Of a stretch of DNA of 64,000 bases, positions 1 to 64,000 are shown piece by piece (within the stretch, counting starts at the first letter, position 1; every line of letters starts with the position of its first letter). The notes under the pieces were generated by a model. The model ran no database searches, was not told the origin of the DNA, and was given only the letters and a program-made list of their open reading frames with translations. This stretch comes from Nocardioidaceae bacterium. Its GTDB lineage: Bacteria; Actinomycetota; Actinomycetes; Propionibacteriales; Nocardioidaceae. The stretch spans positions 1-64,000 of the forward strand of contig JAURVT010000012.1 in assembly GCA_030655315.1 (NCBI GenBank). Reading direction: 5' to 3'. The position numbers and the translations under genes were made by a program.

Positions 1-140
1 TTGACCAGGCTCTTCAGCTCGGTGTACTGCGGCCCCATCCTCGCCGTCGTCTTGATCCACTCCGGCTTCTTCTCGATCGGGGTCTCCGCGTTGCGGACCT
101 CGAGCCGGAGCAGCTTGCGTCCCTCGGGTGCGATCGTCAC
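1..140 (-). CDS. lipA: Lipoyl synthase LipA, N-terminal part (cut by window edge)
   Basis: Radical-SAM enzyme that inserts two sulfurs into a protein-bound octanoyl chain to make lipoyl. Only the first 46 codons are present, read from a GTG at 140. They give an N-terminus of the form [20 protein letters not shown], then a short stretch ending KPEWIKT, which is the conserved start of actinobacterial LipA. The catalytic FeS cysteines lie outside the window. The GTG overlaps the stop of the preceding transferase gene (GTGA), so the two are translationally coupled. It is the last visible gene of an operon with a lipoyl domain, E1 and E2 genes, so it probably serves that complex. Confidence 0.85.
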
Positions 141-1006
141 GACGCGAGCTCCCTGGTGCGGCGCGGAGCGGACGTGCTCCACGCGGTGGCGAGCCGGCCG
201 TCGGTCACCCGCGGTCGGACGGATCCATCGAACGGCACGAGATGCTGCTCGGCCTGCTGGTCCACGCGCGCCAGCACGTCGGCCGACAGCTCGGTCGGCA
301 CGACCGGGCCGAGGGTGCGCATGCCGTCGAGCAGCGCGTCGGCGACGTCGCGCACACCGATGCCGGGCGACCACTGCTCGACCGCGCCGACGGTGGCGGG
401 GTCCCAGTCGTAGTCGAGCGCGTCGTAGGCGACGCGCAGGCCCTCGCGGATCGGGTCGGCGTCGCGGACCACGATGCTCGTGCTGAAAAGCCAGCCGTGC
501 CGCGAGAGCCGCTGCGCGGTGCCGACGATCTTGTGGGTGCCGGCGGCGTTGACGCTGAAGCGGCCGGGGCAGTACTCACCGGGCACCTCGCCGATGCGGG
601 CGTCGAGGCCGAAGCCGCGCAGGACCCGGACGTAGAGGTCTCCGAAGCCGCGGAAGCGGTCCTCGATGCCCTGCCGGGGGTCGAGATCGGAGCAGACGCG
701 GTCGATCACCAGGCTGCCGTGGTGGTACAGCGCGAGCCGTCCGCCGGGCCCTCGGACGACCGGGGTGAAGCCGACCTCGCGGACGGCCTGGACGGCGTCG
801 GCGAAGCCCGGCTGCAGGGTGTCGCGGCGACTGAACGCCGCCGTCGCCGAGGGACGGTAGACGCGCACCAGGTCGTGCCCGCGCCGGGCACCGAGCTCGT
901 CGAGCAGCGCCAGCCCGAGGGCGACGTCCTGCGCGGGCGTGAGCGAGTCGAGCCCCACCAGGCGGGCGACGCGCCGGGGCGCCGCGCCGTCCGGCTCAGG
1001 ACCCAT
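137..1006 (-). CDS. Lipoate/octanoate protein transferase of the LplA/LipM family
   Basis: A 289-residue protein of the biotin/lipoyl transferase fold. It has a [12 protein letters not shown] loop at residues 86-97 (the family's GG-x-V-x-H region) and a lysine in HKIVGTAQR (K159), the acyl-adenylate or acyl-thioester lysine position. A cysteine in [10 protein letters not shown] (C146) lies where octanoyltransferases of the LipM type carry their catalytic thiol. I therefore favour octanoyl transfer from ACP onto the lipoyl domain, feeding LipA encoded next. An ATP-dependent lipoate ligase is the alternative. The ATG at 1006 lies inside the end of the E2 gene (11-nt overlap), and the 3' end overlaps lipA by 4 nt. 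Family placement is firm and exact chemistry is inferred. Confidence 0.8.
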
Positions 1007-1688
1007 CGGACTGCAGCTCCGCGCTCTGCAGCTCGGTGACGAGGTCGGCCAGGAACCGGGCGCCGGTGGCGCCGTCCACGGCCCGGTGGTCGCAGGTCAG
1101 GGTCAGCTCGGCGACGGGACGCCACTGCGGGTCGCCGTCGTTCCAGACCTGGCGCTGCGCGGTCGAGCCGACCGCCAGGATCGCGACCTGGGGCACGTTG
1201 AGGATCGCGTCGAACCGGTCGATGCCGAACGGGCCGAGGTTGGACACCGTGAAGGTTCCGCCGTCGATGTCGGCGTAGCCGAGCTTGCCGATGCGGGCGC
1301 GGGAGACGACGTCGCCACGGGCGGCGGCGATGCCGGCCAGGTCGAGCGCCTGGGTCCCGTGCACCACGGGCACCATCAGGCCGGCGTCGGTGGCCACGGC
1401 CAGGCCGAGGTTGACCTCGTCGAACGTGGTGACGACCTCGCCGCCGTAGTGGGCGTTGATCGCCGGGTGCTTCACCAGCGCGCGAGAGCAGGCGCGCAGC
1501 AGGACGTCGGTGAGCGTGGCGCCCTCGTGGGCGTTCTTGGTCGCCGCCGCGTTGGTCATGTCGACCGAGGCGGTGAGGTGGAAGACCGGCGCCTCCCACG
1601 CGGCGGTCATCCGCCGGGCCGCGGTACGACGGATGCCCTTGAGCGGGGTCGCGGTGCCGGCGGACGCGGTCTCGGTGTCGGCGCTCAT
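996..1688 (-). CDS. Dihydrolipoamide acyltransferase (E2) catalytic core lacking lipoyl and E1/E3-binding domains
   Basis: A 230-residue protein made only of the 2-oxoacid dehydrogenase acyltransferase core. It begins almost at once with the core motif IRRTAARRMTAAW (residues 19-31) and ends with the active-site motif DHRAVDG, with H201 and D205 as the expected catalytic pair. Family members are usually 370-600 residues with one to three lipoyl domains and a peripheral-subunit-binding domain. Neither is present, nor is there a linker. The missing lipoyl domain is encoded alone 4 kb upstream in the same operon. Start: the ATG at 1688 overlaps the aldolase stop (ATGA). The reading frame stays open upstream, but inside the aldolase gene, and that translation has no domain character. 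Expected to transfer an acyl group from lipoyl to CoA. Confidence 0.88.
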   Translation of the reverse strand: MSADTETASAGTATPLKGIRRTAARRMTAAWEAPVFHLTASVDMTNAAATKNAHEGATLTDVLLRACSRALVKHPAINAHYGGEVVTTFDEVNLGLAVATDAGLMVPVVHGTQALDLAGIAAARGDVVSRARIGKLGYADIDGGTFTVSNLGPFGIDRFDAILNVPQVAILAVGSTAQRQVWNDGDPQWRPVAELTLTCDHRAVDGATGARFLADLVTELQSAELQSDGS

Positions 1689-2542
1689 GCGCGCACCGTG
1701 CTCAGCCCGGCGGTGCCGGCGCAGCCGTACAGGTTCATCTTCTCCACGGTGGCCTCGACCATGCGGCTGCGGCCCTCGGCCATCGCCGTCTCGAGCTGCT
1801 GGTCGCCGCTGGACCACACGTCGAGCATCCCGTCGCGGAACGCGTGACGGAGGTCGGTGTCGGCGTTGAACTTGTGGACGCCCGCACGGATCGCGGCGCG
1901 GATCTCGTCGTCGGGCACGCCGGAGGCGCCGTGCAGCACGAGCGGCACCGGGACGACGGCCTGGATCTGCTCGATGCGCTCGATCGCCAGCGGCTGCGGG
2001 GCCGAGGCGGACACGCCGTGCACGATGCCCGCCGAGATCGCGAGCAGGTCGACGCCGGTCTCGGCGACGAAGCGCTCGGCCTCGGCGACGTCGGTGTAGT
2101 AGGTGTCCCAGTCGACCTCCTCGCCGGCGTCGGGGATCTTGCCGAGCTCGGCCTCGACGGGGATGCCGAACTCGTGCGCGACCTCGACGACCCGGCGGGT
2201 GGTCCGGATGTTCTCCTCGAACGGCAGGTGCGCGCCGTCGTACATGATCGAGTCGAAGCCGAGCCGGATGGCCTCGAAGACCTCGTCCCACGGCCCGTGG
2301 TCGAGGTGGATGACGATCTCGGCGTCGGACTCGTCGACGACGCGGCGCGTCATCTCGTAGGCGGCGCGCAGACCCATGTGCGGGACGATCGCGCGGCCGA
2401 CCTGGAGGTAGACCGGTGCGTCGGCCTTCTCGGCCGCCCAGGTGAGGGCCTGCGTGGTCTCGACGTTGTGCATGTTGAACGCGCCGATCGCGTATCCGCT
2501 CTCGCGGGCGCGGCGGACGAGGTCCGTCCCGTTGACCGTCAT
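1685..2542 (-). CDS. Class II ketose-phosphate aldolase (fructose-bisphosphate/tagatose-bisphosphate aldolase family)
   Basis: A 285-residue zinc aldolase. It shows the family's metal and substrate motifs: GAFNMHNVE near residue 20, VIHLDHG near 85 (zinc histidine), AELGKIPDAGEE near 140, AISAGIVHG near 180, LVLHGASG near 210 and KFNADTDLR near 235. It should cleave a ketose 1-phosphate or 1,6-bisphosphate into dihydroxyacetone phosphate and an aldehyde. The substrate cannot be read from sequence. Both ends overlap neighbours by ATGA, with an FGGY kinase upstream and the E2 core downstream, so it is part of a tightly coupled operon. An AGAGGA ribosome site precedes the ATG at 2542. Confidence 0.85.
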   Translation of the reverse strand: MTVNGTDLVRRARESGYAIGAFNMHNVETTQALTWAAEKADAPVYLQVGRAIVPHMGLRAAYEMTRRVVDESDAEIVIHLDHGPWDEVFEAIRLGFDSIMYDGAHLPFEENIRTTRRVVEVAHEFGIPVEAELGKIPDAGEEVDWDTYYTDVAEAERFVAETGVDLLAISAGIVHGVSASAPQPLAIERIEQIQAVVPVPLVLHGASGVPDDEIRAAIRAGVHKFNADTDLRHAFRDGMLDVWSSGDQQLETAMAEGRSRMVEATVEKMNLYGCAGTAGLSTVRA

Positions 2543-4077
2543 GCTGGGTTCCTCTCGGGGTGGGGGGTGCCGGACCGTCGGGGTCCGGGGGTGTGCGCGC
2601 GTACCGAGGCGAGCGCGGAGCGCCACCCGTCGACGAGCTCGTCTCTGCGGGCGCCGTCCATGGACGGCTCGAACACGCGGTCCTGCGACCAGGTGGAGGC
2701 CACGTCGGCCTCGCCGGCCCAGAGGCCGGACGACGCTCCGGCGGCGAACGCGATGCCGAGGGCGGTGCGCTCGAGCTGGGCCGAGCGGGCGAGCGGGATC
2801 CCGAGCAGGTCGGCCTGGAACTGGCAGAGCGCGTCGCTGCGCGCCCCGCCGCCGTCGACCCGGAGCTCGGTCAGGTCGAGGTCGCCGGCGCGGAGGGCGT
2901 CGACGATGTCGAGGGTCTGGTAGGCCATCGACTCGATCGCCGCGCGGAGCATGTGCTCGACGGTGGTGGCCAGGCTCAGACCGACCAGCCCGCCGCGGGC
3001 GCGTCGGTCGAGCGCCGGCGCCCACAGGCCCGCGAACGCGGGCACCATGTAGACGCCGTCCGTGTCGGCGACGAGGTCGAGCGCGCGGTCGGCGTTGGCA
3101 CCGACCCAGGCCGTGCCGAACCGGTCGCGCAGCCACTGCAGCGCCTGTCCGCAGTGCGCGACGACGCCCTCGACGCCGTAGCGCGTCTCGCCGCGCAGCG
3201 TCCAGGAGACGCCGGTGGTGAGCCCGTCGATCGGGCGCGGCTCGGTCCCGCAGCTGACGGTGAGGACGCCGGCGGTGCCGTAGGTGTTCTTCGCCGAGCC
3301 GGGGGTGAAGCAGCCCTGGCCGTACATCGAGGCCTGCTGGTCACCGAGCACGGCGGTGATCGGGACGGCGGCGCCGAGGATCTCGGGCAGCAGCTCGCCG
3401 AACCCGGCGTCGGAGGCCACCGGGGTGGCGAGCAGCTCGACCGGGATGTCGTAGGCGGCCAGCAGCTCGTGGTCCCAGTCGAGCGTCTCGAGATCGAACA
3501 TCGCGGTGCGCGAGGCCTCGGTGTGGTCGGTCAGGTGCGACCTCCCGCCGGTGAGGTTCCACAGCAACCAGGTGTCGACGGTGCCCGCGGCGAGCTCGCC
3601 GCGGCGGGCACGGTCCTGCGCGCCGTCGACGTGGCGCAGGATCCAGGCGATCTTGGCCGCGGTGTAGTACGAGTCGTTGTGCAGGCCGGTGGACCGGCGG
3701 ACCTTGTCGTCGAGGCCGTCGGCGCTCCACTGGTGCACGATCTCGTCGGTCTGGGACGACATCCACATGATCGCGTGGTGCAGCGGACGACCGGTGGCAC
3801 GGTCCCAGACCACGGCGGTCTCGCGGTGCGTCGTGAGGCCGACGGCGGCGAGCTCGTCGACCCTGATGCCCGAGGCGTGGAAGGCCTCGCAGATCGCGGC
3901 GAGCTGCAGCTCCCACAGCCGGACCGGGTCGATCTCGACCCAGCCCGGGTTGTCGTGGATCGGCAGCACCGGGCGGCGCGCCTCGGCGACGATGGCGCCC
4001 TCGGCGTCCACGACCACGGCGCGAGCGGTGCTGGACCCCTCGTCGACGGCCAGGACGTAGGGGCCGACCCCGCTCAC
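2539..4077 (-). CDS. FGGY-family polyol kinase related to glycerol kinase
   Basis: A 512-residue FGGY kinase closest in pattern to glycerol kinase. It keeps HRETAVVW near residue 84, a TVDTWLLWNLTGG block, the GDQQA aspartate loop (catalytic base) and a late GGGARS adenine-binding loop. It departs from GlpK where that enzyme reads NQRET, WQDRRT and DPYFSGTK: here THRET, WMSSQT and NDSYYTAAK. That argues for a polyol other than glycerol. Start is a GTG at 4077 overlapping the dehydrogenase stop (GTGA). It lies between a GlpD-like oxidase gene and an aldolase gene, consistent with ATP-dependent entry of a polyol into a phosphorylated pathway. Confidence 0.82.
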   Translation of the reverse strand: MSGVGPYVLAVDEGSSTARAVVVDAEGAIVAEARRPVLPIHDNPGWVEIDPVRLWELQLAAICEAFHASGIRVDELAAVGLTTHRETAVVWDRATGRPLHHAIMWMSSQTDEIVHQWSADGLDDKVRRSTGLHNDSYYTAAKIAWILRHVDGAQDRARRGELAAGTVDTWLLWNLTGGRSHLTDHTEASRTAMFDLETLDWDHELLAAYDIPVELLATPVASDAGFGELLPEILGAAVPITAVLGDQQASMYGQGCFTPGSAKNTYGTAGVLTVSCGTEPRPIDGLTTGVSWTLRGETRYGVEGVVAHCGQALQWLRDRFGTAWVGANADRALDLVADTDGVYMVPAFAGLWAPALDRRARGGLVGLSLATTVEHMLRAAIESMAYQTLDIVDALRAGDLDLTELRVDGGGARSDALCQFQADLLGIPLARSAQLERTALGIAFAAGASSGLWAGEADVASTWSQDRVFEPSMDGARRDELVDGWRSALASVRAHTPGPRRSGTPHPERNPA

Positions 4078-5738
4078 GCGCCCACCGTCTGCGGGTCGCG
4101 CGAGGGCACGGCCAGACGCTGCAGCCAGGTGCGGTAGTCCTCGATCTGGGCCTTGCGCTCGGTGTCGTCCCAGCCCAGGTGCTCGGCCAGCACGTCGGCC
4201 ACCTGCTCGACGCGGTCGAGGACGTGGCCGGGCTCGAAGGCGAGCATGGTGCGACGCGCGAGCACGTCGGTGAGCGAGCGGGCCATCTCGTGGTCGACCG
4301 CGAACACCAGCTCGCCGGCGAGCGTGCCCGTGCGGGGATCGACGACCTCGTCCAGACCGTGCACGGAGCGGATGGTCACCAGGACCTCGGGGGCGCGGGT
4401 GCCGTAGACGTCGACGAGCCGCTGGGCGCTGGCCTCGGGCAGACCGGCGGTGCGCACGAAGTCGCGGCCGAAGCGGGCGAGGTCCGTCGTGCGTGCCCCC
4501 GGGAACGGCGTGGTCCTGGTGGTGGTCGGGGTCTTCGGACGCCCCAGGCGACGCAGCGCGTCATCGACGACGTCCTCGGCGAGCTGGCGGTAGGTGGTGA
4601 GCTTGCCGCCGACCACCGTCACCAGGTTCTCCAGGCCCTCGCCGTGGTCATGGAGCACGTGCGACCGCGGGATCGCGGACGTGTCCTTGACGTCGGGCAC
4701 GTGGGGCAGGGGCCGGACGCCGCTCATCGTGTACAGGACGTCGTCGGGCGTCAGGTTGGCCTGCGGGACCAGGCTGTTGACCTCGCCGAGGATGTAGTCG
4801 ACCTCGTCGGCGTCGCAGCGCGCGTCGTCGGGGTCGCCCTCGACGCGGATGTCGGTGGTGCCGAGCATGTAGCGCCCGCACCACGGGATCACCAGGACGA
4901 GGCGGCCGTCGGCGCGCGACTCGTAGTAGACGACGTCGCTGGGGGCGCCGGGGAACTTGTCGACGACGACGTGGCTTCCCTTGGTGCCCTCGTTGAGCCG
5001 GGGCTGCGGCGGTGCCGTGCCGAGGGTCTCGGCGGCGAAGACCTGGTCGATCCAGGGTCCGGCGACGTTGACGACGACCGAGCCGCGGACCTCGTGGACG
5101 CTGCCGTCCTCGGTGTCGGTGAACCGGACGCCGACGACGCGGCCGCCCTCGAGCAGCGGGGCGTCGACCTGGGCGCGGGTGCGGACCACGGCGCCGTCGG
5201 CCTGGGCCGCGACGGCGAGCTCGACGCAGAGGCGCTCGGCGAGCTCGACCTGCCCGTCGATGAAGGCCGCGGCGCCCGTGAGGCCGTCGCGTCCGATGCC
5301 GGGGAACCGGACGAGCGTCTGCGAGCCGCGCAGGATCTTGTGGTGCGAGGCCTTCTTGTCCATCGACAGGACGTCGTAGGTGATCATGCCGAGCCGGATC
5401 AGCCACGGGGGTCGGCGGTTGTGCTTGTAGAACGGCATCAGCAGCCACTCGGGCTTGACCAGGTGCGGCGCGAGGCGGAACAGGCGCTCGCGCTCGCGCA
5501 GCGACTCGCGCACCAGGGGCACGTCGTAGTGCTCCAGGTAGCGCAGGCCGCCGTGGATCAGGCGCCCCGACCACGCCGACACCCCGCTGCAGATGTCGCG
5601 CTGCTCCAGCAGGGCGACGCGCAGTCCGCGGGCAGCGGCGTCGCGGGCGATGCCGACGCCGTTGATGCCGGCGCCGATGACGATGACGTCGAAGCTGCCG
5701 ACGAGCTCGTCAGGGGTGGTGGACGTGGTCGGGGTCAT
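4074..5738 (-). CDS. GlpD-like FAD-dependent polyol-phosphate dehydrogenase
   Basis: A 554-residue flavoprotein of the aerobic glycerol-3-phosphate dehydrogenase family. The Rossmann motif GAGINGVG is at residues 22-29, LIHGGLRYLEH follows near 60-70, a GTTD block and VGGKLTTYRQLAEDV near 385 mark the FAD domain, and a GlpD C-terminal domain is present. The loop before LIHGG normally reads TSSxSSK in glycerol-3-phosphate enzymes. Here it is VSAWSGR, so the substrate may be another polyol phosphate (erythritol-phosphate-type enzymes belong to the same family). The product would be a ketose phosphate with electrons going to the quinone pool. The stop overlaps the kinase start, and the lipoyl gene lies 7 nt upstream. 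Confidence 0.85.
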   Translation of the reverse strand: MTPTTSTTPDELVGSFDVIVIGAGINGVGIARDAAARGLRVALLEQRDICSGVSAWSGRLIHGGLRYLEHYDVPLVRESLRERERLFRLAPHLVKPEWLLMPFYKHNRRPPWLIRLGMITYDVLSMDKKASHHKILRGSQTLVRFPGIGRDGLTGAAAFIDGQVELAERLCVELAVAAQADGAVVRTRAQVDAPLLEGGRVVGVRFTDTEDGSVHEVRGSVVVNVAGPWIDQVFAAETLGTAPPQPRLNEGTKGSHVVVDKFPGAPSDVVYYESRADGRLVLVIPWCGRYMLGTTDIRVEGDPDDARCDADEVDYILGEVNSLVPQANLTPDDVLYTMSGVRPLPHVPDVKDTSAIPRSHVLHDHGEGLENLVTVVGGKLTTYRQLAEDVVDDALRRLGRPKTPTTTRTTPFPGARTTDLARFGRDFVRTAGLPEASAQRLVDVYGTRAPEVLVTIRSVHGLDEVVDPRTGTLAGELVFAVDHEMARSLTDVLARRTMLAFEPGHVLDRVEQVADVLAEHLGWDDTERKAQIEDYRTWLQRLAVPSRDPQTVGA

Positions 5739-5745
5739 GGTCGCC

Positions 5746-5985
5746 TCAGTCCGTCTCGATGATGGCGACGACGGTGCGCACGTCGACGGTCTCGCCCTTG
5801 GGAACCTTGATCTCGACGATCTTGCCGGTGGCGGGCGACTCGAGGGTCTCCTCGACCTTCTCGGCCTCCACCTCGGCGAGCGCCTCGTCCTCGGTGACCG
5901 AGTCGCCCACCTCCTTGTGCCACTCGACGATGGTGCCCTCGCTCATGCCCATGCCCCACTGCGGGAGCAGAACCTCGACCTGCAT
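5746..5985 (-). CDS. Free-standing lipoyl-domain protein
   Basis: A 79-residue protein that is a single biotinyl/lipoyl hammerhead domain and nothing else. It starts MQVEVLLPQWGMGMSEGTIV and carries the attachment motif EAEKVEETLESP, with K43 the predicted lipoylated lysine. The ATG at 5985 lies about 40 nt after the E1-beta stop, and the ORF ends 7 nt before the GlpD-like gene. The frame is open further upstream but overlaps E1-beta, with no lipoyl-like sequence. In ordinary complexes this domain is fused to E2, and the E2 of this operon lacks it, so this protein is the obvious swinging arm supplied in trans. A GcvH protein is excluded by length and motif. Confidence 0.9.
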   Translation of the reverse strand: MQVEVLLPQWGMGMSEGTIVEWHKEVGDSVTEDEALAEVEAEKVEETLESPATGKIVEIKVPKGETVDVRTVVAIIETD

Positions 5986-6026
5986 GTGTCTTCCTCGTTC
6001 CCTGCTGGTTCTTCTCGTTCGCGGGC

Positions 6027-7061
6027 TCAGCGGGCGCTGAGCGCGGTCTCCTGTGCCGGCTCGGGCACGTCGCACACGCGACGGACCGCGGCGGCGATCT
6101 TCATGGCGTCGGGATACAGCTGCTTCTCGATCGCCGGGCTGAAGGGGATCTGCGTGTCCGGGGTGGTCACCCGGACGATGGGGGCGCGCAGCGAGCCGAA
6201 CGCCTCCTCGGCGACGAGCGCCGAGATCTCGGCGGCCGCGCCGCAGGTGCGGTGCGCGGGGTCGGCGACGACCAGGCGACCGGTGCGGGCGACCGATGCG
6301 ACGATGGCCTCGCGGTCCAGCGGGACGAGCGTGCGCGGGTCGAGCACCTCGACGCTCAGGCCCTCCTCGGCCAGCGCGTTCGCGGCCTTGATCGCCTCGG
6401 GGACGGCGCCGGAGATGGCCACGACGGTGACGTCCGAGCCCTCGCGGTGGGTGCGGGCGACGCCCAGCGGGATGCGGTACTCGGCCTCGTCCACCTCCTC
6501 CTTGCTGCCCCACAGGGTGCAGGCCTCGAAGGTGAGGACCGGGTCGTCGGAGTCGACGGCCGCACGGAGCAGGCCCTTGGCGTCGCTGGGGGTGGCCGGC
6601 GTGATGATCTTCAGGCCGGGCACGTTCATGAACATCGGGTAGGGCCGGTCCGAGTGGTGCGCACCGGTGCTGAGCCCGTAGAACATCGCCGAGCGGAACA
6701 CCACGGGCATCGAGGCCTGGCCGCCGAACATGTAGCGGTTCTTGGCGACCTGGTTCACGAACTGGTCCATCGCCATGTAGAGGAAGCTGGAGTAGGACAG
6801 GTCGACGATCGGGCGCAGACCGGTCATCGCGGCTCCGGCGGCGGCGCCGACGATGCCCTCCTCGGAGATCGGCGTGTTGCGGATGCGGTTCTTGCCGAAC
6901 ATCTCGAGGAAGTCGCCCTTGTCCTTGCGCGACTTGCCGGCGCCGGTGGTGCCGTAGACGTTGGCCTCGACGTCCTCGCCGATGATGATGACGCGCTCGT
7001 CGGCCTCCATGGCCTCGCGCTGAGCGGCGCCGATGGCACCGAGGTAGCTCATGACGGTCAT
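6027..7061 (-). CDS. Thiamine-diphosphate dehydrogenase E1 component, beta subunit
   Basis: A 344-residue transketolase-like E1-beta of the 2-oxo-acid/acetoin dehydrogenase family. It has IIIGEDVEANVYG near residue 25 (thiamine-activating glutamate), ISEEGIVGAAAGAAMTGLRP near 65, GAHHSDRPYP near 130 and GLKIITPATPSDAKGLL near 150, followed by a transketolase C-terminal domain with PLDREAI. The GAHHSDRPYP-type pattern resembles acetoin-dehydrogenase (AcoB) and related E1s more than classical pyruvate dehydrogenase, but substrate cannot be fixed. The ATG at 7061 overlaps the stop of the alpha-subunit gene (ATGA), giving stoichiometric coupling. Confidence 0.9.
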   Translation of the reverse strand: MTVMSYLGAIGAAQREAMEADERVIIIGEDVEANVYGTTGAGKSRKDKGDFLEMFGKNRIRNTPISEEGIVGAAAGAAMTGLRPIVDLSYSSFLYMAMDQFVNQVAKNRYMFGGQASMPVVFRSAMFYGLSTGAHHSDRPYPMFMNVPGLKIITPATPSDAKGLLRAAVDSDDPVLTFEACTLWGSKEEVDEAEYRIPLGVARTHREGSDVTVVAISGAVPEAIKAANALAEEGLSVEVLDPRTLVPLDREAIVASVARTGRLVVADPAHRTCGAAAEISALVAEEAFGSLRAPIVRVTTPDTQIPFSPAIEKQLYPDAMKIAAAVRRVCDVPEPAQETALSAR

Positions 7062-8050
7062 GCGTGCGCTCCGATGGGGTTGTCGGTGTAGAGGTCGAGG
7101 AAGGCGACCTCGGGCTCGGGGAACGGGCTCTCCTGGCTGAACTCGAAGGCCTCCTCCACCTCGGCGAGCACGTCGATCTCCAGCTGGTCCATCTCGTCCT
7201 CGGTGGCGACGCCGGAGTCGACCAGGTGCTTGCGGAAGGAGAGGATCGGGTCGCGACCGACCCAGCTCTCGCGCTCGAGCGCGTCGCGGTAGTCGGTGCC
7301 GAGTCGCAGGCCCTCGGAGTGCTCGTTGTAGCGATAGGTGATGACCTCGACCAGCGTCGGGCCACCGCCGCTGCGGGCGTTCTCGACCGCGGCCGAGACC
7401 GCCTCGTAGACCTTGAGCACGTCCTGCCCGTCCTCGACGCGGACGCCGGGCATGCCGAAGCCGGCCGCGCGCTCGGCGATGACGCCGGAGGTGACGGTGT
7501 GCGCCGGGGTGGACAGCGCATACTGGTTGTTCTCGCAGAGGTAGATGACCGGGAGGTCCCAGACGCCGGCCATGTTCATCGACTCGTAGAGGCAGCCCTG
7601 GTTGGCGGCGCCGTCACCGAAGAACGCCAGGGCGACCCGGCCGTTGTCGAGCACCTTGGACGACAGCGCGGCGCCGGTGGCGATCGGGATGGACGAGCCG
7701 ACGATGCCGGACTCGCCCAGGCTGCCGACGTTGAAGTCGGCCAGGTGGAGCGAGCCACCCTTGCCTCCGCAGACGCCCGTGGCCTTGCCGACGAGCTCGG
7801 CCATCAGCGGGCCGAGGGGCGAGCCCTTGCCGATCGGGTGGCCGTGGCTGCGGTGGTTGCCACTCATGTAGTCGTCGTCGCCCAGGGCCATCGTGGCTCC
7901 GACGACCTGGGCCTCCTGGCCGATGCTGGTGTGCACGGTGCCGGGGATCTGGCCGCGCTTGACCATCTTCGAGGCGCGCTCGTCGAAGCGGCGGATGCGC
8001 AGCATGCGTCGCTGCATCTCGACGAGGGTCTCGTTGGGAAGGGTGCTCAT
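7058..8050 (-). CDS. Thiamine-diphosphate dehydrogenase E1 component, alpha subunit
   Basis: A 330-residue E1-alpha subunit. The thiamine-diphosphate/Mg motif runs from GDGAANQG (residues 145-152) to CENN (172-175). GNHRSHGHPIGKG near 65-76 and GGKGGSLHLAD near 95-105 are family signatures. I start at the ATG at 8050, which has GGAG about 10 nt upstream. A longer reading from a GTG at 8089 would place its start inside the palindrome at 8074-8089, which looks like an operator. First gene of the operon E1-alpha, E1-beta, lipoyl protein, GlpD-like, kinase, aldolase, E2 core, transferase, lipA. It probably decarboxylates a 2-oxo acid or cleaves an acyloin-type ketone. Confidence 0.9.
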   Translation of the reverse strand: MSTLPNETLVEMQRRMLRIRRFDERASKMVKRGQIPGTVHTSIGQEAQVVGATMALGDDDYMSGNHRSHGHPIGKGSPLGPLMAELVGKATGVCGGKGGSLHLADFNVGSLGESGIVGSSIPIATGAALSSKVLDNGRVALAFFGDGAANQGCLYESMNMAGVWDLPVIYLCENNQYALSTPAHTVTSGVIAERAAGFGMPGVRVEDGQDVLKVYEAVSAAVENARSGGGPTLVEVITYRYNEHSEGLRLGTDYRDALERESWVGRDPILSFRKHLVDSGVATEDEMDQLEIDVLAEVEEAFEFSQESPFPEPEVAFLDLYTDNPIGAHA

Positions 8051-8073
8051 GTGCTGGTCGCTCCAAGGTTGTG

Positions 8074-8108
8074 GTGAATATTCATTCACGGTGCGCCTGT
8101 GTATTCAT
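8074..8108. promoter_or_regulatory. Operator-like palindrome upstream of the E1/E2 operon
   Basis: A perfect inverted repeat GTGAAT-N4-ATTCAC spans 8074-8089, and a second AT-rich half-like copy, GTGTATTCAT, is at 8099-8108. Both sit in the 75-nt gap between a SorC-type regulator gene and the E1-alpha gene. In such GC-rich DNA these AT-rich words stand out. Related words precede the two substrate-binding protein genes and the epoxide hydrolase gene. A SorC-family repressor site is the natural reading, by inference. Confidence 0.6.
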
Positions 8109-8125
8109 CCTAGATGTGGTCGGCC

Positions 8126-9124
8126 TCACGTCGCAAGTACCTCGGCCGCATCGATCCGTGGGGCGAGCAGGGCCGTGGCCGTGCCCGCGTCGGTGAAGAG
8201 CTCGTGGATCCACCCGCCGCACAGCGCGGCGCGAAGCGGCTCGACCTTGTCGGTGCCGCCGGCTACGGTGATCCGCCGCGGGCAACGACGCAGCTGGTCC
8301 AGGGACACCGCGACGACGAGGTCGTCCAGGTCGCAGTCGACGCGCTCGCCCCGGGCGTCGATCGCACGCTGGTCGAGCTGGCCGACGCCGCCCGCGGCGC
8401 GGGCCGCGGCGAGCTGGTCGCTGCTGAAGAAGTTGTCGTCGGGCGTGAGGAAGCTGTGCACGTCGACCGGGCCCACCCCCACGAAGGCGACGTCCAGGCG
8501 GTCGAGCTCCTGCGTCGCCCGCAGCATGTGGGGGGTGCGGACGGCACTGGCGCGCAGGTCGGCGGTGGCGAAGACGCCCGGGGTGCGCAGAAACACCGGT
8601 TCCGCGCCGAGCAGCCGGGCCAGCTGCTGGGTGGACCGGGCGGCGGCGTGCTGCAGGGCCGGCGACCCCAGGTCGCCGAGCATCTCGACCACCGTGCCGG
8701 ACCGTCCGGGGGCGCCGGACCCGAGGGCGGCGACCATCTCGCGCAGGGTGGTGCTCCACGAGGTGAAGCCGACGGTGCCGACCGCGAGCGGCGCCGCCCG
8801 CAGGTAGTCGGCGGCCTCCTGGCCCAGGCTGCGGGTGAGCGACTCCCCCACCCCCACCTCGACCACGTGCGCGGCCCGGAGGTCGAACCGCGCCTCCAGG
8901 GCGTCCTCGAGCTCGGGGTGGTAGTCCGCCGGGACCTGCACGGACTTGTGCACCACCGAGGTCGCCTCGGCCGCGGCCAGCACCCGCGAGACGGTCGTCT
9001 GCGAGATGGACAGCGCGGTCGCGATCTCCTTCTGGCGCCGTCCCCAGACGTGGTAGAGCCGCGCCACCTGCGCGGCCAGCCGCTCCTGCGACGCCGAGGG
9101 CGGGCGCGCGGCCGCGCGGGCCAC
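8126..9124 (-). CDS. SorC/DeoR-type sugar-sensing transcriptional regulator
   Basis: A 332-residue SorC-family regulator. The N-terminal helix-turn-helix includes RRQKEIATALSISQTTVSRV (about residues 29-48). The rest is the sugar-phosphate-isomerase-like effector domain, with GFTSWSTTLREMV near 135, VEMLGDLGSPALQHAAARS near 160 and VAVSGG-like VAVSLDQLRR and ITVAGGTDK near the end. Such proteins bind a phosphorylated sugar made by the pathway they control (EryD, SorC, DeoR). GTG start at 9124, two bases after the HAD stop, so it is the last gene of the upstream operon. It directly precedes the operator-like palindrome of the E1/E2 operon, its likely target. A paralogue is at 16799-17764. Confidence 0.88.
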   Translation of the reverse strand: MARAAARPPSASQERLAAQVARLYHVWGRRQKEIATALSISQTTVSRVLAAAEATSVVHKSVQVPADYHPELEDALEARFDLRAAHVVEVGVGESLTRSLGQEAADYLRAAPLAVGTVGFTSWSTTLREMVAALGSGAPGRSGTVVEMLGDLGSPALQHAAARSTQQLARLLGAEPVFLRTPGVFATADLRASAVRTPHMLRATQELDRLDVAFVGVGPVDVHSFLTPDDNFFSSDQLAAARAAGGVGQLDQRAIDARGERVDCDLDDLVVAVSLDQLRRCPRRITVAGGTDKVEPLRAALCGGWIHELFTDAGTATALLAPRIDAAEVLAT

Positions 9125-9126
9125 GG

Positions 9127-9966
9127 TCAGGCCGCCCCGTCGCGCGTGCGCAGGTCCTGGGGCAGCAGGGACGGCGCACCCTCGAGCACCCAGGTGGGTC
9201 GGTCGTCGGGCGCGAGCGCGTCGACCATCTCGCGGGTGGTCTCGCCGGTGAGGACGAGCGCGGAGTCCATCCCGACCCCCTGCGCGAGGGCGACGTCGGT
9301 GTACAGGCGGTCGCCCACCATCACGCACTGGTCGGGCCGCAGCCCCAGCCGCTCCATCGCGGCCTCGGCCATCACCGCGCCGGGCTTGCCGACGTCGAGG
9401 TCGAGGCGGTGGCCGGTGCAGGCCTCGATCGCCGCGACCACCGCGGCCGAGTCGGGCTCGCCGGCACCGCCCGGCAGCGGGCAGTAGGCGTCCATGTTGG
9501 TGGTCACCAGCAGGACGTCCTCGGAGCGACGCAGGGCGTCGAAGGCGATCTGCAGCTTGCGGTAGTCGAACGCGCGGTCGTAGCTCGCGACGACGACGTC
9601 GATCTCCTTGGGGTCGTCGGTGAGGTGGATGCCGGCCTGGACGACGGCGCGGGTCAGCGCGGCGCTGCCGATCACGTACGCCCGCGCGTCGGGACGGTTC
9701 CGACGCAGCCAGCCGGGCATCGTGACCACCGGGTTCAGCACGTCGTCGGCGGTGGCGGGGATGCCGAGGCGGCTGAGCTTGGCGGCGTAGTCGGAGGCGT
9801 CGCGGGTGGGGTTGTTGGACAGGAAGAGCACGCGTGCGCCGGCGTCGCGGAGCCCGGACACCAGCTCGGACGAGCCCGGCAGCAGCTCGTCGCCGAGGTA
9901 GAGCGTGCCGTCGAGGTCGAACAGGTAGCCGTCGTAGACGTGCGCGGGAGCCTGCGGGGAGCTCAT
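9127..9966 (-). CDS. HAD-IIA (NagD-type) sugar-phosphate phosphatase
   Basis: A 279-residue haloacid-dehalogenase phosphatase. Motif I FDLDGTLYLG is at residues 16-25 (nucleophile D17, acid D19), motif II SNNPT near 50, the motif III lysine is in DVGKPGAVM, and motif IV is VGDRLYTDVALA. The NagD/phosphoglycolate-type C2 cap lies between motifs II and III. Likely hydrolyses a sugar or polyol phosphate, perhaps a dead-end or overflow product of the surrounding kinases. ATG at 9966 overlaps the kinase stop (ATGA), and the 3' end abuts the SorC gene. Confidence 0.85.
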   Translation of the reverse strand: MSSPQAPAHVYDGYLFDLDGTLYLGDELLPGSSELVSGLRDAGARVLFLSNNPTRDASDYAAKLSRLGIPATADDVLNPVVTMPGWLRRNRPDARAYVIGSAALTRAVVQAGIHLTDDPKEIDVVVASYDRAFDYRKLQIAFDALRRSEDVLLVTTNMDAYCPLPGGAGEPDSAAVVAAIEACTGHRLDLDVGKPGAVMAEAAMERLGLRPDQCVMVGDRLYTDVALAQGVGMDSALVLTGETTREMVDALAPDDRPTWVLEGAPSLLPQDLRTRDGAA

Positions 9967-11459
9967 CGGGCCGCCGCCTGGAGCTCGAAGACCTCGCGCA
10001 GGCGCGGGTAGACCTCGCGATAGATCGACAGCAGCCGGTCGTAGGTGGCCGACGTCCCCGGATCGGGCTCGTGGGCCTCTCCCAGGCGGCACATCTCCCG
10101 CACGGCGGTGTCGACGTCGGGGTGCACGCCCGTGCCGACCGCGGCCAGGACCGCGGCCCCGAGGCAGGTGCCCTCGGGCTCCTCGGCGACCACGACCGGC
10201 CGGCCGAGCACGTCGGCGACCATCTGCACCCAGAACGGGCTGCGCGAGCCACCGCCCACGGCGATCACGCGCTCGACCGGCTGGCCCATCGCCGCCGAGG
10301 CGCCGTCGGTGAGCATCCGCTGCTCGAGCGCGATGCCCTCGAGCACCGAGCGGTACAGGTGGGCCTGGGTGTGCGCGTCGGTGAGCCCGATGAAGGCGCC
10401 GCGGGCGGTGTCCTCCCAGTGGGGGGTCAGCGCGCCGGTCCAGTACGGCAGGCAGAACAGCCCGTCCGAGCCCGGCGCGACGAGCGCGGCGCGCTCCCCG
10501 AGCTCGCGCTCGGCCGAGCCGTCCGTCGCCGTGAGGCCGGCCATCTCGCGGACGAACCAGCTGATGTTCAGCGTGCCGCCGCCGATGAAGGTCTCCATCA
10601 CGTAGGCCTTGGGCACACCGCTCGTCATCACGCGGTACTCGGGGCCGATGGACAGCTCGTCGCAGTGGACGCCGCTGACGACGCCGGTGCCGAGGTTCAG
10701 GTAGGCCTGCCCGGGCGCGACGACGCCCGCGCCGAGCGACGCGGCCTGGCCGTCGCCGGTGCCGGCGATCACGGGGAGGCCGCGGGGCAGCCCCAGCAGG
10801 TCGGCGACGTCGTCCTGCACGTGACCGAGCGTGGCGCCGGGGCCGTGCAGCTCGGGGAACACGTCGACGTCGAGCCCCAGCGCGGCGACGAGGGCCGGGT
10901 CGTAGTCGAAGGTGGAGACGTCGAGGACGCCGAGCGGGTCGACGCTGCCCCACGAGGTGCGCCAGTGCCCGGTGAGCCGGTGCACCAGGTAGGTCTGCAC
11001 GTCGACGACGTGCGCGGTGCGCTCGAGCGCCTCGGGCTCGTGCTCGCGCAGCCACAGCAGCTTGTACCAGGCGGGCGTGGTGTTGGGCGGCTTGCCGGTG
11101 GTGCGGTGCACCTCCGGCGTGCCGAACCGCGTCACCTGGTCCGCGGCCCGACGGTCGAGCCACAGCATGGCCGGGCGGACCGCCTGCCCGTCGGCGTCGA
11201 GGCAGACGAACGACTCCCGCTGGTGGGCGATCGCGAGGCCCGTGAGCGCGGCGGGGTCGAGGTCGCGGACGGCGGTCGAGACGGCCGAGGCCACCGCGGC
11301 CCACCAGTCCTGCGGGTCCTGCTCTCCGTACTCGGGCCGGGGACGGCTCAGCGGCATCGCGGCTCGCCCCGAGGCGACGGCACGGCCCGCGGCGTCGACC
11401 ACCACGGCCTTGGCGGCCGTCGTGGAGCAGTCGATGCCGAGCAGCAGCGGCTCAGGCAT
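9963..11459 (-). CDS. FGGY-family carbohydrate kinase, xylulokinase-like
   Basis: A 498-residue FGGY kinase: LLGIDCSTTAAKAVVVDAAG at the N-terminal phosphate-binding loop, HQRESFVCLD near 80, MLWLDRRA near 98, GTGDGQAASLGAG with the catalytic aspartate near 240, and GGGSRSPFWVQMVADVLGRP near 400. The pattern is nearer xylulokinase than glycerol kinase. It should phosphorylate the sugar or polyol imported by the adjoining ABC system. ATG at 11459 overlaps the dehydrogenase gene end by 8 nt, and the stop overlaps the HAD gene start. Second FGGY kinase of the island. Confidence 0.85.
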   Translation of the reverse strand: MPEPLLLGIDCSTTAAKAVVVDAAGRAVASGRAAMPLSRPRPEYGEQDPQDWWAAVASAVSTAVRDLDPAALTGLAIAHQRESFVCLDADGQAVRPAMLWLDRRAADQVTRFGTPEVHRTTGKPPNTTPAWYKLLWLREHEPEALERTAHVVDVQTYLVHRLTGHWRTSWGSVDPLGVLDVSTFDYDPALVAALGLDVDVFPELHGPGATLGHVQDDVADLLGLPRGLPVIAGTGDGQAASLGAGVVAPGQAYLNLGTGVVSGVHCDELSIGPEYRVMTSGVPKAYVMETFIGGGTLNISWFVREMAGLTATDGSAERELGERAALVAPGSDGLFCLPYWTGALTPHWEDTARGAFIGLTDAHTQAHLYRSVLEGIALEQRMLTDGASAAMGQPVERVIAVGGGSRSPFWVQMVADVLGRPVVVAEEPEGTCLGAAVLAAVGTGVHPDVDTAVREMCRLGEAHEPDPGTSATYDRLLSIYREVYPRLREVFELQAAAR

Positions 11460-12882
11460 CGCCGACCCCCAGGCTGGCGGCCAGCACCTCGTCGACCGTG
11501 GCGTCGTCCCACCCGCCGGAGAGGGCGAGCAGGTCGACGGCGGTGAAGCGGTCGCGCATGAACAGGCAGCTCCGCACCGCCCAGCGGGCGAGGTCGTCGG
11601 ACACCGACGGCGTCAGCGACGCGAACGTGGCGGGCACCTGCGCGTCGGCGAGGGCCCCGAGGAGCTCCGCGGGGGGCGCGACGAGCTCGTCGAGCTTGGC
11701 GTCGTGCTCGGCCCAGCCGTCCACCAGCTGCTGCAGGTGCGGCAGCAGCTCGGCGCAGCGGGCGAGCTTGCCCGAGTACGCCTTCCAGCACTCGGCGGTG
11801 GTGGCACCGGTGGGGTCGAGGTGGTCGAACGCCTCGGACACCTGGCGACGGGCGACGTCCTCGTCGGGGATCGTCAGGGCGGGCAGCCCCTCGGCCAGGC
11901 GCCGGCGCAGCACGGCCCACACCGCGGCGGCGACGGGCGACGCGACGCCGACCTGCTCGCCGTGCAGCCCGATCTCCTCGCCGCGGGCACCGTGGTGCAG
12001 GTCGAGCATGTGGCTGACGAGGTGCTCGCTGCCCGACAGGATCGCGGTGGTGCCGGCGACGCCCGTGGCGATCCCGCGCACGGCGAGCAGCCGCGTCAGG
12101 GTGGCGATCGCCTCGGGCTCGCGGCGCGGCACGCCGGACGACCAGCCGGACAGGTCACGGCCGAGGGAGGTGAGCAGGTGGCGCGGGGCCTCGTGGTAGG
12201 TGTCGTCCAGGCCCACGAGGTGCGCGAGGTACCAGTCCGCCGGCGCGGTGAACATCGACAGCGCCTCGCCGAAGCCCGACGCGTTCAGGCGCTGCGGCGC
12301 GTCTCGGATGGTCTCGGGGTCGGCGAGCACGGTGTGCGGCCACTGCGAGGGGATGGTGCGCTTGACGCCGTTGGCGAGCACCACCGACACGTTGTCGGTG
12401 AACCCGTCGACGGACGCCGCGGTCTGCACCACCACCAGCGCCATGCCGCCGGCGCGCTCGCAGGCGACCTTGGCGACGTCGCTGACGGTGCCGCCGCCGA
12501 TGGCGACGACGCAGTCGGCACCGGCGACGGCGCCCGTCGCCGCGTCGAGGACGTCCGCGTCGGCGTGCAGCCGCGGGTGGCCGTCGCTCAGCACGGTGGT
12601 GTGGCAGTCGTACCGGTCCGCGAGCTGCGCGAGCACGTCGGCCTTGAGGTCGACGCCGGCCCGCTCGATCAGGACCTCGTCCTGCAGCAGCACGACGCGT
12701 GCGGCGGGGTCGCTCCCGATGGCCCGCTCGACCGCGTCGGCCACGTGGGTGTGCGCGCCGGCGGACAGGTCGATGGTCTCGATGCCGAGGTCGACCAGGC
12801 GGCCGTCGGGGTCGCGCTCGGCGAGACCCCGGGTGATCGCGTCGATGTCGACGCCGGCGCCCTGCGCCACGTCGCTGCTCAT
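11452..12882 (-). CDS. Glycerol-1-phosphate dehydrogenase (AraM/EgsA) family protein
   Basis: A 476-residue member of the iron-containing alcohol dehydrogenase/dehydroquinate-synthase superfamily. NAD-binding GGGTVSDVAKV is near residue 145, then VVQTAASVDGFTDNVSVV, which matches the G1P-dehydrogenase pattern (PTAPSMDGYTS). Presumed metal ligands are a glutamate in GFGEALSMFTAPADW (usually Asp), a histidine in SGSEHLVSHML and one in LHGEQVGVAS. The enzyme would interconvert a polyol phosphate and a ketose phosphate with NAD(P)H. True G1P synthesis is archaeal, or AraM-type in Bacillus. Here the transporter-kinase context suggests catabolism. ATG at 12882 overlaps the permease stop. Confidence 0.78.
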   Translation of the reverse strand: MSSDVAQGAGVDIDAITRGLAERDPDGRLVDLGIETIDLSAGAHTHVADAVERAIGSDPAARVVLLQDEVLIERAGVDLKADVLAQLADRYDCHTTVLSDGHPRLHADADVLDAATGAVAGADCVVAIGGGTVSDVAKVACERAGGMALVVVQTAASVDGFTDNVSVVLANGVKRTIPSQWPHTVLADPETIRDAPQRLNASGFGEALSMFTAPADWYLAHLVGLDDTYHEAPRHLLTSLGRDLSGWSSGVPRREPEAIATLTRLLAVRGIATGVAGTTAILSGSEHLVSHMLDLHHGARGEEIGLHGEQVGVASPVAAAVWAVLRRRLAEGLPALTIPDEDVARRQVSEAFDHLDPTGATTAECWKAYSGKLARCAELLPHLQQLVDGWAEHDAKLDELVAPPAELLGALADAQVPATFASLTPSVSDDLARWAVRSCLFMRDRFTAVDLLALSGGWDDATVDEVLAASLGVGDA

Positions 12883-13919
12883 GCGCGCACCTTGTCGCGC
12901 AGCGCGCCCCGGTCGGTCATGACGGCCGCGATGATGACGACGCCGATGACGACGGGCTGGAGGTTGGGCGACACGTTCAGCAGCGACATGCCGTTGTTGA
13001 GGCAGCCGATGATCAGCAGGCCGACGAAGGTGCCGAACATCGAGCCCGATCCTCCGGCGAGGCTGGCCCCGCCGATGACGACCACGGCGATGACGTTGAG
13101 CAGGTCGGCGGTGCCGGCGGTGGGCTGCGCGGAGTCGAGCCGCGAGGCGACGACGAGGCCGGCGAGCGCGGCGAGGGTGCCGGCGATGACGTAGACGCGG
13201 ATCTTGATCGCGCGGACGGGCAGGCCGCTGAGGCGAGCGACCTCCTCGTTGCCGCCGATCGCGTACAGCGCGCGCCCGGTCGGGCGGTAACGCAGCCAGT
13301 AGGCGGCCGCGAGGTAGACGAGGACCAGCAGGATGCCCTGCAGCGGGATGCCGAGCACGCGGGCGGTGGTGAGGTCGACGAACCAGGTGGGGAAGCCGTT
13401 GATCGGGTTGCCGTCGGTGATGTACAGCGCGAGGCCGGCGCCGGCGGACATCGTCGCGAGCGTCGCGACGAACGCCTGGACCCGTCCGAACGTGGTGAGC
13501 AGGCCGTTGACGAGACCGATCAGCGCACCGACGGCGAGGCCGATGACGATCGCGACCGGGAACGGCAGGCCCTGCATCTGGAAGAGCCAGGCCGAGCTCA
13601 TCAGGCTGAGCGCCAGCGTCGAGCCGACCGACAGGTCGATGCCGCCGATGATGATCACCAGGGCGGCGCCGACGGCCATGATGCCGATGTCGGAGACCTG
13701 GCTGACGATGTTCAGCAGGTTGTTGGTGGTGAAGAAGAACGGCGACAGGATCGTCATCACGACCACGATGACCACGAGCCCCACGAGGGGACCGGGCAGC
13801 TGGCGCAGGAGCCCGAGCGCCTGGCGGCCCCGGCTCGGTGGGGTCGGGTCGGCGGTGGTGCCGGCCGGAGCCGACTGGTCGGTCTTCACGCTCGGGTTCT
13901 CCTCGATCGAGTGGCTCAT
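12879..13919 (-). CDS. Ribose-type ABC transporter permease
   Basis: A 346-residue membrane protein of the RbsC/AraH family (BPD_transp_2). It has about ten hydrophobic segments after a 35-residue charged cytoplasmic leader, the family block IIGGIDLSVGSTLALS near residue 100 and VIGGASLAGGSGSMFGTFVG near 280. It forms the channel of importer 1 with the ATPase and lipoprotein encoded just upstream. The gap to the ATPase gene is 3 nt, and the 3' end overlaps the dehydrogenase gene by 4 nt. Only one permease is seen here, so it presumably acts as a homodimer. Confidence 0.9.
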   Translation of the reverse strand: MSHSIEENPSVKTDQSAPAGTTADPTPPSRGRQALGLLRQLPGPLVGLVVIVVVMTILSPFFFTTNNLLNIVSQVSDIGIMAVGAALVIIIGGIDLSVGSTLALSLMSSAWLFQMQGLPFPVAIVIGLAVGALIGLVNGLLTTFGRVQAFVATLATMSAGAGLALYITDGNPINGFPTWFVDLTTARVLGIPLQGILLVLVYLAAAYWLRYRPTGRALYAIGGNEEVARLSGLPVRAIKIRVYVIAGTLAALAGLVVASRLDSAQPTAGTADLLNVIAVVVIGGASLAGGSGSMFGTFVGLLIIGCLNNGMSLLNVSPNLQPVVIGVVIIAAVMTDRGALRDKVRA

Positions 13920-13922
13920 CGG

Positions 13923-15473
13923 TCAGTTCTCCTTCGGTGCCGACGCGGTGGCGCCGACGAGGCCGTCGGCGGGCGGCCCGTCGACGTCGAGGTCGCGGAC
14001 GGCCAGGGCCATCACGCGCTCGGGGGTGGCGGCGTCGCGGGTGAGGATCCCCTGCTGCCGTCCGCCGGACATCACGAGGACGCGGTGCGCGAGGCCCAGC
14101 ACCTCCTCCAGCTCGGAGGAGATGACGATGACGGCGACGCCGTCGACGGCGAGCTCGCGGATGATCTGGTAGATCGCCATCTTGGCGCCGACGTCGACGC
14201 CGCGGGTGGGCTCGTCGACGATCAGGACGTCGGGGCGGTTCACCAGCCAGCGGCCGAGCAGCACCTTCTGCTGGTTGCCTCCCGACATCGCGCCCACGGG
14301 CCGGTCCGCGCGACCGCGGATGTCGAGGGTCTCGAACTGGCGGGCCGCGACCTCGGCGACGGCGGCGGGCGTGACCATGCCGCGGCGCGAGATCTGGCGC
14401 TCCCACGGCAGCGCGATGTTCTCGCCGGCCGTGCGGTCGAGGTTGAGGCCCTGGTTCTTGCGGTCCTCGGGGACCATCACGATCCCGGCGGCGATGGCGT
14501 CGGCGGGCCGGCGGACCTGCACCGTCCGTCCGTCGACGACGAGCTCGCCGGTGTCGGCGGGGTCGACGCCGGCCAGCGCGCGGGCGACCTCGGTACGACC
14601 GGCGCCCACCAGCCCGGCGAAGCCGAGGATCTCGCCGCGGGCGACCGAGAAGGTCATGTCGGCGAACGAGCCGGCGCGGCCGAGGCCCGACACGGACAGC
14701 GCGACCTCGTCGCGGGGCGGCTCGGGGGCCTGGTGACGGTAGGTGAACTCGCGACCGACCATGGCGTTCACGAGCAGGGTGTTGTCGGCGAGCTCCTCGT
14801 CCCAGTGCGCGACGCGCTGCCCGTCGCGCAGGCAGACGATCTCGTCGGCGGTGCTGCGCACCTCGTCGAGGCGGTGGGAGATGTAGACGATGCCGGCACC
14901 GCCGTCGCGCAGGACGCCGATGTGGTCGAGCACCTTCTCGGTCTCCTCCTCGCCGAGCGAGGCCGACGGCTCGTCGAAGATGACGTAGGCCGGGTTGCGG
15001 GTGATCGCCTTGGCGATCTCGATCTCCTGCTGGGCGGCCATGGACAGCCCGGCCACCGGGCGACGCGGGTCGATCGCGGCCCCCAGCATCGCGAGCGCGT
15101 CAGCGGCGTCGTCGTTCATCCGACGACGGTCGATGCGCCCGCGGGAGGTGGGGAGGCGTCCGAGGAAGATGTTCTCGGCGACGCTGAGCTCGCCGACCAT
15201 CCGGATCTCCTGGTGGATGAGCACCACCCCGGACTCGAGCGCCTCGGCCGGCTTGGACGGCGCGTACGGGCGGCCGTCGAGCGTCATCTGGCCGCCGTCG
15301 GCCGGCACCACGCCGGCGATGATCGAGCTGAGCGTCGACTTGCCGGCCCCGTTCTCGCCGATCAGGCCGAGCACCGAGCCCCGCCGCAGCGTCAGGTCGA
15401 CGCCCTTGAGCACCGTGATGCCCGAGTAGGTCTTCACCAGGCCCGTGCACACCAGGCTGCGATCGTCGCTCAT
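13923..15473 (-). CDS. Sugar ABC transporter ATP-binding protein with two nucleotide-binding domains
   Basis: A 516-residue RbsA/MglA-type ATPase. NBD1 has Walker A GENGAGKST, a signature region LSMAAQQEIEIAKA and Walker B VIFDEPSASL. NBD2 has the usual degenerate Walker A (GLVGAGRTEV), signature MSGGNQQKV and Walker B IVDEPTRGVDVGAK. I start at the ATG at 15473, because the upstream extension runs through the hairpin at 15511-15539. Energises importer 1. Confidence 0.92.
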   Translation of the reverse strand: MSDDRSLVCTGLVKTYSGITVLKGVDLTLRRGSVLGLIGENGAGKSTLSSIIAGVVPADGGQMTLDGRPYAPSKPAEALESGVVLIHQEIRMVGELSVAENIFLGRLPTSRGRIDRRRMNDDAADALAMLGAAIDPRRPVAGLSMAAQQEIEIAKAITRNPAYVIFDEPSASLGEEETEKVLDHIGVLRDGGAGIVYISHRLDEVRSTADEIVCLRDGQRVAHWDEELADNTLLVNAMVGREFTYRHQAPEPPRDEVALSVSGLGRAGSFADMTFSVARGEILGFAGLVGAGRTEVARALAGVDPADTGELVVDGRTVQVRRPADAIAAGIVMVPEDRKNQGLNLDRTAGENIALPWERQISRRGMVTPAAVAEVAARQFETLDIRGRADRPVGAMSGGNQQKVLLGRWLVNRPDVLIVDEPTRGVDVGAKMAIYQIIRELAVDGVAVIVISSELEEVLGLAHRVLVMSGGRQQGILTRDAATPERVMALAVRDLDVDGPPADGLVGATASAPKEN

Positions 15474-15510
15474 GTCCTCTGCCTTCGTCCTCGTCGTCCA
15501 CCGGTGGTGG

Positions 15511-15539
15511 GTGGGTCCCGGCGCGCGGCCGGGACCCAC
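15511..15539 (-). promoter_or_regulatory. Intercistronic hairpin between binding-protein and ATPase genes
   Basis: A perfect 12-bp inverted repeat (GTGGGTCCCGGC and its complement) with a 5-nt loop lies in the 84-nt gap after the binding-protein stop (15558) and before the ATPase start (15473). It has no T-run. Such hairpins commonly protect the upstream mRNA or attenuate transcription, so that binding protein exceeds membrane components. The other importer has the same arrangement at 22974-23012. Confidence 0.7.
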
Positions 15540-15557
15540 CCGGGTCCAGACCTCAGG

Positions 15558-16544
15558 TCACTGAGGGCCGTAGTACGTGTCGACCGACTCGGTGGCGACG
15601 TTGTCCTTGGTGATCAGGACCGTGTTCTGCGGCTGCTCCTTCGGGATGTCGCCGCCGTCGCCCTCGATGATCTTGATGGCGTCCTTCACCGCGAGCTCAC
15701 CCATCGGGTAGGGCTGCTGGGCCATGGTGGCCTGCGTCAGCCCGTCCTCGACCGCGGTGAACATGGTCGGGAAGCCGTCGATGCCGACGAAGTACATCCC
15801 GGTGCGGCCGGCCTGCTTGGCGGCCTTGGCGGCACCCATGGCCATCGCGTCGCTCTCGGCGAAGACGGCCTTGAGGTCGGCGTTGGCCGAGAGGATGTTC
15901 TGGGTGGCCTTGAAGGCCTGCGTCTCGTCCCAGTCGGCGTTCTCGGTGGCGACGACCTTGATGCCGGGGTTCTCCGCGAGGGCCTCCTTGCAGCCCTGGC
16001 TCCGCTCCAGCTCGGCGGTCGAGCCGAGCACGCCGCGCAGGATCGCGATGTCGCCCTCGCCGCCGACCTGGTCGAACATCCACGTGCACAGCTCCTTGGC
16101 GGCCTTGACGCTGTCGGTGGCGATGTAGGTGGCGAGCTCGCCCGAGCCCGACTCGGGCTTCTGGTCCACGGCGACGACCGGAACGTTGGCCTGGTTCGCG
16201 GCCCGCACGCCCGCGGCGGCGGCGGTGGAGTCCTGCGAGATGAAGATCAGGGCGCCGATCTGCTGGGTCAGGAGGTCCTGCACCTGGCTGACCTGCTGGT
16301 TGGAGTTGTTGTTGGCCGAGGTGACGACGACCTCGTAGCCCGCGTCCTCGGCGGCCTTCTTCATGCCCTTGACCGCGGCGACGTAGAACAGCGACTTCTG
16401 GTCGGCGACCGAGATGCCGATGGTCTTCTTGCCACCGTCGTCGCCACCGCTCGCGGCGTCGCCTCCGCGACCGCAACCGGCGAGGACCAGGACGGCGGCG
16501 GCCGCGACGGCGACGACCCCCGTCAGCTTGCGAGTCGACTTCAT
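15558..16544 (-). CDS. Sugar ABC transporter substrate-binding lipoprotein (ribose type)
   Basis: A 328-residue periplasmic-binding-protein-like lipoprotein. The signal peptide ends in a lipobox VLVLAGC with cysteine near residue 24. The mature domain follows the RbsB pattern (Peripla_BP_4): IGISVADQKSLFYVA, SANNNSNQQVSQVQDLLTQQ, PVVAVDQKP, AMAMGAAKA and FVGIDGFP. First gene of importer 1. The preceding 254-nt divergent region carries operator-like words. The ligand is probably a pentose, tetritol or similar sugar, but cannot be named. Confidence 0.92.
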   Translation of the reverse strand: MKSTRKLTGVVAVAAAAVLVLAGCGRGGDAASGGDDGGKKTIGISVADQKSLFYVAAVKGMKKAAEDAGYEVVVTSANNNSNQQVSQVQDLLTQQIGALIFISQDSTAAAAGVRAANQANVPVVAVDQKPESGSGELATYIATDSVKAAKELCTWMFDQVGGEGDIAILRGVLGSTAELERSQGCKEALAENPGIKVVATENADWDETQAFKATQNILSANADLKAVFAESDAMAMGAAKAAKQAGRTGMYFVGIDGFPTMFTAVEDGLTQATMAQQPYPMGELAVKDAIKIIEGDGGDIPKEQPQNTVLITKDNVATESVDTYYGPQ

Positions 16545-16585
16545 GCTGTTCTCCTTCTACCGGGTGTTCCACACGGAAGTGCGGG

Positions 16586-16615
16586 TATTTATTCTGGTCT
16601 TGCGTGGTGATTCAG
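16586..16615. promoter_or_regulatory. Operator-like words in the divergent importer 1 / SorC promoter region
   Basis: TATTTATTC occurs at 16586-16594 and GTGGTGATTCAG at 16604-16615, about 40-70 nt upstream of the binding-protein start. The first word recurs exactly at 24228-24236 before importer 2's binding protein, and the second recurs exactly at 25724-25735 before the epoxide hydrolase. Shared exact words at separate promoters in GC-rich DNA suggest a common regulator, probably one of the two SorC proteins. Confidence 0.55.
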
Positions 16616-16798
16616 TGAAGTATGTGCGCCCGGTCACACGGCGTCAAGCCCCGGGCTCCCGCGGCACCCGCGCCGGCCCGATGCGTCCGGTTCGTCCCGC
16701 GCCTTGCGCCGCGAGGTCGGCCGTGCCGTTCTGCGTCCCACCGGCCCGAAGCCGGGCATACTGACCCGGCCAGGCCCGTACGATCAGGAGGGGACCCC

Positions 16799-17764
16799 GT
16801 GCCCGAGGTGCCGAGCGAGCAGATCCGACTCGTGACCAAGGTGGCGCGGCTCTACCACTCCCACGGCGTGCGCCAGGTCGACATCGCGCAGCGGCTCCAC
16901 ATCAGCCAGTCACGGGTCTCGCGGCTCCTGCAGGCCGCCGAGGACCAGGGCATCGTCCGCACCGTCGTCGCCTTCCCCGAGGGCGTCCACGGCGAGCTCG
17001 AGGAGGAGATCGAACGGCGCTACGGCCTCGCCGAGGTGCACGTGGTCGACGTCGCCGCCGACGAGGAGCCCGGGCTGCTGCGCGACCTCGGTGAGGCGAT
17101 GGCCGACGTCGTCGCGTCGAGCCTCACCGGGGTCAGGACGATCGGGTACACCTCGTGGAGCCGGTCGCTGCGCGAGATGGTCGCGAGCCTCCCTCCGGTC
17201 CGGGCCGACGTCGACCAGGTGGTCGAGCTGATCGGCGACCTCGGGCCGCCCGCGGTCCAGCACGAGGCGGCACGGTCCACCCAGCGCCTCGCGCAGCTGA
17301 CGGGGGCGACCGCGACGTTCCTGCGCGTGCCCGGCGTCGTGCAGGACGCGCGTCTGCGCAGCGCCCTGCTCGACCAGGACCCCTACGCCCGCAGCGTGCT
17401 GGCGTCGCTCGACTCGATCGACCTCGCGCTCGTCGGCGTCGGCACCTGCCACATCGTCGCGCCGCTCACCGCGGGCGACAACTTCTTCACCGAGGAGCAG
17501 CTCGCCCTCGCCCGTGGGCTCGGGGCGGTGGGTGAGGTCAACCTGCGCTTCATCGACGCCCAGGGTGAGCGCATCCTCACGCCGCTCGACGACCTCGTCG
17601 TCGGCGTCAGCGCCGAGCAGCTCCGCGGCGCCCGTCGCCGGCTCGCCGTCGCGGGCGGCTCGTCCAAGCACGCCGCGATCCTCGCCACCGTCCGCGGTGG
17701 CTGGATCGACGGCCTCGTCACCGACATGTGGACGGCCGAGGCCCTCCTCGCCGCCCACGACTGA
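16799..17764 (+). CDS. SorC/DeoR-type sugar-sensing transcriptional regulator (second copy)
   Basis: A 321-residue paralogue of the regulator at 8126-9124. Its helix-turn-helix includes VRQVDIAQRLHISQSRVSRL, and the effector domain has TIGYTSWSRSLREMV, VELIGDLGPPAVQHEAARS, VGVGTCHIVAPLTAGDNFF and RLAVAGGSSKH. Start: the GTG at 16799 follows an AGGAGGGG ribosome site. An upstream in-frame extension lacks domain character. It is divergent from importer 1 and the only plus-strand gene in the first 33 kb. Expected to repress or activate importer 1 in response to a phosphorylated intermediate. Confidence 0.9.
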   Translation: MPEVPSEQIRLVTKVARLYHSHGVRQVDIAQRLHISQSRVSRLLQAAEDQGIVRTVVAFPEGVHGELEEEIERRYGLAEVHVVDVAADEEPGLLRDLGEAMADVVASSLTGVRTIGYTSWSRSLREMVASLPPVRADVDQVVELIGDLGPPAVQHEAARSTQRLAQLTGATATFLRVPGVVQDARLRSALLDQDPYARSVLASLDSIDLALVGVGTCHIVAPLTAGDNFFTEEQLALARGLGAVGEVNLRFIDAQGERILTPLDDLVVGVSAEQLRGARRRLAVAGGSSKHAAILATVRGGWIDGLVTDMWTAEALLAAHD

Positions 17765-17774
17765 ACCGAGTCGC

Positions 17775-17831
17775 CGAGATACGGGTTCTGCACCACCGGA
17801 CGTCGTCGCGTGGTGCAGAACCCGTATCTCG
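17775..17831. terminator. 22-bp perfect inverted repeat between convergent genes
   Basis: Two 22-nt arms (17775-17796 and 17810-17831) are exact reverse complements around a 13-nt loop, filling the 69-nt gap between the convergent SorC and peptidase stops. The arms begin CGAGATACGGGTTCTGC. It could act as a bidirectional intrinsic terminator, although no T-tract follows. The arm length of 22 nt matches the repeat period of the elements at 42.6 and 52.4 kb. Confidence 0.75.
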
Positions 17832-17833
17832 AC

Positions 17834-19294
17834 TCAGGACAGACGGCCCATCAGCTCGCGGACGAGCGGCCACACCTTGGCGACGGACGTGTGGCGCACC
17901 GTCTCCTTCGGCGAGTGGAGGTCGTGCAGCTCGGTGCCGATGGAGATGGTGTCGAGCCCGACCCGCTGGCTGAACATGCCCAGCTCCAGGCTGCACTGCG
18001 ACACGTGCACCTCGGGCTCCTCGCCCACGACGTCGCGGTAGGTCGCGGTGGCGATCTTCAGCAGCTCGGAGTCCGGGCGGTAGGCGAACTCCGGGGCGTC
18101 GAGCCCGTACAGCTCGCAGGTCACCCCTCCCCCGGCCAGGGCGCACAGGTTGCGGACGCGGTCGTAGACCTCGTGCTTGCGGGAGGTGACCGCGGCGGTG
18201 ATCGTCGACATCAGGCGAGCGCCCTCGTCGGTGGAGCGGATCGTGCCGAGGTTGTTCGAGGTCTCGACGATGCCGGGGACGACGAGGCTCCAGCTGAGCA
18301 CGCCGTTGGGGATCAGGGACGTCAGCTGGGCCAGGCGGGCGGTCGCCGCGGCGGAGAAGACCCGCTCGGGCGCGTCGGCCTCGACCAGCTCGAGGCGCAG
18401 ACCGGGCTCGGCCTCGCTGTACTCCGTGCGCAGGGCCTCCTGCAGCTCGGCGACGGCGGACTCGACCCGCTCCAGCGCGTCCGGCGCCAGCACCAGGACG
18501 GCCTGCGCGTCGGCGGGGATCGCGTTGTTCTGCGCGCCGCCGTGCGGGGCGGCGATCTGGACCGGCGCGACCTCGAGCACGGCGTTGATCGCGCGGGCGA
18601 GCACCAGGACGGCGTTGGACCGCTCGAAGTGGATGTCGAACTCGCAGTGTCCGCCCACCAGCCCACGGACCTGGAGCAGACGGGTGGTCGTGTGCGTCGC
18701 CGGGACGGGCTCCCACTCGGCGGGCACGTCGACGGTGAACGTCACGTCGCCGCTGCAGCCGGCCAGGATCTCGGTGTCGGTGATCCAGTTGAAGTCGATC
18801 ATCCGGCTCGCGGTGAGCTGGGAGGTGTCGAAGTGGCCGGCGCCGACCTTCCCCTTCTCCTCCATCGCGGTGAGCACGGCCTCGAGCGGCGGGTGCGCGA
18901 TGTCGGAGGACGTGAGCAGCGCCAGGATGTACGAGACGCCGATCCCGTTGTCGGCGCCCAGCGAGGTGCCGTCGGCGGTGATGAACTCGCCCTCGACGAG
19001 CAGGTCGATCGGCTCGTTCTCGAAGTCCTTGACGACGCCCTCCTCCTTCTCGCACACCATGTCGAGGTGGCCGTGCAGGAGCACCGTCGGCGCGTTCTCC
19101 AGCCCGGCGGTGCCCGGCTTGCGGACGAGCACGTTGAACTTCTCGTCCTGGACCGCCTCCAGGCCGTGCTCCGTGGCCAGGCCGACGACCCAGTCGCTGA
19201 CCTGCTTCTCGTTCATCGAGCCACGCGGGATGCCCGCGAGGGTCTCGAAGTAGCCGAAGATCTCGCGCGGCTCGAGGGAGTCCAGAACGGTCAT
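17834..19294 (-). CDS. pepD: Aminoacyl-histidine dipeptidase (PepD, M20 family)
   Basis: A 486-residue metallopeptidase of the PepD/carnosinase branch of M20. Metal ligands appear in VLLHGHLDMVCEKE near residue 70, SLGADNGIGVSYILAL near 120 and LTAMEEKGKVGAG near 148, where other PepD proteins usually read DEEAGMTGA. A central dimerisation-type lid and a late HSPKETV close to the C-terminus (last metal histidine) complete the family pattern. It hydrolyses Xaa-His and other dipeptides in the cytoplasm. It lies 61 nt downstream of the importer 2 permease and in the same direction, an unexpected partner for a sugar importer. Confidence 0.88.
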   Translation of the reverse strand: MTVLDSLEPREIFGYFETLAGIPRGSMNEKQVSDWVVGLATEHGLEAVQDEKFNVLVRKPGTAGLENAPTVLLHGHLDMVCEKEEGVVKDFENEPIDLLVEGEFITADGTSLGADNGIGVSYILALLTSSDIAHPPLEAVLTAMEEKGKVGAGHFDTSQLTASRMIDFNWITDTEILAGCSGDVTFTVDVPAEWEPVPATHTTTRLLQVRGLVGGHCEFDIHFERSNAVLVLARAINAVLEVAPVQIAAPHGGAQNNAIPADAQAVLVLAPDALERVESAVAELQEALRTEYSEAEPGLRLELVEADAPERVFSAAATARLAQLTSLIPNGVLSWSLVVPGIVETSNNLGTIRSTDEGARLMSTITAAVTSRKHEVYDRVRNLCALAGGGVTCELYGLDAPEFAYRPDSELLKIATATYRDVVGEEPEVHVSQCSLELGMFSQRVGLDTISIGTELHDLHSPKETVRHTSVAKVWPLVRELMGRLS

Positions 19295-19355
19295 GACGTC
19301 TCCATTTCCAGGGGTGTGGCCGAGTGGGGGTGGGTTCGGGTGGGTCGGGGCCGCG

Positions 19356-20369
19356 TCACTTGACGACGGCCCCGCGGGCGCGGCTCATGGTGAGCGCGAC
19401 CGCGACGATGATGACGGCTCCGTAGACGAGGCTCTGCGCCTGCGGGGGCACGCCGACGGCGGCGGCGCCGATGGGCAGCAGCGCGATGGTCGCGGCACCG
19501 AAGACGACGTTGATCGGGTTCGTCACGCCCCCGGTGATGGCGGTGCCGCCGACGATGGCGGCCGCGATGCCCGGCAGGAGCAGGTCGCTGCCGAGGCCGA
19601 AGGACGACGCCGCGCCCGACTGGGCGATGATCGTCAGCCCCGCGAGGCCGGCGGTGAAGCCCGAGATCGTGAACGCGGTGACCTTGAGCCAGCGCGTGCG
19701 CAACCCGGAGAAGATCGCCCCGGTCTCGTTCAGGCCGACCGCGGTCATGCCCTGGCCGACTGTGGTGAACCGCAGCACGGCCCACAGCACGGCAGCGAGG
19801 ACGACGGCCATCCAGAACGCGGCGGGGAGGCCGGCGAGCGCGACGTTGAACATCCAGGCCAGGACGTCCGCGTTGGCGGTGACGTACACCGTGGTGGCGT
19901 CGCTGAGCACCAGCGAGGCGGCCTGGAGGATGCCGAGCGTGCCGAGCGTCAGCGCGAACGACGGCACCTGGGTGTAGGCGAACACGAGGCCGTTGACGAG
20001 GCCGACGAGGGTCACCAGAGCCACGCACAGGACCGGCGACACGACGCCGAGCGACCCGAGCGTGGAGGCGGTGAGGATCGCCGCCAGCAGGCCCATCGCG
20101 GCGTTGGACAGGTCGAGCGAGCCGACCCCGATGACGATCGCCTGGCCGAGCGCGATCAGCAGGATCGGCGTGGCCTGGAGCGCGACGATGCGGATGCCGC
20201 CACCGCTGAAGAAGTTGGGCTGGAGCACGACGATGAGCAGCAGGAGGGCGAGGAACACCGCGGGCGGGCCGAGGCGCTGCCACCAGCTGCCCGATCGCGC
20301 GCGGCGACGGGGGGTGCCGTCGGCGGTGGGAGCGGGCGACGTCGGGGTCGCGGTGGTCGTCTGGGACAT
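19356..20369 (-). CDS. Ribose-type ABC transporter permease (importer 2, second permease)
   Basis: A 337-residue permease of the BPD_transp_2 family with about ten membrane segments after a basic N-terminus. Family blocks are ILLIALGQAIVIGVGSLDLS near residue 70 and IVGGTAITGGVTNPINVVFG near 270. The canonical G-IDLSVG reads GSLDLSNAAMG. Paired with the permease at 21922-22947, it would form a heterodimeric channel. ATG at 20369, 5 nt after the ATPase gene end. Confidence 0.88.
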   Translation of the reverse strand: MSQTTTATPTSPAPTADGTPRRRARSGSWWQRLGPPAVFLALLLLIVVLQPNFFSGGGIRIVALQATPILLIALGQAIVIGVGSLDLSNAAMGLLAAILTASTLGSLGVVSPVLCVALVTLVGLVNGLVFAYTQVPSFALTLGTLGILQAASLVLSDATTVYVTANADVLAWMFNVALAGLPAAFWMAVVLAAVLWAVLRFTTVGQGMTAVGLNETGAIFSGLRTRWLKVTAFTISGFTAGLAGLTIIAQSGAASSFGLGSDLLLPGIAAAIVGGTAITGGVTNPINVVFGAATIALLPIGAAAVGVPPQAQSLVYGAVIIVAVALTMSRARGAVVK

Positions 20370-20374
20370 GGGGC

Positions 20375-21925
20375 TCACACCATCTTTTCGAGGAGGTCGA
20401 GGGAGGTCGGCGCCTCGGTGGACAGGTCGAATCGGCCGGTCACCTCGCCGTCGCGCATGACGAGGATGTCGTCGCCCATCTCGAGCGCCTCCTCGAGCGT
20501 GTCCGGGAGCAGGACGACGGCGACCCCGTCGCGGCAGGCGGCCCGGATCTGTTCGTTGACGATCTCCTTGGCACCCGGGTCGAGCCCGCGCAGCGGATGG
20601 TCGAGCACGAGCACCTTGAGCTCCTCGGCCATCAGCCACTTCGCCATGACGACCTTCTGCTGGTTGCCGCCGGAGAAGCTCCCGAGCGGGAGCGAGGGGT
20701 CCGAGGGACGCACGTCGAGGCGCTCGAACCAGGTGGCGGCCGTGCGGTTGCGAGCCCGCGGGTCGAGGAAGGGTCCGCGCCGGGTGGACCCGGGGTGGCT
20801 GAGCGTGAGGTTGGCCGCGGCGGACAGCCCGCCGACCATGCCCTCGACGCGACGCTCGGACGGGACGTACGCGACGCCCGCCTTGACCGCCTTGACCGTG
20901 CTCCAGGCGGAGAGGGAGGTGCCCTCGAGCTCGATGGTGCCGCCGTCCCACGTCTCGGCCCCGAACAGGGCGCGGCAGACCGACTCACGGCCCGAGCCCA
21001 TGGTGCCGACGATGGCGACCGTGCGGCCGGACCTCACCTCGAAGCTGACGTCCTCGAACGACCCACGACGGGTCAGGCCCTGGACGGCCACGACGGGGGT
21101 CTGCGAGGCACCGCCCGCGCGGTCGTCGCGCTGGGTCGCCTGCGCGGCACGTCCGACCATCAGCTGGAACAGCTCGTCCTCGGTGACCTCGTCGGTCCGA
21201 CGCTCCGCGACGAGCTCGCCGTGGCGCATCACCGCGATCCGGTCGCAGATGCGCAGCACCTCGTCGAGCCGGTGCGAGACGAACACGACCGACCCGATCT
21301 CCTTGAGGGTGCGGATCTCGCGCTCGAGGATCTCGGTCTCGTTGCGCTCGAGCACCGAGGTGGGCTCGTCGAGGATGACCAGCGGCGTGCCACCCACCAT
21401 CTCGTCGACCTGCACCGCCCGGGCGATCTCGACCATCTGGCGGTCGACGAACGACAGGTCCCCGACGATCGTGCGGGGATCGATCGAGGCACCGACCCGG
21501 TCGAGCGTGGCGGCCGCGTCGGCGTTGATGCGGCCCCAGCGGTAGAACCCGAGGCGGGTGCCGGCGCGGCGGCTGCCCGAGGCCGTCATGGCGAGGTTCT
21601 CGGCCACCGACAGGTTGGTCAGGAGCGACTGCTCCTGGTGGACGACGCCGATGCCCGCGGCCACCGAGTCCTGCGGCCGACGGAACCGCACCTGGGTGCC
21701 GTTGACCTCGATGGAGCCCGCGTCGGGCTGGTAGATCCCGGTGAGGATCTTCAGGAGGGTCGACTTGCCGGCGCCGTTCTCGCCGATGAGGCCGAGCACC
21801 TCGTGGCGGTTGATGGTCAGCGAGACGTCCTTGACGGCGTGCACCTGCCCGAACCGCTTGTCGATGCCGTCGAGGACGAGGGCCGCCTCGGTCGTACGGG
21901 TGGGGTCCTGCTGGGTGGAGGTCAT
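20375..21925 (-). CDS. Sugar ABC transporter ATP-binding protein with a degenerate second domain
   Basis: A 516-residue RbsA-type ATPase. NBD1 looks competent: GENGAGKSTLLK, Walker B LVILDEPTSVLERNE, switch histidine in FVSHRLDEV. NBD2 is unusual. Its Walker A is GTMGSGRES and its Walker B is VLVLDHPLRGLD, so the catalytic glutamate of the usual DEPTRG is a histidine. The second-domain signature SGGNQQKVVMAKW is intact. One active site of two is normal in this family, but loss of the glutamate is not typical. ATG at 21925, overlapping the upstream permease stop. Confidence 0.9.
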   Translation of the reverse strand: MTSTQQDPTRTTEAALVLDGIDKRFGQVHAVKDVSLTINRHEVLGLIGENGAGKSTLLKILTGIYQPDAGSIEVNGTQVRFRRPQDSVAAGIGVVHQEQSLLTNLSVAENLAMTASGSRRAGTRLGFYRWGRINADAAATLDRVGASIDPRTIVGDLSFVDRQMVEIARAVQVDEMVGGTPLVILDEPTSVLERNETEILEREIRTLKEIGSVVFVSHRLDEVLRICDRIAVMRHGELVAERRTDEVTEDELFQLMVGRAAQATQRDDRAGGASQTPVVAVQGLTRRGSFEDVSFEVRSGRTVAIVGTMGSGRESVCRALFGAETWDGGTIELEGTSLSAWSTVKAVKAGVAYVPSERRVEGMVGGLSAAANLTLSHPGSTRRGPFLDPRARNRTAATWFERLDVRPSDPSLPLGSFSGGNQQKVVMAKWLMAEELKVLVLDHPLRGLDPGAKEIVNEQIRAACRDGVAVVLLPDTLEEALEMGDDILVMRDGEVTGRFDLSTEAPTSLDLLEKMV

Positions 21926-22947
21926 TTCGCGATCCTCAATCTGCCTCGGTAGGCCCACCCGGCGGCGGCGATCGCGACGATCAGCACGACGCCGGACACG
22001 GCGGACTGGATGTTGGGGCTGACCCCCGAGAGGATCAGGCCGTTGTTGAGCACGGTCAGGAGGACGACGCCGAGCGCGGTGCGCAGGACGCCTCCCTTGC
22101 CGCCGCCGAGCGCGGTGCCGCCGATGACGACCGCGGCGATGGTGAGGAAGAGGTTGCCGATGCCGACGTTGGCCGCGCCCGCGCCCAGCTGCAGGCTGCC
22201 GACGATGCCGGCGAGCGCGCTGCATCCACCGGCGAGGGCGAAGACGTAGAGCTTGTAGCGCCCGACGGGGACGCCGTTGTCCTGGGCGATCTGCTCGTCG
22301 GCGCCGATCGCGAAGGCGTACCGGCCGAGGCGGGTGAACCGCGACACCAGCGCACCGAGCGCGACCACGACGAAGGCCAGCAGGAACGAGTGCGGCAGCC
22401 CCAGCGTCGTGTCGCTGGGCCACGAGGTGAGGCCGTCGGAGGTGAGGAACGGGATCGCGGCCTGGCCGAACAGCAGGGTCGCGATGCCCAGCCCGACGTA
22501 CCAGACGCCGAGGGTGACGATGAACGACGGGACCTTGAGCAGCGTGTGGATCAGGCCGGTCAGCAGGCCGAGCGCCAGCCCGACGGCCACCGCGACGACG
22601 AAGGCGCCGAGGCCGAGGTCCAGGCCGTTGCGGTCGTTGGCCGACAGCAGCACGAAGGTCATGCCGGCCGCGCCCATCACGCCCTCGACCGACAGGTCGA
22701 TCGAGCCCATCAGGATCACGAGGGTCGCGCCGACGCCGATCACCAGCGGCAGGGCCGCCTGGTCGAGCACCGTGCGCAGGTTGTCGAGCGTCAGGAACGT
22801 CCCGGGGTTCAGGACGGCGAAGACGACCACCAGGACGACGAGCGCCGCCACCTCGCCGACGCCCCGGATCCTGGGACGCGGCCGGGACGCCGAGGCCGGA
22901 GCCGCCGGGGCGGCGTCGGGCGCCGGTCGGGCTTTGAGGTCGCTCAT
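21922..22947 (-). CDS. Ribose-type ABC transporter permease (importer 2, first permease)
   Basis: A 341-residue BPD_transp_2 permease. It has a short Pro/Ala-rich leader, then about ten hydrophobic helices. Family blocks: VILMGSIDLSVEGVMGAAGM near residue 90 and VIGGTALGGGKGGVLRT near 275. First membrane component after the binding protein, from which it is separated by a strong hairpin. The 3' end overlaps the ATPase start by ATGA. Confidence 0.9.
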   Translation of the reverse strand: MSDLKARPAPDAAPAAPASASRPRPRIRGVGEVAALVVLVVVFAVLNPGTFLTLDNLRTVLDQAALPLVIGVGATLVILMGSIDLSVEGVMGAAGMTFVLLSANDRNGLDLGLGAFVVAVAVGLALGLLTGLIHTLLKVPSFIVTLGVWYVGLGIATLLFGQAAIPFLTSDGLTSWPSDTTLGLPHSFLLAFVVVALGALVSRFTRLGRYAFAIGADEQIAQDNGVPVGRYKLYVFALAGGCSALAGIVGSLQLGAGAANVGIGNLFLTIAAVVIGGTALGGGKGGVLRTALGVVLLTVLNNGLILSGVSPNIQSAVSGVVLIVAIAAAGWAYRGRLRIAK

Positions 22948-22973
22948 CAGGTCATCGCTTTCGTGGGTGGTGC

Positions 22974-23012
22974 GTGGCGCCCGGGGACGAGGGGGTCGTC
23001 CCCGGGCGCCAC
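22974..23012 (-). promoter_or_regulatory. Strong intercistronic hairpin after the importer 2 binding-protein gene
   Basis: A 17-bp perfect stem (22974-22990 with 22996-23012) closes a 5-nt all-G loop, 10 nt beyond the binding-protein stop and 26 nt before the permease start. It parallels the hairpin of importer 1 at the same operon position. Likely stabilises or attenuates the transcript so the binding protein is made in excess. Confidence 0.75.
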
Positions 23013-23022
23013 GGTCGGTGGG

Positions 23023-24174
23023 TCAGGAACCGGGGAGCTTCTCGGGGCCCTGGCCGATGAGCGTCGCGGGCTCGGTGTCGAACGGCCCGTTCTCGACGAG
23101 CTGCTTGACCCAGCCCTCGACGTCGGTGTCGTACTTGGTGAACTCGTCCAGGTTCTCCGGCGTGACGCAGCTGATCTTGAACAGGCTGTTGCGCTGCTCC
23201 TTGGTCATGTCGGCGACCTTCAGCTCGCCGGTCGCCGCCAGGTAGGAGGTGTACAGACCGGTCGCGGCGGCCATGTAGCCGCGGTGGAAGGTCTCGCCCA
23301 CGATGGCGTCGTCGCCCATGCCGGACTTCATCATCTCGATGGTCGGCGGGTAGAGACCGTCGGAGGCGAACTTCACGTCGTCGATGCGGCCGGCCTTCTT
23401 CACGGCCTCGATCGCGCCGAGCATCATCGCGTCGTCGGCGGCCCAGACGCCGTCGATCTCGTCGCCGTACTTGGCGAGCAAGCTCTGGGTCTCCTTGAAG
23501 GCGATCTGCTGGTCCCAGTTGGCCGGACGCTGCTCGAGGAGCTTGACGTTCGGGTGGTCCTTCAGCGCGTCCTCGAGACCGGCGACGCGGGTCTGGCTCG
23601 TGGTGCTGTCCTGGACGCCGGGGAGCGCGATGATGTTGCCCTCGTCGCCGATGCCGTCGGCGAGCGCGTCGCCGGTGCAGCGGCCGCTCTCGACTCCGGG
23701 GTGCTTCTGGAAGGCCACGAAGTTGTCGCCGACGGTCCAGGGCTCGAAGTCGTCGGGCTTGTTCCACCAGATGGTGACGTAGCCGCCGGCGGCCTTGACC
23801 GCGTTGACGATCGGCGGGGCGTCGGAGCTGGCGACCGTGTTGACCATCAGCACGACCTTCTTGCCCTCGGCCAGGATGGCCTGGATCTGCGAGATCTCGG
23901 TCTGCGAGCTGCCGTTGGAGTTCACGATCTTGAGCGGCACGTCGAGCTCGGCCGACAGCGCCTTGGCGCCCTCGACCATCGAGGCCATGTACGGGTTCGT
24001 CAGGTTGATGACCGACGCGACGAGGACGATGTCCTCCTTGGGGATCGCCTCCTGCGCGGCGCCGGTCGAGCTGCCGGACGTGGTGCTGCAGGCCGTGGCG
24101 AGGGTGCCGACGACGGTCGCCGCGAGGGCGCCGGCGATGAGGCGTCGCACCCTGCTGGTCGTGGTGAAGGACAT
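23023..24174 (-). CDS. Sugar ABC transporter substrate-binding lipoprotein (importer 2)
   Basis: A 383-residue Peripla_BP_4 lipoprotein. Start: the ATG at 24174 follows AGGAGC. An upstream in-frame start at 24228 would add a polar leader ahead of the signal peptide. Lipobox VGTLATAC gives a lipid cysteine near residue 29. Mature blocks: VINLTNPYMASMVEGAKAL, NSNGSSQTEISQIQAILAEG, GVWAADDAMMLGAIEAVKKA and KFASDGLYPPT. Only modestly similar to the importer 1 protein, so the two probably take different ligands. It leads the importer 2 operon. Confidence 0.9.
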   Translation of the reverse strand: MSFTTTSRVRRLIAGALAATVVGTLATACSTTSGSSTGAAQEAIPKEDIVLVASVINLTNPYMASMVEGAKALSAELDVPLKIVNSNGSSQTEISQIQAILAEGKKVVLMVNTVASSDAPPIVNAVKAAGGYVTIWWNKPDDFEPWTVGDNFVAFQKHPGVESGRCTGDALADGIGDEGNIIALPGVQDSTTSQTRVAGLEDALKDHPNVKLLEQRPANWDQQIAFKETQSLLAKYGDEIDGVWAADDAMMLGAIEAVKKAGRIDDVKFASDGLYPPTIEMMKSGMGDDAIVGETFHRGYMAAATGLYTSYLAATGELKVADMTKEQRNSLFKISCVTPENLDEFTKYDTDVEGWVKQLVENGPFDTEPATLIGQGPEKLPGS

Positions 24175-24227
24175 CTGTGCTCCTGGGTCCGGGGGGCGCT
24201 CGCCACGTCCCGATGAACTAGCGAGCA

Positions 24228-24253
24228 TATTTATTCAGATGCCGAATCGGCAT
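24228..24253. promoter_or_regulatory. Operator-like words upstream of the importer 2 binding protein
   Basis: TATTTATTC at 24228-24236 repeats exactly the word at 16586-16594. Directly next to it is a palindrome ATGCCGA-A-TCGGCAT at 24239-24253. They lie 54-79 nt upstream of the start, where a promoter would be. Confidence 0.5.
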
Positions 24254-24331
24254 TTCCCAAAGTCTCCATGCGAGCCCGGGATGTGTCAAGGACCACACCG
24301 ACATCTGCCGGAAACATCCCGTCGTCGACGC

Positions 24332-24397
24332 GTCGCCGTCCGTGGGACGGCGACGGGCCCCGTCGGTCCGGCTCGACGGCCGGCCCGACGGGGCCCG
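24332..24397 (-). terminator. Two tandem hairpins after the epoxide hydrolase gene
   Basis: A 13-bp perfect stem (24354-24366 with 24385-24397) is followed in the transcript direction by a 10-bp stem with a 3-nt loop (24332-24341 with 24345-24354). Both lie 20-85 nt beyond the epoxide hydrolase stop at 24417. Tandem GC-rich hairpins without a long T-run are typical of actinobacterial terminators. Confidence 0.65.
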
Positions 24398-24416
24398 GTG
24401 CGGTGCTGCTACGGCG

Positions 24417-25652
24417 CTAGCGCAGGGTGCGGAAGAACGTCCGCACGTCGTCGACGTAGGTGTCGGGGACCTCCAGCGGGGCGAAGTGGCCGCCGTCGTC
24501 GTGGACGCGGTACTGCTGCAGGTTGAAGTACTTCTCGGTCCACGAGCGCGGGGGCTTGTAGATCTCGCCGGGGTAGATGCTCACCGCGGACGGCGCGCCG
24601 ACCACCGGCATCCGCGAGTGCGACGGCGTCCAGGGGTTGCCCCGGCACTCCCAGTAGTACCGCGACGACGTGCCGCCGGTGCCGGTGAGGAAGTAGACCG
24701 CCGCCGTGGTGACGAGGTCCTCCTTCGGCCAGACCCGCTCGAACGCCTCGGTGCCGACGCCACGCTCCTCCAGTCCCCAGAAGTAGCGCTTCTCGGTGAT
24801 CCACGCGAGCTGGCCGGCCGGAGAGTCGGCCACCAGGGCGGCGAGCGTCTGCGGCTTGGTCAGCTGGATCTCGCCGTAGCCGCTCTCGTTCTCGACGAAC
24901 AGCTTGCCGCGCTCGAACCAGCCCTCCTCGCCCTCGCCGTACTCGCTCGCGGCGGGCAGGCCGAGCGTCGGGTCGTACTCGACGCCGGGAGGGGCGTCGG
25001 GGTGGTCGGCCAGGTAGTGGCTCATCTGCGCGGGGAAGTGGCTGTAGACGCCGTACACGTCGTCCTCGTACTTGTGACCGTGCTGCTGGGCGATGAGCGC
25101 GCCCCAGTCACCGCCGGCCGTCGCGTACTTCTCGTACCCGAGGACGTCCTTCATCAGGGTGTTCTCGAGGTCGGCGGTGCGCCAGAAGTTCCAGCCCGTC
25201 TCGGTCAGCGGCGAGGAGAAGCCGTAGCCCGGCAGGGAGATCAGGACGACGTCGAAGGAGTCGTCGGGGTCGCCGCCGAACTTCTCGGGGTCGGTGAACG
25301 GCTCGATCACCTTGCGGACGTCCCAGAACGTCCAGGGCCAGCCGTGGTGAAGCAGCAGCGGCATCGGGTTGGGACCCTTGCCCTTGACGTGGATGAAGTG
25401 CAGCGGCACGCCCATCAGGTCGACCTTGAACTGCGGCAGCTCGTTCATCCGACGCTCGACGTCGCGCCAGTCGTACTCCTCGATCCAGTACTCGACGAGC
25501 TGGCGGTGGTACGCGCCGTTGTAGCCGTACCTCCAGTCGTCGTTGTCGAAGTCCTGCGGGAAGCGGGTGCGGCGCAGCCGCTCGTTCATCTCCTGCAGGT
25601 CCTCCTCGGGGATCTCGATCGTGAAGGGGGTGACCTCGAAACTGCTGCTCAC
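24417..25652 (-). CDS. Epoxide hydrolase family alpha/beta hydrolase
   Basis: A 411-residue protein with an N-terminal EHN domain (FTIEIPEEDLQEMNERLRRT near residue 10) and an alpha/beta-hydrolase core. The oxyanion motif is HHGWPWTFWD near 104, the nucleophile aspartate is in AGGDWGALI near 180, cap tyrosines are in SSRYYWE, and the general-base histidine is in GGHFAPLE near 393. This is the full microsomal-type epoxide hydrolase set, so hydrolysis of an organic epoxide to a diol is likely. Substrate unknown. It has its own operator-like upstream words and a terminator. Confidence 0.87.
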   Translation of the reverse strand: MSSSFEVTPFTIEIPEEDLQEMNERLRRTRFPQDFDNDDWRYGYNGAYHRQLVEYWIEEYDWRDVERRMNELPQFKVDLMGVPLHFIHVKGKGPNPMPLLLHHGWPWTFWDVRKVIEPFTDPEKFGGDPDDSFDVVLISLPGYGFSSPLTETGWNFWRTADLENTLMKDVLGYEKYATAGGDWGALIAQQHGHKYEDDVYGVYSHFPAQMSHYLADHPDAPPGVEYDPTLGLPAASEYGEGEEGWFERGKLFVENESGYGEIQLTKPQTLAALVADSPAGQLAWITEKRYFWGLEERGVGTEAFERVWPKEDLVTTAAVYFLTGTGGTSSRYYWECRGNPWTPSHSRMPVVGAPSAVSIYPGEIYKPPRSWTEKYFNLQQYRVHDDGGHFAPLEVPDTYVDDVRTFFRTLR

Positions 25653-25690
25653 GCCAGGACGTCCTCTACCTCGCAGGAAGGGCGCGACTA

Positions 25691-25735
25691 GATATTCACG
25701 TCGCGCGGATACATGCAGATCCTGTGGTGATTCAG
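25691..25735. promoter_or_regulatory. Operator-like words upstream of the epoxide hydrolase gene
   Basis: GATATTCACG (25691-25700) resembles the palindrome arm at 8074-8089, and GTGGTGATTCAG (25724-25735) is identical to the word at 16604-16615. Both fall in the 155-nt gap upstream of the epoxide hydrolase start. This ties the gene to the sugar-importer regulon by inference. Confidence 0.45.
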
Positions 25736-25807
25736 GTCACGTGTCAAGAGCACCGCCCGCGCCGACCGGACGCGGGCGGCACGGGCGTGCGGACCCCGGG
25801 GCTCAGG

Positions 25808-27283
25808 TCAGCCGAGCCGGTCGGCGCTGGCGTAGATGGACTTGTACTCCAGATAGGGGTTGATCGCCTCGGGGCCGAGCTCGCGCCCGATCCCGGAGTC
25901 CTTCATGCCGCCGAACGGGGAGCCGAGGTCGAGGCTGTAGTAGTTGATGCCGATCGTCCCGGTGCGCACCCGCCGCGACACGTCCAGACCGCGCTCCTCG
26001 TCGGTGGTCCAGACCGAGCCGCCGAGACCGTAACTGCTGTCGTTCGCGATCCGGACGGCGTCGTCGTCGTCGTCGAACGGGATGACCGCCATCACCGGGC
26101 CGAAGACCTCCTCGCGGGCCAGGCGGTCGTCGTTGTCGACGTCGGCGAACACGGTGGGCTCGACGAACCAGCCGCGGTCCTGGCCCTTCGGTCGGCCGCC
26201 CCCGGAGACCAGGCGCGCGTTGCTGTTCCGGGCCACCTCGATGTGGCCGAGCACCCGCTCGAGGTGCTTCTCGCTCGCCATCGGCCCCATCGTCACCGCC
26301 GGGTCGAGCGGGTTGCCGACCACCTGGTCGCCGGTCCACCCGGCCAGGGCGTCCACCACCTCGTCGTAGCGCGAGCGCGGGGCCAGGATCCGGGACTGGG
26401 TGGTGCAGGTCTGCGCGTTGTTCATGAACGACGCCATGCCCACGCCCGCGAGGAAGGTGTCGATGTCGCCGTCCTCGAGGAAGATCGCGGCCGACTTCCC
26501 GCCGAGCTCGAGCGTGTTGCGCCGGATGAGCCGGCCGCACTCCGCACCGATGATCCGGCCGGCCGCGGTGGACCCGGTGAACGCGATCTTGTCGACCAAC
26601 GGGTGGGAGACCAGGGACGCGCCGGCCTCGCGGTCGGCCAGCACGATGTTGAACACGCCCGGCGGCAGACCCGCCTCCTGCGCGGCGTCGCCCATCACGT
26701 AGGAGTCGAGCGCGGTCTCGGGCGACGGCTTCAGCACGAGGGTGCAGCCGGCGGCCAGCGCGGGGGCGATCTTCATCATCGCCAGCACCTGGGGGTAGTT
26801 CCACGGGGCGATCGCACCGACGACGCCGACCGGCTCGCGTCGCACGATGGTGGAGCCCATCGCGCTCGGACGGACCTCCTCGAGGTCCATCGCCTTGACC
26901 TGCTCGGCGTACATGCGGAGCAGTCCGGCGGGAGCCGCGCCGTTGAACGCCGAAGACAGGCCGATCGGCATGCCGTTCTCGCGGCTGACCAGCGTCGAGG
27001 TCGCGTCGGCCCGCTTCTCCAGGGCGTCGGCGAACCGGTGCATCAGGGCGGCCCGCTCCTCGGCGGTCGTCCTGCCCCACGGTCCGTGGTCGAGCGCCTC
27101 GCGCGCGGCACGCACGGCCCGGTCGATGTCGGCGTCCGAGCCCAACGACGCCGTACCCAGGATGTCGCCCGTCGCCGCCTCCAGGGCACGGTGGGTGTCG
27201 GTGCTGAGCGGGTCGACCCACTCCCCGTTGATGAAGAACCGGGTGCGGTCCAGGTCGGTCTCGACGTCGGCGGTGATGGTCAT
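25808..27283 (-). CDS. NAD(P)-dependent aldehyde dehydrogenase
   Basis: A 491-residue ALDH. It has the catalytic cysteine in NNAQTCTTQSR (about residue 290), the glutamate in TLELGGKSA, NAD-binding AIAPWNYPQ and FTGSTAAGRI, and GNPLDPAVTMGPM. Pattern is that of broad-specificity ALDH family members that oxidise aliphatic or aromatic aldehydes to acids. It ends 155 nt upstream of the epoxide hydrolase start on the same strand, so the pair may process an epoxide or diol-derived aldehyde. Confidence 0.9.
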   Translation of the reverse strand: MTITADVETDLDRTRFFINGEWVDPLSTDTHRALEAATGDILGTASLGSDADIDRAVRAAREALDHGPWGRTTAEERAALMHRFADALEKRADATSTLVSRENGMPIGLSSAFNGAAPAGLLRMYAEQVKAMDLEEVRPSAMGSTIVRREPVGVVGAIAPWNYPQVLAMMKIAPALAAGCTLVLKPSPETALDSYVMGDAAQEAGLPPGVFNIVLADREAGASLVSHPLVDKIAFTGSTAAGRIIGAECGRLIRRNTLELGGKSAAIFLEDGDIDTFLAGVGMASFMNNAQTCTTQSRILAPRSRYDEVVDALAGWTGDQVVGNPLDPAVTMGPMASEKHLERVLGHIEVARNSNARLVSGGGRPKGQDRGWFVEPTVFADVDNDDRLAREEVFGPVMAVIPFDDDDDAVRIANDSSYGLGGSVWTTDEERGLDVSRRVRTGTIGINYYSLDLGSPFGGMKDSGIGRELGPEAINPYLEYKSIYASADRLG

Positions 27284-27382
27284 GGCGCTCCTCGGCGTGG
27301 CTCAGGTCGTGGTCTCGACCTCCAGGGTGCGACCCCTGACCGCGTCGGGATGTTCAGTTTCTGCACGTCCTGGCACGCAGCT

Positions 27383-27399
27383 GCGGCCCACACGGCCGC
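27383..27399 (-). terminator. Possible short terminator hairpin after ilvA
   Basis: GCGGCC and GGCCGC form a 6-bp stem around a 5-nt loop, 35-51 nt beyond the threonine deaminase stop. The stem is short and no T-run follows, so this is weak. Confidence 0.3.
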
Positions 27400-27433
27400 T
27401 CAGGACCGCACCTGCGCACCTCTTCCCCCGGGG

Positions 27434-28696
27434 CTAGAGCAGGAACCGGGCGATCGGGCTGCCCGGCGGGACGGGCTCGATCTGGTGCGGGACGCGGGTC
27501 ATCCGCTCGAGCAGGGCGGGGAGGTCCTCAGCGCGACTCAGCTCGATGCCGACGAGCGCGGGCCCGGTCTCGCGCTCGCTGCGCTTGGTGTACTCGAACA
27601 GCGTGATGTCGTCCTCGGGCCCGAGGACGACGTCGAGGAACTGCCGCAGGGCACCGGGCTCCTGGGGGAACTCCACCAGGAAGTAGTGCTTGAGCCCCTC
27701 GTGGACCAGGGCCCGCTCGACCACGTCGGCGTAGCGGGACACGTCGTTGTTGCCCCCCGACAGCACGCACACCACCGTCGCCCCCGGCGCGATGCCGAGG
27801 TCCAGGCTCATCAGCGCGCTGCTCGCGAGCGCGCCCGCCGGCTCGGCCACGATGCCGTCGCTCTGGTAGAGCGCGAGCATCTCCACGCACACCGCACCCT
27901 CGGGCACCACGGTCACGGTGGCACCCGACGCGGCGACGATCGCGTGGTTGACGTCGCCGACCCGCCGCACGGCGGCGCCGTCGACGAAGCCGTCGACCGT
28001 CGCGAGCTCGACCGGCGCACCGTGGTGCAGCGCGGCGGTCATGCTGGCCGCGCCCGCCGGCTCGACCCCGATCAGGCCCGTGGACGGGGACCTCTCGCCG
28101 AGCCATGCCGCCGCACCGGCCAGCAGGCCGCCTCCGCCGACGGGGACGACGACGTGGTCGGGCGGTGCGGACATCTGGTCGACGAGCTCGCGGATCGCGG
28201 TGCCCTGGCCGGCTACGGTCCGTGGGTCGTCGAACGGCGGGATCAGCGCCCGACCGGTCTCCTCCGCGCGCGCCCGGGCGGCGCGCGCGGCGTCGTCGAA
28301 GGTGTCGCCGCCGACGACCGTCGTCACCACCTCCCCGCCCAGGCGCGCGACCCGCTCGCGCTTCTGGCGCGGGGTGGTGCGCGGGAGGTAGATCTCGGCC
28401 CGGACGCCGAGCGCCGCGCACGCGAACGCCACGCCCTGCGCGTGGTTGCCGGCGCTGGCGCAGACCACGCCCCGGGCGCGCTGGTCGTCGTCCAGCTGCG
28501 AGATCAGGTTGTAGGCACCGCGGGCCTTGTAGGACCGGACGGCCTGCAGGTCCTCACGCTTCAGCCACACCTCGAAGCCCGTCGCGGCCGAGAGCCGGGC
28601 GCTGTGCACCAGCGGGCTCGGCGCGATCACGCCCGCGAGCCGCGCCGCGGCCTGCTCGACGTCGTCGGCCGTGACGCTCGGCTGGGGGTGGGACAT
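27434..28696 (-). CDS. ilvA: Threonine ammonia-lyase (threonine deaminase)
   Basis: A 420-residue fold-type II PLP enzyme. The Schiff-base lysine is in VRSYKARGAYN near residue 58, CASAGNHAQGVAF binds substrate carboxylate, GGGGLLAG cradles the phosphate, and VLSGGNNDVSRY is near 325. The C-terminal 90 residues form one ACT-like domain (KHYFLVEFPQEPGALRQF), as in the short, Bacillus-type biosynthetic enzymes. It makes 2-oxobutyrate for isoleucine. No attenuator leader or T-box is visible upstream. Confidence 0.92.
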   Translation of the reverse strand: MSHPQPSVTADDVEQAAARLAGVIAPSPLVHSARLSAATGFEVWLKREDLQAVRSYKARGAYNLISQLDDDQRARGVVCASAGNHAQGVAFACAALGVRAEIYLPRTTPRQKRERVARLGGEVVTTVVGGDTFDDAARAARARAEETGRALIPPFDDPRTVAGQGTAIRELVDQMSAPPDHVVVPVGGGGLLAGAAAWLGERSPSTGLIGVEPAGAASMTAALHHGAPVELATVDGFVDGAAVRRVGDVNHAIVAASGATVTVVPEGAVCVEMLALYQSDGIVAEPAGALASSALMSLDLGIAPGATVVCVLSGGNNDVSRYADVVERALVHEGLKHYFLVEFPQEPGALRQFLDVVLGPEDDITLFEYTKRSERETGPALVGIELSRAEDLPALLERMTRVPHQIEPVPPGSPIARFLL

Positions 28697-28807
28697 CGGT
28701 GACGGCTCCTGGGGCGACGGGGCGCACGACCCGGTCGTGTCGTGCTGCCCCGATCGTCCCGCACGCGCTCCACCGCCTCCCGCGCAGGACCCCGCGGAAC
28801 AGGGACC

Positions 28808-29329
28808 TCAGGGCCCGAGCGCACCGGTCAGCTCGCCCAGCGCGCGGGCGGAGTCGGCCACGAGGTCGACGACCACGGCGACCACCGGGCCCGAGGTCGC
28901 CCGTGCGGACGTCCGCCGCAGGAATGGGTCGTGGCGCACCGCGGAGGTCAGGAGGACGACCACGCGGTCGACCAGCGCCACGTACTCCGCCAGCAGGCCG
29001 GGCACGTCACGCGGCAGCTCCCCGTCCGACCGCGGACCGTCGCGCGGGGCCTCCTCGTCCAGAGCGGCGACGGAGGCCGCGACGAGCACGACGAGGTCAC
29101 GGAGCACCGGCTGCGCCCGCGACCCACCGTCCCACGCCGGCGACCAGGCATCGGTGGGATCGAGGCCGACGAGCGCCTCGACCTCGTGCACCACCTCCTC
29201 GCGCAGCGCGAGCAGCGCGGTGAGCGGCTCCTGGCCGACGCCCGACACCCGCAGACCGGATCCGGCCACGTCCGTCCTCCGGCCCTGGTCGGTCACGGGT
29301 CGCTCGGCCTCAGGCGCCGGCTCGGGCAT
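28808..29329 (-). CDS. Conserved-looking small protein of unknown function
   Basis: I do not recognise this 173-residue protein. After a disordered Pro/Glu-rich start it is mostly helical with hydrophobic heptads (LTALLALREEVVHEVEALV, ALLAEYVALVDRVVVLL-like, VVAVVVDLVADSARALGEL), acidic overall, with no signal peptide or clear membrane segment. The GTG/ATG start is uncertain: ATG at 29329 overlaps the LLM gene by 20 nt, while a GTG at 29296 gives 162 residues. It is the last gene of the unit with the LLM oxidoreductase and FAD protein. It may be a partner or assembly factor, but this is speculative. Confidence 0.6.
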   Translation of the reverse strand: MPEPAPEAERPVTDQGRRTDVAGSGLRVSGVGQEPLTALLALREEVVHEVEALVGLDPTDAWSPAWDGGSRAQPVLRDLVVLVAASVAALDEEAPRDGPRSDGELPRDVPGLLAEYVALVDRVVVLLTSAVRHDPFLRRTSARATSGPVVAVVVDLVADSARALGELTGALGP

Positions 29330-30407
29330 CGCGGCTCGCGACGCCCTCCCGCACGATCGGGATCACCTCGTCGCCGAAGTCGATCGCGTCCTGCAGGGTG
29401 TCGTACCCGCGGGCGGAGAGCACGTCGATGCCGAGGTCGACGTAGGCGAGGAGCGCGTCGGCCACCTGCTGGGGGGTGCCCACGAGCGCGTTGGAGTTGC
29501 CCGCGCCGGCGGTGGCCTTCGCCGTGCCCGAGTACAGGATCGTGTCGTGGACGTCGCCCCGGTCGGCGATCTCGAGGAGCCGCTGCGACCCCGTATTCTC
29601 CGGGGCGTCGCCCCCGCCGCGCCGGTAGCGCTGTCCCCCGGCCTTGCGGTCCTCGATCCGGCTGACCACGCGGTGCGCCTTGTCCCAGGCCTCGTCGGCG
29701 GTGGGGGCGATGATCGGGCGGAACGCCACCTGGATGCGCGGCTGGTCGCCGCGACCCGACGCGGCGGCCTCGGCGCGCACCCGCGCCACCTGCTCGGCGG
29801 TGTCGGCCAGCGGCTCGCCCCACAGGCAGAACACGTCGGCCTCGGCGGTGCCGATCGCGTACGCCGCGTCGGACGAGCCGCCGAACGAGATCGTCGGACG
29901 CGGCTCCTGCACCGGGAACACGTCGGAGACGAAGTCGGCGAACCGGTAGTGCTCACCGTCGAAGTCGAACGGCTCGTGCTCGGTCCACGCCCGCTTGAGC
30001 ACCTGGATGTACTCGCCGGTGCGCCCGTACCGCTCGTCCTTGGTCAGGAAGTCGCCCTCGCGCTGCTGCTCGTGGTCGCTGCCGCCGGTGATCACGTGGA
30101 CGGCGACCCGGCCGCCCGACGCGTGGTCGAGGGTCGCGAATGTCTTGGCCGCGAACGTCGGGATCGACAGGTTCGGCCGGTGCGCCACGAGCACCTGGAG
30201 CGTCTCGGTGTGCGCCGCGATCGTCGCCGCCGCCTGCGCGGGGTCGGGCGATCCCGAGCCGTAGGCCGTCAGCACCCGGTCCCAGCCGTGCTCCTCGTGC
30301 GCCCGGGCGAGGGCGATCGTGTAGGCCGGGTCGAAGCTCCCGCCGCTGCGCGGGGTGGTCTCCGACCCGTCGTTGGTGGCTCCCATGCCCAGGAACTCGA
30401 TCGGCAT
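29310..30407 (-). CDS. LLM-class (luciferase-like) flavin-dependent oxidoreductase
   Basis: A 365-residue TIM-barrel protein of the bacterial luciferase/SsuD type. Family blocks include DPAYTIALARAHEEHGWDRV near residue 25, AAHTETLQVLVAHRP near 65, SGGRVAVHVITGGSDHEQ near 97, and PTISFGGSSDAAYAIGTAEA near 170. The flavin-binding residues follow the alkanesulfonate-monooxygenase branch (FMNH2-dependent). Likely oxidises an organosulfur or similar small substrate. The stop overlaps the 173-residue ORF, and the start is 1 nt from the FAD/NAD(P) protein's stop. Confidence 0.85.
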   Translation of the reverse strand: MPIEFLGMGATNDGSETTPRSGGSFDPAYTIALARAHEEHGWDRVLTAYGSGSPDPAQAAATIAAHTETLQVLVAHRPNLSIPTFAAKTFATLDHASGGRVAVHVITGGSDHEQQREGDFLTKDERYGRTGEYIQVLKRAWTEHEPFDFDGEHYRFADFVSDVFPVQEPRPTISFGGSSDAAYAIGTAEADVFCLWGEPLADTAEQVARVRAEAAASGRGDQPRIQVAFRPIIAPTADEAWDKAHRVVSRIEDRKAGGQRYRRGGGDAPENTGSQRLLEIADRGDVHDTILYSGTAKATAGAGNSNALVGTPQQVADALLAYVDLGIDVLSARGYDTLQDAIDFGDEVIPIVREGVASRDARAGA

Positions 30408-30408
30408 C

Positions 30409-32322
30409 TCAGGCCTCTCCGGTGGTGGCGACGGCCGGCGCGGGTCGCGAGGCCGTGACGAGCTCGAGCAGGGCGGCCGCGACGGCGTCGGCCTGGCGGT
30501 GGACGGGACCGTCGCTGCCCGGTCGTGCGAACGCCGCGACCGGCGCCGCGGTGTGCATGCCGAGCGCGAACAGGTCGCGCTGGGGACGCCCGTCCGCGTC
30601 GACGACGTGCGCACCCGCGTCGACCCGGATCCGACCGGTGGGGTGGGCCGTGCCGTCGTCGTCGACGAGCACATGAGGCTGGACGTCGCCGCGGTCGCGC
30701 AGCGCCGCCAGCATCGGGTCGAGCACGCGGCGCAGGTCGACGTCCGGGACGGTGGCCTCGACGAGCGACCGTGCGCGCACCTCGCCGGGCAGGGTGCGCG
30801 AGGTGGCGACCACCTCGCCGGTCGTCTCGTCGACGTCGACCTCGAGGCCGGCGCCGAGGAAGTCCACCACGCCCGCCTCGTGGAGGGCGAGCAGCTGCTC
30901 GAGCCGGTCCGGTGGCGGCCCGCTCGCGAAGTAGCTGAAGAAGCCGAACCACCGCGCGTCGAACACCTCGAGGCGCGAGCGCACGTCGGTGCGCGGGGAG
31001 GCCAGCACCGGCGCGAGCGCGCCGAGGGTGCGCAGCAGGCCGTGGAACAGGCCCAGGTCGGCGCTGAAGTGCTGGTCCTCACGCCGGTCGACGTCGGCCC
31101 GTACGCGCGCGGCGACGTGCTCCCCGACGGCGGCGACGTCGGGCAGCCGCAGGCCGGCGAGCGGACGGTCGTCGGCGGCGAGGTCCAACCGGTCGGCGGG
31201 GTCGGGAACGGCCCAGGCGAGCAGGTCGTCGAGCCCCTGGCTGCCCCACGGCTCGCGCTCGAGCGCGGCGTCCAGGTCGGCCCAGCGCAGCGCCACCCGC
31301 TCGGGATGGCCGAGCGCGAGCTCGCGGTAGTGGGACCAGGCGAGCTCACGGGCCACGAGCGGCCAGACGTGCTCGGCGAGGTCGATCCGCTCGTGACCGG
31401 CCAGCAGCTCGGCGACCGCGTCGGGCGTCAGGAAGCGCGGACCGGACGGCAGGCCCGCGACGAGCCGGTACATCGGCTTGCAGTGGAACGGCACCCCGCG
31501 CCGCGACCCCACCAGCAGGTGCGGCTCGGCCCCGGACGGCTCGTAGCGCAGGCGGTCGCCGTGGCCCGTGCGGTGGAAGGTGCCTCCGCGGCCCTGCGTC
31601 AGCAGCACCAGCAGGTCGATGAACCCGAGGCCGAGGCCGCGCACGACGACGTCCTCCCCCGCGGGCACCGCCGACAGGTCGAGGTCGGCGCCGTAGCCCG
31701 GACGCACGTAGGTGCCGCCCGCGGCGGCGATCACCGACGCGAACCGCGCCTGCTCGGCGGTGGGGGCGTGGTCGAGGTGGCTCGTCAGGAGCACGACCGC
31801 CCGGGCCGGGAGCACCGTGCCGTCGGCGAGGACGACCTCGCGGCGGCCGTCCCGCTCCGTCACGTCGACCGCGGCCTGCCGGTGCTCGACCACCCGGACG
31901 TGCGCGGGCAGCTGCTCGAGGGCGCGCCGGTGCGCCCAGGCGAAGTAGGCGGCCGACAGCCGCCGGCTGGGGAACTCGAGCCGGCCGAGGTCGCGGGCCT
32001 CGGCCTCGAGGTCGGCGTCCAGCCGCTCGGCAGGGCCGCGGTCGGCGAGCCAGTCGGCCAGCGACGGCCCGGCGTCGTCGTCGCGGTAGACCGTGAGGTC
32101 CTCCGCGGTGGTGTTGAGCCGCAGCAGCGCGGACTGCTCGTCCCGCCAGATCCGCCCGGGCCCCGGCGGGTACGGGTCCACGACGTGCACCTCGAGGGCG
32201 ACGGGGGTCCGGCGCGCGTGCGCGGCCAGGCGTCCCAGGACCACCAGGCTGCGGGGCCCCGCCCCGACCAGGACCACGCGCGCGACGTCCCCCGGGCCGT
32301 GCGGTGCGGGTCGGTCGGTCAT
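30409..32322 (-). CDS. FAD/NAD(P)-binding oxidoreductase
   Basis: A 637-residue protein with an N-terminal FAD-binding Rossmann motif VVLVGAGPRSLVVLGRL (near residue 17) and the FAD_NAD_binding_9 pattern (VDPYPPGPGRIWRDEQSALL, LLRLNTTAEDLTVY), a second dinucleotide region with VVVRGLGLGFIDLLVLLTQG near 225 and a late LFALGMHTAAP block. The family occurs in actinobacteria beside monooxygenases, and it could recycle flavin or hydroxylate a substrate itself. ATG at 32322. A GTG three nt earlier is also possible. TAGGCT six nt before the ATG suggests a leaderless message. Confidence 0.75.
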   Translation of the reverse strand: MTDRPAPHGPGDVARVVLVGAGPRSLVVLGRLAAHARRTPVALEVHVVDPYPPGPGRIWRDEQSALLRLNTTAEDLTVYRDDDAGPSLADWLADRGPAERLDADLEAEARDLGRLEFPSRRLSAAYFAWAHRRALEQLPAHVRVVEHRQAAVDVTERDGRREVVLADGTVLPARAVVLLTSHLDHAPTAEQARFASVIAAAGGTYVRPGYGADLDLSAVPAGEDVVVRGLGLGFIDLLVLLTQGRGGTFHRTGHGDRLRYEPSGAEPHLLVGSRRGVPFHCKPMYRLVAGLPSGPRFLTPDAVAELLAGHERIDLAEHVWPLVARELAWSHYRELALGHPERVALRWADLDAALEREPWGSQGLDDLLAWAVPDPADRLDLAADDRPLAGLRLPDVAAVGEHVAARVRADVDRREDQHFSADLGLFHGLLRTLGALAPVLASPRTDVRSRLEVFDARWFGFFSYFASGPPPDRLEQLLALHEAGVVDFLGAGLEVDVDETTGEVVATSRTLPGEVRARSLVEATVPDVDLRRVLDPMLAALRDRGDVQPHVLVDDDGTAHPTGRIRVDAGAHVVDADGRPQRDLFALGMHTAAPVAAFARPGSDGPVHRQADAVAAALLELVTASRPAPAVATTGEA

Positions 32323-32328
32323 CACCTC

Positions 32329-32334
32329 AGCCTA
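32329..32334 (-). promoter_or_regulatory. Possible -10 element for a leaderless transcript of the FAD oxidoreductase gene
   Basis: TAGGCT lies 6 nt before the ATG at 32322. A start site near the ATG would give a leaderless mRNA. No good -35 is visible. Confidence 0.3.
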
Positions 32335-32388
32335 GGCAAACTCCACCAAGTCGCTGGACACAGACACATCGTGGGACGGTCCCGCGGT

Positions 32389-33054
32389 TCAGTGCAGCGC
32401 GACCGACAGCGGCAGCCCGCGACAGGGCTGGACCTCGCGACAGGTGGAGAGGTCGAGCAGCGCGCCGGTCCCGTGGTGCGGGTCGGACGACACCACGACG
32501 CGGCTCGCGCCGTTGACCAGGGTGGCGCGCGCGTCCCGCAGCGTCGGCAGGAGCAGCGTCTCGAGGGACTCGAGGAGCGTGTCGGCGCCGACCACGCCGA
32601 CCATCCGGCCGTGCGCGAGCACCGGCGTCGTCGACGTCATCACGTACTCGTCGGTGCAGACGAAGTCGACGTAGGGGCCGGTCACGTGGGGCAGGCCGGT
32701 GCGGGCCGGGGTGCGGAACCACGCGTGCCGGGTGTAGTCGAGCGGGTCACCCGTCGCGGGCGCGTCCGACGTGGCGAGCAGGTGCTTGTCGTCGCCCTGC
32801 CACCACGCGAGGTAGAGCTCGTGGTCGCTGAGCGCGCCCGGCGCGGCCACGTAGCCCGCGCCGATGACGGGCGAGCGGTCGAGGAAGGCCCGGACCTGCG
32901 GCTCGATGGACCTCGACGCGAGGCGGGAGTCGACCGGCCCGCCCTCGAAGGGCCCGACCAGCAGCGCGCGCACCGTCTCGAGCTCGTCGCCGATCCGCAG
33001 GAAGTAGTCCTCGACGATCCGGACGCACGTCGAGAGAACGGTGTCGACCTTCAT
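32389..33054 (-). CDS. Soluble Cache-domain protein (small-molecule sensor)
   Basis: A 221-residue protein with no signal peptide or membrane helix. The middle resembles a PDC/Cache ligand-binding fold: SPVIGAGYVAAP near residue 61, DYTRHAWFRTP near 105, GPYVDFVCTDEYVMTSTTPV near 126 and MVGVVGADTLLESLE near 150. Cache domains usually project outside the cell from receptors. A free cytosolic copy beside a GntR repressor is unusual. The gap to the GntR gene is 61 nt, same strand, so they are probably cotranscribed. It may present or sense the amine taken up by the divergent importer. Confidence 0.7.
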   Translation of the reverse strand: MKVDTVLSTCVRIVEDYFLRIGDELETVRALLVGPFEGGPVDSRLASRSIEPQVRAFLDRSPVIGAGYVAAPGALSDHELYLAWWQGDDKHLLATSDAPATGDPLDYTRHAWFRTPARTGLPHVTGPYVDFVCTDEYVMTSTTPVLAHGRMVGVVGADTLLESLETLLLPTLRDARATLVNGASRVVVSSDPHHGTGALLDLSTCREVQPCRGLPLSVALH

Positions 33055-33115
33055 CCCGGGAACCTCTCCGTCGCTCGTGCTCGTGGATCATCGCACTCGT
33101 TGATCATCGCACCTT

Positions 33116-33850
33116 TCACCGCACCGAGGCGTGCAGCTCGGTCAACCGCTCGAGCGAGGCGTCGACGTGCGCGCGCATCGACGCCCGCGCCCGCGCCGGG
33201 TCCCGGTCGGCGATCGCCTCGACCAGCGCGACGTTGCGGCCGGTGGACCCGCGACGGAAGGCCGCGTCGGCCAGCGGCATCCGCAGCAGCCCCCCGAAGT
33301 CGGCCTCGAGCCGCACCACCTCGCGCACCAGCCGTGCGGACTGGGTGAGCGCGGCCACCGAGAGGAAGAGCTCGGAGTCCGAGTGCCGCCACGCGCCGAC
33401 GTCGGACTCGTCGCGGACGAGGAGGTCGCGCAGGTCGTCGACGTCGTCGTCGTCGGCGCGCTCGGCGGCCAGCTCGGCACAGCCGGCCAGGACCACCGCG
33501 TACACGGTGCCGCGGTCGCGCAGCTCGACCCGCGACATCGCGCCGAGGCGTCCGCCCAGCTCGACGCCGGCCGAGCGCGACCGGGTGACGAAGCTCCCGC
33601 CGCCGCGGCCACGGGTCGTGGTGACCAGGCCCTGGGCCCGCAGCCCGACCAGTGCCTCACGGGCGGTCACCGTCGCCACCCCGAGCATGCCGGCGAGCTC
33701 GGGCTCGCTCGGCAGCCGCTCGCCGTCGGCGAGCACGCCGGACCGGATCGCCTCGGCCAGCCGGTTCTCGACCCGCGACGCGCGCCCCTCGTCGCCGAGG
33801 GGGGCGAAGATCGCCGACCTGGCTCGGGTGGCGGGTCTACGGACCGTCAC
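33116..33850 (-). CDS. GntR-family (FadR-type) transcriptional regulator
   Basis: A 244-residue regulator. The winged helix has ERLPSEPELAGMLGVATVTA and LRAQGLVTTTRGRGGGSFV; an all-helical FCD effector domain follows, with acidic and histidine positions (RDESDVGAWRHSDSELFLSV) consistent with metal-assisted carboxylate binding. Start: I choose the GTG at 33850 because GAGG lies 8 nt upstream. A GTG at 33883 has no ribosome site. Divergent from the PotABCD-type operon with a 145-nt AT-richer gap, so it should control that operon and the Cache gene. Confidence 0.85.
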   Translation of the reverse strand: MTVRRPATRARSAIFAPLGDEGRASRVENRLAEAIRSGVLADGERLPSEPELAGMLGVATVTAREALVGLRAQGLVTTTRGRGGGSFVTRSRSAGVELGGRLGAMSRVELRDRGTVYAVVLAGCAELAAERADDDDVDDLRDLLVRDESDVGAWRHSDSELFLSVAALTQSARLVREVVRLEADFGGLLRMPLADAAFRRGSTGRNVALVEAIADRDPARARASMRAHVDASLERLTELHASVR

Positions 33851-33906
33851 GGCAACCGCCTCACGGGGGTCGGGAAGTCTCACGATCGTAACGAGCGGGG
33901 GTCTGG

Positions 33907-33932
33907 ATATCTAACATCTGGTCCTATATGTT
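33907..33932. promoter_or_regulatory. AT-rich inverted repeat in the GntR / pot divergent promoter region
   Basis: ATAT at 33907-33910 and 33926-33929 flank AACAT-N10-ATGTT (33913-33932). This is the only AT-rich patch in the gap and lies between two divergent genes, so it is the best candidate for the GntR operator. Confidence 0.45.
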
Positions 33933-33995
33933 TCGAGCACCCTTGCTGAAGATCTCCTGAGACTTCGCCCGCTCGACACCCCGTCAGGACCCTGC

Positions 33996-35045
33996 ATGCC
34001 GCTCACCCCCGCCGGCTCCCCCTCGGCCGCGATCACGCTGCGCGGACTGAGCAAGCACTTCGGCGACACCCGCGCGGTCGACGGCGTGGACCTCGACATC
34101 GCGGACGGGGAGTTCTTCTCGATGCTCGGGCCGTCGGGGTCGGGCAAGACCACGGTGCTGCGGCTCGTCGCCGGCTTCGAGCGGGCCACCGCGGGCACCG
34201 TAGAGCTCGCGGGCGAGGACGTCACCACCCGGGCCGCCTTCGACCGCGACGTCACCACCGTCTTCCAGGACTACGCCCTGTTCCCCCACATGTCGGTGCT
34301 GGACAACGTCGCCTACGGGCTGCGCGTGCGTGGCGTCGGCAAGGACGCCCGCCGCAAGCAGGCGCTCGAGGCGCTGGGCACGGTGCAGCTCGCCCACCTC
34401 AAGGACCGCAGGCCAGGTCAGTTGTCCGGCGGGCAGCGCCAGCGGGTCGCCCTCGCCCGCTCGATCGTGGTGCGGCCCAAGGTGCTGCTGCTCGACGAGC
34501 CCCTCGGCGCCCTCGACCTCAAGCTGCGCGAGCAGATGCAGGTCGAGCTCAAGCAGCTGCAGCGCGACCTCGGCATCACGTTCGTGTTCGTCACGCACGA
34601 CCAGGAGGAGGCGCTGACGCTCAGCGACCGCATCGCGGTGTTCAGCGACGGCCGGATCGTCCAGCTCGGCACGCCGCGCGAGATCTACGAGCACCCGACG
34701 TCGGAGTACGTCGCGTCGTTCGTCGGCACCTCCAACATCTTCGACGCCGCCACCTCCACCCGCCTGCTCGGACGCGACGCGACGCACGCCCTGCGCCCGG
34801 AGAAGATCTCGCTCAGCGGAGCCGACGAGGTCGACCCCGGCACCACGGACGGCGTCGTCCGCGCGCCCGGGGTGGTCACCGAGTCCATCTACCTCGGCAC
34901 CGGGCACCGCATCCACGTGCGGCTCGACGCCGGCGGCTCCCTCGTCGTCCTCGAGCAGAGCACCGGCGGGCGGGTCGCACGCGAGCAGCGCGGCGAGAAG
35001 GTCGTCGCCAGCTGGTCGCTCGACGACCTCGTCACCCTCACCTGA
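33996..35045 (+). CDS. PotA-type ABC transporter ATP-binding protein
   Basis: A 349-residue ATPase: Walker A GPSGSGKTTVLR near residue 48, Q-loop VFQDYALFPHMSV, signature LSGGQRQRVALARS, Walker B VLLLDEPLGALD, switch FVTHDQEEAL, then a TOBE domain with ALRPEKISL near 268. This is the spermidine/putrescine/iron branch (CUT/POPT type). First gene of a five-gene plus-strand operon with its binding protein, two permeases and an aldehyde dehydrogenase. Divergent from the GntR gene. Confidence 0.93.
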   Translation: MPLTPAGSPSAAITLRGLSKHFGDTRAVDGVDLDIADGEFFSMLGPSGSGKTTVLRLVAGFERATAGTVELAGEDVTTRAAFDRDVTTVFQDYALFPHMSVLDNVAYGLRVRGVGKDARRKQALEALGTVQLAHLKDRRPGQLSGGQRQRVALARSIVVRPKVLLLDEPLGALDLKLREQMQVELKQLQRDLGITFVFVTHDQEEALTLSDRIAVFSDGRIVQLGTPREIYEHPTSEYVASFVGTSNIFDAATSTRLLGRDATHALRPEKISLSGADEVDPGTTDGVVRAPGVVTESIYLGTGHRIHVRLDAGGSLVVLEQSTGGRVAREQRGEKVVASWSLDDLVTLT

Positions 35046-35082
35046 CCTCCAGCCCTCCACCCCCACCAGAGGAGATCCACCG

Positions 35083-36264
35083 ATGAGACTCACCACCCAC
35101 ACGAGCCGGCGCGCCGCGGGCGCGCTCGTGGCCAGCGGCGCCCTCGTCCTCCTCGCCGCGTGCGGCGGCGGAGGGTCCTCGTCCGAGGACACCGGGGCCG
35201 CGGCGAAGCTCGGCGAGAACGAGGGCCAGGTCTCGATCCTGGCCTGGCCCGGCTACGTCGAGGACGGCAGCAACGACCCCGAGGTCGACTGGGTCAGCGC
35301 GTTCGAGAAGGACACCGGCTGCCAGGTCACGTCCAAGACCTACGGCACCTCGGACGAGGCCTTCAACCTCGCCAAGACCGGCGACTACGACGTCGTCGTC
35401 GCGTCGGGCGACCTCACGGCGCGCATGGTCGCCTCCAAGCAGGCCGCCGAGGTCAACACCGACCTGATCCCCAACTACGCCGGGGTGTACGACTTCCTGA
35501 AGGACAAGGAGTGGAACACCTTCGACGGCAAGAACTACGGCGTCCCGCACGGCTACGGCGCCAACCTGCTGATGTACAACGAGGACGAGGTCTCGCCGGC
35601 CCCGACGTCGTGGTCCTCGGTGTTCGACGAGTCCTCGAAGTACAAGGGCAAGGTCACCGCGTACGACTCGCCGATCTACATCGCCGACGCCGCGCTGTAC
35701 CTGATGAACACCCAGCCCGACCTCGGGATCAAGAACCCCTACGCGCTGGACGACGAGCAGTTCGCCGCCACCGTCGAGGTGCTCAAGAACCAGCGCGCCA
35801 ACGTCGGCGAGTACTGGTCGGACTACCTCAAGGAGATCTCCGCCTTCGAGACCGGTGACACCGTCATCGGCACCACCTGGCAGGTGATCGCCAACTCGGT
35901 CGAGAAGTCCAAGGTCAAGGCCTTCCTGCCCGAGGAGGGCTCGACCGGCTGGAGCGACACCTGGATGATCTCGTCGCAGGCCAAGAACCCGAACTGCTCC
36001 TACGCCTGGCTCAACTACATCGAGTCGCCCGAGGCCAACGCCCAGGCCACCGAGTACTTCGGCGAGGCGCCGAACAACCCCGAGGCGTGCGAGTTCGCCA
36101 CCGACCCGACCTTCTGCGACACCTACAAGGCCGGCGACGAGGACTTCGCGTCCAAGCTCTGGTACTGGCGCACCCCGGTCGCCGAGTGCCTCGACGGGCG
36201 CACCGACGTCGAGTGCAAGGACTACTCGGAGTGGACCAAGGCCTGGACCGAGATCAAGGGCTGA
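35083..36264 (+). CDS. Polyamine-type ABC transporter substrate-binding lipoprotein
   Basis: A 393-residue lipoprotein with lipobox LVLLAAC (Cys near 27) followed by a Gly/Ser-rich tether, then a PotD/PotF-like extracellular solute-binding domain: VSILAWPGYVEDGSNDPEVD, SKTYGTSDEAFNLAKTG, YGVPHGYGANLLMYNEDEV, WMISSQAKNPNCSYAWLNYI. The AWPGYVE-type opening is typical of putrescine/spermidine binders. Four late cysteines (in EACEFATDPTFCD and AECLDGRTDVECKD) may form disulfides. The start follows GAGGAG. Confidence 0.9.
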   Translation: MRLTTHTSRRAAGALVASGALVLLAACGGGGSSSEDTGAAAKLGENEGQVSILAWPGYVEDGSNDPEVDWVSAFEKDTGCQVTSKTYGTSDEAFNLAKTGDYDVVVASGDLTARMVASKQAAEVNTDLIPNYAGVYDFLKDKEWNTFDGKNYGVPHGYGANLLMYNEDEVSPAPTSWSSVFDESSKYKGKVTAYDSPIYIADAALYLMNTQPDLGIKNPYALDDEQFAATVEVLKNQRANVGEYWSDYLKEISAFETGDTVIGTTWQVIANSVEKSKVKAFLPEEGSTGWSDTWMISSQAKNPNCSYAWLNYIESPEANAQATEYFGEAPNNPEACEFATDPTFCDTYKAGDEDFASKLWYWRTPVAECLDGRTDVECKDYSEWTKAWTEIKG

Positions 36265-36272
36265 CCCACCCC

Positions 36273-37184
36273 ATGTCGGTCGACACCACCCGCGCAGCCG
36301 TCCCCCCCTCCCGGGGGACGGCTGCGCGCCGGGCCTCGTCGCAGCTCAGCGCGCGACCACGGCTCCGGCTCTCGCTCCTCCTCGCGGCGCCGCTGACCTG
36401 GCTCGTCCTCGTCTACGTGGTCGCGCTCGCCGCCCTGCTCGTCTCCGCGCTGTGGACCGTCGACAGCTTCACCGGCGAGATCGACCGCTCGCTGACGCTC
36501 GACAACCTCAAGGAGATCACCACCGAGTCGCTGTACCGCACCGTCGCCCTGCGGACGGTGGGCGTCGCGGCGCTCGTCACCGTCGTCGACGTGCTGGTGG
36601 CCCTGCCGATCGCGTTCTACATGGCCAAGGTCGCCTCCAAGCGGGCCCAGCGGATCCTGGTGATCGCCGTCCTGACACCCCTGTGGGCCAGCTACCTGGT
36701 CAAGGCCTTCGCGTGGCGCTCGGTGCTCAGCGACGGCGGCATCTTCCAGTGGGCGGCCAGCCCGTTCGGGCTCGACACCCCCGGCTACGGCCTCACCGCG
36801 GTGGTGATCACGCAGGCCTACATCTGGCTCCCGTACGTGATCCTGCCGATCTTCGCCGGCCTCGAGCGGGTGCCGAACTCGCTCGTCGACGCCGCGGGCG
36901 ACCTCGGCGCGTCCCCCTGGACGTCCATGCGGACGATCGTGCTGCCGCTGCTCGTCCCGGCGATCATCGCCGGCTCGATCTTCAGCTTCTCGCTGACGCT
37001 GGGCGACTACATCACCGTCAACATCGTCGGCGGGGCCAACCAGATGCTCGGCAACCTCGTCTACACCAACGTCGGAGCGGCCAACAACCTGCCGCTCGCC
37101 GCCGCGATCGCGCTGATCCCGATCGTGATCATGATCGGGTACCTGACGGCCGTGCGCCGCACCGGTGCCCTCGAGAACCTCTAG
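36273..37184 (+). CDS. PotB-type ABC transporter permease
   Basis: A 303-residue membrane permease with about six helices and the BPD_transp_1 EAA-like loop GDLGASPWTSMRTIVLPLLV near residue 208. The charged N-terminus precedes the first helix (LLLAAPLTWLVLVYVVAL). Starts 9 nt after the binding-protein gene. Partner of the next gene in a heterodimeric channel. Confidence 0.9.
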   Translation: MSVDTTRAAVPPSRGTAARRASSQLSARPRLRLSLLLAAPLTWLVLVYVVALAALLVSALWTVDSFTGEIDRSLTLDNLKEITTESLYRTVALRTVGVAALVTVVDVLVALPIAFYMAKVASKRAQRILVIAVLTPLWASYLVKAFAWRSVLSDGGIFQWAASPFGLDTPGYGLTAVVITQAYIWLPYVILPIFAGLERVPNSLVDAAGDLGASPWTSMRTIVLPLLVPAIIAGSIFSFSLTLGDYITVNIVGGANQMLGNLVYTNVGAANNLPLAAAIALIPIVIMIGYLTAVRRTGALENL

Positions 37185-37192
37185 GGCGGACG

Positions 37193-37993
37193 ATGATCCT
37201 CAGCTCCACGGTCCGACGCGTGCTCGTGGCCCTCACCGGCCTCGTGCTCCTCGTCATGTACCTGCCGCTCGTCGTGGTCGTGATCAACTCGTTCAACCCG
37301 AGCCGCACGCTCACCTGGCCGCCGACCGGCGTCACGCTCGAGTGGTGGCGACGGGCCTGGGAGAGCGAGGGCGCGCGCGACGCGGTCGTCTCCAGCGTCG
37401 AGGTCGCCGTGGCGTCGACGGTGATCGCTCTCGTCCTCGGCACGCTGATGTCGCTCGCGCTGCAGCGCTACCGCTTCTTCGGCAAGAGCTCGGTCAACCT
37501 GCTCGTGATCCTGCCGATCGCCCTGCCGGGCATCGTCACCGGCATCGCGCTCAACAACGCCTTCCGCGGCATCCTCGGGATCCAGCTGGGCATCCTCACC
37601 GTCATCGTGGCGCACGCGACGTTCTGCATCGTCACCGTGTTCAACAACGTGCAGGCGCGGCTGCGGCGGATGGGGGGCAGCTTCGAGGAGGCGTCCGCCG
37701 ACCTCGGCGCCGGGGTCTGGACGACGTTCCGGCTGGTCACGTTCCCCCAGCTTCGCTCGGCGCTGCTGGCCGGCGGGCTGCTCGCCTTCGCGCTCAGCTT
37801 CGACGAGATCATCGTCACCACCTTCACCGCCGGCGCCGGCACGACGACCCTGCCCATCTGGATCCTGAACAACCTGTTCCGGCCCAACCAGGCGCCCGTC
37901 GTCAACGTCGTCGCCGTGGTCCTGATCCTGGTGTCGATCCTGCCGATCTGGCTGGCGCAGAAGCTGAGTGGCGACACCGAGGCGCTCCGCTAG
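37193..37993 (+). CDS. PotC-type ABC transporter permease
   Basis: A 266-residue permease with about six helices, FNPSRTLTWPP after the first helix (a PotC-type marker) and the EAA loop EASADLGAGVWTTFRLVTFP near residue 164. ATG at 37193, 8 nt after the PotB-like stop. Completes the importer. Confidence 0.9.
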   Translation: MILSSTVRRVLVALTGLVLLVMYLPLVVVVINSFNPSRTLTWPPTGVTLEWWRRAWESEGARDAVVSSVEVAVASTVIALVLGTLMSLALQRYRFFGKSSVNLLVILPIALPGIVTGIALNNAFRGILGIQLGILTVIVAHATFCIVTVFNNVQARLRRMGGSFEEASADLGAGVWTTFRLVTFPQLRSALLAGGLLAFALSFDEIIVTTFTAGAGTTTLPIWILNNLFRPNQAPVVNVVAVVLILVSILPIWLAQKLSGDTEALR

Positions 37994-38037
37994 CGTCTGT
38001 ATCGAACCCCTTCGCACACCCACCCGAGGAGCTAGTT

Positions 38038-39420
38038 GTGGCCAGTCCCCAGTACCAGGTCGTGGACCCGTCGACCGGCAAGGTCGAGCAGACCTTCGAG
38101 ACCGCGACCGACACCGAGGTCGAGGCGGCGCTGGCGTCGTCGCACGAGGCGTTCACCGCCTGGAAGGACGTGCCGATCGAGGAGCGGGCGACGATCGTCA
38201 AGCGCGTCGCGGCGCTCTTCATCGAGCGCAAGGACGAGCTCGGCGCGATCTGCACCGCCGAGATGGGCAAGCCGCTGTCGGAGGCGGTCGGCGAGGCCGA
38301 GTTCAGCGGCGAGATCTTCGACTACTTCGCGACCGAGGGCCCCGGGCTCGCCGCGGACCAGCCCATCACCACGTTCGCCGGCGGCTCGGCCGTCGTGCAG
38401 AAGCTGCCCGTGGGCTCGCTGCTCGGGATCATGCCGTGGAACTACCCCTTCTACCAGGTGGCCCGGTTCGCGGCCCCCAACCTGATGCTGGGCAACACGG
38501 TGATCCTCAAGCACGCCGAGTCGGTGCCGCGCTCGGCGCTCGCCATCCAGCAGCTGATGGACGACGCAGGCGTGCCCGCGGGCGCCTACGTCAACCTGTT
38601 CGCCGACCACGACCAGATCGAGACGATCATCGCCGACCCGCGCATCCAGGGCGTCTCGCTCACCGGGTCCGAGCGCGCCGGCGCCGTCGTGGCCGCGCTC
38701 GCGGGCAAGAACCTGAAGAAGTGCGTGCTCGAGCTGGGCGGGTCCGACCCCTACATCGTGCTCGACAGCGACGACGTGCCCGCCGCCGCCGACACCGCGT
38801 GGGAGACCCGCATCGGCAACGTCGGGCAGGCCTGCAACTCCAACAAGCGGATGATCGTCATGGACGACGTCTTCGGCGACTTCGTGGCGCGCCTGACCGA
38901 GCGGGCCAAGGACCTCAGCCCCGGCGACCCGGCCGCCGAGAACGACGGCGAGTTCGCGCCGCTGTCGTCGCGCAAGGCCGCCGAGACCCTCGACGAGCAG
39001 GTGCAGGACGCGGTGAGCAAGGGCGCCACGCTCCACGCCGGCGGCGTGCTCTCCGACGGCCCCGCCGCGTACTACTCGCCCGCCGTGCTCACCGGCGTCA
39101 CCGAGGGGATGCGCGCGTTCCGCGAGGAGCTGTTCGGCCCCGTGGCCGTCGTCTACTCGGTCTCGAGCGACGACGAGGCGCTCGCGCTCGCCAACGACAG
39201 CGCGTACGGGCTCGGCGGCGCGGTGTTCAGCACCGACCCCGCTCGCGCACGCGCCGTCGCCCAACGTCTCGAGGTGGGCATGGCCAACGTCAACACCCCT
39301 GCGGGCGAGGGCGCGGAGATCCCGTTCGGCGGCGTCAAGCGCTCCGGCTTCGGGCGCGAGCTCGGCCCGCTCGGCATGGACGAGTTCGTCAACAAGCGGA
39401 TGTTCTTCGTCGGCGAGTGA
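38038..39420 (+). CDS. Aldehyde dehydrogenase, succinate-semialdehyde dehydrogenase type
   Basis: A 460-residue ALDH of the shorter SSADH (GabD2/Sad) type. PWNYPFYQV is near residue 138, LTGSERAG near 210, ELGGSDPYIV (glutamate) near 235, NVGQACNSNKR with the catalytic cysteine near 270, and FGGVKRSGFGREL near 430. Start GTG at 38038 with GAGGAG 6 nt upstream. It lies 44 nt after the PotC-like gene. Oxidation of a semialdehyde from polyamine or GABA breakdown is the simplest reading of the context. The amine-oxidising step is not encoded here. Confidence 0.88.
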   Translation: MASPQYQVVDPSTGKVEQTFETATDTEVEAALASSHEAFTAWKDVPIEERATIVKRVAALFIERKDELGAICTAEMGKPLSEAVGEAEFSGEIFDYFATEGPGLAADQPITTFAGGSAVVQKLPVGSLLGIMPWNYPFYQVARFAAPNLMLGNTVILKHAESVPRSALAIQQLMDDAGVPAGAYVNLFADHDQIETIIADPRIQGVSLTGSERAGAVVAALAGKNLKKCVLELGGSDPYIVLDSDDVPAAADTAWETRIGNVGQACNSNKRMIVMDDVFGDFVARLTERAKDLSPGDPAAENDGEFAPLSSRKAAETLDEQVQDAVSKGATLHAGGVLSDGPAAYYSPAVLTGVTEGMRAFREELFGPVAVVYSVSSDDEALALANDSAYGLGGAVFSTDPARARAVAQRLEVGMANVNTPAGEGAEIPFGGVKRSGFGRELGPLGMDEFVNKRMFFVGE

Positions 39421-39546
39421 CCGCTCGACCGCCCGCCGGCCGGACCTCCTGCCGGCGGGTGGTCGCTCTCTCGCGTGACCTCAGGTAAGGGTGGACTACC
39501 CTGGTGCGCGACGACGGGACGCGAGCGAGCTGGGCAGGTGACGGCC

Positions 39547-40575
39547 ATGACCGGTGACGGTCACCGGGTCGACGACCGGCTGCTCACCGAGGCGCTCTCG
39601 CGGCTGGTGCAGGTGGTCGCCGCCGGCGGATCGGCCGACGAGGTGGTTCGCGAGCTCTGCGAGGCCACCGCCGCCGTCGTGCTCGACGGCCGCCGGGCCC
39701 ACGTGCTCGTCGACCCCGTGGTGCGCCCGGACGAGCTCGTCGCCCCCGTCGCGACGACCGGCCTGACCCGTCTGCAGCAGCTCGTCGAGGTCGGACCGAG
39801 CCGCGCGTGCGCGACGTCGCTCGACTCGATGACCGTCGTCGCCGGCCGGACCGCGATCGCCGGCGCGCCGTGGCCCGAGATGCGGGCCGCTGCCGTGCGG
39901 GCCGACGTCGGGCTCGTCGTGCTGGTGCCCCTGGTGGGCGACGGCCACCGCGGATGGGGCGTCCTGCAGGTCCTCGTGCCCACCGACGCGCCCTGGTCCG
40001 AGCACCACCTCGAGGCCGTCGTCGCCCTCTGCGGGGTCGCCGCGCTGGGCGTGGCGGCCGCCGCGCACCACGACGTCGCCGCGGTCGCGAGCGCCGAGCT
40101 GGCGGCCGCCGAGGGACGCGACCCGCTGACGGGCCTCCCCGACCGCGTCGAGCTGGTCGACCGGGTCGAGACGGCGCTCGCCGACCCCGCGGCGCAGCGG
40201 GTGGGCGTCGCGATCCTCGACGTGCTGGGCCTGCGCGCGCTCCGGTCGCAGCTGGGCCTCCGGTCGGGCGACGCGCTGATGCGCGAGACCGCGCTGCGCG
40301 CCTGGGGGGCCCTCACCGGCAACGAGACCTTCGGGCGCTGGAGCGGCAGCGAGCTGATGGTCGTGGTGACGGGACTGCCCGACGACGTCGTCCTCGCCAC
40401 GTCGGAGCTGTCCGAGCTGGCCCTGCGCCTGGGCGCGGCGGCGACGCGCGTCGTCACCCTGCCCGACGGGCGCTCGGTGGCGGTGCGCACCGCGGTCGGC
40501 ATCGCCCTGGCCGACCGCGGGTCCGACCTCGCGAGCCTGGTCAACGCGGCCGAGGCCACGGTGCGCCGGACCTAG
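39547..40575 (+). CDS. GAF and degenerate GGDEF domain protein
   Basis: A 342-residue soluble protein. Residues 1-165 resemble a GAF domain. From about 195, RDPLTGLPDRVELVDRVETA begins a GGDEF domain, and LRSGDALMRETALRAW follows the fold. The active-site loop that should read GGDEF is SGSEL (in GRWSGSELMVV), so diguanylate cyclase activity is unlikely. It may sense c-di-GMP or GTP or act as a scaffold. ATG at 39547. A GTG 9 nt earlier is possible. Convergent with the next gene, whose stop is 4 nt away. Confidence 0.8.
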   Translation: MTGDGHRVDDRLLTEALSRLVQVVAAGGSADEVVRELCEATAAVVLDGRRAHVLVDPVVRPDELVAPVATTGLTRLQQLVEVGPSRACATSLDSMTVVAGRTAIAGAPWPEMRAAAVRADVGLVVLVPLVGDGHRGWGVLQVLVPTDAPWSEHHLEAVVALCGVAALGVAAAAHHDVAAVASAELAAAEGRDPLTGLPDRVELVDRVETALADPAAQRVGVAILDVLGLRALRSQLGLRSGDALMRETALRAWGALTGNETFGRWSGSELMVVVTGLPDDVVLATSELSELALRLGAAATRVVTLPDGRSVAVRTAVGIALADRGSDLASLVNAAEATVRRT

Positions 40576-40579
40576 ACGG

Positions 40580-41590
40580 TCAGGACGACCGGTGGTCGTC
40601 CAGCCAGCGACCGAGGTGCTCGTAGGCGGACCTGCGGGGCTCGGGCAGCGAGAGGAAGACGTCGTGGCGCGCGTCGACCACCGGCACCACGGTGGTCTCG
40701 CCGCCGAGGCATCCCGCCCACCGGGCGATCTGGCGGACGTCGAGGACGGTGTCGGCGCGGTCGCTCGCGTCGCTGTAGCGCGAGGAGTAGTGGGTCTTGT
40801 CCGAGCGCAGCACGAGCGACGGCACGCCGACGTCGAGCCCCCGGTGCAGGCGGGCCTGTCCGCGTCGCACGGCGTTGAGCCAGCCGACGGTGACCGGGAA
40901 GCCCTCCAGCGGCTTGAGCGCGACGTCGAAGTCCCACTCGCCGGTGCCGCTGGTGTGCAGCGTCTGCCCGTAGACGCCCTCGGGCAGGTCGAGCGGTCGC
41001 AGCGGTCGCACACGGGCGACGCCCTGGAGCGCCCAGGTGACCGGGCCGCGCATCACCGGCTTGCCCTGCAGGTCGAACCACGGGCTGTTGAGGACCAGGC
41101 CCGCGAACGGGGCCGTCCGGCCCTCCCGGCGCCGACGGTCCAGGTGCAGGGGCACGATCAGCCCCCCGGTCGAGTGCGCGACGAGCGTGACCGGGACGCC
41201 GGGATGGTCGGCGGCGATCGTCGCGGCGGCCTCGTCGAGCTCGGCGTCGTACTGCGCGAGGTCCGAGACGTAGTGCGCGGTCTGGCCGGGGCGTCGGGCG
41301 CGGCCGGACTTGCGCAGGTCGAGGGCGTAGAAGGCCAGCCCGCGGGCGGCGGCGAAGTCGGCCAGGTCGGTCTGGAAGAAGTAGTCCGAGAAGCCGTGCA
41401 CGTACAGGACCGCGCCGCTCACCGTCTCGTCCGGCCGCGGGGTGCGCCGCACGACCACCGCGACGACGTCGCCCTCGCCGTCGGGGTCCGGCCCCAGCTC
41501 GATCGTGCGCTGCTCGTAGCCGTCGCCGAGGACGTCGGGCTCCCACCCGAGGGCGGCAGAGGTGCTCGTCATGCTCCCAGTCTGGCCCAT
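40580..41590 (-). CDS. Alpha/beta hydrolase (serine hydrolase, monoglyceride-lipase-like)
   Basis: A 336-residue alpha/beta hydrolase of the Hydrolase_4 type. LYVHGFSDYFFQTDLADF is near residue 68 (oxyanion), FYALDLRKSGRAR near 95, the nucleophile serine is in LVAHSTGGLIVP near 150, and the histidine is in DARHDVFLSL near 315. ATG at 41590 has GGGGAGG upstream, better than an internal ATG at 41572. Cytoplasmic; likely a lipase or esterase. Divergent from chorismate mutase. Confidence 0.82.
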   Translation of the reverse strand: MGQTGSMTSTSAALGWEPDVLGDGYEQRTIELGPDPDGEGDVVAVVVRRTPRPDETVSGAVLYVHGFSDYFFQTDLADFAAARGLAFYALDLRKSGRARRPGQTAHYVSDLAQYDAELDEAAATIAADHPGVPVTLVAHSTGGLIVPLHLDRRRREGRTAPFAGLVLNSPWFDLQGKPVMRGPVTWALQGVARVRPLRPLDLPEGVYGQTLHTSGTGEWDFDVALKPLEGFPVTVGWLNAVRRGQARLHRGLDVGVPSLVLRSDKTHYSSRYSDASDRADTVLDVRQIARWAGCLGGETTVVPVVDARHDVFLSLPEPRRSAYEHLGRWLDDHRSS

Positions 41591-41604
41591 CCCCGCCTCC
41601 CCAC

Positions 41605-41754
41605 CTTGACCTGGCACGACACGATCTTGACCCCGCACGACACCCCCTCCCCCGCCCGCCCTCTCGCCGAGCGGCGCAGAACCGGGGTCGACACACGGTT
41701 CCGGGCCCGATCCTGCGCCACTCGACCATGGTCTTGCGCCACTCGGCGACGGGC
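41605..41754. repeat. Two tandem 21-bp degenerate repeats in a divergent intergenic region
   Basis: CTTGACC-two-GCACGACAC occurs at 41605-41622 and 41626-41643 (period 21). (C/T)TGCGCCACTCG occurs at 41713-41724 and 41734-41745 (period 21). Both pairs fall in the 195-nt gap between the hydrolase and chorismate mutase genes. No coding potential is seen. Confidence 0.6.
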
Positions 41755-41772
41755 GCCGCGGACGTCACGACC

Positions 41773-41778
41773 TAGACT
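41773..41778 (+). promoter_or_regulatory. Possible -10 element for leaderless chorismate mutase mRNA
   Basis: TAGACT stands 7 nt before the GTG at 41786 and no ribosome site precedes the GTG. A leaderless start is the likely reading. The same spacing is seen at 56131-56136. Confidence 0.45.
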
Positions 41779-41785
41779 GCGGGAC

Positions 41786-42124
41786 GTGAGCGACCCCGAC
41801 GCCCCCACGTCCACCGTCGCCGGCGCGGACCCGCAGGTGCGGGCCGAGCTGGAGCGGATGCGTGCCAGCATCGACAACATCGACGCGGTGCTCATCCACA
41901 CCCTCGCGGAGCGCTTCAAGTGCACGCAGCGGGTCGGCGTCCTGAAGGCCGAGCACGGGCTGCCGCCGTCGGACCCGGCTCGGGAGGCCCGTCAGATCGA
42001 GCGGCTCCGGAGCCTCGCGCACGAGGCGGACCTCGACCCGGCGTTCGCGGAGAAGTTCCTGCAGTTCATCGTCGGCGAGGTCATCCGCCACCACGAGGCG
42101 ATCGCGGCCGATGCCGACGCATGA
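41786..42124 (+). CDS. Chorismate mutase (AroQ type)
   Basis: A 112-residue all-helical chorismate mutase. It has the first-helix arginine in RASIDNIDAVLIHTLAERF, lysine in VGVLKAEHGLPPSDP, arginines in REARQIERLRSLA, and EKFLQFIVGEVIRHHEAI in the last helix. Converts chorismate to prephenate for Phe/Tyr synthesis, in the cytoplasm. GTG start at 41786 without a ribosome site but with a -10-like TAGACT 7 nt before. The 3' end overlaps the PPOX gene by 14 nt. Confidence 0.88.
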   Translation: MSDPDAPTSTVAGADPQVRAELERMRASIDNIDAVLIHTLAERFKCTQRVGVLKAEHGLPPSDPAREARQIERLRSLAHEADLDPAFAEKFLQFIVGEVIRHHEAIAADADA

Positions 42125-42530
42125 CCCGCGCGACCCCGACCTCGCCACGTTCTGGCGCGAGCGGCACTTGTGCACCCTCACGACGCTCCGCGCCGACGGC
42201 ACGCCCCACGTCGTCCCGGTCGGCGTCACCTACGACCCCGACACGCTGACCGCCCGCGTCATCACCGGCGGCGGCTCGGCCAAGGTGCGGCACGTCGAGC
42301 GCCTCGACGGCGCCGCCACGGTCGCGGTCTGCCAGGTCGACGGCGGTCGCTGGTCGACGATCGAGGGACGCGCCCGCATCGCCCGCGACCCCGACGAGGT
42401 CGCCGAGGCCGTCCGCCGCTACGCCGAGCGCTACCGCCAACCCCGCGAGAACCCCGAGCGCGTCGCGATCGTCATCGACGTGACCCGCGTCCTCGGCAGC
42501 GCCCGCCTCACCCCCCTCCCCCCGACCTAG
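42111..42530 (+). CDS. PPOX-class F420/FMN-binding protein
   Basis: A 139-residue split-beta-barrel protein of the pyridoxamine-phosphate-oxidase-like family. CTLTTLRADGTPHVVPVGVT near residue 21, a central KVRHVERLDGAATVAVCQVD and WSTIEGRARIA follow the PPOX F420-dependent pattern (TIGR03618-like). Likely an F420H2-dependent reductase or cofactor carrier. ATG at 42111 within the chorismate mutase end. Convergent with the lipoprotein hydrolase gene. Confidence 0.82.
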   Translation: MPTHDPRDPDLATFWRERHLCTLTTLRADGTPHVVPVGVTYDPDTLTARVITGGGSAKVRHVERLDGAATVAVCQVDGGRWSTIEGRARIARDPDEVAEAVRRYAERYRQPRENPERVAIVIDVTRVLGSARLTPLPPT

Positions 42531-42665
42531 CCGGTCCGTCGCTCCCGCCCCACCCATCCGTCGCTCGGTCCCGGCCGGCGGCGAGCACAGGGGGCTGGAT
42601 CGACGGACCGGTGAGGTCGGAGCGACGGACCGGCGGGGTCGGAGCGGCGGATCGGCGGGGTCCGG
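42531..42665. repeat. 22-bp periodic repeat element, two inverted plus three direct units
   Basis: Three consecutive 22-bp units (42600-42621, 42622-42643, 42644-42665) share the core CGACGGACCGG-x-GGGTCGGA. Two inverted units with core TCCGTCGCTC start at 42535 and 42557, also 22 apart. Positions 42531-42545 are the exact reverse complement of 42619-42633. The element fills the gap between convergent stops and could fold into a long hairpin. Confidence 0.75.
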
Positions 42666-42678
42666 CGCCCGGGGCCCG

Positions 42679-44208
42679 CTAGCAGGTGAGGCCGTCGTCG
42701 GGGACGGTGCCATCGACGAGGTAGGCCTCGGTCATGTCGTCGACGCACTGGTTGCCGACGCCGAACGCGGTGTGGCCGTCGCCGTCGCGGGTGACCAGGA
42801 CGCCGGACTCCAGCGCCTCGGCCATGCCCTGCGACCACTCGTATGGGGTGGCGGGGTCGCGGGTGGTGCCGACGACGACGATCGGCGCGGCGCCGTCGCC
42901 GTCGATCTCGAGCGGCTCCGCGGTGGGCTTGATCGGCCAGGTGGCGCAGCCGTAGGGGCTCCAGGCGAAGATCTCGCCGAACACCGGCGACACCTGCTCG
43001 TACTGGGCGATCGTCTGCTCGGTCTCGGCGGGCGTGATCGTCTCGGGGTCGTCCAGGCAGTTGACGGCGTAGATCACCTGCGCCGAGTTGTCCTGGTAGC
43101 CGTCGGACGTGCGCCCGAGGTACTGGTCGGCGATGCTCAGCGCCGGGGCGCCGTTGCCCTGGTAGGCGGCCTGCAGCACCTGGGTCAGCACGGGCCAGCT
43201 CTGCTGGTTGTACAGCGGCAGGGCCACGGCGTAGAAGCCGAGGGTCTGGCCGAGCGGACGGTCGGGGTCGCCGGTGGGGAGCGGCTGGGCGTCGAGCCCG
43301 TCGAGGAAGGCCTTGAGCTTGGCGGTGGCGTCGGCCTCGTCGGTACCGATCGGGCAGCTGTCGCCGGACACGCAGTCCTGGATGTAGGCGCTGAGGGCGG
43401 TCTGGAAGCCCTTGGCCTGGCCGAGGTTGGTCTCGCGGGCGTCGAGCTGGGGGTCGATGGCGCCGTCGAGGATCATCCGGCCGACGCGCTTGGGGAACAA
43501 CTCGGCGTAGGTGGCGCCGATGGACGTGCCGTAGGACGCGCCGTAGTAGGTGAGGGTGTCGTCGCCGACGAGGGCGCGCAGCACGTCGAGGTCCTTCGCG
43601 ACCTCGACCGTGGACACGTGACGGGCGAGCTCGCCCGAGTTGGCCAGGCAGGCGTCACCCATCTGCTTGCTGTCGGCGGCGAAGGCCGCGACCTCAACCG
43701 GGGTGTCGGGCGCGGGGTCGGACGCCACGTAGGCGTCGAGCTGCTCGTCGTCGAGGCACTCCAGCGGGGTGCTCTCACCCACGCCCCGCGGGTCGAACCC
43801 GACCACGTCGTAGGCGTCGAGGACGCCCGACGGGGCCGCGCCCTCGAAGCTCGAGACGAACTCCTGCCCCGATCCTCCGGGGCCGCCGGGGTTGATGAAG
43901 ACCGTGCCCTTGCGCTCACCCTGGGCAGGCTCCTTGCGCAGCCGCAGCTCGACGGTCTCGCCCGTCGGGTCGGCGTAGTCGATCGGCACCTCGACGCCGG
44001 CGCACTGCGCGACGCCGCACTCCTCCCAGGTCAGCTCCTGGCCGTAGAACGACGCGAGGTCGGCATCGGGGGCCGAGGACGCCTGCGGACCGTCGGTGCC
44101 GCCGGTCGGGCCGCTCCGCGACGCGAGGTCACCCGCCTGCGTGCATCCCGCGAGCAGCACCGCACCGGTGACCGCCAGGGCGAGCACCGAGCCCAACCGT
44201 CGACGCAT
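42679..44208 (-). CDS. Secreted alpha/beta-hydrolase lipoprotein (tripeptidyl-aminopeptidase-like)
   Basis: A 509-residue exported hydrolase. Signal peptide and lipobox VTGAVLLAGC put the lipid cysteine near residue 22. The alpha/beta-hydrolase_1 core has VFINPGGPGGSGQEFV near 100, nucleophile serine in YYGASYGTSIGATYAELFP near 220, an aspartate in TTRDPATPYEW near 455 and histidine in DGDGHTAFG near 480. The TAP-like C-terminal domain is present. Resembles Streptomyces SlpD/SlpE and tripeptidyl aminopeptidases. Probably trims peptides at the cell surface. ATG at 44208 after a GAAGGG-type site. Confidence 0.88.
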   Translation of the reverse strand: MRRRLGSVLALAVTGAVLLAGCTQAGDLASRSGPTGGTDGPQASSAPDADLASFYGQELTWEECGVAQCAGVEVPIDYADPTGETVELRLRKEPAQGERKGTVFINPGGPGGSGQEFVSSFEGAAPSGVLDAYDVVGFDPRGVGESTPLECLDDEQLDAYVASDPAPDTPVEVAAFAADSKQMGDACLANSGELARHVSTVEVAKDLDVLRALVGDDTLTYYGASYGTSIGATYAELFPKRVGRMILDGAIDPQLDARETNLGQAKGFQTALSAYIQDCVSGDSCPIGTDEADATAKLKAFLDGLDAQPLPTGDPDRPLGQTLGFYAVALPLYNQQSWPVLTQVLQAAYQGNGAPALSIADQYLGRTSDGYQDNSAQVIYAVNCLDDPETITPAETEQTIAQYEQVSPVFGEIFAWSPYGCATWPIKPTAEPLEIDGDGAAPIVVVGTTRDPATPYEWSQGMAEALESGVLVTRDGDGHTAFGVGNQCVDDMTEAYLVDGTVPDDGLTC

Positions 44209-44303
44209 CGTGTTCCCTTCGCCGTGGCTCCGGTGACCCCCCGAGCCGGTCCGACCAACGTACGTGACGCCGCCACGCCCGGCATGGACGCGTCCACAGG
44301 GGC

Positions 44304-45461
44304 TCAGCGTCGGAGCGTCAGCATGAGCGACTCGAGCGCGAGCAGCGGCGCCGCGTTGGCCGTGAGGGCCTCGCGGCAGGCGAGGATCGCCTCGAGACCG
44401 CGCAGGGTCTCCTCGGGCGTGGCCTGACGCGCCATGGCGTGGATGTCGGCCGCGGCCTCGGCGTTGACGAGCGTCGTGCGCGGCGACTGCTGGGTGGCGA
44501 GCACGTCGCGGTAGAACGACAGCAGGTCGAGCAGCACGCCGTCGATCGAGTCGCGGACCATGCGGGTGCGGCGGCGCTTGTTGTCCTTCTCCAGCTGCGA
44601 CAGCGCGCCCTGGTAGCCCACCGGACGCTTGCCGCGCTCCTCGACGCCCCACGAGGTGCGCAGGTCGCGTCGCTCGACCTCCTCGACGCGGGCGGCGACC
44701 TCGCCGGCGTTCTCCTCGGCCGCCTCGTGGACGCGCTGCGCGGCGTGCATGCACGCGCCGAGGGACGTGAGCGAAGCCGGGATGTGCAGGATCGTGGAGC
44801 GCCGCGCCCGCACGCCCTCGTCGGTGGCCAGGGCGCGGGCGCGCCCGACGTGCCCCTGCGCGGCGCGCGCGGCCGACAGCGCCAGCGCCTCGGGCACGCC
44901 GTCGCGCCGGGTGAGCATCGCGGCGACGGCGTCGGCGGGCGGCGTGCGCAGCACCACCTGGCGGCAGCGCGAGCGGATGGTGATGATGACGTCCTCGGCG
45001 GTGGGGGCGCAGAGCATCCACACCGTGCGCGGCGGCGGCTCCTCGAGCGACTTGAGCAGCGCGTCGGCGGCCTGGTCGGTGAGGCGGTCGGCGTCCTCGA
45101 CGACGATCACCTGCCAGCGCCCGGCGGTGGGGTGCATCGCCGCGCCGCGGACGTGCTCGCGGACCTCGTCGACGCCGATCGCGAGCTTCTCGGTGCGCAC
45201 GAGGGTGACGTCGGGGTGCGACCCGTTGAGCGCGGTGCGCGACTCGGGGGTGTCGGCCTGCCCGACGTCGTCGGACTGCAGCGCGGCGGCGAACGCCCGC
45301 GCGACGTTGGAGCGGCCCGAGCCCGGGGGGCCGAGGAACAGCCAGGCATGGGTCATCCCGCGACCGGGACCGCCCTCGCGCCGCTCCTGCGCGGCGCGGG
45401 CCGCGTGCCGGAGGGTCTCGACGACGGGCTCCTGCCCGACGAGGTCGTCCCAGACGCTCAC
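44304..45461 (-). CDS. holB: DNA polymerase III subunit delta'
   Basis: A 385-residue clamp-loader subunit. P-loop-like GPPGSGRSN at residues 44-52 (arginine for lysine, as expected for a non-hydrolysing delta'), NGSHPDVTLV near 79, IGVDEVREHV, VVEDADRLTDQAADALLKSL near 140 and a switch RSRCRQVVL. The zinc-binding cysteines that normally sit between the P-loop and the HPD motif are missing: the stretch reads QSDDVGQADTPESRTALNG. GTG at 45461 overlaps the MFS-Tmk stop by GTGA, as in other actinobacteria where tmk and holB are adjacent. Confidence 0.9.
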   Translation of the reverse strand: MSVWDDLVGQEPVVETLRHAARAAQERREGGPGRGMTHAWLFLGPPGSGRSNVARAFAAALQSDDVGQADTPESRTALNGSHPDVTLVRTEKLAIGVDEVREHVRGAAMHPTAGRWQVIVVEDADRLTDQAADALLKSLEEPPPRTVWMLCAPTAEDVIITIRSRCRQVVLRTPPADAVAAMLTRRDGVPEALALSAARAAQGHVGRARALATDEGVRARRSTILHIPASLTSLGACMHAAQRVHEAAEENAGEVAARVEEVERRDLRTSWGVEERGKRPVGYQGALSQLEKDNKRRRTRMVRDSIDGVLLDLLSFYRDVLATQQSPRTTLVNAEAAADIHAMARQATPEETLRGLEAILACREALTANAAPLLALESLMLTLRR

Positions 45462-47464
45462 GCGTCGGCCGTCCGGGAGGCAGCGGCCAGCAGGGGTCGG
45501 ACGCGGTCGGCGATCGCGGCCGCGAGCACGTCGGGGGGCTCGGCGGCGTCGAGCACGAGGTAGTGGTCGGGGTCGGCCGCGGCGAGCTCGAGGAAGGACG
45601 CCCGGACGCGCCCGTGGAACTCGACGGGCTCGAGCTCGAGGCGGTCGTGGTCGTCGAAGCGGCCCAGTCCGACGGTCGGGTCGACGTCGAGCAGCACGGT
45701 GAGGTGCGGCCGCAGCGAGCCCGTGGCCCAGCGGGCGACGTGCTCGACCTCGTCGCGGTCGAGCACCCGACCGGCGCCCTGGTAGGCGAGCGTGGAGTCG
45801 ACGTAGCGGTCGGTGACGACGACGGCGCCGCGGTCGAGGGCGGGACGCACGACCGTGGCCACGTGCTCGGCCTTGTCGGCCGCGTAGAGCAGGGCCTCGG
45901 TGCGGGGCGCGATGTCGCCGGTCGCGGGGTCGAGCAGGATGCCGCGCACGGTGGCACCCACCGCGGTGTCGCCCGGCTCGCGGGTGAGGACGACGGGGTA
46001 CCCGTCCTCGCGCAGCCATGCCTCGAGCAGCCGGGACTGGGTGGACTTGCCCGCGCCCTCGCCGCCCTCGAGCGCGACGAACACCCCGCGGGGGGCGTAG
46101 ACCGCGGCGTCGGTGCCGGCCCTGATCTCTGCGAGCAACGAAACTCCTGGCCGGTCGTTCATCTGGCGGAAGGACACCACGCCGAACACGACCGCCGCGA
46201 CGGCGGCCAGGGCGAAGGTGAGCTGGGCCCCACTGTAGGTGAGGGTGGCGTCGTCGTTGAGCCGGAACCGGTGGGTGCCGATCAGCCCGGCCAGCAGCGG
46301 TGCGACGGCCAGGACGAGTGCCAGCGCGAGCCGTACCAGCGACTGGACGAGGGCGAACGTGCGGCCGCGGACGTCCTCGTCGACCTCGTGGCCGAGCAGC
46401 GTGTAGCCGGTGATCCAGGCGATGCCCGACACGAAGCCGAGCCCCAGCACGAACACCGCCGACAGCACCATGTTGCCGACCGCGGCGAGCAGGAGGAGGA
46501 ACACGCCCGCGGCCACGAGCGCGACCCCGAACAGCCGGCGCCGCGTCACCTGGCGCAGGACGGTGGGTCCGCGCCACATGCCGAGCCCGAGGCCCGCGAA
46601 GACCGCGCCGAACAGGACGCCGTAGCCGGGGTCGCCGGCACCGAGGTCGGTGACGTAGACGCGTCCGAGGCCGATCACGACCCCGCCCGCGGCGAACGCC
46701 CCGACGACACCGATCACGAGGCCGCGGACGACCTTCGTCCGTCCCGCGTAGCCCCAGCCGTCGGCGATGCTGCGCAGGATGCCGACCCCCGCGTCGGCGA
46801 CCGGGGCGCGCGGCAGGCCGTGCAGCCCCACCGCGAGGACCGCGCCGACCGCGAACAGCGCCGCCACGACGCCGAGCACGAGGGCCGCGGGGTCGCGGGG
46901 CGAACCGAGCAGGCCGAGCACCGACGACAGCGCCTCGGCCAGGGCCGTGAGCCCCACGAACACGACCGCCGCCGGCAGCGCCGACCCGTAGGTGGTGGCG
47001 AGGTTGACGCGGTTGGCGTCCTCGAGGTCGCGGCGGTGCACCAGGGTGGGGACGGTGGCGTCCTTGGTGGGCAGCCAGACGGCGTTGACGGCCTCGACGA
47101 GCACGGTGACGACGAACAGCCACCACAGCGTGCCGACCAGAGGGATCGACGCGAACAGCACGGCCCGCACCGCCAGACCGGTGACGAGGACGGTGCGGCG
47201 GTCGAGCCGGTCGGCGACGTACCCGCCGAACGGCCCGATCAGCAGCGCCGGCACCACCCGCAGGAAGAGCACGCCGGCGATCGCGAAGTTGCGGTCGGCG
47301 TAGTCGGCGCCCGCCACGGCGTTGGCGAACGCGGTGAGCGCCAGCAGGCCCATCCAGTCACCGAGCGAGGCGACGCCGAGCATCGCCCAGAACCGGCGGA
47401 ACAGCCGGTCGCGCAGCACCCCGCGCACGCCGAGCGGCGCGGCGTCGGAGTCCTGCGGGGTCAC
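45458..47464 (-). CDS. tmk: Fusion of MFS transporter and thymidylate kinase
   Basis: A 668-residue protein. Residues about 20-435 are a major-facilitator-type membrane domain with about twelve helices (GDWMGLLALTAFANAV, YVADRLDRRTVLVTGL). From about 455 a complete dTMP kinase follows: P-loop ALEGGEGAGKSTQSRLLE, EPGDTAVGATVRGILL, DRYVDSTLAYQGAGR (DR-x motif) and LDVDPTVGLGRF. dTMP kinase supplies dTDP for DNA synthesis. This fusion is known in other actinobacteria. GTG at 47464, 6 nt after a TACGCT -10-like element. An upstream Arg-rich extension is read-through of the topA tail region. Confidence 0.88.
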   Translation of the reverse strand: MTPQDSDAAPLGVRGVLRDRLFRRFWAMLGVASLGDWMGLLALTAFANAVAGADYADRNFAIAGVLFLRVVPALLIGPFGGYVADRLDRRTVLVTGLAVRAVLFASIPLVGTLWWLFVVTVLVEAVNAVWLPTKDATVPTLVHRRDLEDANRVNLATTYGSALPAAVVFVGLTALAEALSSVLGLLGSPRDPAALVLGVVAALFAVGAVLAVGLHGLPRAPVADAGVGILRSIADGWGYAGRTKVVRGLVIGVVGAFAAGGVVIGLGRVYVTDLGAGDPGYGVLFGAVFAGLGLGMWRGPTVLRQVTRRRLFGVALVAAGVFLLLLAAVGNMVLSAVFVLGLGFVSGIAWITGYTLLGHEVDEDVRGRTFALVQSLVRLALALVLAVAPLLAGLIGTHRFRLNDDATLTYSGAQLTFALAAVAAVVFGVVSFRQMNDRPGVSLLAEIRAGTDAAVYAPRGVFVALEGGEGAGKSTQSRLLEAWLREDGYPVVLTREPGDTAVGATVRGILLDPATGDIAPRTEALLYAADKAEHVATVVRPALDRGAVVVTDRYVDSTLAYQGAGRVLDRDEVEHVARWATGSLRPHLTVLLDVDPTVGLGRFDDHDRLELEPVEFHGRVRASFLELAAADPDHYLVLDAAEPPDVLAAAIADRVRPLLAAASRTADA

Positions 47465-47470
47465 CTGGTC

Positions 47471-47476
47471 AGCGTA
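47471..47476 (-). promoter_or_regulatory. Possible -10 element for leaderless MFS-tmk mRNA
   Basis: TACGCT ends 6 nt before the GTG at 47464 and there is no clear ribosome site. A leaderless transcript is plausible, but read-through from topA is not excluded. Confidence 0.3.
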
Positions 47477-47540
47477 CGGCGCCCGTCGGACGCTCCCGCG
47501 CCCCGCGCGTCCCCCGGCGCGCGGCACCGCCTCCGCGGCG

Positions 47541-50300
47541 TCAGGACTTCTTGGCGGCCGCCTTCGCGGTGGTCTTGGTGGCCGTCTTCTTGGCCGCCGT
47601 CTTGGTGGCGGCGGCCTTCTTGGCGGGCGCCTTCTTCGCGGCGGTCTTCTTGGTCGCCTTCTTGGCCGGGGCCTTGCGCGTCGTCTTCTTGGTCGAGGGG
47701 CCCTTCGCACGCTTCTCGGCCAGGAGGTCGGACGCGCGCTCGGCGGTCAGGGTCTCGGGCTCGTCGCCCTTGCGCAGCGTCGCGTTGACCTCGCCGTCGG
47801 TGACGTAGGGGCCGAAGCGGCCGTCCTTGACGAGCATGGTGCCGCCGCTGACGGGGTCGGGGCCGAGCTCCTTGAGCGGGGCGGCCGCGGCGCGACGTCC
47901 GCGCTGCTTGGGCTGGGCGTAGATCGCGAGCGCCTCGTCGAGCGTGATCGTGAGGAGCTGCTCCTCGGAGTCGATCGAGCGCGAGTCGGTGCCCTTCTTC
48001 AGGTACGGGCCGTAGCGACCGTTCTGCGCGGTGATCTCCTGGCCCTCCTCCTCGCCCTCGGCGGCCGGCGCGACGCCGACCACGCGCGGCAGCGTGAGGA
48101 GCATGACGGCGTCGTCGAGGCTGATCGTGTCGAGGTCCATCGACGCGAACAGGCTGGCGGTGCGCGGCTTGACGGCCTTCTTGCCCTTGGTGGGGGCGTC
48201 CGGCGGCAGCAGCTCGGTGACGTACGGGCCGTAGCGACCGTTCTTGGCCACCACCTTCTGCCCGGTCTCGGGGTGCTCGCCCAGCTCGCGCTCGGCCCCG
48301 GCGGGGTTGGCCAGCAGCTCACGCGCCTTCTCGAGCGTGAGCTCGTCGGGCGGGAGGTCGTCGGGGATGTTGGCGCGCGCGGGCTGGCCCTCGGCGTCGG
48401 GCGGACCCTCGACGTAGGGGCCGTAGCGACCGACGCGGGCATTGATGCCCTCGCCGATCTCGAAGGTGGAGATGCCGCGGGCGTCGATGTCGCCGAGGTC
48501 CTCGACGAGCGCCTTGAGCGCGGTGTCGCCGTCCTCGTCGCCGAACCAGAACCCGTGCAGCACGTTGACGCGGTCGCGGCGCCCCCCGGCGACGGAGTCG
48601 AGCACGGCCTCGAGCGACGCGGTGAACTCGTAGTCGACGAGCCGCCCGAAGTGGCTCTCGAGCAGGCGGACGGTGGCGAACGCGACCCACGCCGGGACCA
48701 GCGCGGTGCCCTTCTTGTAGACGTAGCCGCGGTTCTGGATCGTGGTGACGATCGAGGCGTACGTGGACGGCCGGCCGATCTCGCGCTCCTCGAGCTCACG
48801 GATCAGCGTGGCCTCGGTGTAGCGCGCGGGCGGACGCGTCTCGTGGCCGGCGGCGTCGAGCGAGGCGACGGTCAGCGGCTCGCCCTCGGTGAGGTCGGGG
48901 AGACGGGTCTGCTTGTCGTCGGCGTCGCCGTCGGGGTCGTCGTGGCCCTCGACGTAGGCCTTGAGGAACCCGTGGAAGGTGATGGTGCGACCGCTCGCGG
49001 TGAACTCGCAGTCCTCGCCCCCGGCGGCCGTGGCGCCGAGCCGGACGGTGACGGTGTTGCCGCGCGCGTCGTTCATCTGCGAGGCGACCGTGCGCATCCA
49101 GATCAGCTCGTACAGGCGGAACTCGTCGCCGCGGAGCCCGGTCTGCGCGGGGGTCGCGAAGGACTCGCCCGCGGGACGGATCGCCTCGTGCGCCTCCTGC
49201 GCGTTCTTGACCTTGCTGGCGTAGACGCGCGGCGAGGCGGGGAGGTACTCCGAGCCGTAGAGCTCGCGCACCTGGGTGCGGGCCGCGTCGATCGCGGTCT
49301 GGCTCAGGGTGGTGGAGTCGGTGCGCATGTAGGTGATGTGGCCGTTCTCGTACAGCCGCTGCGCGATCTGCATGGTGCGCTGCGAGCCGTAGCCCATCTT
49401 GCGCGAGGCCTCCTGCTGCAGCGTCGTGGTGCGGAACGGCGCGTAGGGCTTGCGCGTGTACGGCTTGGACTCGACCGAGCGGACCTGGAAGGACTGGTCG
49501 CGGAGCCCGGCCGACAGCGCGCCGGCGCGCTCGGCGTCGAGGTGCACGACCTCGCCCTTGGCCTGCTTGATCGTGCCGGTCGCGTCGAAGTCGCGGCCCT
49601 GGGCCACGCGGGCGCCGTCGACGCTGAGCAGGCGCGCGGGGAACTGCGGCGGCTGCTTGGTCCGCCCGGCGTCGAAGACGGCCTCGAGGTCCCAGTAGGC
49701 GGCCGTGCGGAACGCGATCCGGTCGCGCTCCTTGTCGACGACGAGACGGGTGGCGACCGACTGGACGCGTCCGGCCGACAGCCCGCTCATCACCTTCTTC
49801 CACAGCACGGGGCTGACCTCGTAGCCGTAGAGGCGGTCGAGGATGCGGCGCGTCTCCTGGGCGTCGACGAGGTGCTCGTCGAGCTCGCGGGTGTTCTCCA
49901 CCGCGTGCAGGATCGCGGCCGGGGTGATCTCGTGGAACACCATCCGCTTGACCGGGACCTTGGGCTTGAGCTCGTCGAGGAGGTGCCACGCGATGGCCTC
50001 GCCCTCGCGGTCCTCGTCCGTCGCGAGCAGGAGCTCGTCGGCGTCCTTGAGCAGCTTCTTCAGCTTGGAGATGTGCTGCTTCTTGTCGGCGGGCACGACG
50101 TAGACCGGCTCGAAGTCGTTGTCGATGTCGACGCCGAGACGCGCCCAGGGCTCACCCTTGTACTTGGCGGGGACCTCGGCGGCGTTGTGCGGGAGGTCGC
50201 GGATGTGGCCGATCGACGACTCGACGACGTAGCCCGGACCGAGGTACCCCGCGATCTTGCGGGCCTTGGCGGGCGACTCGACGATGACGAGTGCGGTCAC
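47541..50300 (-). CDS. topA: DNA topoisomerase I with Lys/Ala-rich C-terminal tail
   Basis: A 919-residue type IA topoisomerase. The Toprim domain has VIVESPAKARK at the start and DEDREGEAIAWH (D95, D97). The catalytic tyrosine is Y324 in GHITYMRTDST, and SGLSAGRVQSVATRLVV is near 172. The C-terminal half has four Topo-C repeats around (N/D)GR(Y/F)GPY(V/L) instead of zinc fingers. The last 50 residues are KAPAKKATKK-type repeats, a histone-like DNA-binding tail typical of actinobacterial TopA. GTG at 50300 with AGGAG 7 nt upstream. Confidence 0.95.
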   Translation of the reverse strand: MTALVIVESPAKARKIAGYLGPGYVVESSIGHIRDLPHNAAEVPAKYKGEPWARLGVDIDNDFEPVYVVPADKKQHISKLKKLLKDADELLLATDEDREGEAIAWHLLDELKPKVPVKRMVFHEITPAAILHAVENTRELDEHLVDAQETRRILDRLYGYEVSPVLWKKVMSGLSAGRVQSVATRLVVDKERDRIAFRTAAYWDLEAVFDAGRTKQPPQFPARLLSVDGARVAQGRDFDATGTIKQAKGEVVHLDAERAGALSAGLRDQSFQVRSVESKPYTRKPYAPFRTTTLQQEASRKMGYGSQRTMQIAQRLYENGHITYMRTDSTTLSQTAIDAARTQVRELYGSEYLPASPRVYASKVKNAQEAHEAIRPAGESFATPAQTGLRGDEFRLYELIWMRTVASQMNDARGNTVTVRLGATAAGGEDCEFTASGRTITFHGFLKAYVEGHDDPDGDADDKQTRLPDLTEGEPLTVASLDAAGHETRPPARYTEATLIRELEEREIGRPSTYASIVTTIQNRGYVYKKGTALVPAWVAFATVRLLESHFGRLVDYEFTASLEAVLDSVAGGRRDRVNVLHGFWFGDEDGDTALKALVEDLGDIDARGISTFEIGEGINARVGRYGPYVEGPPDAEGQPARANIPDDLPPDELTLEKARELLANPAGAERELGEHPETGQKVVAKNGRYGPYVTELLPPDAPTKGKKAVKPRTASLFASMDLDTISLDDAVMLLTLPRVVGVAPAAEGEEEGQEITAQNGRYGPYLKKGTDSRSIDSEEQLLTITLDEALAIYAQPKQRGRRAAAAPLKELGPDPVSGGTMLVKDGRFGPYVTDGEVNATLRKGDEPETLTAERASDLLAEKRAKGPSTKKTTRKAPAKKATKKTAAKKAPAKKAAATKTAAKKTATKTTAKAAAKKS

Positions 50301-50460
50301 GGCGGTACTCCTGGGGTCGTGCGGTGTGCGGGGGGCGAGCCTGTTCCGGGGCCGATCTCCCCCATACGGCGGACCGGCAGGGCGATCCGCGGTCACCGTA
50401 ACGCGTGCCGTCAAGCGGTGCAGTGGCGCCGGTCGCGCTCGGCGCGCCGCGGCCGACGCC

Positions 50461-50882
50461 CTACGTCGCGTCCGGGCGGCCCGCGCCCCAGTCGCCCGCG
50501 ACGTCGACGACGCCGCGCTCGGCGCGGGGCTGCCACACGGCACGGACGCCGATCGCCGGCTCGCCCAGCCGGGTCCTCACCAACGGCGAGGTCACCTTCT
50601 CCGGCCCGTCCGCGCGACGGGCGCGGGTCGCGAAGTCGTCGGCGACGGCGGCCGGCAGCCCGAGCGCGTCCAGCTGCTCGCGGAGCACCCGCGTCGTCGT
50701 CGTGAGGTCGCCGGCGACCCGGCCGAACGCCGCGGACGACGGGACGACCCGGAGGTCCCACGTCTCGAGACCCCTGCCGTCGAGCGCGCGTCCGGCACGG
50801 GACGCTCCTCGGTCGCGTCGACGATGCTCACGCACCCGGCCAGCACCGCCGGCAGGAGCGCGAGCACCGGCAGCCGTGTCAA
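50461..50882 (-). pseudogene. Frameshifted small lipoprotein gene
   Basis: A TTG at 50882, overlapping the methyltransferase stop (TTGA), opens a reading frame with a textbook lipoprotein signal: TRLPVLALLPAVLAGC, then VSIVDATEERPVPDA. This frame soon loses protein character. From about 50780 another frame continues with TWDLRVVPSSAAFGRVAGDL and a low-bias C-terminus ending in GDWGAGRPDAT at 50461. One missing base in the GCGCGC run near 50781-50786 would join them into about 140 residues. Real frameshift or sequencing error cannot be told. Function unknown. Confidence 0.55.
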
Positions 50883-52381
50883 CGCAGGTAGCCCTCGTCG
50901 ACGAGCTCGCGGACCACGGGGAGGTAGGTGGTGCGGAGCACGGAGACGTCGGTGTCGGTGAGGGTCGCGAGCGCGTCGAGCACCTGACCGACGGCGAGGT
51001 CGCCGTCGAGGGCGCCGACGAGCGCGGCCTCCACCGTGTCGGCCTGGCGGGCGCGACGCACGCCGTCGGGCAGCCGGAGCACGATCGTCGACGGGTCAGT
51101 GGCGCCGGGCTCGCCGACGGACTCCTGGGCCAGGCCGGGCGCGCGCACCAGGTGGGCCGCCAGCACCTCGTCGTCGGTGGCGCCCGCGACCAGGTCGACG
51201 CGCTCGCCCCAGGCGCGCACGTGCGGCCCGAGGGGCGCCACCACCTCGTACGGCCACTCCTCGACGCGCAGCCGCGGGACGTCGCGTCCGGCGGCACGCA
51301 GGCTCAGCCACCCGAAGCCCACGGCCTCGATCCGCTCGGCCTCGAACCAGGAGAGCCACGCGTCGTAGCGCCGGGTCCAGTCCGGCGTGCCGCGCAGCCC
51401 GGCGTCGGCGAGCCACATCTCGACGTAGGTGGCCGGGTCGACGGCCTCCCGCTCGAGCGCCCAGGCGTCGCACCCTCCCGGCGCGAGCCAGCCCTCGACG
51501 CGCTCCTGCCAGGGCTGGTCCGCGCGGTGAACCCAGTTGGCGAGGACCTGGCACCAGCCGCCGGGGTTGAGGTGCTCCGGTGCCCCGGTGACGATCCGCC
51601 GCACCACCTCGTCGCCGGGCAGCCCGGAGTCGCGGTAGACGAGCTTCTCGTCGGTGCCCGGCGAGATGACGAACGGCGGGTTGGTGACGAGGAGGTCGAA
51701 GCGCTCCCCCGCGACCGGGGCGAGCAGGTCGCCCTCGCGGACGTCGTGGGCCAGGCCGTTCAGCTCGGCGGTGAGGCGCGCCATCGTCACCGCGCGCGGG
51801 TTCAGGTCGGTGCCGACCACCCGCTCGACGTGCGACGACAGGTGCAGCGACTGCACGCCGCACCCCGTCCCGAGGTCGAGCGCGGACGCGACGGGCGTCC
51901 GGACCGTCAGCTGCGCCAGGGACGACGACGCCTCCGAGACGCCGAGCACCCAGTCCGGTGCGACCCGGCGCTCGTCCCCGTCGAGGCCGGGCGTGAGGTC
52001 GGAGACGACCCACCAGTCGTGGTCCTCGTCGCCGTAGGGACGCACGTCGACCAGGGCCCGCACCTGGTCGCCGTCGCGCTCCAGGAGACCGGCGCCCGTG
52101 AGCGCTGCGGCCTGCCCGCCCAGGGCGGTGTCGGCGGACGCGACGTCGACCGGCCGCTGCAGGGAGAACAACCGCGTCAGGGTGGCGAGCGGCGACCCGT
52201 CACCGGTGCGTCGGGCCGCCGGCGTCGTCTCGTTGCGCTGCAGCGCCCGGTGCGCGTCGGGTCCCAGCAGGTCCCCCACGGCGCCGACCGTGAAGTCGGC
52301 GGCCGTGAGGGCCTCGCGGAGACGGGTGACCTGGTCGTCGTGCAGGTCGAGGGCGACGGGAGCGGGGTCGGCGTCGGGCAT
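50879..52381 (-). CDS. N5-glutamine/rRNA-type class I SAM methyltransferase
   Basis: A 500-residue methyltransferase. Residues 1-140 form an N-terminal helical/winged domain (LFSLQRPVDVASADTAL). The SAM domain follows with LDLGTGCGVQSLHLSSH near 168, GTDLNPRAVTMARLTAELN and the catalytic (D/N)PPF motif DLLVTNPPFVISPG near 225, as in HemK/RlmG/TrmN6-like enzymes that methylate a planar nitrogen. A C-terminal domain of about 150 residues may bind RNA or protein. Neighbouring synteny (hppA, topA) matches other actinobacteria. The ATG at 52381 follows a repeat element. Confidence 0.82.
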   Translation of the reverse strand: MPDADPAPVALDLHDDQVTRLREALTAADFTVGAVGDLLGPDAHRALQRNETTPAARRTGDGSPLATLTRLFSLQRPVDVASADTALGGQAAALTGAGLLERDGDQVRALVDVRPYGDEDHDWWVVSDLTPGLDGDERRVAPDWVLGVSEASSSLAQLTVRTPVASALDLGTGCGVQSLHLSSHVERVVGTDLNPRAVTMARLTAELNGLAHDVREGDLLAPVAGERFDLLVTNPPFVISPGTDEKLVYRDSGLPGDEVVRRIVTGAPEHLNPGGWCQVLANWVHRADQPWQERVEGWLAPGGCDAWALEREAVDPATYVEMWLADAGLRGTPDWTRRYDAWLSWFEAERIEAVGFGWLSLRAAGRDVPRLRVEEWPYEVVAPLGPHVRAWGERVDLVAGATDDEVLAAHLVRAPGLAQESVGEPGATDPSTIVLRLPDGVRRARQADTVEAALVGALDGDLAVGQVLDALATLTDTDVSVLRTTYLPVVRELVDEGYLR

Positions 52382-52400
52382 TCCCCGACCCTAGGCCCGC

Positions 52401-52510
52401 GATCCGTCGGTTCTGCCGGTGCCGTCCGCCAGTTCTGCCGGTGCCGTCCGCCAGTTCTGCTGGTGCTGACCAGCAGAACTGACGGACCGGACCGGTCAAA
52501 GTGACGGATC
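52401..52510. repeat. 22-bp periodic repeat element, three direct plus two inverted units
   Basis: Three 22-bp units begin at 52408, 52430 and 52452 with the core TTCTG(C)-GGTGC; the first two differ by a single base. A 13-bp perfect hairpin, CAGTTCTGCTGGT with a GCTG loop, spans 52452-52481. GACGGAC at 52481 and GACGGATC at 52503 are inverted units 22 apart, the latter pairing exactly with 52401-52408. It occupies the gap between hppA and the methyltransferase gene and may terminate hppA. Confidence 0.75.
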
Positions 52511-52514
52511 GCGG

Positions 52515-55061
52515 TCAGTCGCGGACGGTGCCGTCCTTCTCGAAGGCGCTGTCCTCGGTGGCGTCGTCGAGGACCGGGCGGTCCTCGGCGGCGGTGGGGC
52601 GGTCGTCGGCGGACGAGCCGCTGACGGACGCGTCGTGGTCCGACCCCGGCTGCGGCGTCTGGGCGGCGGCGATGTCGGCGTCGTCGGCGATGGCCGTCGG
52701 GCGACGCTTGGAGATGTAGACCGCGATCGCGATGATCAGGGCCGCCCCCACGGCGATGGAGTACCGCAGGGCCGGGTTGTCGCCGGGTCCGTAGGTCATC
52801 GTGACGATGGCCGGCGCGATGAGCAGGGCGACGAGGTTCATCACCTTGAGCAGCGGGTTGATCGCCGGGCCGGCGGTGTCCTTGAACGGGTCGCCGACCG
52901 TGTCGCCGATGATCGTGGCCTCGTGGGCAGGGGAGCCCTTGCCGCCGTGGTTGCCGTCCTCGACGAGCTTCTTCGCGTTGTCCCACGCGCCACCGGAGTT
53001 GGCGAGGAAGACCGCCATCAGCGTGCCGGCGCCGATCGCACCGGCCAGGTAGCAGCCCAGCGGGCCGATGCCGAGGCCGAAGCCGACCGCGATCGGGGCC
53101 AGCAGCGCGAGGATGCCGGGGGTGGCGAGCTCGCGGAGCGAGTCGCGGGTGCAGATGTCGACGACCTTGCCGTACTCGGGACGGGCGGTTCCCTCCATGA
53201 TCCCGGGGATGTCGCGGAACTGGCGACGGACCTCGTAGACGACCGCGCCCGCAGCACGACCCACCGCGCTGACGGCGAGGCCGGAGAACAGGAAGACCAC
53301 CGCCGCACCGAGGATCAGGCCGACGAGGTTGCTCGGGTCGCCGACGTTCAGGACGCCCTGCAGGGCCAGGAAGTCGCTCTGCTCGAGGCCCTCGCCGAGC
53401 TGCTGCAGCGCCGCCTGGTCGTTCCCGGCGTCGGTGAGGATGCCGGAGAACGCGGTGCGGATGCCGTCGGACAGCGAGCCGAAGAGCGCCGTCGCGGCCA
53501 GCACGGCGGTCGCGATCGCGATGCCCTTGGTGATGGCCTTGGTGGTGTTGCCGACGGCGTCGAGCTCGGTCAGGATCTTGGCGCCCTCCTCGTCGACGTC
53601 GCCCGACATCTCCGCGATGCCCTGGGCGTTGTCGCTGACGGGCCCGAAGGTGTCCATCGCGACGATCACGCCGACGGTGGTGAGCAGGCCGCAGCCCGCG
53701 AGCGCCACCGCGAAGAGCGACACGACGATCGAGCCGCCGCCCAGCAGGAACGCACCGTAGACCGCGGCGCCGATGACGAGCGCGGTGTAGACGGCCGACT
53801 CGAAGCCGACCGAGATGCCGGCGAGGATGACGGTGGCCGCGCCCGTGAGCGAGGTCTTGCCGACGTCCTGGACCGGACGGGTCTCGGTGCCGGTGAAGTA
53901 GCCGGTCAGCGCGAGGATGACCGCGGCGAGCAGGATGCCGATGAGCACCGCGATGGCGGCGATCAGGCGCGGCGACCCGTCCAGCCCCGCGGTGGAGGTG
54001 TCGCCGAAGAACTGCGCGACGATCGGGTTCTCCGCGCTCGCGTCGCCGAAGCTCAGGTCGGCGAACGAGGACGGCAGGTAGACCCACGCGGCCACCGAGC
54101 ACAGCACCGCCGAGACGATCGCGGTGATGTAGAAGGAGCGGTTGATCGTCGTCAGGCCGTTCTCGCCCGGACGGGGCCGGGTGATGTAGACGCCCAGGAT
54201 GGCGGTCAGCGCGCCGATGGCCGGGACGATCAGCGGGAAGACCAGGCCCTCCTCGCCGAACGCGACCGAGCCGAGGATCAGGGCGGCGACGAGCGTCACC
54301 GCGTAGGACTCGAACAGGTCGGCCGCCATGCCCGCGCAGTCACCGACGTTGTCGCCCACGTTGTCGGCGATGGTCGCGGCGTTGCGGGGGTCGTCCTCGG
54401 GGATGTTCTTCTCGACCTTGCCGACCAGGTCGGCGCCGACGTCGGCGGCCTTGGTGAAGATGCCGCCGCCGACGCGCATGAACATGGCGAGCAGGGCGGC
54501 GCCGAAGCCGAAGCCCTCGAGCACGCTGGGCGCGTCGCCCTTGTAGATCAGCACGACGACCGAGGCACCGAGGAGGCCGAGTCCCACCGTCGACATGCCG
54601 ACGGTGCCGCCGGTGCGGAACGCGATCCGCATCGCGGGGTCGCGTCCCTCGTTCTGGGCCGCCGCGGCCACGCGGACGTTGGCGCGCACCGCGAGCCACA
54701 TGCCGAGGTACCCGATGACGGCCGAGAACCCTGCGCCGAGCAGGAAGAAGATCGAGCGGCCGATCTTGATGTCCCAGGCCCCCGGGAGCAGGAACAGCAG
54801 CAGGAACGCCAGGGCCACGAAGACGGCCAGGGTCTTGAACTGCCGGCTGAGGTACGCCGACGCGCCCTCCTGGACCGCCAGCCCGATCTCCTGCATCTTC
54901 TCGGTGCCCTCGGCCGCCGCCAGCACCTGCTGCCGGAACAGGGCCGCCATCACGAGGCAGACCACACCGATGACGGCGACGACCACCACGAGGGTGGAGT
55001 TCGACGACGACACGGTGAGGTCCTCGGAGGCGGCCAGGAGCACGTCGGGGGCCGGAGCCAT
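52515..55061 (-). CDS. hppA: Membrane-bound proton-translocating pyrophosphatase
   Basis: An 848-residue integral membrane enzyme with about 16 helices. It hydrolyses PPi and pumps H+. Active-site blocks: ADVGADLVGKVEKNIPEDDP, NVGDNVGDCAGMAADLFESY and, near the C-terminus, DTVGDPFKDTAGPAINPLLK. The potassium-determining motif reads GNTTKAITKG. The lysine there marks the K+-independent subfamily (K+-dependent enzymes have alanine). A 60-residue acidic C-terminal tail is unusual. ATG at 55061. A longer frame upstream would add a non-hydrophobic leader. Confidence 0.95.
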   Translation of the reverse strand: MAPAPDVLLAASEDLTVSSSNSTLVVVVAVIGVVCLVMAALFRQQVLAAAEGTEKMQEIGLAVQEGASAYLSRQFKTLAVFVALAFLLLFLLPGAWDIKIGRSIFFLLGAGFSAVIGYLGMWLAVRANVRVAAAAQNEGRDPAMRIAFRTGGTVGMSTVGLGLLGASVVVLIYKGDAPSVLEGFGFGAALLAMFMRVGGGIFTKAADVGADLVGKVEKNIPEDDPRNAATIADNVGDNVGDCAGMAADLFESYAVTLVAALILGSVAFGEEGLVFPLIVPAIGALTAILGVYITRPRPGENGLTTINRSFYITAIVSAVLCSVAAWVYLPSSFADLSFGDASAENPIVAQFFGDTSTAGLDGSPRLIAAIAVLIGILLAAVILALTGYFTGTETRPVQDVGKTSLTGAATVILAGISVGFESAVYTALVIGAAVYGAFLLGGGSIVVSLFAVALAGCGLLTTVGVIVAMDTFGPVSDNAQGIAEMSGDVDEEGAKILTELDAVGNTTKAITKGIAIATAVLAATALFGSLSDGIRTAFSGILTDAGNDQAALQQLGEGLEQSDFLALQGVLNVGDPSNLVGLILGAAVVFLFSGLAVSAVGRAAGAVVYEVRRQFRDIPGIMEGTARPEYGKVVDICTRDSLRELATPGILALLAPIAVGFGLGIGPLGCYLAGAIGAGTLMAVFLANSGGAWDNAKKLVEDGNHGGKGSPAHEATIIGDTVGDPFKDTAGPAINPLLKVMNLVALLIAPAIVTMTYGPGDNPALRYSIAVGAALIIAIAVYISKRRPTAIADDADIAAAQTPQPGSDHDASVSGSSADDRPTAAEDRPVLDDATEDSAFEKDGTVRD

Positions 55062-55207
55062 GGGGATTCCTCTCGTCAGCACGAAGAGGGCCGGGGATCC
55101 GGCTGGCGTCCGTGCCGCATGGGTGCACGCGACACTCAACCAGTCGGTGATCTACGGCACAACCATCCGTGCGGCGCGCCCCGGACCCGGGTCCGGGGGC
55201 CGCCGGA

Positions 55208-55651
55208 TCAGTCCGGCAGGGACTCGACGGGGGCCCACCGCATCGCGAGCGTCGTGCCGTCCGGACCCTGTCGGACGTCGAGGTGGTCCGCGACGCCGCC
55301 GACCACGGCGACGGCGTCGACGAGGTAGATGCCCTCGGCGGCGAGGTCGGCGGGGTCGCCCGAGTCGCCCTGCAGCGTGATGACCGGGGTGTCGCCGTCA
55401 GCGGGGTCGGCGTCGGTGACGCTGATCGCGAGGCCCTCGTCGTCACCGGCCAGCTCGACGACGACGGGCGCGTCGACACCGCCGTCGAGGTGCGTCAGCA
55501 CGGCACGCCCGCACGCCTCGCCCACGGCGAGGCGCACGTCGTCGACCACCGGCTCGGCGTACCCGCGCGAGCGGGCCAGCGCGACGGCGACCAGCCGGGC
55601 GACGCGGACGTTCGCGGGGTCGGCGGCGATGCTGAGCCGGACCGGTCTCAC
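55208..55651 (-). CDS. Anti-sigma-factor-type HATPase (RsbW/SpoIIAB-like)
   Basis: A 147-residue GHKL ATPase. The N-box region VDDVRLAVGEACGRAVLTHL is near residue 35 and a reduced G1 box lies around ISVTDADPADGD. The next ATP-lid part LAAEGIYLVDAVAVVGGVAD is near 105. Such proteins bind a sigma factor or phosphorylate an STAS antagonist. It is encoded 9 nt after the BldG-like gene, exactly as the bldG-partner kinase gene in Streptomyces. ATP-binding glycines are partly eroded, so kinase activity is uncertain. Confidence 0.8.
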   Translation of the reverse strand: MRPVRLSIAADPANVRVARLVAVALARSRGYAEPVVDDVRLAVGEACGRAVLTHLDGGVDAPVVVELAGDDEGLAISVTDADPADGDTPVITLQGDSGDPADLAAEGIYLVDAVAVVGGVADHLDVRQGPDGTTLAMRWAPVESLPD

Positions 55652-55660
55652 GGACCCGGC

Positions 55661-55999
55661 CTAGTGGGAGGAGACGGCGGCGTCGACGGTGTCGAAGATG
55701 CCGAAGACCTTGGTCAGGCCGGTGATCCGGAAGATCTTGAGGAGGCGGTCCTGCGTGCACACGATGTCGAGGCTGCCGTTGTGGGAGCGGACGCGCTTGA
55801 GGCCGCCGACGAGCACGCCGAGACCCGTGGAGTCGAGGAACTCGACCCGCTCGACGTCGATCACCAGCTGGTGGCGGCCCTTGGCGACGAGGTCGACGAG
55901 CGCCTCGCGCAGCCGGGGAGCGGTGTAGACGTCGATCTCGCCCGCGACCTCGATCACCTCGAACTCACCCTGGCTCCTCGCGTTCAGGGACAGGTCCAC
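55661..55999 (-). CDS. bldG: Anti-sigma factor antagonist, BldG ortholog
   Basis: A 112-residue STAS protein: [20 protein letters not shown], then the phosphorylation loop [19 protein letters not shown] with Ser57, the same number as the phosphorylated serine of Streptomyces BldG, and [14 protein letters not shown]-like [17 protein letters not shown] near the end. It releases sigma factors by partner switching when unphosphorylated. GTG at 55999 follows AAGGAG. The following anti-sigma gene is 9 nt away. The Streptomyces neighbourhood (helicase, hppA, topA, tmk) is conserved, supporting orthology. Confidence 0.9.
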
Positions 56000-56130
56000 G
56001 TGGGTCTCCTTCTGAACTTCGGCGGCGATGGAACAGCAGCGGGACGGCGCGGCGTCATTCAACCACGGAGCCCTCGGGAGCCGCGAGACATCGGGGGTCC
56101 TGAGGCCCGGGGAGCGTCGGTCGTGCGTGG

Positions 56131-56136
56131 CAGACT
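56131..56136 (+). promoter_or_regulatory. Possible -10 element for leaderless helicase mRNA
   Basis: CAGACT lies 7 nt before the GTG at 56144, the same geometry as TAGACT before chorismate mutase. No ribosome site precedes the GTG. Confidence 0.4.
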
Positions 56137-56143
56137 CGGGCGG

Positions 56144-58489
56144 GTGCCCGCCGACCCGATCGAGACGCTGCTGCGCCTCGGGGAGGTCCCCGGTCGCGAG
56201 GGGCGCCTGCGCCACCTGACGCACGTCCCCGCGCGCCCGGCCGTGCACGCGGCGTGGCCCGAGTGGGCCGACGAGCGGGTCGTCGCGGCGCTGCGCTCCC
56301 GCGGCGTCACCCGTCCCTGGGCGCACCAGGCCGAGGCGGCCGACCTCGCCTGGTCGGGCGAGCACGTCGTGCTGTCCACCGGCACGGCGTCGGGCAAGTC
56401 GCTGGCCTACCAGCTGCCCGCGCTCACCACCCTGCTCGCCGGCCGCACCGGCGGGCTGTTCGACCGTGGACCCACCGTCCTCTACCTCGCGCCGACCAAG
56501 GCACTCGCCCACGACCAGGCCGCCGGACTGCGCGACCTCCTCGAGGGGCTCGAGCACGCCAACGCCGTGCGGGTGGCGCCGGTCGACGGCGACAACTCCC
56601 GCGAGGAGCGGCAGTGGGCCCGCGACCACGCCAACTACGTGGTCACCAACCCCGACCTCCTGCACCGCACCGTCCTGCCCGGGCACGAGCGGTGGGGACG
56701 GCTGCTGCGCGGGCTGCGCTACGTCGTGGTCGACGAGTGCCACCACTACCGCGGCGTCTTCGGCTCCCACGTCGCCCACGTGCTGCGGCGGCTGCGCCGG
56801 GTGGCCGCGCACCACGGCGCCGATCCCGTCTTCGTGCTCGCCTCGGCGACGCAGGCCGAGCCGCGGGCCACCGCCGAGCGCCTGACCGGCCTGTCGGTCC
56901 GGGCCGTCGAGCACGACGGCTCGCCGCGCGGGCCCACGGCCATCGCGCTGTGGGAGCCGCCGCTCACCGAGGGGGGCGGGGAGAACGACGCCCCGGTGCG
57001 GCGCCCGGCCACCACCGAGGCCGCCGAGCTGCTCGCCGACCTCGTCGTCGCCGGCGTCCGCACGCTGGCGTTCGTGCGGTCGCGCCGCGGGTCCGAGCAG
57101 GTGGCGCTGTCGGCGTCGCGCTACGTCGCCGAGGTCGACCAGGACCTCTCGCGCCGCATCCAGGCCTACCGCGGCGGCTACCTCCCCGAGGACCGCCGCG
57201 CCATCGAGTCGGCCTTCCGCGACGGCAGCCTGGTGGGTCTCGCGAGCACCAACGCGCTCGAGCTCGGCATCGACATCGCCGGCCTCGACGCCGTGCTGTC
57301 CGCGGGCTTCCCGGGCACCCGCGCGGCCCTCTGGCAGCAGTTCGGGCGAGCCGGTCGTACCGGGGGCGAGGCGCTCGGCGTGTTCGTCGCCCGCGACGAC
57401 CCCCTCGACACCTACCTCGTGGCCCACCCCGAGGCCCTGATCGGCGCTCCGCTCGAGACCACCGTCCTCGACCCGTCCAACCCCTACGTGATCGGGCCGC
57501 ACCTCGCGGCGGCGGCGCAGGAGGTGCCGCTCGTCGAGGCCGACCTCGACCTCTTCGGTCCCGGTGCCCGCGAGGGCGTCGACGCCCTCACCGAGGCCGG
57601 CTGGCTCCGTCGACGCCCCAAGGGCTGGTTCTGGACCCGCCGCGAGCGCGCCAGCGATCTCGCCGACATCCGCTCCTCCGGCGGCTCACCGGTCCAGATC
57701 GTCGACGCGCGCACCGGCCGCCTGATCGGCACCGTCGACGCCGCGTCGGCGCACTCGGGCGTGCACACCGGGGCGGTGCACCTGCACCGCGGCGAGCTGT
57801 ACGTGGTCGAGGACTTCGACCACGTCGACGGCGTCGCGGCCGTGCGCCGCGACGACCCCGACTACACGACCACCGCCCGCGAGGTCACCGACGTGCAGGT
57901 GGTGGTGGAGCTCGAGTCCGGGCCGATCGGCGACGTCGGCACCCTCTCCTTCGGCACCGTCGACGTCACCTCGCAGGTGGTCGCCTACCTTCGCCGACGG
58001 GTCGGCAGCGGCGAGGTGCTCGGGGAGGAGCCGCTCGACCTGCCCGCCCGCACCCTCCGCACGAGCGCGGTGTGGTGGACCATCCCCGACGACGTCCTCG
58101 CGGCCGACGGCTGGTCGGGCACCGACCTGCCGGGCGCTGCGCACGCGGCCGAGCACGCCTCCATCGGCCTGATGCCGCTCCTCGCCGTGTGCGACCGGTG
58201 GGACATCGGCGGCCTGTCGACCGCCCACCACCCCGACACCGGCACCCTCACGGTGTTCGTGCACGACGGCCACCCGGGCGGCGCCGGCTTCGCCAGGCGT
58301 GGCTACGAGCAGGCCGAGCACTGGCTCGGCACCACCCTGGAGGCCATCCGCGCCTGCCCGTGCGTGGAGGGGTGCCCGTCCTGCGTCCAGTCGCCCAAGT
58401 GCGGCAACGGCAACCAGCCGCTCAGCAAGTCCGGCGCCGTGGCGCTACTGTCTCGATTGCTGACCCGCGGCGACCCGCCCGTGGGCTGA
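56144..58489 (+). CDS. DEAD/DEAH-box helicase of the MrfA/YprA type
   Basis: A 781-residue superfamily 2 helicase. Motif [14 protein letters not shown] near residue 79, motif [13 protein letters not shown] near 190, motif [12 protein letters not shown] near 230, and motif [13 protein letters not shown] near 405. The C-terminal DUF1998-type domain carries a cysteine cluster [20 protein letters not shown] near 742-761, a probable zinc or FeS site, as in Bacillus MrfA, a mitomycin-damage repair helicase. GTG at 56144 chosen. GTG at 56123 would add seven residues. Divergent from bldG, as in Streptomyces. Confidence 0.9.
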
Positions 58490-58506
58490 TTCCCCAGGGG
58501 GTTCTG

Positions 58507-58833
58507 ATGGTCGTCCTCGGCGTCCTGCTCATCGTGGTCGTCGTCGTGATCGCGGTCAGCATCATCTTCGGGGGCTCCGGCGCCGTCGCCTTCAACCTGC
58601 TCGGCATCGACATCGACGCCACCGCACGCACCCTGTTCGTCCTCGGCATGCTGTCGGTCGTGGTGGCGGTCCTGGGCCTGCTGCTCGTGCTGCGGGGCAT
58701 GAAGCGCCAGCGCCACCTCCGCAAGGAGAACAAGACGCTGAAGAAGGAGGTGCGCCAGAGCCACGAGCCCGAGCGCGCCACCCCGGCCAGCACCGACGAC
58801 CACTTCGACTCGACCCCGCGCGAGCAGCAGTAG
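58507..58833 (+). CDS. Small two-helix membrane protein with charged coiled-coil tail
   Basis: A 108-residue protein. Two hydrophobic segments (about residues 1-22 and 41-63) are followed by a basic-acidic amphipathic tail beginning RGMKRQRHLRKENKTLKKEV, then a polar end. The layout resembles LapA-like (DUF1049) proteins. Function unknown. ATG at 58507 with AGGGGG upstream, 17 nt after the helicase stop. The stop is 1 nt from the convergent tad-locus gene. Confidence 0.75.
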   Translation: MVVLGVLLIVVVVVIAVSIIFGGSGAVAFNLLGIDIDATARTLFVLGMLSVVVAVLGLLLVLRGMKRQRHLRKENKTLKKEVRQSHEPERATPASTDDHFDSTPREQQ

Positions 58834-58834
58834 G

Positions 58835-59206
58835 TCAGGGCCCCCGGTCCCTGGGGGCCTCGAAGTCCGCAGGCGCGGCACGTGCGGTCCTGGTCACCGA
58901 CCAGCGTCGGCCGAGCACACGCTCGGACGTCGCGTCGACCTCGACCGTGGCGACCGACCCGACCAGGCGGCAGCGTGAGAGCGTCGCACGGTTGGCGTCG
59001 GCCACCCGGGACGCTGCCGCGCACCCCTCGGCGCCCGACTCCACCGCCTGCGAGGCCGCCAGCGCGGCGAGGTCGGCCGCCGCGGTCACCCGGTGCTTGA
59101 GCGCCAGGAGGCCCGCGAGCTGGACGGCCACCAGCGCCAGCGTCGCGAGGACGAGACAGGCCGTCACCACGTGCACCGTGCCCGAGCCGTGCTCGCGGCA
59201 CCTCAT
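58835..59206 (-). CDS. TadE-like secreted protein, Rv3654c family
   Basis: A 123-residue protein. Short N-terminus ending in HGSGTVHVVTACLVLATLAL, a single helix (about residues 10-33), then a domain with paired cysteines (EGCAAASRVADANRATLSRC). The G-S-G-T leader and helix match the TadE-like helicase/secretion-neighbourhood family (Rv3654c-type, TIGR03816). Likely a minor pseudopilin of the tad apparatus. ATG at 59206 overlaps the TadE gene stop by ATGA. Last gene of the tad operon. Confidence 0.8.
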   Translation of the reverse strand: MRCREHGSGTVHVVTACLVLATLALVAVQLAGLLALKHRVTAAADLAALAASQAVESGAEGCAAASRVADANRATLSRCRLVGSVATVEVDATSERVLGRRWSVTRTARAAPADFEAPRDRGP

Positions 59207-59637
59207 GGCGACTCCTCCCGGTCCCCCTCGGTGGCCGAGACCGACGAGGCCCTCAGCGTGACCCCGGGCGACGACCCGAGCAGCGGCAGCTCCAGCGTGC
59301 GGCGGACGCTGACCGTCACCCGCGCGGTCCCGGACCCGTCCTGCACCCGGACCTCGGCCCCGTCCGGAGCGTCCCGCACGACCCCGGCGCGCACCTGGGA
59401 GGTGTCGTCGCCCCGGGCGACCGACCGTGCACCCTCGCGCGCCGCGTCGACGAGGCGCACCTGGGTGATCCCGAGACCGACGACCCACGCGAGCAGCGCG
59501 GCCACCACCACCAGGAACGGCAGGGCGACCGCGGTCTCGGCGGTGACCATCCCGCGCTCGGGCGGGAGCGGTGGGCGGGGCGGCCAGGGGCGGACCCCGC
59601 CGGTCGGCCACCTGCTGTGCGGGTCGTGCTGCACCAT
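59203..59637 (-). CDS. TadE-like minor pseudopilin
   Basis: A 144-residue protein. Pro-rich start, then a class III signal: ERG|MVTAETAVALPFLVVVAA with Glu at +5 of the mature end, a single helix, then a beta-rich domain. This is the TadE pattern (prepilin-peptidase cleavage after Gly). ATG at 59637 preceded by GAGGAGGGG. An upstream ATG at 59712 lacks this. Coupled to the next gene by ATGA. Confidence 0.82.
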   Translation of the reverse strand: MVQHDPHSRWPTGGVRPWPPRPPLPPERGMVTAETAVALPFLVVVAALLAWVVGLGITQVRLVDAAREGARSVARGDDTSQVRAGVVRDAPDGAEVRVQDGSGTARVTVSVRRTLELPLLGSSPGVTLRASSVSATEGDREESP

Positions 59638-59714
59638 CGTCCCCTCCTCGGGCGACGCGGCCCGGGGGCGCGCGACGGGGCAGGACCCGACGCGCGACCC
59701 CGGTGTCCGCACGG

Positions 59715-59927
59715 TCAGAGGAACGCCTTGAAGGCCGTCTCGATGATCAGCTTGATGATGTCCATGAACCAGTCCGACCCGGCGACCTTGAGCAGGATGC
59801 CCGCGATCGAGCAGGCCCCCAGGGTGCCGACGGCGTACTCGGCGGTGGACAGCCCGCGCTCGTCCCGGCGACGGGCGAGGACGGAGCGACGGGTGCGGAC
59901 GGGGTGACGCAGCGAGATGGTGGTCAT
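59715..59927 (-). CDS. Small Flp-pilin-like protein (DUF4244)
   Basis: A 70-residue protein. A basic leader RRSVLARRRDERG is followed by LSTAEYAVGTLGACSIAGIL, so cleavage after Gly26 would leave Glu at +5, the Flp pilin layout, and a hydrophobic helix. A short amphipathic end (IIKLIIETAFKAFL) completes it. The likely major pilin subunit or structural pseudopilin of the locus. ATG at 59927. Preceded by a small hairpin. Confidence 0.85.
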   Translation of the reverse strand: MTTISLRHPVRTRRSVLARRRDERGLSTAEYAVGTLGACSIAGILLKVAGSDWFMDIIKLIIETAFKAFL

Positions 59928-59948
59928 GGCTGACCTTCCTGGTGTGGG

Positions 59949-59965
59949 CCCCGGATCGACCGGGG
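59949..59965 (-). promoter_or_regulatory. Small hairpin upstream of the pilin gene
   Basis: CCCCGG-ATCGA-CCGGGG, a 6-bp stem, is 22 nt upstream of the pilin ATG in a 173-nt gap after tadC. It could be an mRNA 5' stabiliser or partial terminator that lets pilin be expressed separately. The rest of the gap shows nothing recognisable. Confidence 0.3.
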
Positions 59966-60100
59966 CGGTGTGTTCGACGCCGTCACCATGGGGCCGTCCC
60001 GGCCCGAGGTGACTCCCCGATCCGCGACCTGGGGACGACGGGCCCCGCACCGGCCGCCTGTGGGCGGGGAGCGGGTCGACCGCTCCGGGCGTCCGCACCC

Positions 60101-60847
60101 TCACCGACCGAGGACCGGACCGATGGCGCTGCTGAACACCGCCGCGACGGCCGGCACGATCGCCACCAGCACGAAGGCCGGCAGGAAGCACAGCCCCAGC
60201 GGCGCGGCCGTGCGCACGCCCACGCTGCGCGCGACCTCCTGGGCGGACCCGCGACGACGACGGCGCAGGTCCTCGGCGAGGTGCTCCAGGACGCCGACGA
60301 CCGAGGCCCCGGTCTGGGTGGCCCGGGCGAACGACCGTCCGAGCGCTCCGAGCGCCGGGTCGCGGCCGAGGTCGCGCCACACCTCGAGGTGGTCGCCCCC
60401 GAGCTCGATCCGCGCGCACGCCCGGCCGAGGTCGTCGGCCAGCGGACCGCCCACCGCCTCGCCGGCCGCCCTCAGCGCCAGCACCGGCGGGCGACCGGCC
60501 GCGAGGGCCGCCACCACCAGGTCGACGGCCAGCGGCAGGTCGCGCTGCACCTGCTCACGCCGCCGGCGCACCACCGCGCTCTCGAGCCGCGACACCCACA
60601 GGCCGACCCCGATCCCGGTCACGACGGCCAGACCGCCACCGACCCGTCCGGGCACGAACCACAGGACGACGAGGGCGGCGAGCACGGCCACGGCCCAGGG
60701 CGAGGTCCACCAGCTGCCGGCCCGGAGGCGGGCCAGGCGTCCCGGTGGCGGGGCCGGACCCGGCCCACGGAGCGCGCCGAGGCGGGCGACCGGTGGACGG
60801 GGCAGCGCGACGAGCACCGCCAGGGCGGCCAGCGCGGCGGCGAGCAC
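60101..60847 (-). CDS. tadC: TadC-like type II secretion F-family membrane protein
   Basis: A 248-residue membrane protein of the T2SSF family. N-terminal helices precede a cytosolic helical bundle (QVQRDLPLAVDLVVAALAAG, AVGGPLADDLGRACARIELG, ATQTGASVVGVLEHLAEDLR) and C-terminal helices (FLPAFVLVAIVPAVAAVF). Platform protein for pilus export. GTG at 60847, one nt from the TadB stop. Confidence 0.85.
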   Translation of the reverse strand: MLAAALAALAVLVALPRPPVARLGALRGPGPAPPPGRLARLRAGSWWTSPWAVAVLAALVVLWFVPGRVGGGLAVVTGIGVGLWVSRLESAVVRRRREQVQRDLPLAVDLVVAALAAGRPPVLALRAAGEAVGGPLADDLGRACARIELGGDHLEVWRDLGRDPALGALGRSFARATQTGASVVGVLEHLAEDLRRRRRGSAQEVARSVGVRTAAPLGLCFLPAFVLVAIVPAVAAVFSSAIGPVLGR

Positions 60848-60848
60848 G

Positions 60849-61667
60849 TCAGGTCCCGGCCGCGGCGTCGGCGACCCGCTCGACCCAGACCACCCCGGTG
60901 ACGGCGAGGCCCACCCCCACGAGGACGCACCCCGCGACGGGCACCGACGACGCCATCATCGACAGCGGGTCGCCCCCCAGCCCGGCACCGAGCCCGAGCC
61001 CGAGGACCGGGAGCACCGCGAGCAGCCGTGCCGTGGCCCGCGACGGACCGAGCGACGACTCGACCTCGCGCCGCACCTCCTGGGTGTCGCGCAGCGCGCC
61101 GGCGATGCGGGCGACCGTCGCGGCCAGCGGCGAGCCGGTGCGCGTCGACACCTCCCACGCCGCGGCCACGTGCCCGAGGTCCGCCCCACCGCGCTGCCGG
61201 GCGACGTCGCGCCAGGCCGCGGGCACGTCGCCGCCGAGGCCGGCCGTCCTGGCCACCGGCCGCAGGAAGGGCCAGTCGCCGGCGAGGTCGGACAACGCGG
61301 TCTCGGCCGGGACGCCGGCACCGAGGGCGGCCACCAGGGCGTCGCAGAGCTCGGCGACCGCGTCGCGCCGGGTCGTGGCCTCGGCCCGCGCCCGTTGGCG
61401 TCGTCGCAGGTCGAGCGCCGCCCAGGCCACGACGGCGCCGGCGAGGGCCAGCAGGAGGACGGCCGGCTCGGAGGCGAGCAGCACCAGGGTGGCCCCGACG
61501 CCGAGCGCGGGCGGTCCCGCGCGCCACGCGCGGCCCACCCAGCGCGACCGGGTGCTGGGCGCGGAGGAACCGAGCCTCGCGAGGCCGGTCGCGGCGGCGG
61601 GCCCGAGCAGGACCAGGCAGGCGGCCGCAGCACATCCGGCCGCGACGAGGGCCCACGGGAGGCTCAT
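60849..61667 (-). CDS. tadB: TadB-like type II secretion F-family membrane protein
   Basis: A 272-residue membrane protein. Two N-terminal helices, a cytosolic T2SSF bundle (DAVAELCDALVAALGAGVPA, AWEVSTRTGSPLAATVARIA, REVESSLGPSRATARLLAVL), then C-terminal helices. Pairs with TadC as inner-membrane platform. ATG at 61667 overlaps the TadA stop by ATGA. Confidence 0.85.
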   Translation of the reverse strand: MSLPWALVAAGCAAAACLVLLGPAAATGLARLGSSAPSTRSRWVGRAWRAGPPALGVGATLVLLASEPAVLLLALAGAVVAWAALDLRRRQRARAEATTRRDAVAELCDALVAALGAGVPAETALSDLAGDWPFLRPVARTAGLGGDVPAAWRDVARQRGGADLGHVAAAWEVSTRTGSPLAATVARIAGALRDTQEVRREVESSLGPSRATARLLAVLPVLGLGLGAGLGGDPLSMMASSVPVAGCVLVGVGLAVTGVVWVERVADAAAGT

Positions 61668-62818
61668 GGCTCCTCCAGCACCGACTCCAGGCGCGCCGCC
61701 CCCGGTCCGGTGCGCGCGGTGCCGTCGAGGTCGAGGGTGACGGCCGTGCGGGTGCGCGCGACCCCGTCGTCGCCCGGTTCGACGACGGCGACCTCGCGCA
61801 CGCGCCGCACGCCGTCGCGCCCGCGCTCGAGGTGGACCACGACGTCGAGCGCGGCGGCCAGCTGGCTGTGCACCGCGTCGCGGCTCAGGCCGGCCGCGAC
61901 GCCGAGCGCCTCCAGCCGGGCGGGCACGTCGCGCGCCGAGTTGGCGTGCACGGTGCCGCAGCCGCCCTCGTGGCCGGTGTTCAGGGCGGCCAGGAGGTCG
62001 ACCACCTCGGCGCCCCGGACCTCGCCGACGATCAGCCGGTCGGGACGCATCCGCAGCGCCTGGCGCACGAGGTCGCGGACGGTGACCGCCCCCGCACCCT
62101 CGACGTTCACCGGCCGCGCCTCCAGCCCGACGACGTGGGGGTGGTCGGGCCGCAGCTCGCTCGCGTCCTCGACCACGACCAGCCGCTCGTGCGGGTCGAC
62201 CAGGGCGAGCATCGCCGCCAGCAGGGTGGTCTTGCCCGAGCCCGTGCCGCCCGTGACCAGGAACGCGGCGCGGGAAGCGACCAGTGCCCGCAGCACCGCG
62301 GCCCCGGCCGGGCCGACGGCCCCGGCCGCCTGGAGGTCGTCGAGGCTGAAGGCCCGCCGCGACGGGACGCGCAACGACAGCGAGGTGCCCGGCCGGGCGA
62401 TCGGTGAGAGCACCGCGTGGAACCGGGTGCCGTCGGGGAGGCGCACGTCGACGTAGGGGCTGGCGTCGTCGAGCCGTCGCCCGGCCGCGGCGGCCAGCCG
62501 TGACGCGAGCCGGCGCACCTGCTCGTCGTCGTCGAAGCGCACGTCGACCCGCTCGAGCCCGCGGCCCGCGTCGACGAAGACCTGGTCGGGGCCGTTGACC
62601 ACCACGTCGGTGACGCCGGGTCGGCGCAGCAGGACCTCGAGCGGCCCGGCCCCGACCGTGTCGCGGCGCAGCTCGTCGACGACGGCGAGCACCGTGGCGT
62701 CGCCGTAGAGCCGCCCACCGCGACGCAGTGCGGCGGCGACGTGGGACGGCGTCGGGTCGGACCCGTCCTCGGCGAGCCGGGCCCGCACCCGGTCGACGAC
62801 GTCGGGCGCGACGCTCAT
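61664..62818 (-). CDS. tadA: TadA-family secretion ATPase
   Basis: A 384-residue GspE/VirB11-type ATPase. The N-terminal domain includes GPLEVLLRRPGVTDVVVNGP; Walker A is VTGGTGSGKTTLLAAML near 191, the Asp box VVVEDASELRP near 217, the Walker B region DRLIVGEVRGAEVVDLLAAL near 265 and a His box GTVHANSARDVPARLEAL near 290. Powers pilus assembly at the cytoplasmic face. ATG at 62818 overlaps the CpaE-like stop by ATGA. Confidence 0.93.
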   Translation of the reverse strand: MSVAPDVVDRVRARLAEDGSDPTPSHVAAALRRGGRLYGDATVLAVVDELRRDTVGAGPLEVLLRRPGVTDVVVNGPDQVFVDAGRGLERVDVRFDDDEQVRRLASRLAAAAGRRLDDASPYVDVRLPDGTRFHAVLSPIARPGTSLSLRVPSRRAFSLDDLQAAGAVGPAGAAVLRALVASRAAFLVTGGTGSGKTTLLAAMLALVDPHERLVVVEDASELRPDHPHVVGLEARPVNVEGAGAVTVRDLVRQALRMRPDRLIVGEVRGAEVVDLLAALNTGHEGGCGTVHANSARDVPARLEALGVAAGLSRDAVHSQLAAALDVVVHLERGRDGVRRVREVAVVEPGDDGVARTRTAVTLDLDGTARTGPGAARLESVLEEP

Positions 62819-63921
62819 GCGACGTCCCGGCGCGCGCCACGGGCGGGGGTCTGCACCGCCGCGAGCAGCTGGGTGGCCGCGGCGAGGACCGCGCCGCGCC
62901 GTCGCGGCACCGGCCCCAGGCCCTCGTCGACGCTCGCCGCGACCCGGCGGTCCTCGCGCAGGCGCGCGAGCAGCGGCAGGTCGAGCGTCTCGGCCACCTG
63001 GTCCGCGTCGAGGCCGGACGGGCCGGGGCCACGCACGACCACCCCGACGGCGGACGTCACCTCGCGCACCGCGGCGAGCGTGCGGGTGGCGGCGGCGACG
63101 CCGCGCACGTCGGCCGCCACGACCATCACCGTGAGGTCGGCGGCGAGCAGTGCCTCCTCGGCCGCCTCGTCGACCCGCCGGGGCGTGTCGACCACGACGA
63201 CGGGCCCGGCCCGGCGGGCCGCGGCGAGCACCGAGCGCATGGCCTCGGGCGGCACCTCGGTGGCGTCGCCCCGGCCCCAGGACAGCACCGAGAGGCCACC
63301 CGCACGCGGGAGCGCGTCGCGCAGCGAGTCGCCGCCGATGCGGCCGTGGGTGCCGGCGAGGTCGGGCCAGCGCAGGCCGTGGGCGTCCTCGGCCCCGACC
63401 AGGAGGTCGATGCCGCCACCCAGCCGGTCGGCGTCGACCAGCAGGGCGGCGGCGCCGCGACGGGAGGCGGTGACCGCGACCGCCGCGGCGAGCGTCGACG
63501 CCCCCGCACCGCCCGACCCGGCGACGACCGACAGCAGCAGCGAGCCGGTGCGGGCGGGCTCGGACGCCACCGCCAGCGCCTCCACGAGCAGCCGCTCGTC
63601 GTCAGGCAGCACGTGCACCCCCTCGGCCCCGAGCGCGACCGCGGCCGACCACGCGCCGAGGCCGTCGTGCGTGCCCGCCACCACGTGCACGCCCCGCCGT
63701 CGCGGTGGGCCGTGCTCGGCCAGGCGGGCCGCCAGCGAGGCGTCGACCACCAGCGCCGCAGCACCGGACCAGGCGCGACGGGCCGCGCCGACGTCGCCGA
63801 CCACGACCGGGACCACGTCGGCGGCCGCGCACAGGCGCAGCAGCTCCTCGAGGACCTGCTCGTCGTCGGTGACCACGACGGTGGCGTCGGGCCGTGGGTC
63901 GGTGGCGTGCGGCTGTGTCAT
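62815..63921 (-). CDS. CpaE/Ssd-like ParA-family protein
   Basis: A 368-residue protein. The N-terminal 115 residues resemble a receiver-like domain without a clear phosphorylation aspartate. A MinD/ParA ATPase domain follows, with variant Walker A AGSGGAGASTLAAAVAV near 134 (the usual lysine residue is absent; the C-terminal position reads S-T), VVVVDTPRRVDE near 248 and ADLTVMVVAADVRGV. Matches the CpaE/Rv3660c (Ssd) family that positions the tad machinery or affects septation. ATG at 63921; first gene of the tad operon, no ribosome site examined beyond the window end region. Confidence 0.85.
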   Translation of the reverse strand: MTQPHATDPRPDATVVVTDDEQVLEELLRLCAAADVVPVVVGDVGAARRAWSGAAALVVDASLAARLAEHGPPRRRGVHVVAGTHDGLGAWSAAVALGAEGVHVLPDDERLLVEALAVASEPARTGSLLLSVVAGSGGAGASTLAAAVAVTASRRGAAALLVDADRLGGGIDLLVGAEDAHGLRWPDLAGTHGRIGGDSLRDALPRAGGLSVLSWGRGDATEVPPEAMRSVLAAARRAGPVVVVDTPRRVDEAAEEALLAADLTVMVVAADVRGVAAATRTLAAVREVTSAVGVVVRGPGPSGLDADQVAETLDLPLLARLREDRRVAASVDEGLGPVPRRRGAVLAAATQLLAAVQTPARGARRDVA

Positions 63922-64000
63922 GCCGAGAGCCTGGTGCCGTCGCGACCGGCCGGACCACGTCGGCGACCGATCTGTGGACGGACGGGCCCGGCCGGGCCGC

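Follow-up and report, generated by a model that had tools for sequence, protein, structure and literature searches.

In textbooks, the classical dehydrogenase complexes owe their existence to lipoyl domains being covalently tethered to a giant E2 core, which provides active-site coupling and channelling. Among the described systems, the acetoin dehydrogenase complex (AcoA/AcoB/AcoC/AcoL) shares with the locus studied here the E1-α/β family, an HRxHGH motif in E1-α, and a catabolic operon; however, the Rhodococcus E2 (control L119) fuses the lipoyl and acyltransferase domains, whereas here they are separate and encoded in a sugar/polyol operon. Lipoate genes within an acetoin dehydrogenase cluster are known from Pelobacter (PMC3543383). 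The glycine cleavage system is comparable in that a small free lipoyl protein serves separate enzymes, Lpd is shared, and modification is of the LipM/LipL type, but the carrier here is E2-type (PF00364), not GcvH, and the chemistry would be TPP/acyl-CoA. In actinobacteria, OdhA relies on a lipoyl domain in trans, and the E2p core is reduced to trimers (PMC10415282). OdhA/KGD therefore resembles the present system in that its E2 catalytic domain is not linked to a lipoyl domain of its own, although in OdhA the E2o part is fused to E1o and depends on the lipoyl domain of AceF, whereas a dedicated, putatively free carrier and a free E2 are encoded here. Finally, LbpA of Hdr-like sulfur oxidation is a single-domain lipoyl protein whose operon also encodes a dedicated modifying enzyme (PMC6067878), as is found here, but it is GcvH-like, works in sulfur oxidation, and has no E1/E2 partner. 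The analogy to LbpA drawn in the original prediction thus holds for this likeness but not for the protein type. Nor is lipoyl function in trans unprecedented, as OdhA shows (PMC10415282).

The window, a 64,000-nucleotide stretch of a Nocardioidaceae genome, contains a sugar/polyol catabolic operon in which all genes described below lie on the minus strand. As predicted, E1-α (330 amino acids from the ATG at 8050; 7058–8050), E1-β (344 amino acids; 6027–7061), a lipoyl-only carrier protein (79 amino acids; 5746–5985), and an E2 acyltransferase core (230 amino acids; 996–1688) are encoded by separate genes. The E1 subunits were confirmed as the TPP-dependent dehydrogenase type by PF00676 (265 bits) in E1-α and PF02779 and PF02780 in E1-β, all well above cut-off. 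PF00364 (Biotin_lipoyl, 69.5 bits) spans residues 4 to 76 of the carrier, with Lys43 in EAEKVEE, and PF00198 (219 bits, residues 12–223) was the sole domain detected in the E2 protein, which has neither a lipoyl nor a subunit-binding domain. None of the operon proteins examined with Pfam gave a hit to the subunit-binding domain (PF02817). Compared with a classical complex, the system therefore has E1-α/β, an E2 domain with HxxxD, and an E3 (described below), but lacks a lipoyl domain covalently joined to E2, both in the window and in 23 relatives, and the peripheral subunit-binding domain.

Three genes lie between the lipoyl and E2 genes, namely, a GlpD-like FAD polyol-phosphate dehydrogenase (4074–5738; PF01266 and PF16901), a GlpK-like FGGY kinase (2539–4077; 532 bits to the glycerol kinase subfamily model, below the TIGR01311 equivalog cut-off), and a class II ketose-1-phosphate-type aldolase of the DHAP-forming family (1685–2542; PF01116, 267 bits; nearest solved chains, the ketose-bisphosphate aldolases 8q57/8q58). 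On the other side of E1-α are a SorC-family sugar-sensing regulator (8126–9067; PF04198, 141 bits), an HAD-IIA-type phosphatase (9127–9966; PF13344 and PF13242), a second, xylulokinase-like FGGY kinase (9963–11459; TIGR01312, 322 bits versus a cut-off of 380), an Fe-ADH family protein resembling glycerol-1-phosphate (G1P) dehydrogenase (11452–12882; PF13685, 81 bits; nearest solved chains, G1P dehydrogenases), and a ribose-type (CUT2) ABC importer (12879–16544; PF02653, PF00005, and PF13407). The importer comprises a permease (12879–13919), an ATPase (13923–15473), and a binding protein (15558–16544) whose nearest structures are ribose/sugar-binding proteins. Many operon genes overlap by 4 bases (ATGA/GTGA), a pattern of translationally coupled operons. 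Apart from the unusual architecture, nothing favors an artefact in which a single E2 gene was broken by frameshift, assembly error, or pseudogenization. The three intervening genes exclude a frameshift, and conservation of the split at 23 other loci, with no joined form among the relatives, excludes chance, assembly error, and decay; the probability of an artefact is thus practically negligible, and it was rejected.

Phylogenetic analysis placed the window E2 and 23 relatives from Actinomycetota and Rhodobacterales in a monophyletic split clade of 24 members (support 100/99). No lipoyl domain was found in any of these E2 cores; for the 23 relatives it was sought across the whole open frame upstream of E2. 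By contrast, all fused comparison E2s possessed one; the exceptions were a protein interrupted by the end of its contig and the members of a second split clade. The split arrangement was retained in all 24 loci found. E1-β likewise groups with the other split loci (support 100/99). Lipoyl genes adjoin E1 in the clusters of the relatives, and almost all of these clusters also include the E2 core. One subgroup (C) has a distinct fused E1 lineage and a distinct lipoyl protein, yet its E2 core belongs to the same clade; because E1 and the lipoyl protein were swapped while the E2 core was kept, the parts of the system behave as exchangeable modules. A second, unrelated alphaproteobacterial E2 clade (three loci, L072, L076, and L082) is likewise split. 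Judged from these sequences, the second split is independent, and the split architecture may have arisen more than once. The operon is rare and has spread horizontally, between phyla.

The lipoyl lysine is retained in all 24 aligned lipoyl proteins, and K43 is the putative lipoylation site. The carrier scored 21.6 bits against PF01597 (GCV_H), just below the cut-off of 22.2, compared with 69.5 bits against PF00364; GcvH/LbpA family identity was rejected on this score, and its domain assignment makes the carrier an E2-type lipoyl protein as opposed to a GcvH-type one. H201 and D205 (HxxxD) of the E2 core are invariant in the alignment, and the AlphaFold model (pLDDT 91.6) matched E2 cores with an E value of 4e-24 in Foldseek, so that the fold is intact as modeled. 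A comparison of C-termini showed that the hydrophobic C-terminal knob is absent from the split E2 cores, whereas it is present in 44 of the 45 fused E2s used for comparison, all taken from other genomes. Since the E2 C-terminus mediates trimer-trimer contact (PMC10415282), the split E2 is probably a soluble trimer rather than a large core. Both the tether and the core-joining C-terminus have therefore been lost.

A gene for an LplA/LipB-fold lipoyl/octanoyl transferase of the LipM/LipL type (137–1006; PF21948, 39 bits) has its start (1006) overlapping the 3′ end of the E2 gene. The original prediction left this gene undiscussed; we judged it to be part of the system. Its product carries an EYC...K signature (C146 and K159) that is invariant in 10 relatives, and its model (pLDDT 85.8) matches the folds of 2p0l and 2p5i in Foldseek, so that it combines the LplA/LipB fold with the conserved Cys and Lys of LipM/LipL. 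The curated LipM and LipL equivalog scores were not reached (41.8 and 25.3 bits versus cut-offs of 400 and 450); we therefore regard the protein as a relative of LipM/LipL that is predicted to act in either octanoyl or lipoyl transfer. No E3 gene was found within the window, in agreement with the original prediction, and a hidden E3 there was rejected. The system as a whole nevertheless has an E3: the genome's only dihydrolipoyl dehydrogenase to exceed the curated cut-off is encoded on another contig, and Lpd is encoded in four clusters (L023, L033, L035, and L063) and adjoins the E2 core on an Arthrobacter plasmid (L097). The source genome's cluster also showed no LipA gene, which, like the absence of E3 from it, counts against the trans-acting reading proposed below; LipA is present in seven others (L014, L017, L019, L023, L033, L035, and L095). 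The split genes thus co-occur with E1, E3, LipA, and LplA-like genes.

The source genome contains four other E2-domain genes, which could be taken to mean that the lipoyl protein serves E1, that acyl transfer is performed mainly by a fused E2 elsewhere, and that the core has a different acyltransferase role. E1 and lipoyl genes without a nearby E2 core on a Rubrobacter plasmid (L094) and in sphingomonad plasmid clusters (L096 and L098) point in the same direction; no E2 core was found in six frames in the gap on the Rubrobacter plasmid, and in some cases a different protein may serve as the E2 partner. However, two of the fused E2s lie within their own E1 operons, one further E2 is an E1/E2 fusion of the OdhA type, and another is beside Lpd and LipB, with AceE elsewhere in the genome. 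Because each has a plausible E1 partner of its own, a fused E2 is disfavored as the partner of this E1. The window core also retains H201/D205 and the whole fold, and almost every relative encodes its E2 core within the cluster, making this explanation improbable.

These observations suggest, with a probability of roughly 70%, that the operon encodes a functional dehydrogenase of the 2-oxo-acid/acetoin type, which forms acyl-CoA and whose components work in trans through a free carrier used in the manner of GcvH. E1 (α2β2, TPP) would cleave the substrate and acylate the lipoyl-lysine of the small lipoyl protein, which would ferry the acyl group to the soluble E2 trimer to form acyl-CoA. The carrier would be reoxidized by Lpd, cell-wide here and cluster-encoded in several relatives, and the neighboring LipM/LipL-type enzyme would attach octanoyl or lipoyl to it. 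Such a layout would match that of the glycine cleavage system and its free H protein, but assembled from E2-type components in a sugar/polyol operon. Because the split is kept in all 24 loci, the enzyme probably uses a loose carrier, not one giant tethered complex; comparative evidence backs the predicted carrier, whereas its free diffusion is something we infer. The same parts might instead be held non-covalently in a stable complex in which E1 or the lipoyl protein docks on the E2 trimer with no free shuttle. The short, predicted disordered segment ahead of the E2 core could dock, and tight gene linkage with frequent overlaps is typical of assembled subunits, but no subunit-binding domain was detected in the operon proteins scanned, and a finely tuned, fixed interface fits poorly with the replacement of E1 and the lipoyl protein by a distant lineage alongside a retained E2 core. 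We consider a stable complex unlikely.

The E1-α motif HRSHGH resembles that of the acetoin dehydrogenase E1-α of the Rhodococcus control, and E1-β is 47% identical to that encoded in the Rhodococcus acetoin cluster. Our best guess is that the dehydrogenase cleaves, in acetoin style, an α-hydroxyketone, a polyol-derived ketose or ketose phosphate; 1-deoxyxylulose-phosphate is a speculative candidate. The binding protein, kinases, G1P-dehydrogenase-like protein, and aldolase gave only broad family assignments; therefore, no substrate is named. Compatible with the trans-acting dehydrogenase, E1 could decarboxylate a 2-oxo acid from a sugar pathway, such as hydroxypyruvate or a deoxy-2-oxo acid, since the top family models for E1-α, which is of the same fold family, are pyruvate dehydrogenase. 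This has a sizable chance of being correct, albeit short of even, because no dehydratase or aldonic-acid gene able to supply a 2-oxo acid was seen among the annotated cluster genes and HR(S/G)HGH is common to E1-α and the Rhodococcus acetoin enzyme, whereas many Pseudomonadota PDH-type E1s have YR. The motif also occurs in uncharacterized Thermoleophilia E1s with fused E2s and so does not fix the substrate. Also against a 2-oxo acid is a variant cluster (B), composed of kinase, SDR, ABC, E1, lipoyl, and E2 genes, in which no aldolase gene was found, suggesting that E1 itself may make the C–C cut. More tentatively, and rather doubtful in all its parts together, a fully dissociated system of E1, free carrier, free E2 trimer, and E3 might oxidatively cleave a polyol-derived ketose or ketose phosphate to acyl-CoA and an aldehyde, as an untethered counterpart of acetoin dehydrogenase that arose more than once.

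No description of this split system was found in searches of the open-access literature. As a conserved natural system in which the arm is apart from the core and the tether is lost, as apparently is the large core, it would make the need for tethering directly testable. If the substrate is a ketose, the operon would add a sugar-catabolic route via an acyl-CoA-forming TPP enzyme.

The minus-strand operon encodes E1-alpha (8050..7058), E1-beta (7061..6027), a 79-residue lipoyl protein (5985..5746) and a 230-residue E2 core (1688..996), as the original prediction had described; GlpD-like, GlpK-like and aldolase genes, also on the minus strand, are listed between the lipoyl and E2-core genes. The lipoyl domain was the only well-scoring Pfam match of the 79-residue protein, and the acyltransferase domain was the only Pfam match of the E2 core; Lys43 in the former and His201 and Asp205 in the latter occupy the predicted positions. 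Two tested features that define classical complexes, a lipoyl domain within E2 and a subunit-binding domain, are absent here, as had been claimed. The glycine cleavage H protein (GcvH) follows the same free-carrier logic, but the operon lipoyl protein is not a GcvH by Pfam. In function, the nearest precedent is the OdhA of actinobacteria, for which a lipoyl domain acts in trans (PMC10415282); single-domain lipoyl proteins occur in archaea (PMC3904984) and in sulfur oxidation, as LbpA (PMC6067878). In the open-access literature searched, we found no TPP dehydrogenase described as having both a dedicated free carrier and a free E2 core. Immediately beyond the operon, at window positions 16622-24228, an M20 peptidase gene separates a second SorC regulator (plus strand) from a second ribose-type ABC importer.

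When the same split was sought in other genomes, as had been proposed, it was kept in 23 relatives. Scanning GTDB release 220, with each species represented by one genome, yielded 72 loci. Individual loci bear L-numbers below. In the E2 tree, the window E2 core and 23 others formed one clade (support 100/99), from Nocardioides, Streptomyces-labelled, Geodermatophilus, Nakamurella, Arthrobacter-group, Microbacteriaceae, Streptosporangiaceae and Rhodobacterales genomes. Searching the entire open frame upstream of the E2 core with a lipoyl HMM revealed no lipoyl domain in any of the 23 relatives, and a separate lipoyl gene adjoins E1 within the clusters. The HMM was positive in all fused comparison E2s except L050, where a contig end cuts the E2 core short, and the members of a second split clade. 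The arrangement is real, conserved and unusual. It is also rare: only the window's own genome, among 397 sampled from the phylum, carried a split-clade E2 (the six other matches were 44-48% identical). The cluster is also borne on Shinella and Arthrobacter plasmids, which fits horizontal spread. A Rubrobacter plasmid (L094:2721-13018) carries E1a-E1b-lipoyl, ABC importer, GlpD, GlpK and aldolase genes, with no E2 core in the gap after them.

Gene content falls into three variants. Variant A, the window type, is E1a-E1b-lipoyl-(GlpD-GlpK)-aldolase-E2core, often near an ABC importer, an Fe-ADH/G1P-dehydrogenase-like gene, a second FGGY kinase and a HAD phosphatase. Variant B (L020, L027 and L057) combines E1a-E1b-lipoyl-E2core with kinase, SDR, importer and SorC genes; L027 and L057 also have the LplA-like gene, and similarity searching found no aldolase in any of the three. 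Variant C (L021-L024 and L063) has a fused E1-alpha-beta from a different lineage and a lipoyl protein whose motif is of the classical ETDKA type, together with GlpK-like, aldolase and GlpD genes and an oppositely oriented E2 core. The E1-beta proteins of variants A and B form one clade (100/99); that of variant C falls elsewhere, and its E2 cores nest within the split clade. E1 and lipoyl protein have thus been exchanged and the E2 core retained, a pattern more readily understood if the parts work in trans.

A hydrophobic C-terminal stretch (e.g. EEPGLAL or ENPILMLV) was present in 44 of 45 fused E2s of other genomes, the exception being L079; split cores terminate early, at about LESA or LEQG, although L023 retains a partial PLL. 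In canonical E2s, trimers meet in a knob-and-socket contact formed by this C-terminal 3-10 helix; a change there cost actinobacterial AceF its large cores (PMC10415282). We infer that split E2 cores exist as free trimers. In other respects the predicted monomer retains its fold (pLDDT 91.6; Foldseek E 4e-24). In the most likely mechanism, E1 would acylate the lipoyl-lysine of a freely moving carrier, which would pass to the E2 trimer to yield acyl-CoA and then be reoxidised by Lpd (E3). The original prediction had noted no E3 gene. In the window's genome the single Lpd above the curated cut-off lies on a different contig; in relatives, Lpd occurs within the clusters of L023, L033, L035 and L063, and on an Arthrobacter plasmid (L097) it directly adjoins the E2 core. 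Other E2s in the window's genome each likely have their own E1, as on contigs C20 and C31; C23 carries an E1/E2 fusion, the C16 E2 adjoins Lpd and the LipB-like gene, with an AceE on C17.

An LplA/LipB-fold gene overlaps the 3' end of the window E2 gene. The predicted fold of its product best matched 2p0l and 2p5i in a structure search, and an E-Y-C ... K signature is invariant among its relatives. LipM/LipL octanoyl- or lipoyl-transfer enzymes are marked by a conserved Cys and Lys, and we therefore read this protein as the putative carrier-loading enzyme. LipA is found in L014, L017, L019, L023, L033, L035 and L095, and the window's genome holds a LipB-like gene as well as a further LplA-like gene. 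A beta-lactamase-family serine hydrolase recurs adjoining the E2 core or LipA (L014:3982-4839, L017:10672-11517, L019:10681-11550 and L023:6539-7435; PF00144 in L014 and L023).

As for the substrate, variant B, for which the search gave no aldolase, together with an acetoin-like HR(S/G)HGH motif in E1-alpha, suggests that E1 itself makes the C-C cut, and our guess is therefore an alpha-hydroxyketone. Such a likeness is a weak indicator of substrate, and a 2-oxo acid is a possible alternative. The E1 clade also conserves a loop, EHSEGLR, that has an additional Arg and stands where PDH-type E1s have GHSMSDP, near residues 256-262, numbered from 8089, in the window E1-alpha (7058-8050); this loop could be a binding site for a phosphorylated substrate.

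The second split clade (100/98) lies within fused alphaproteobacterial E2s and comprises loci from Sphingopyxis (L072:3884-10663), an alphaproteobacterium (L076:4820-10654) and Phenylobacterium (L082:833-10660). Each has an E2 core without a lipoyl domain (260 residues in L072) and a 76- to 84-residue lipoyl protein encoded in one locus with E1. Genes close by encode an AMP-ligase, MaoC, SDRs and a Rieske oxygenase, and the substrate may be a CoA-pathway intermediate. Sphingomonad plasmids carry E1a-E1b with an 80-residue-class lipoyl gene (L096:10971-13247 and L098:10989-13245), beside SDR, cupin, M24-peptidase-like and monooxygenase-like genes and with no E2 near them. The separation of lipoyl carrier and E2 core thus probably arose independently at least twice.
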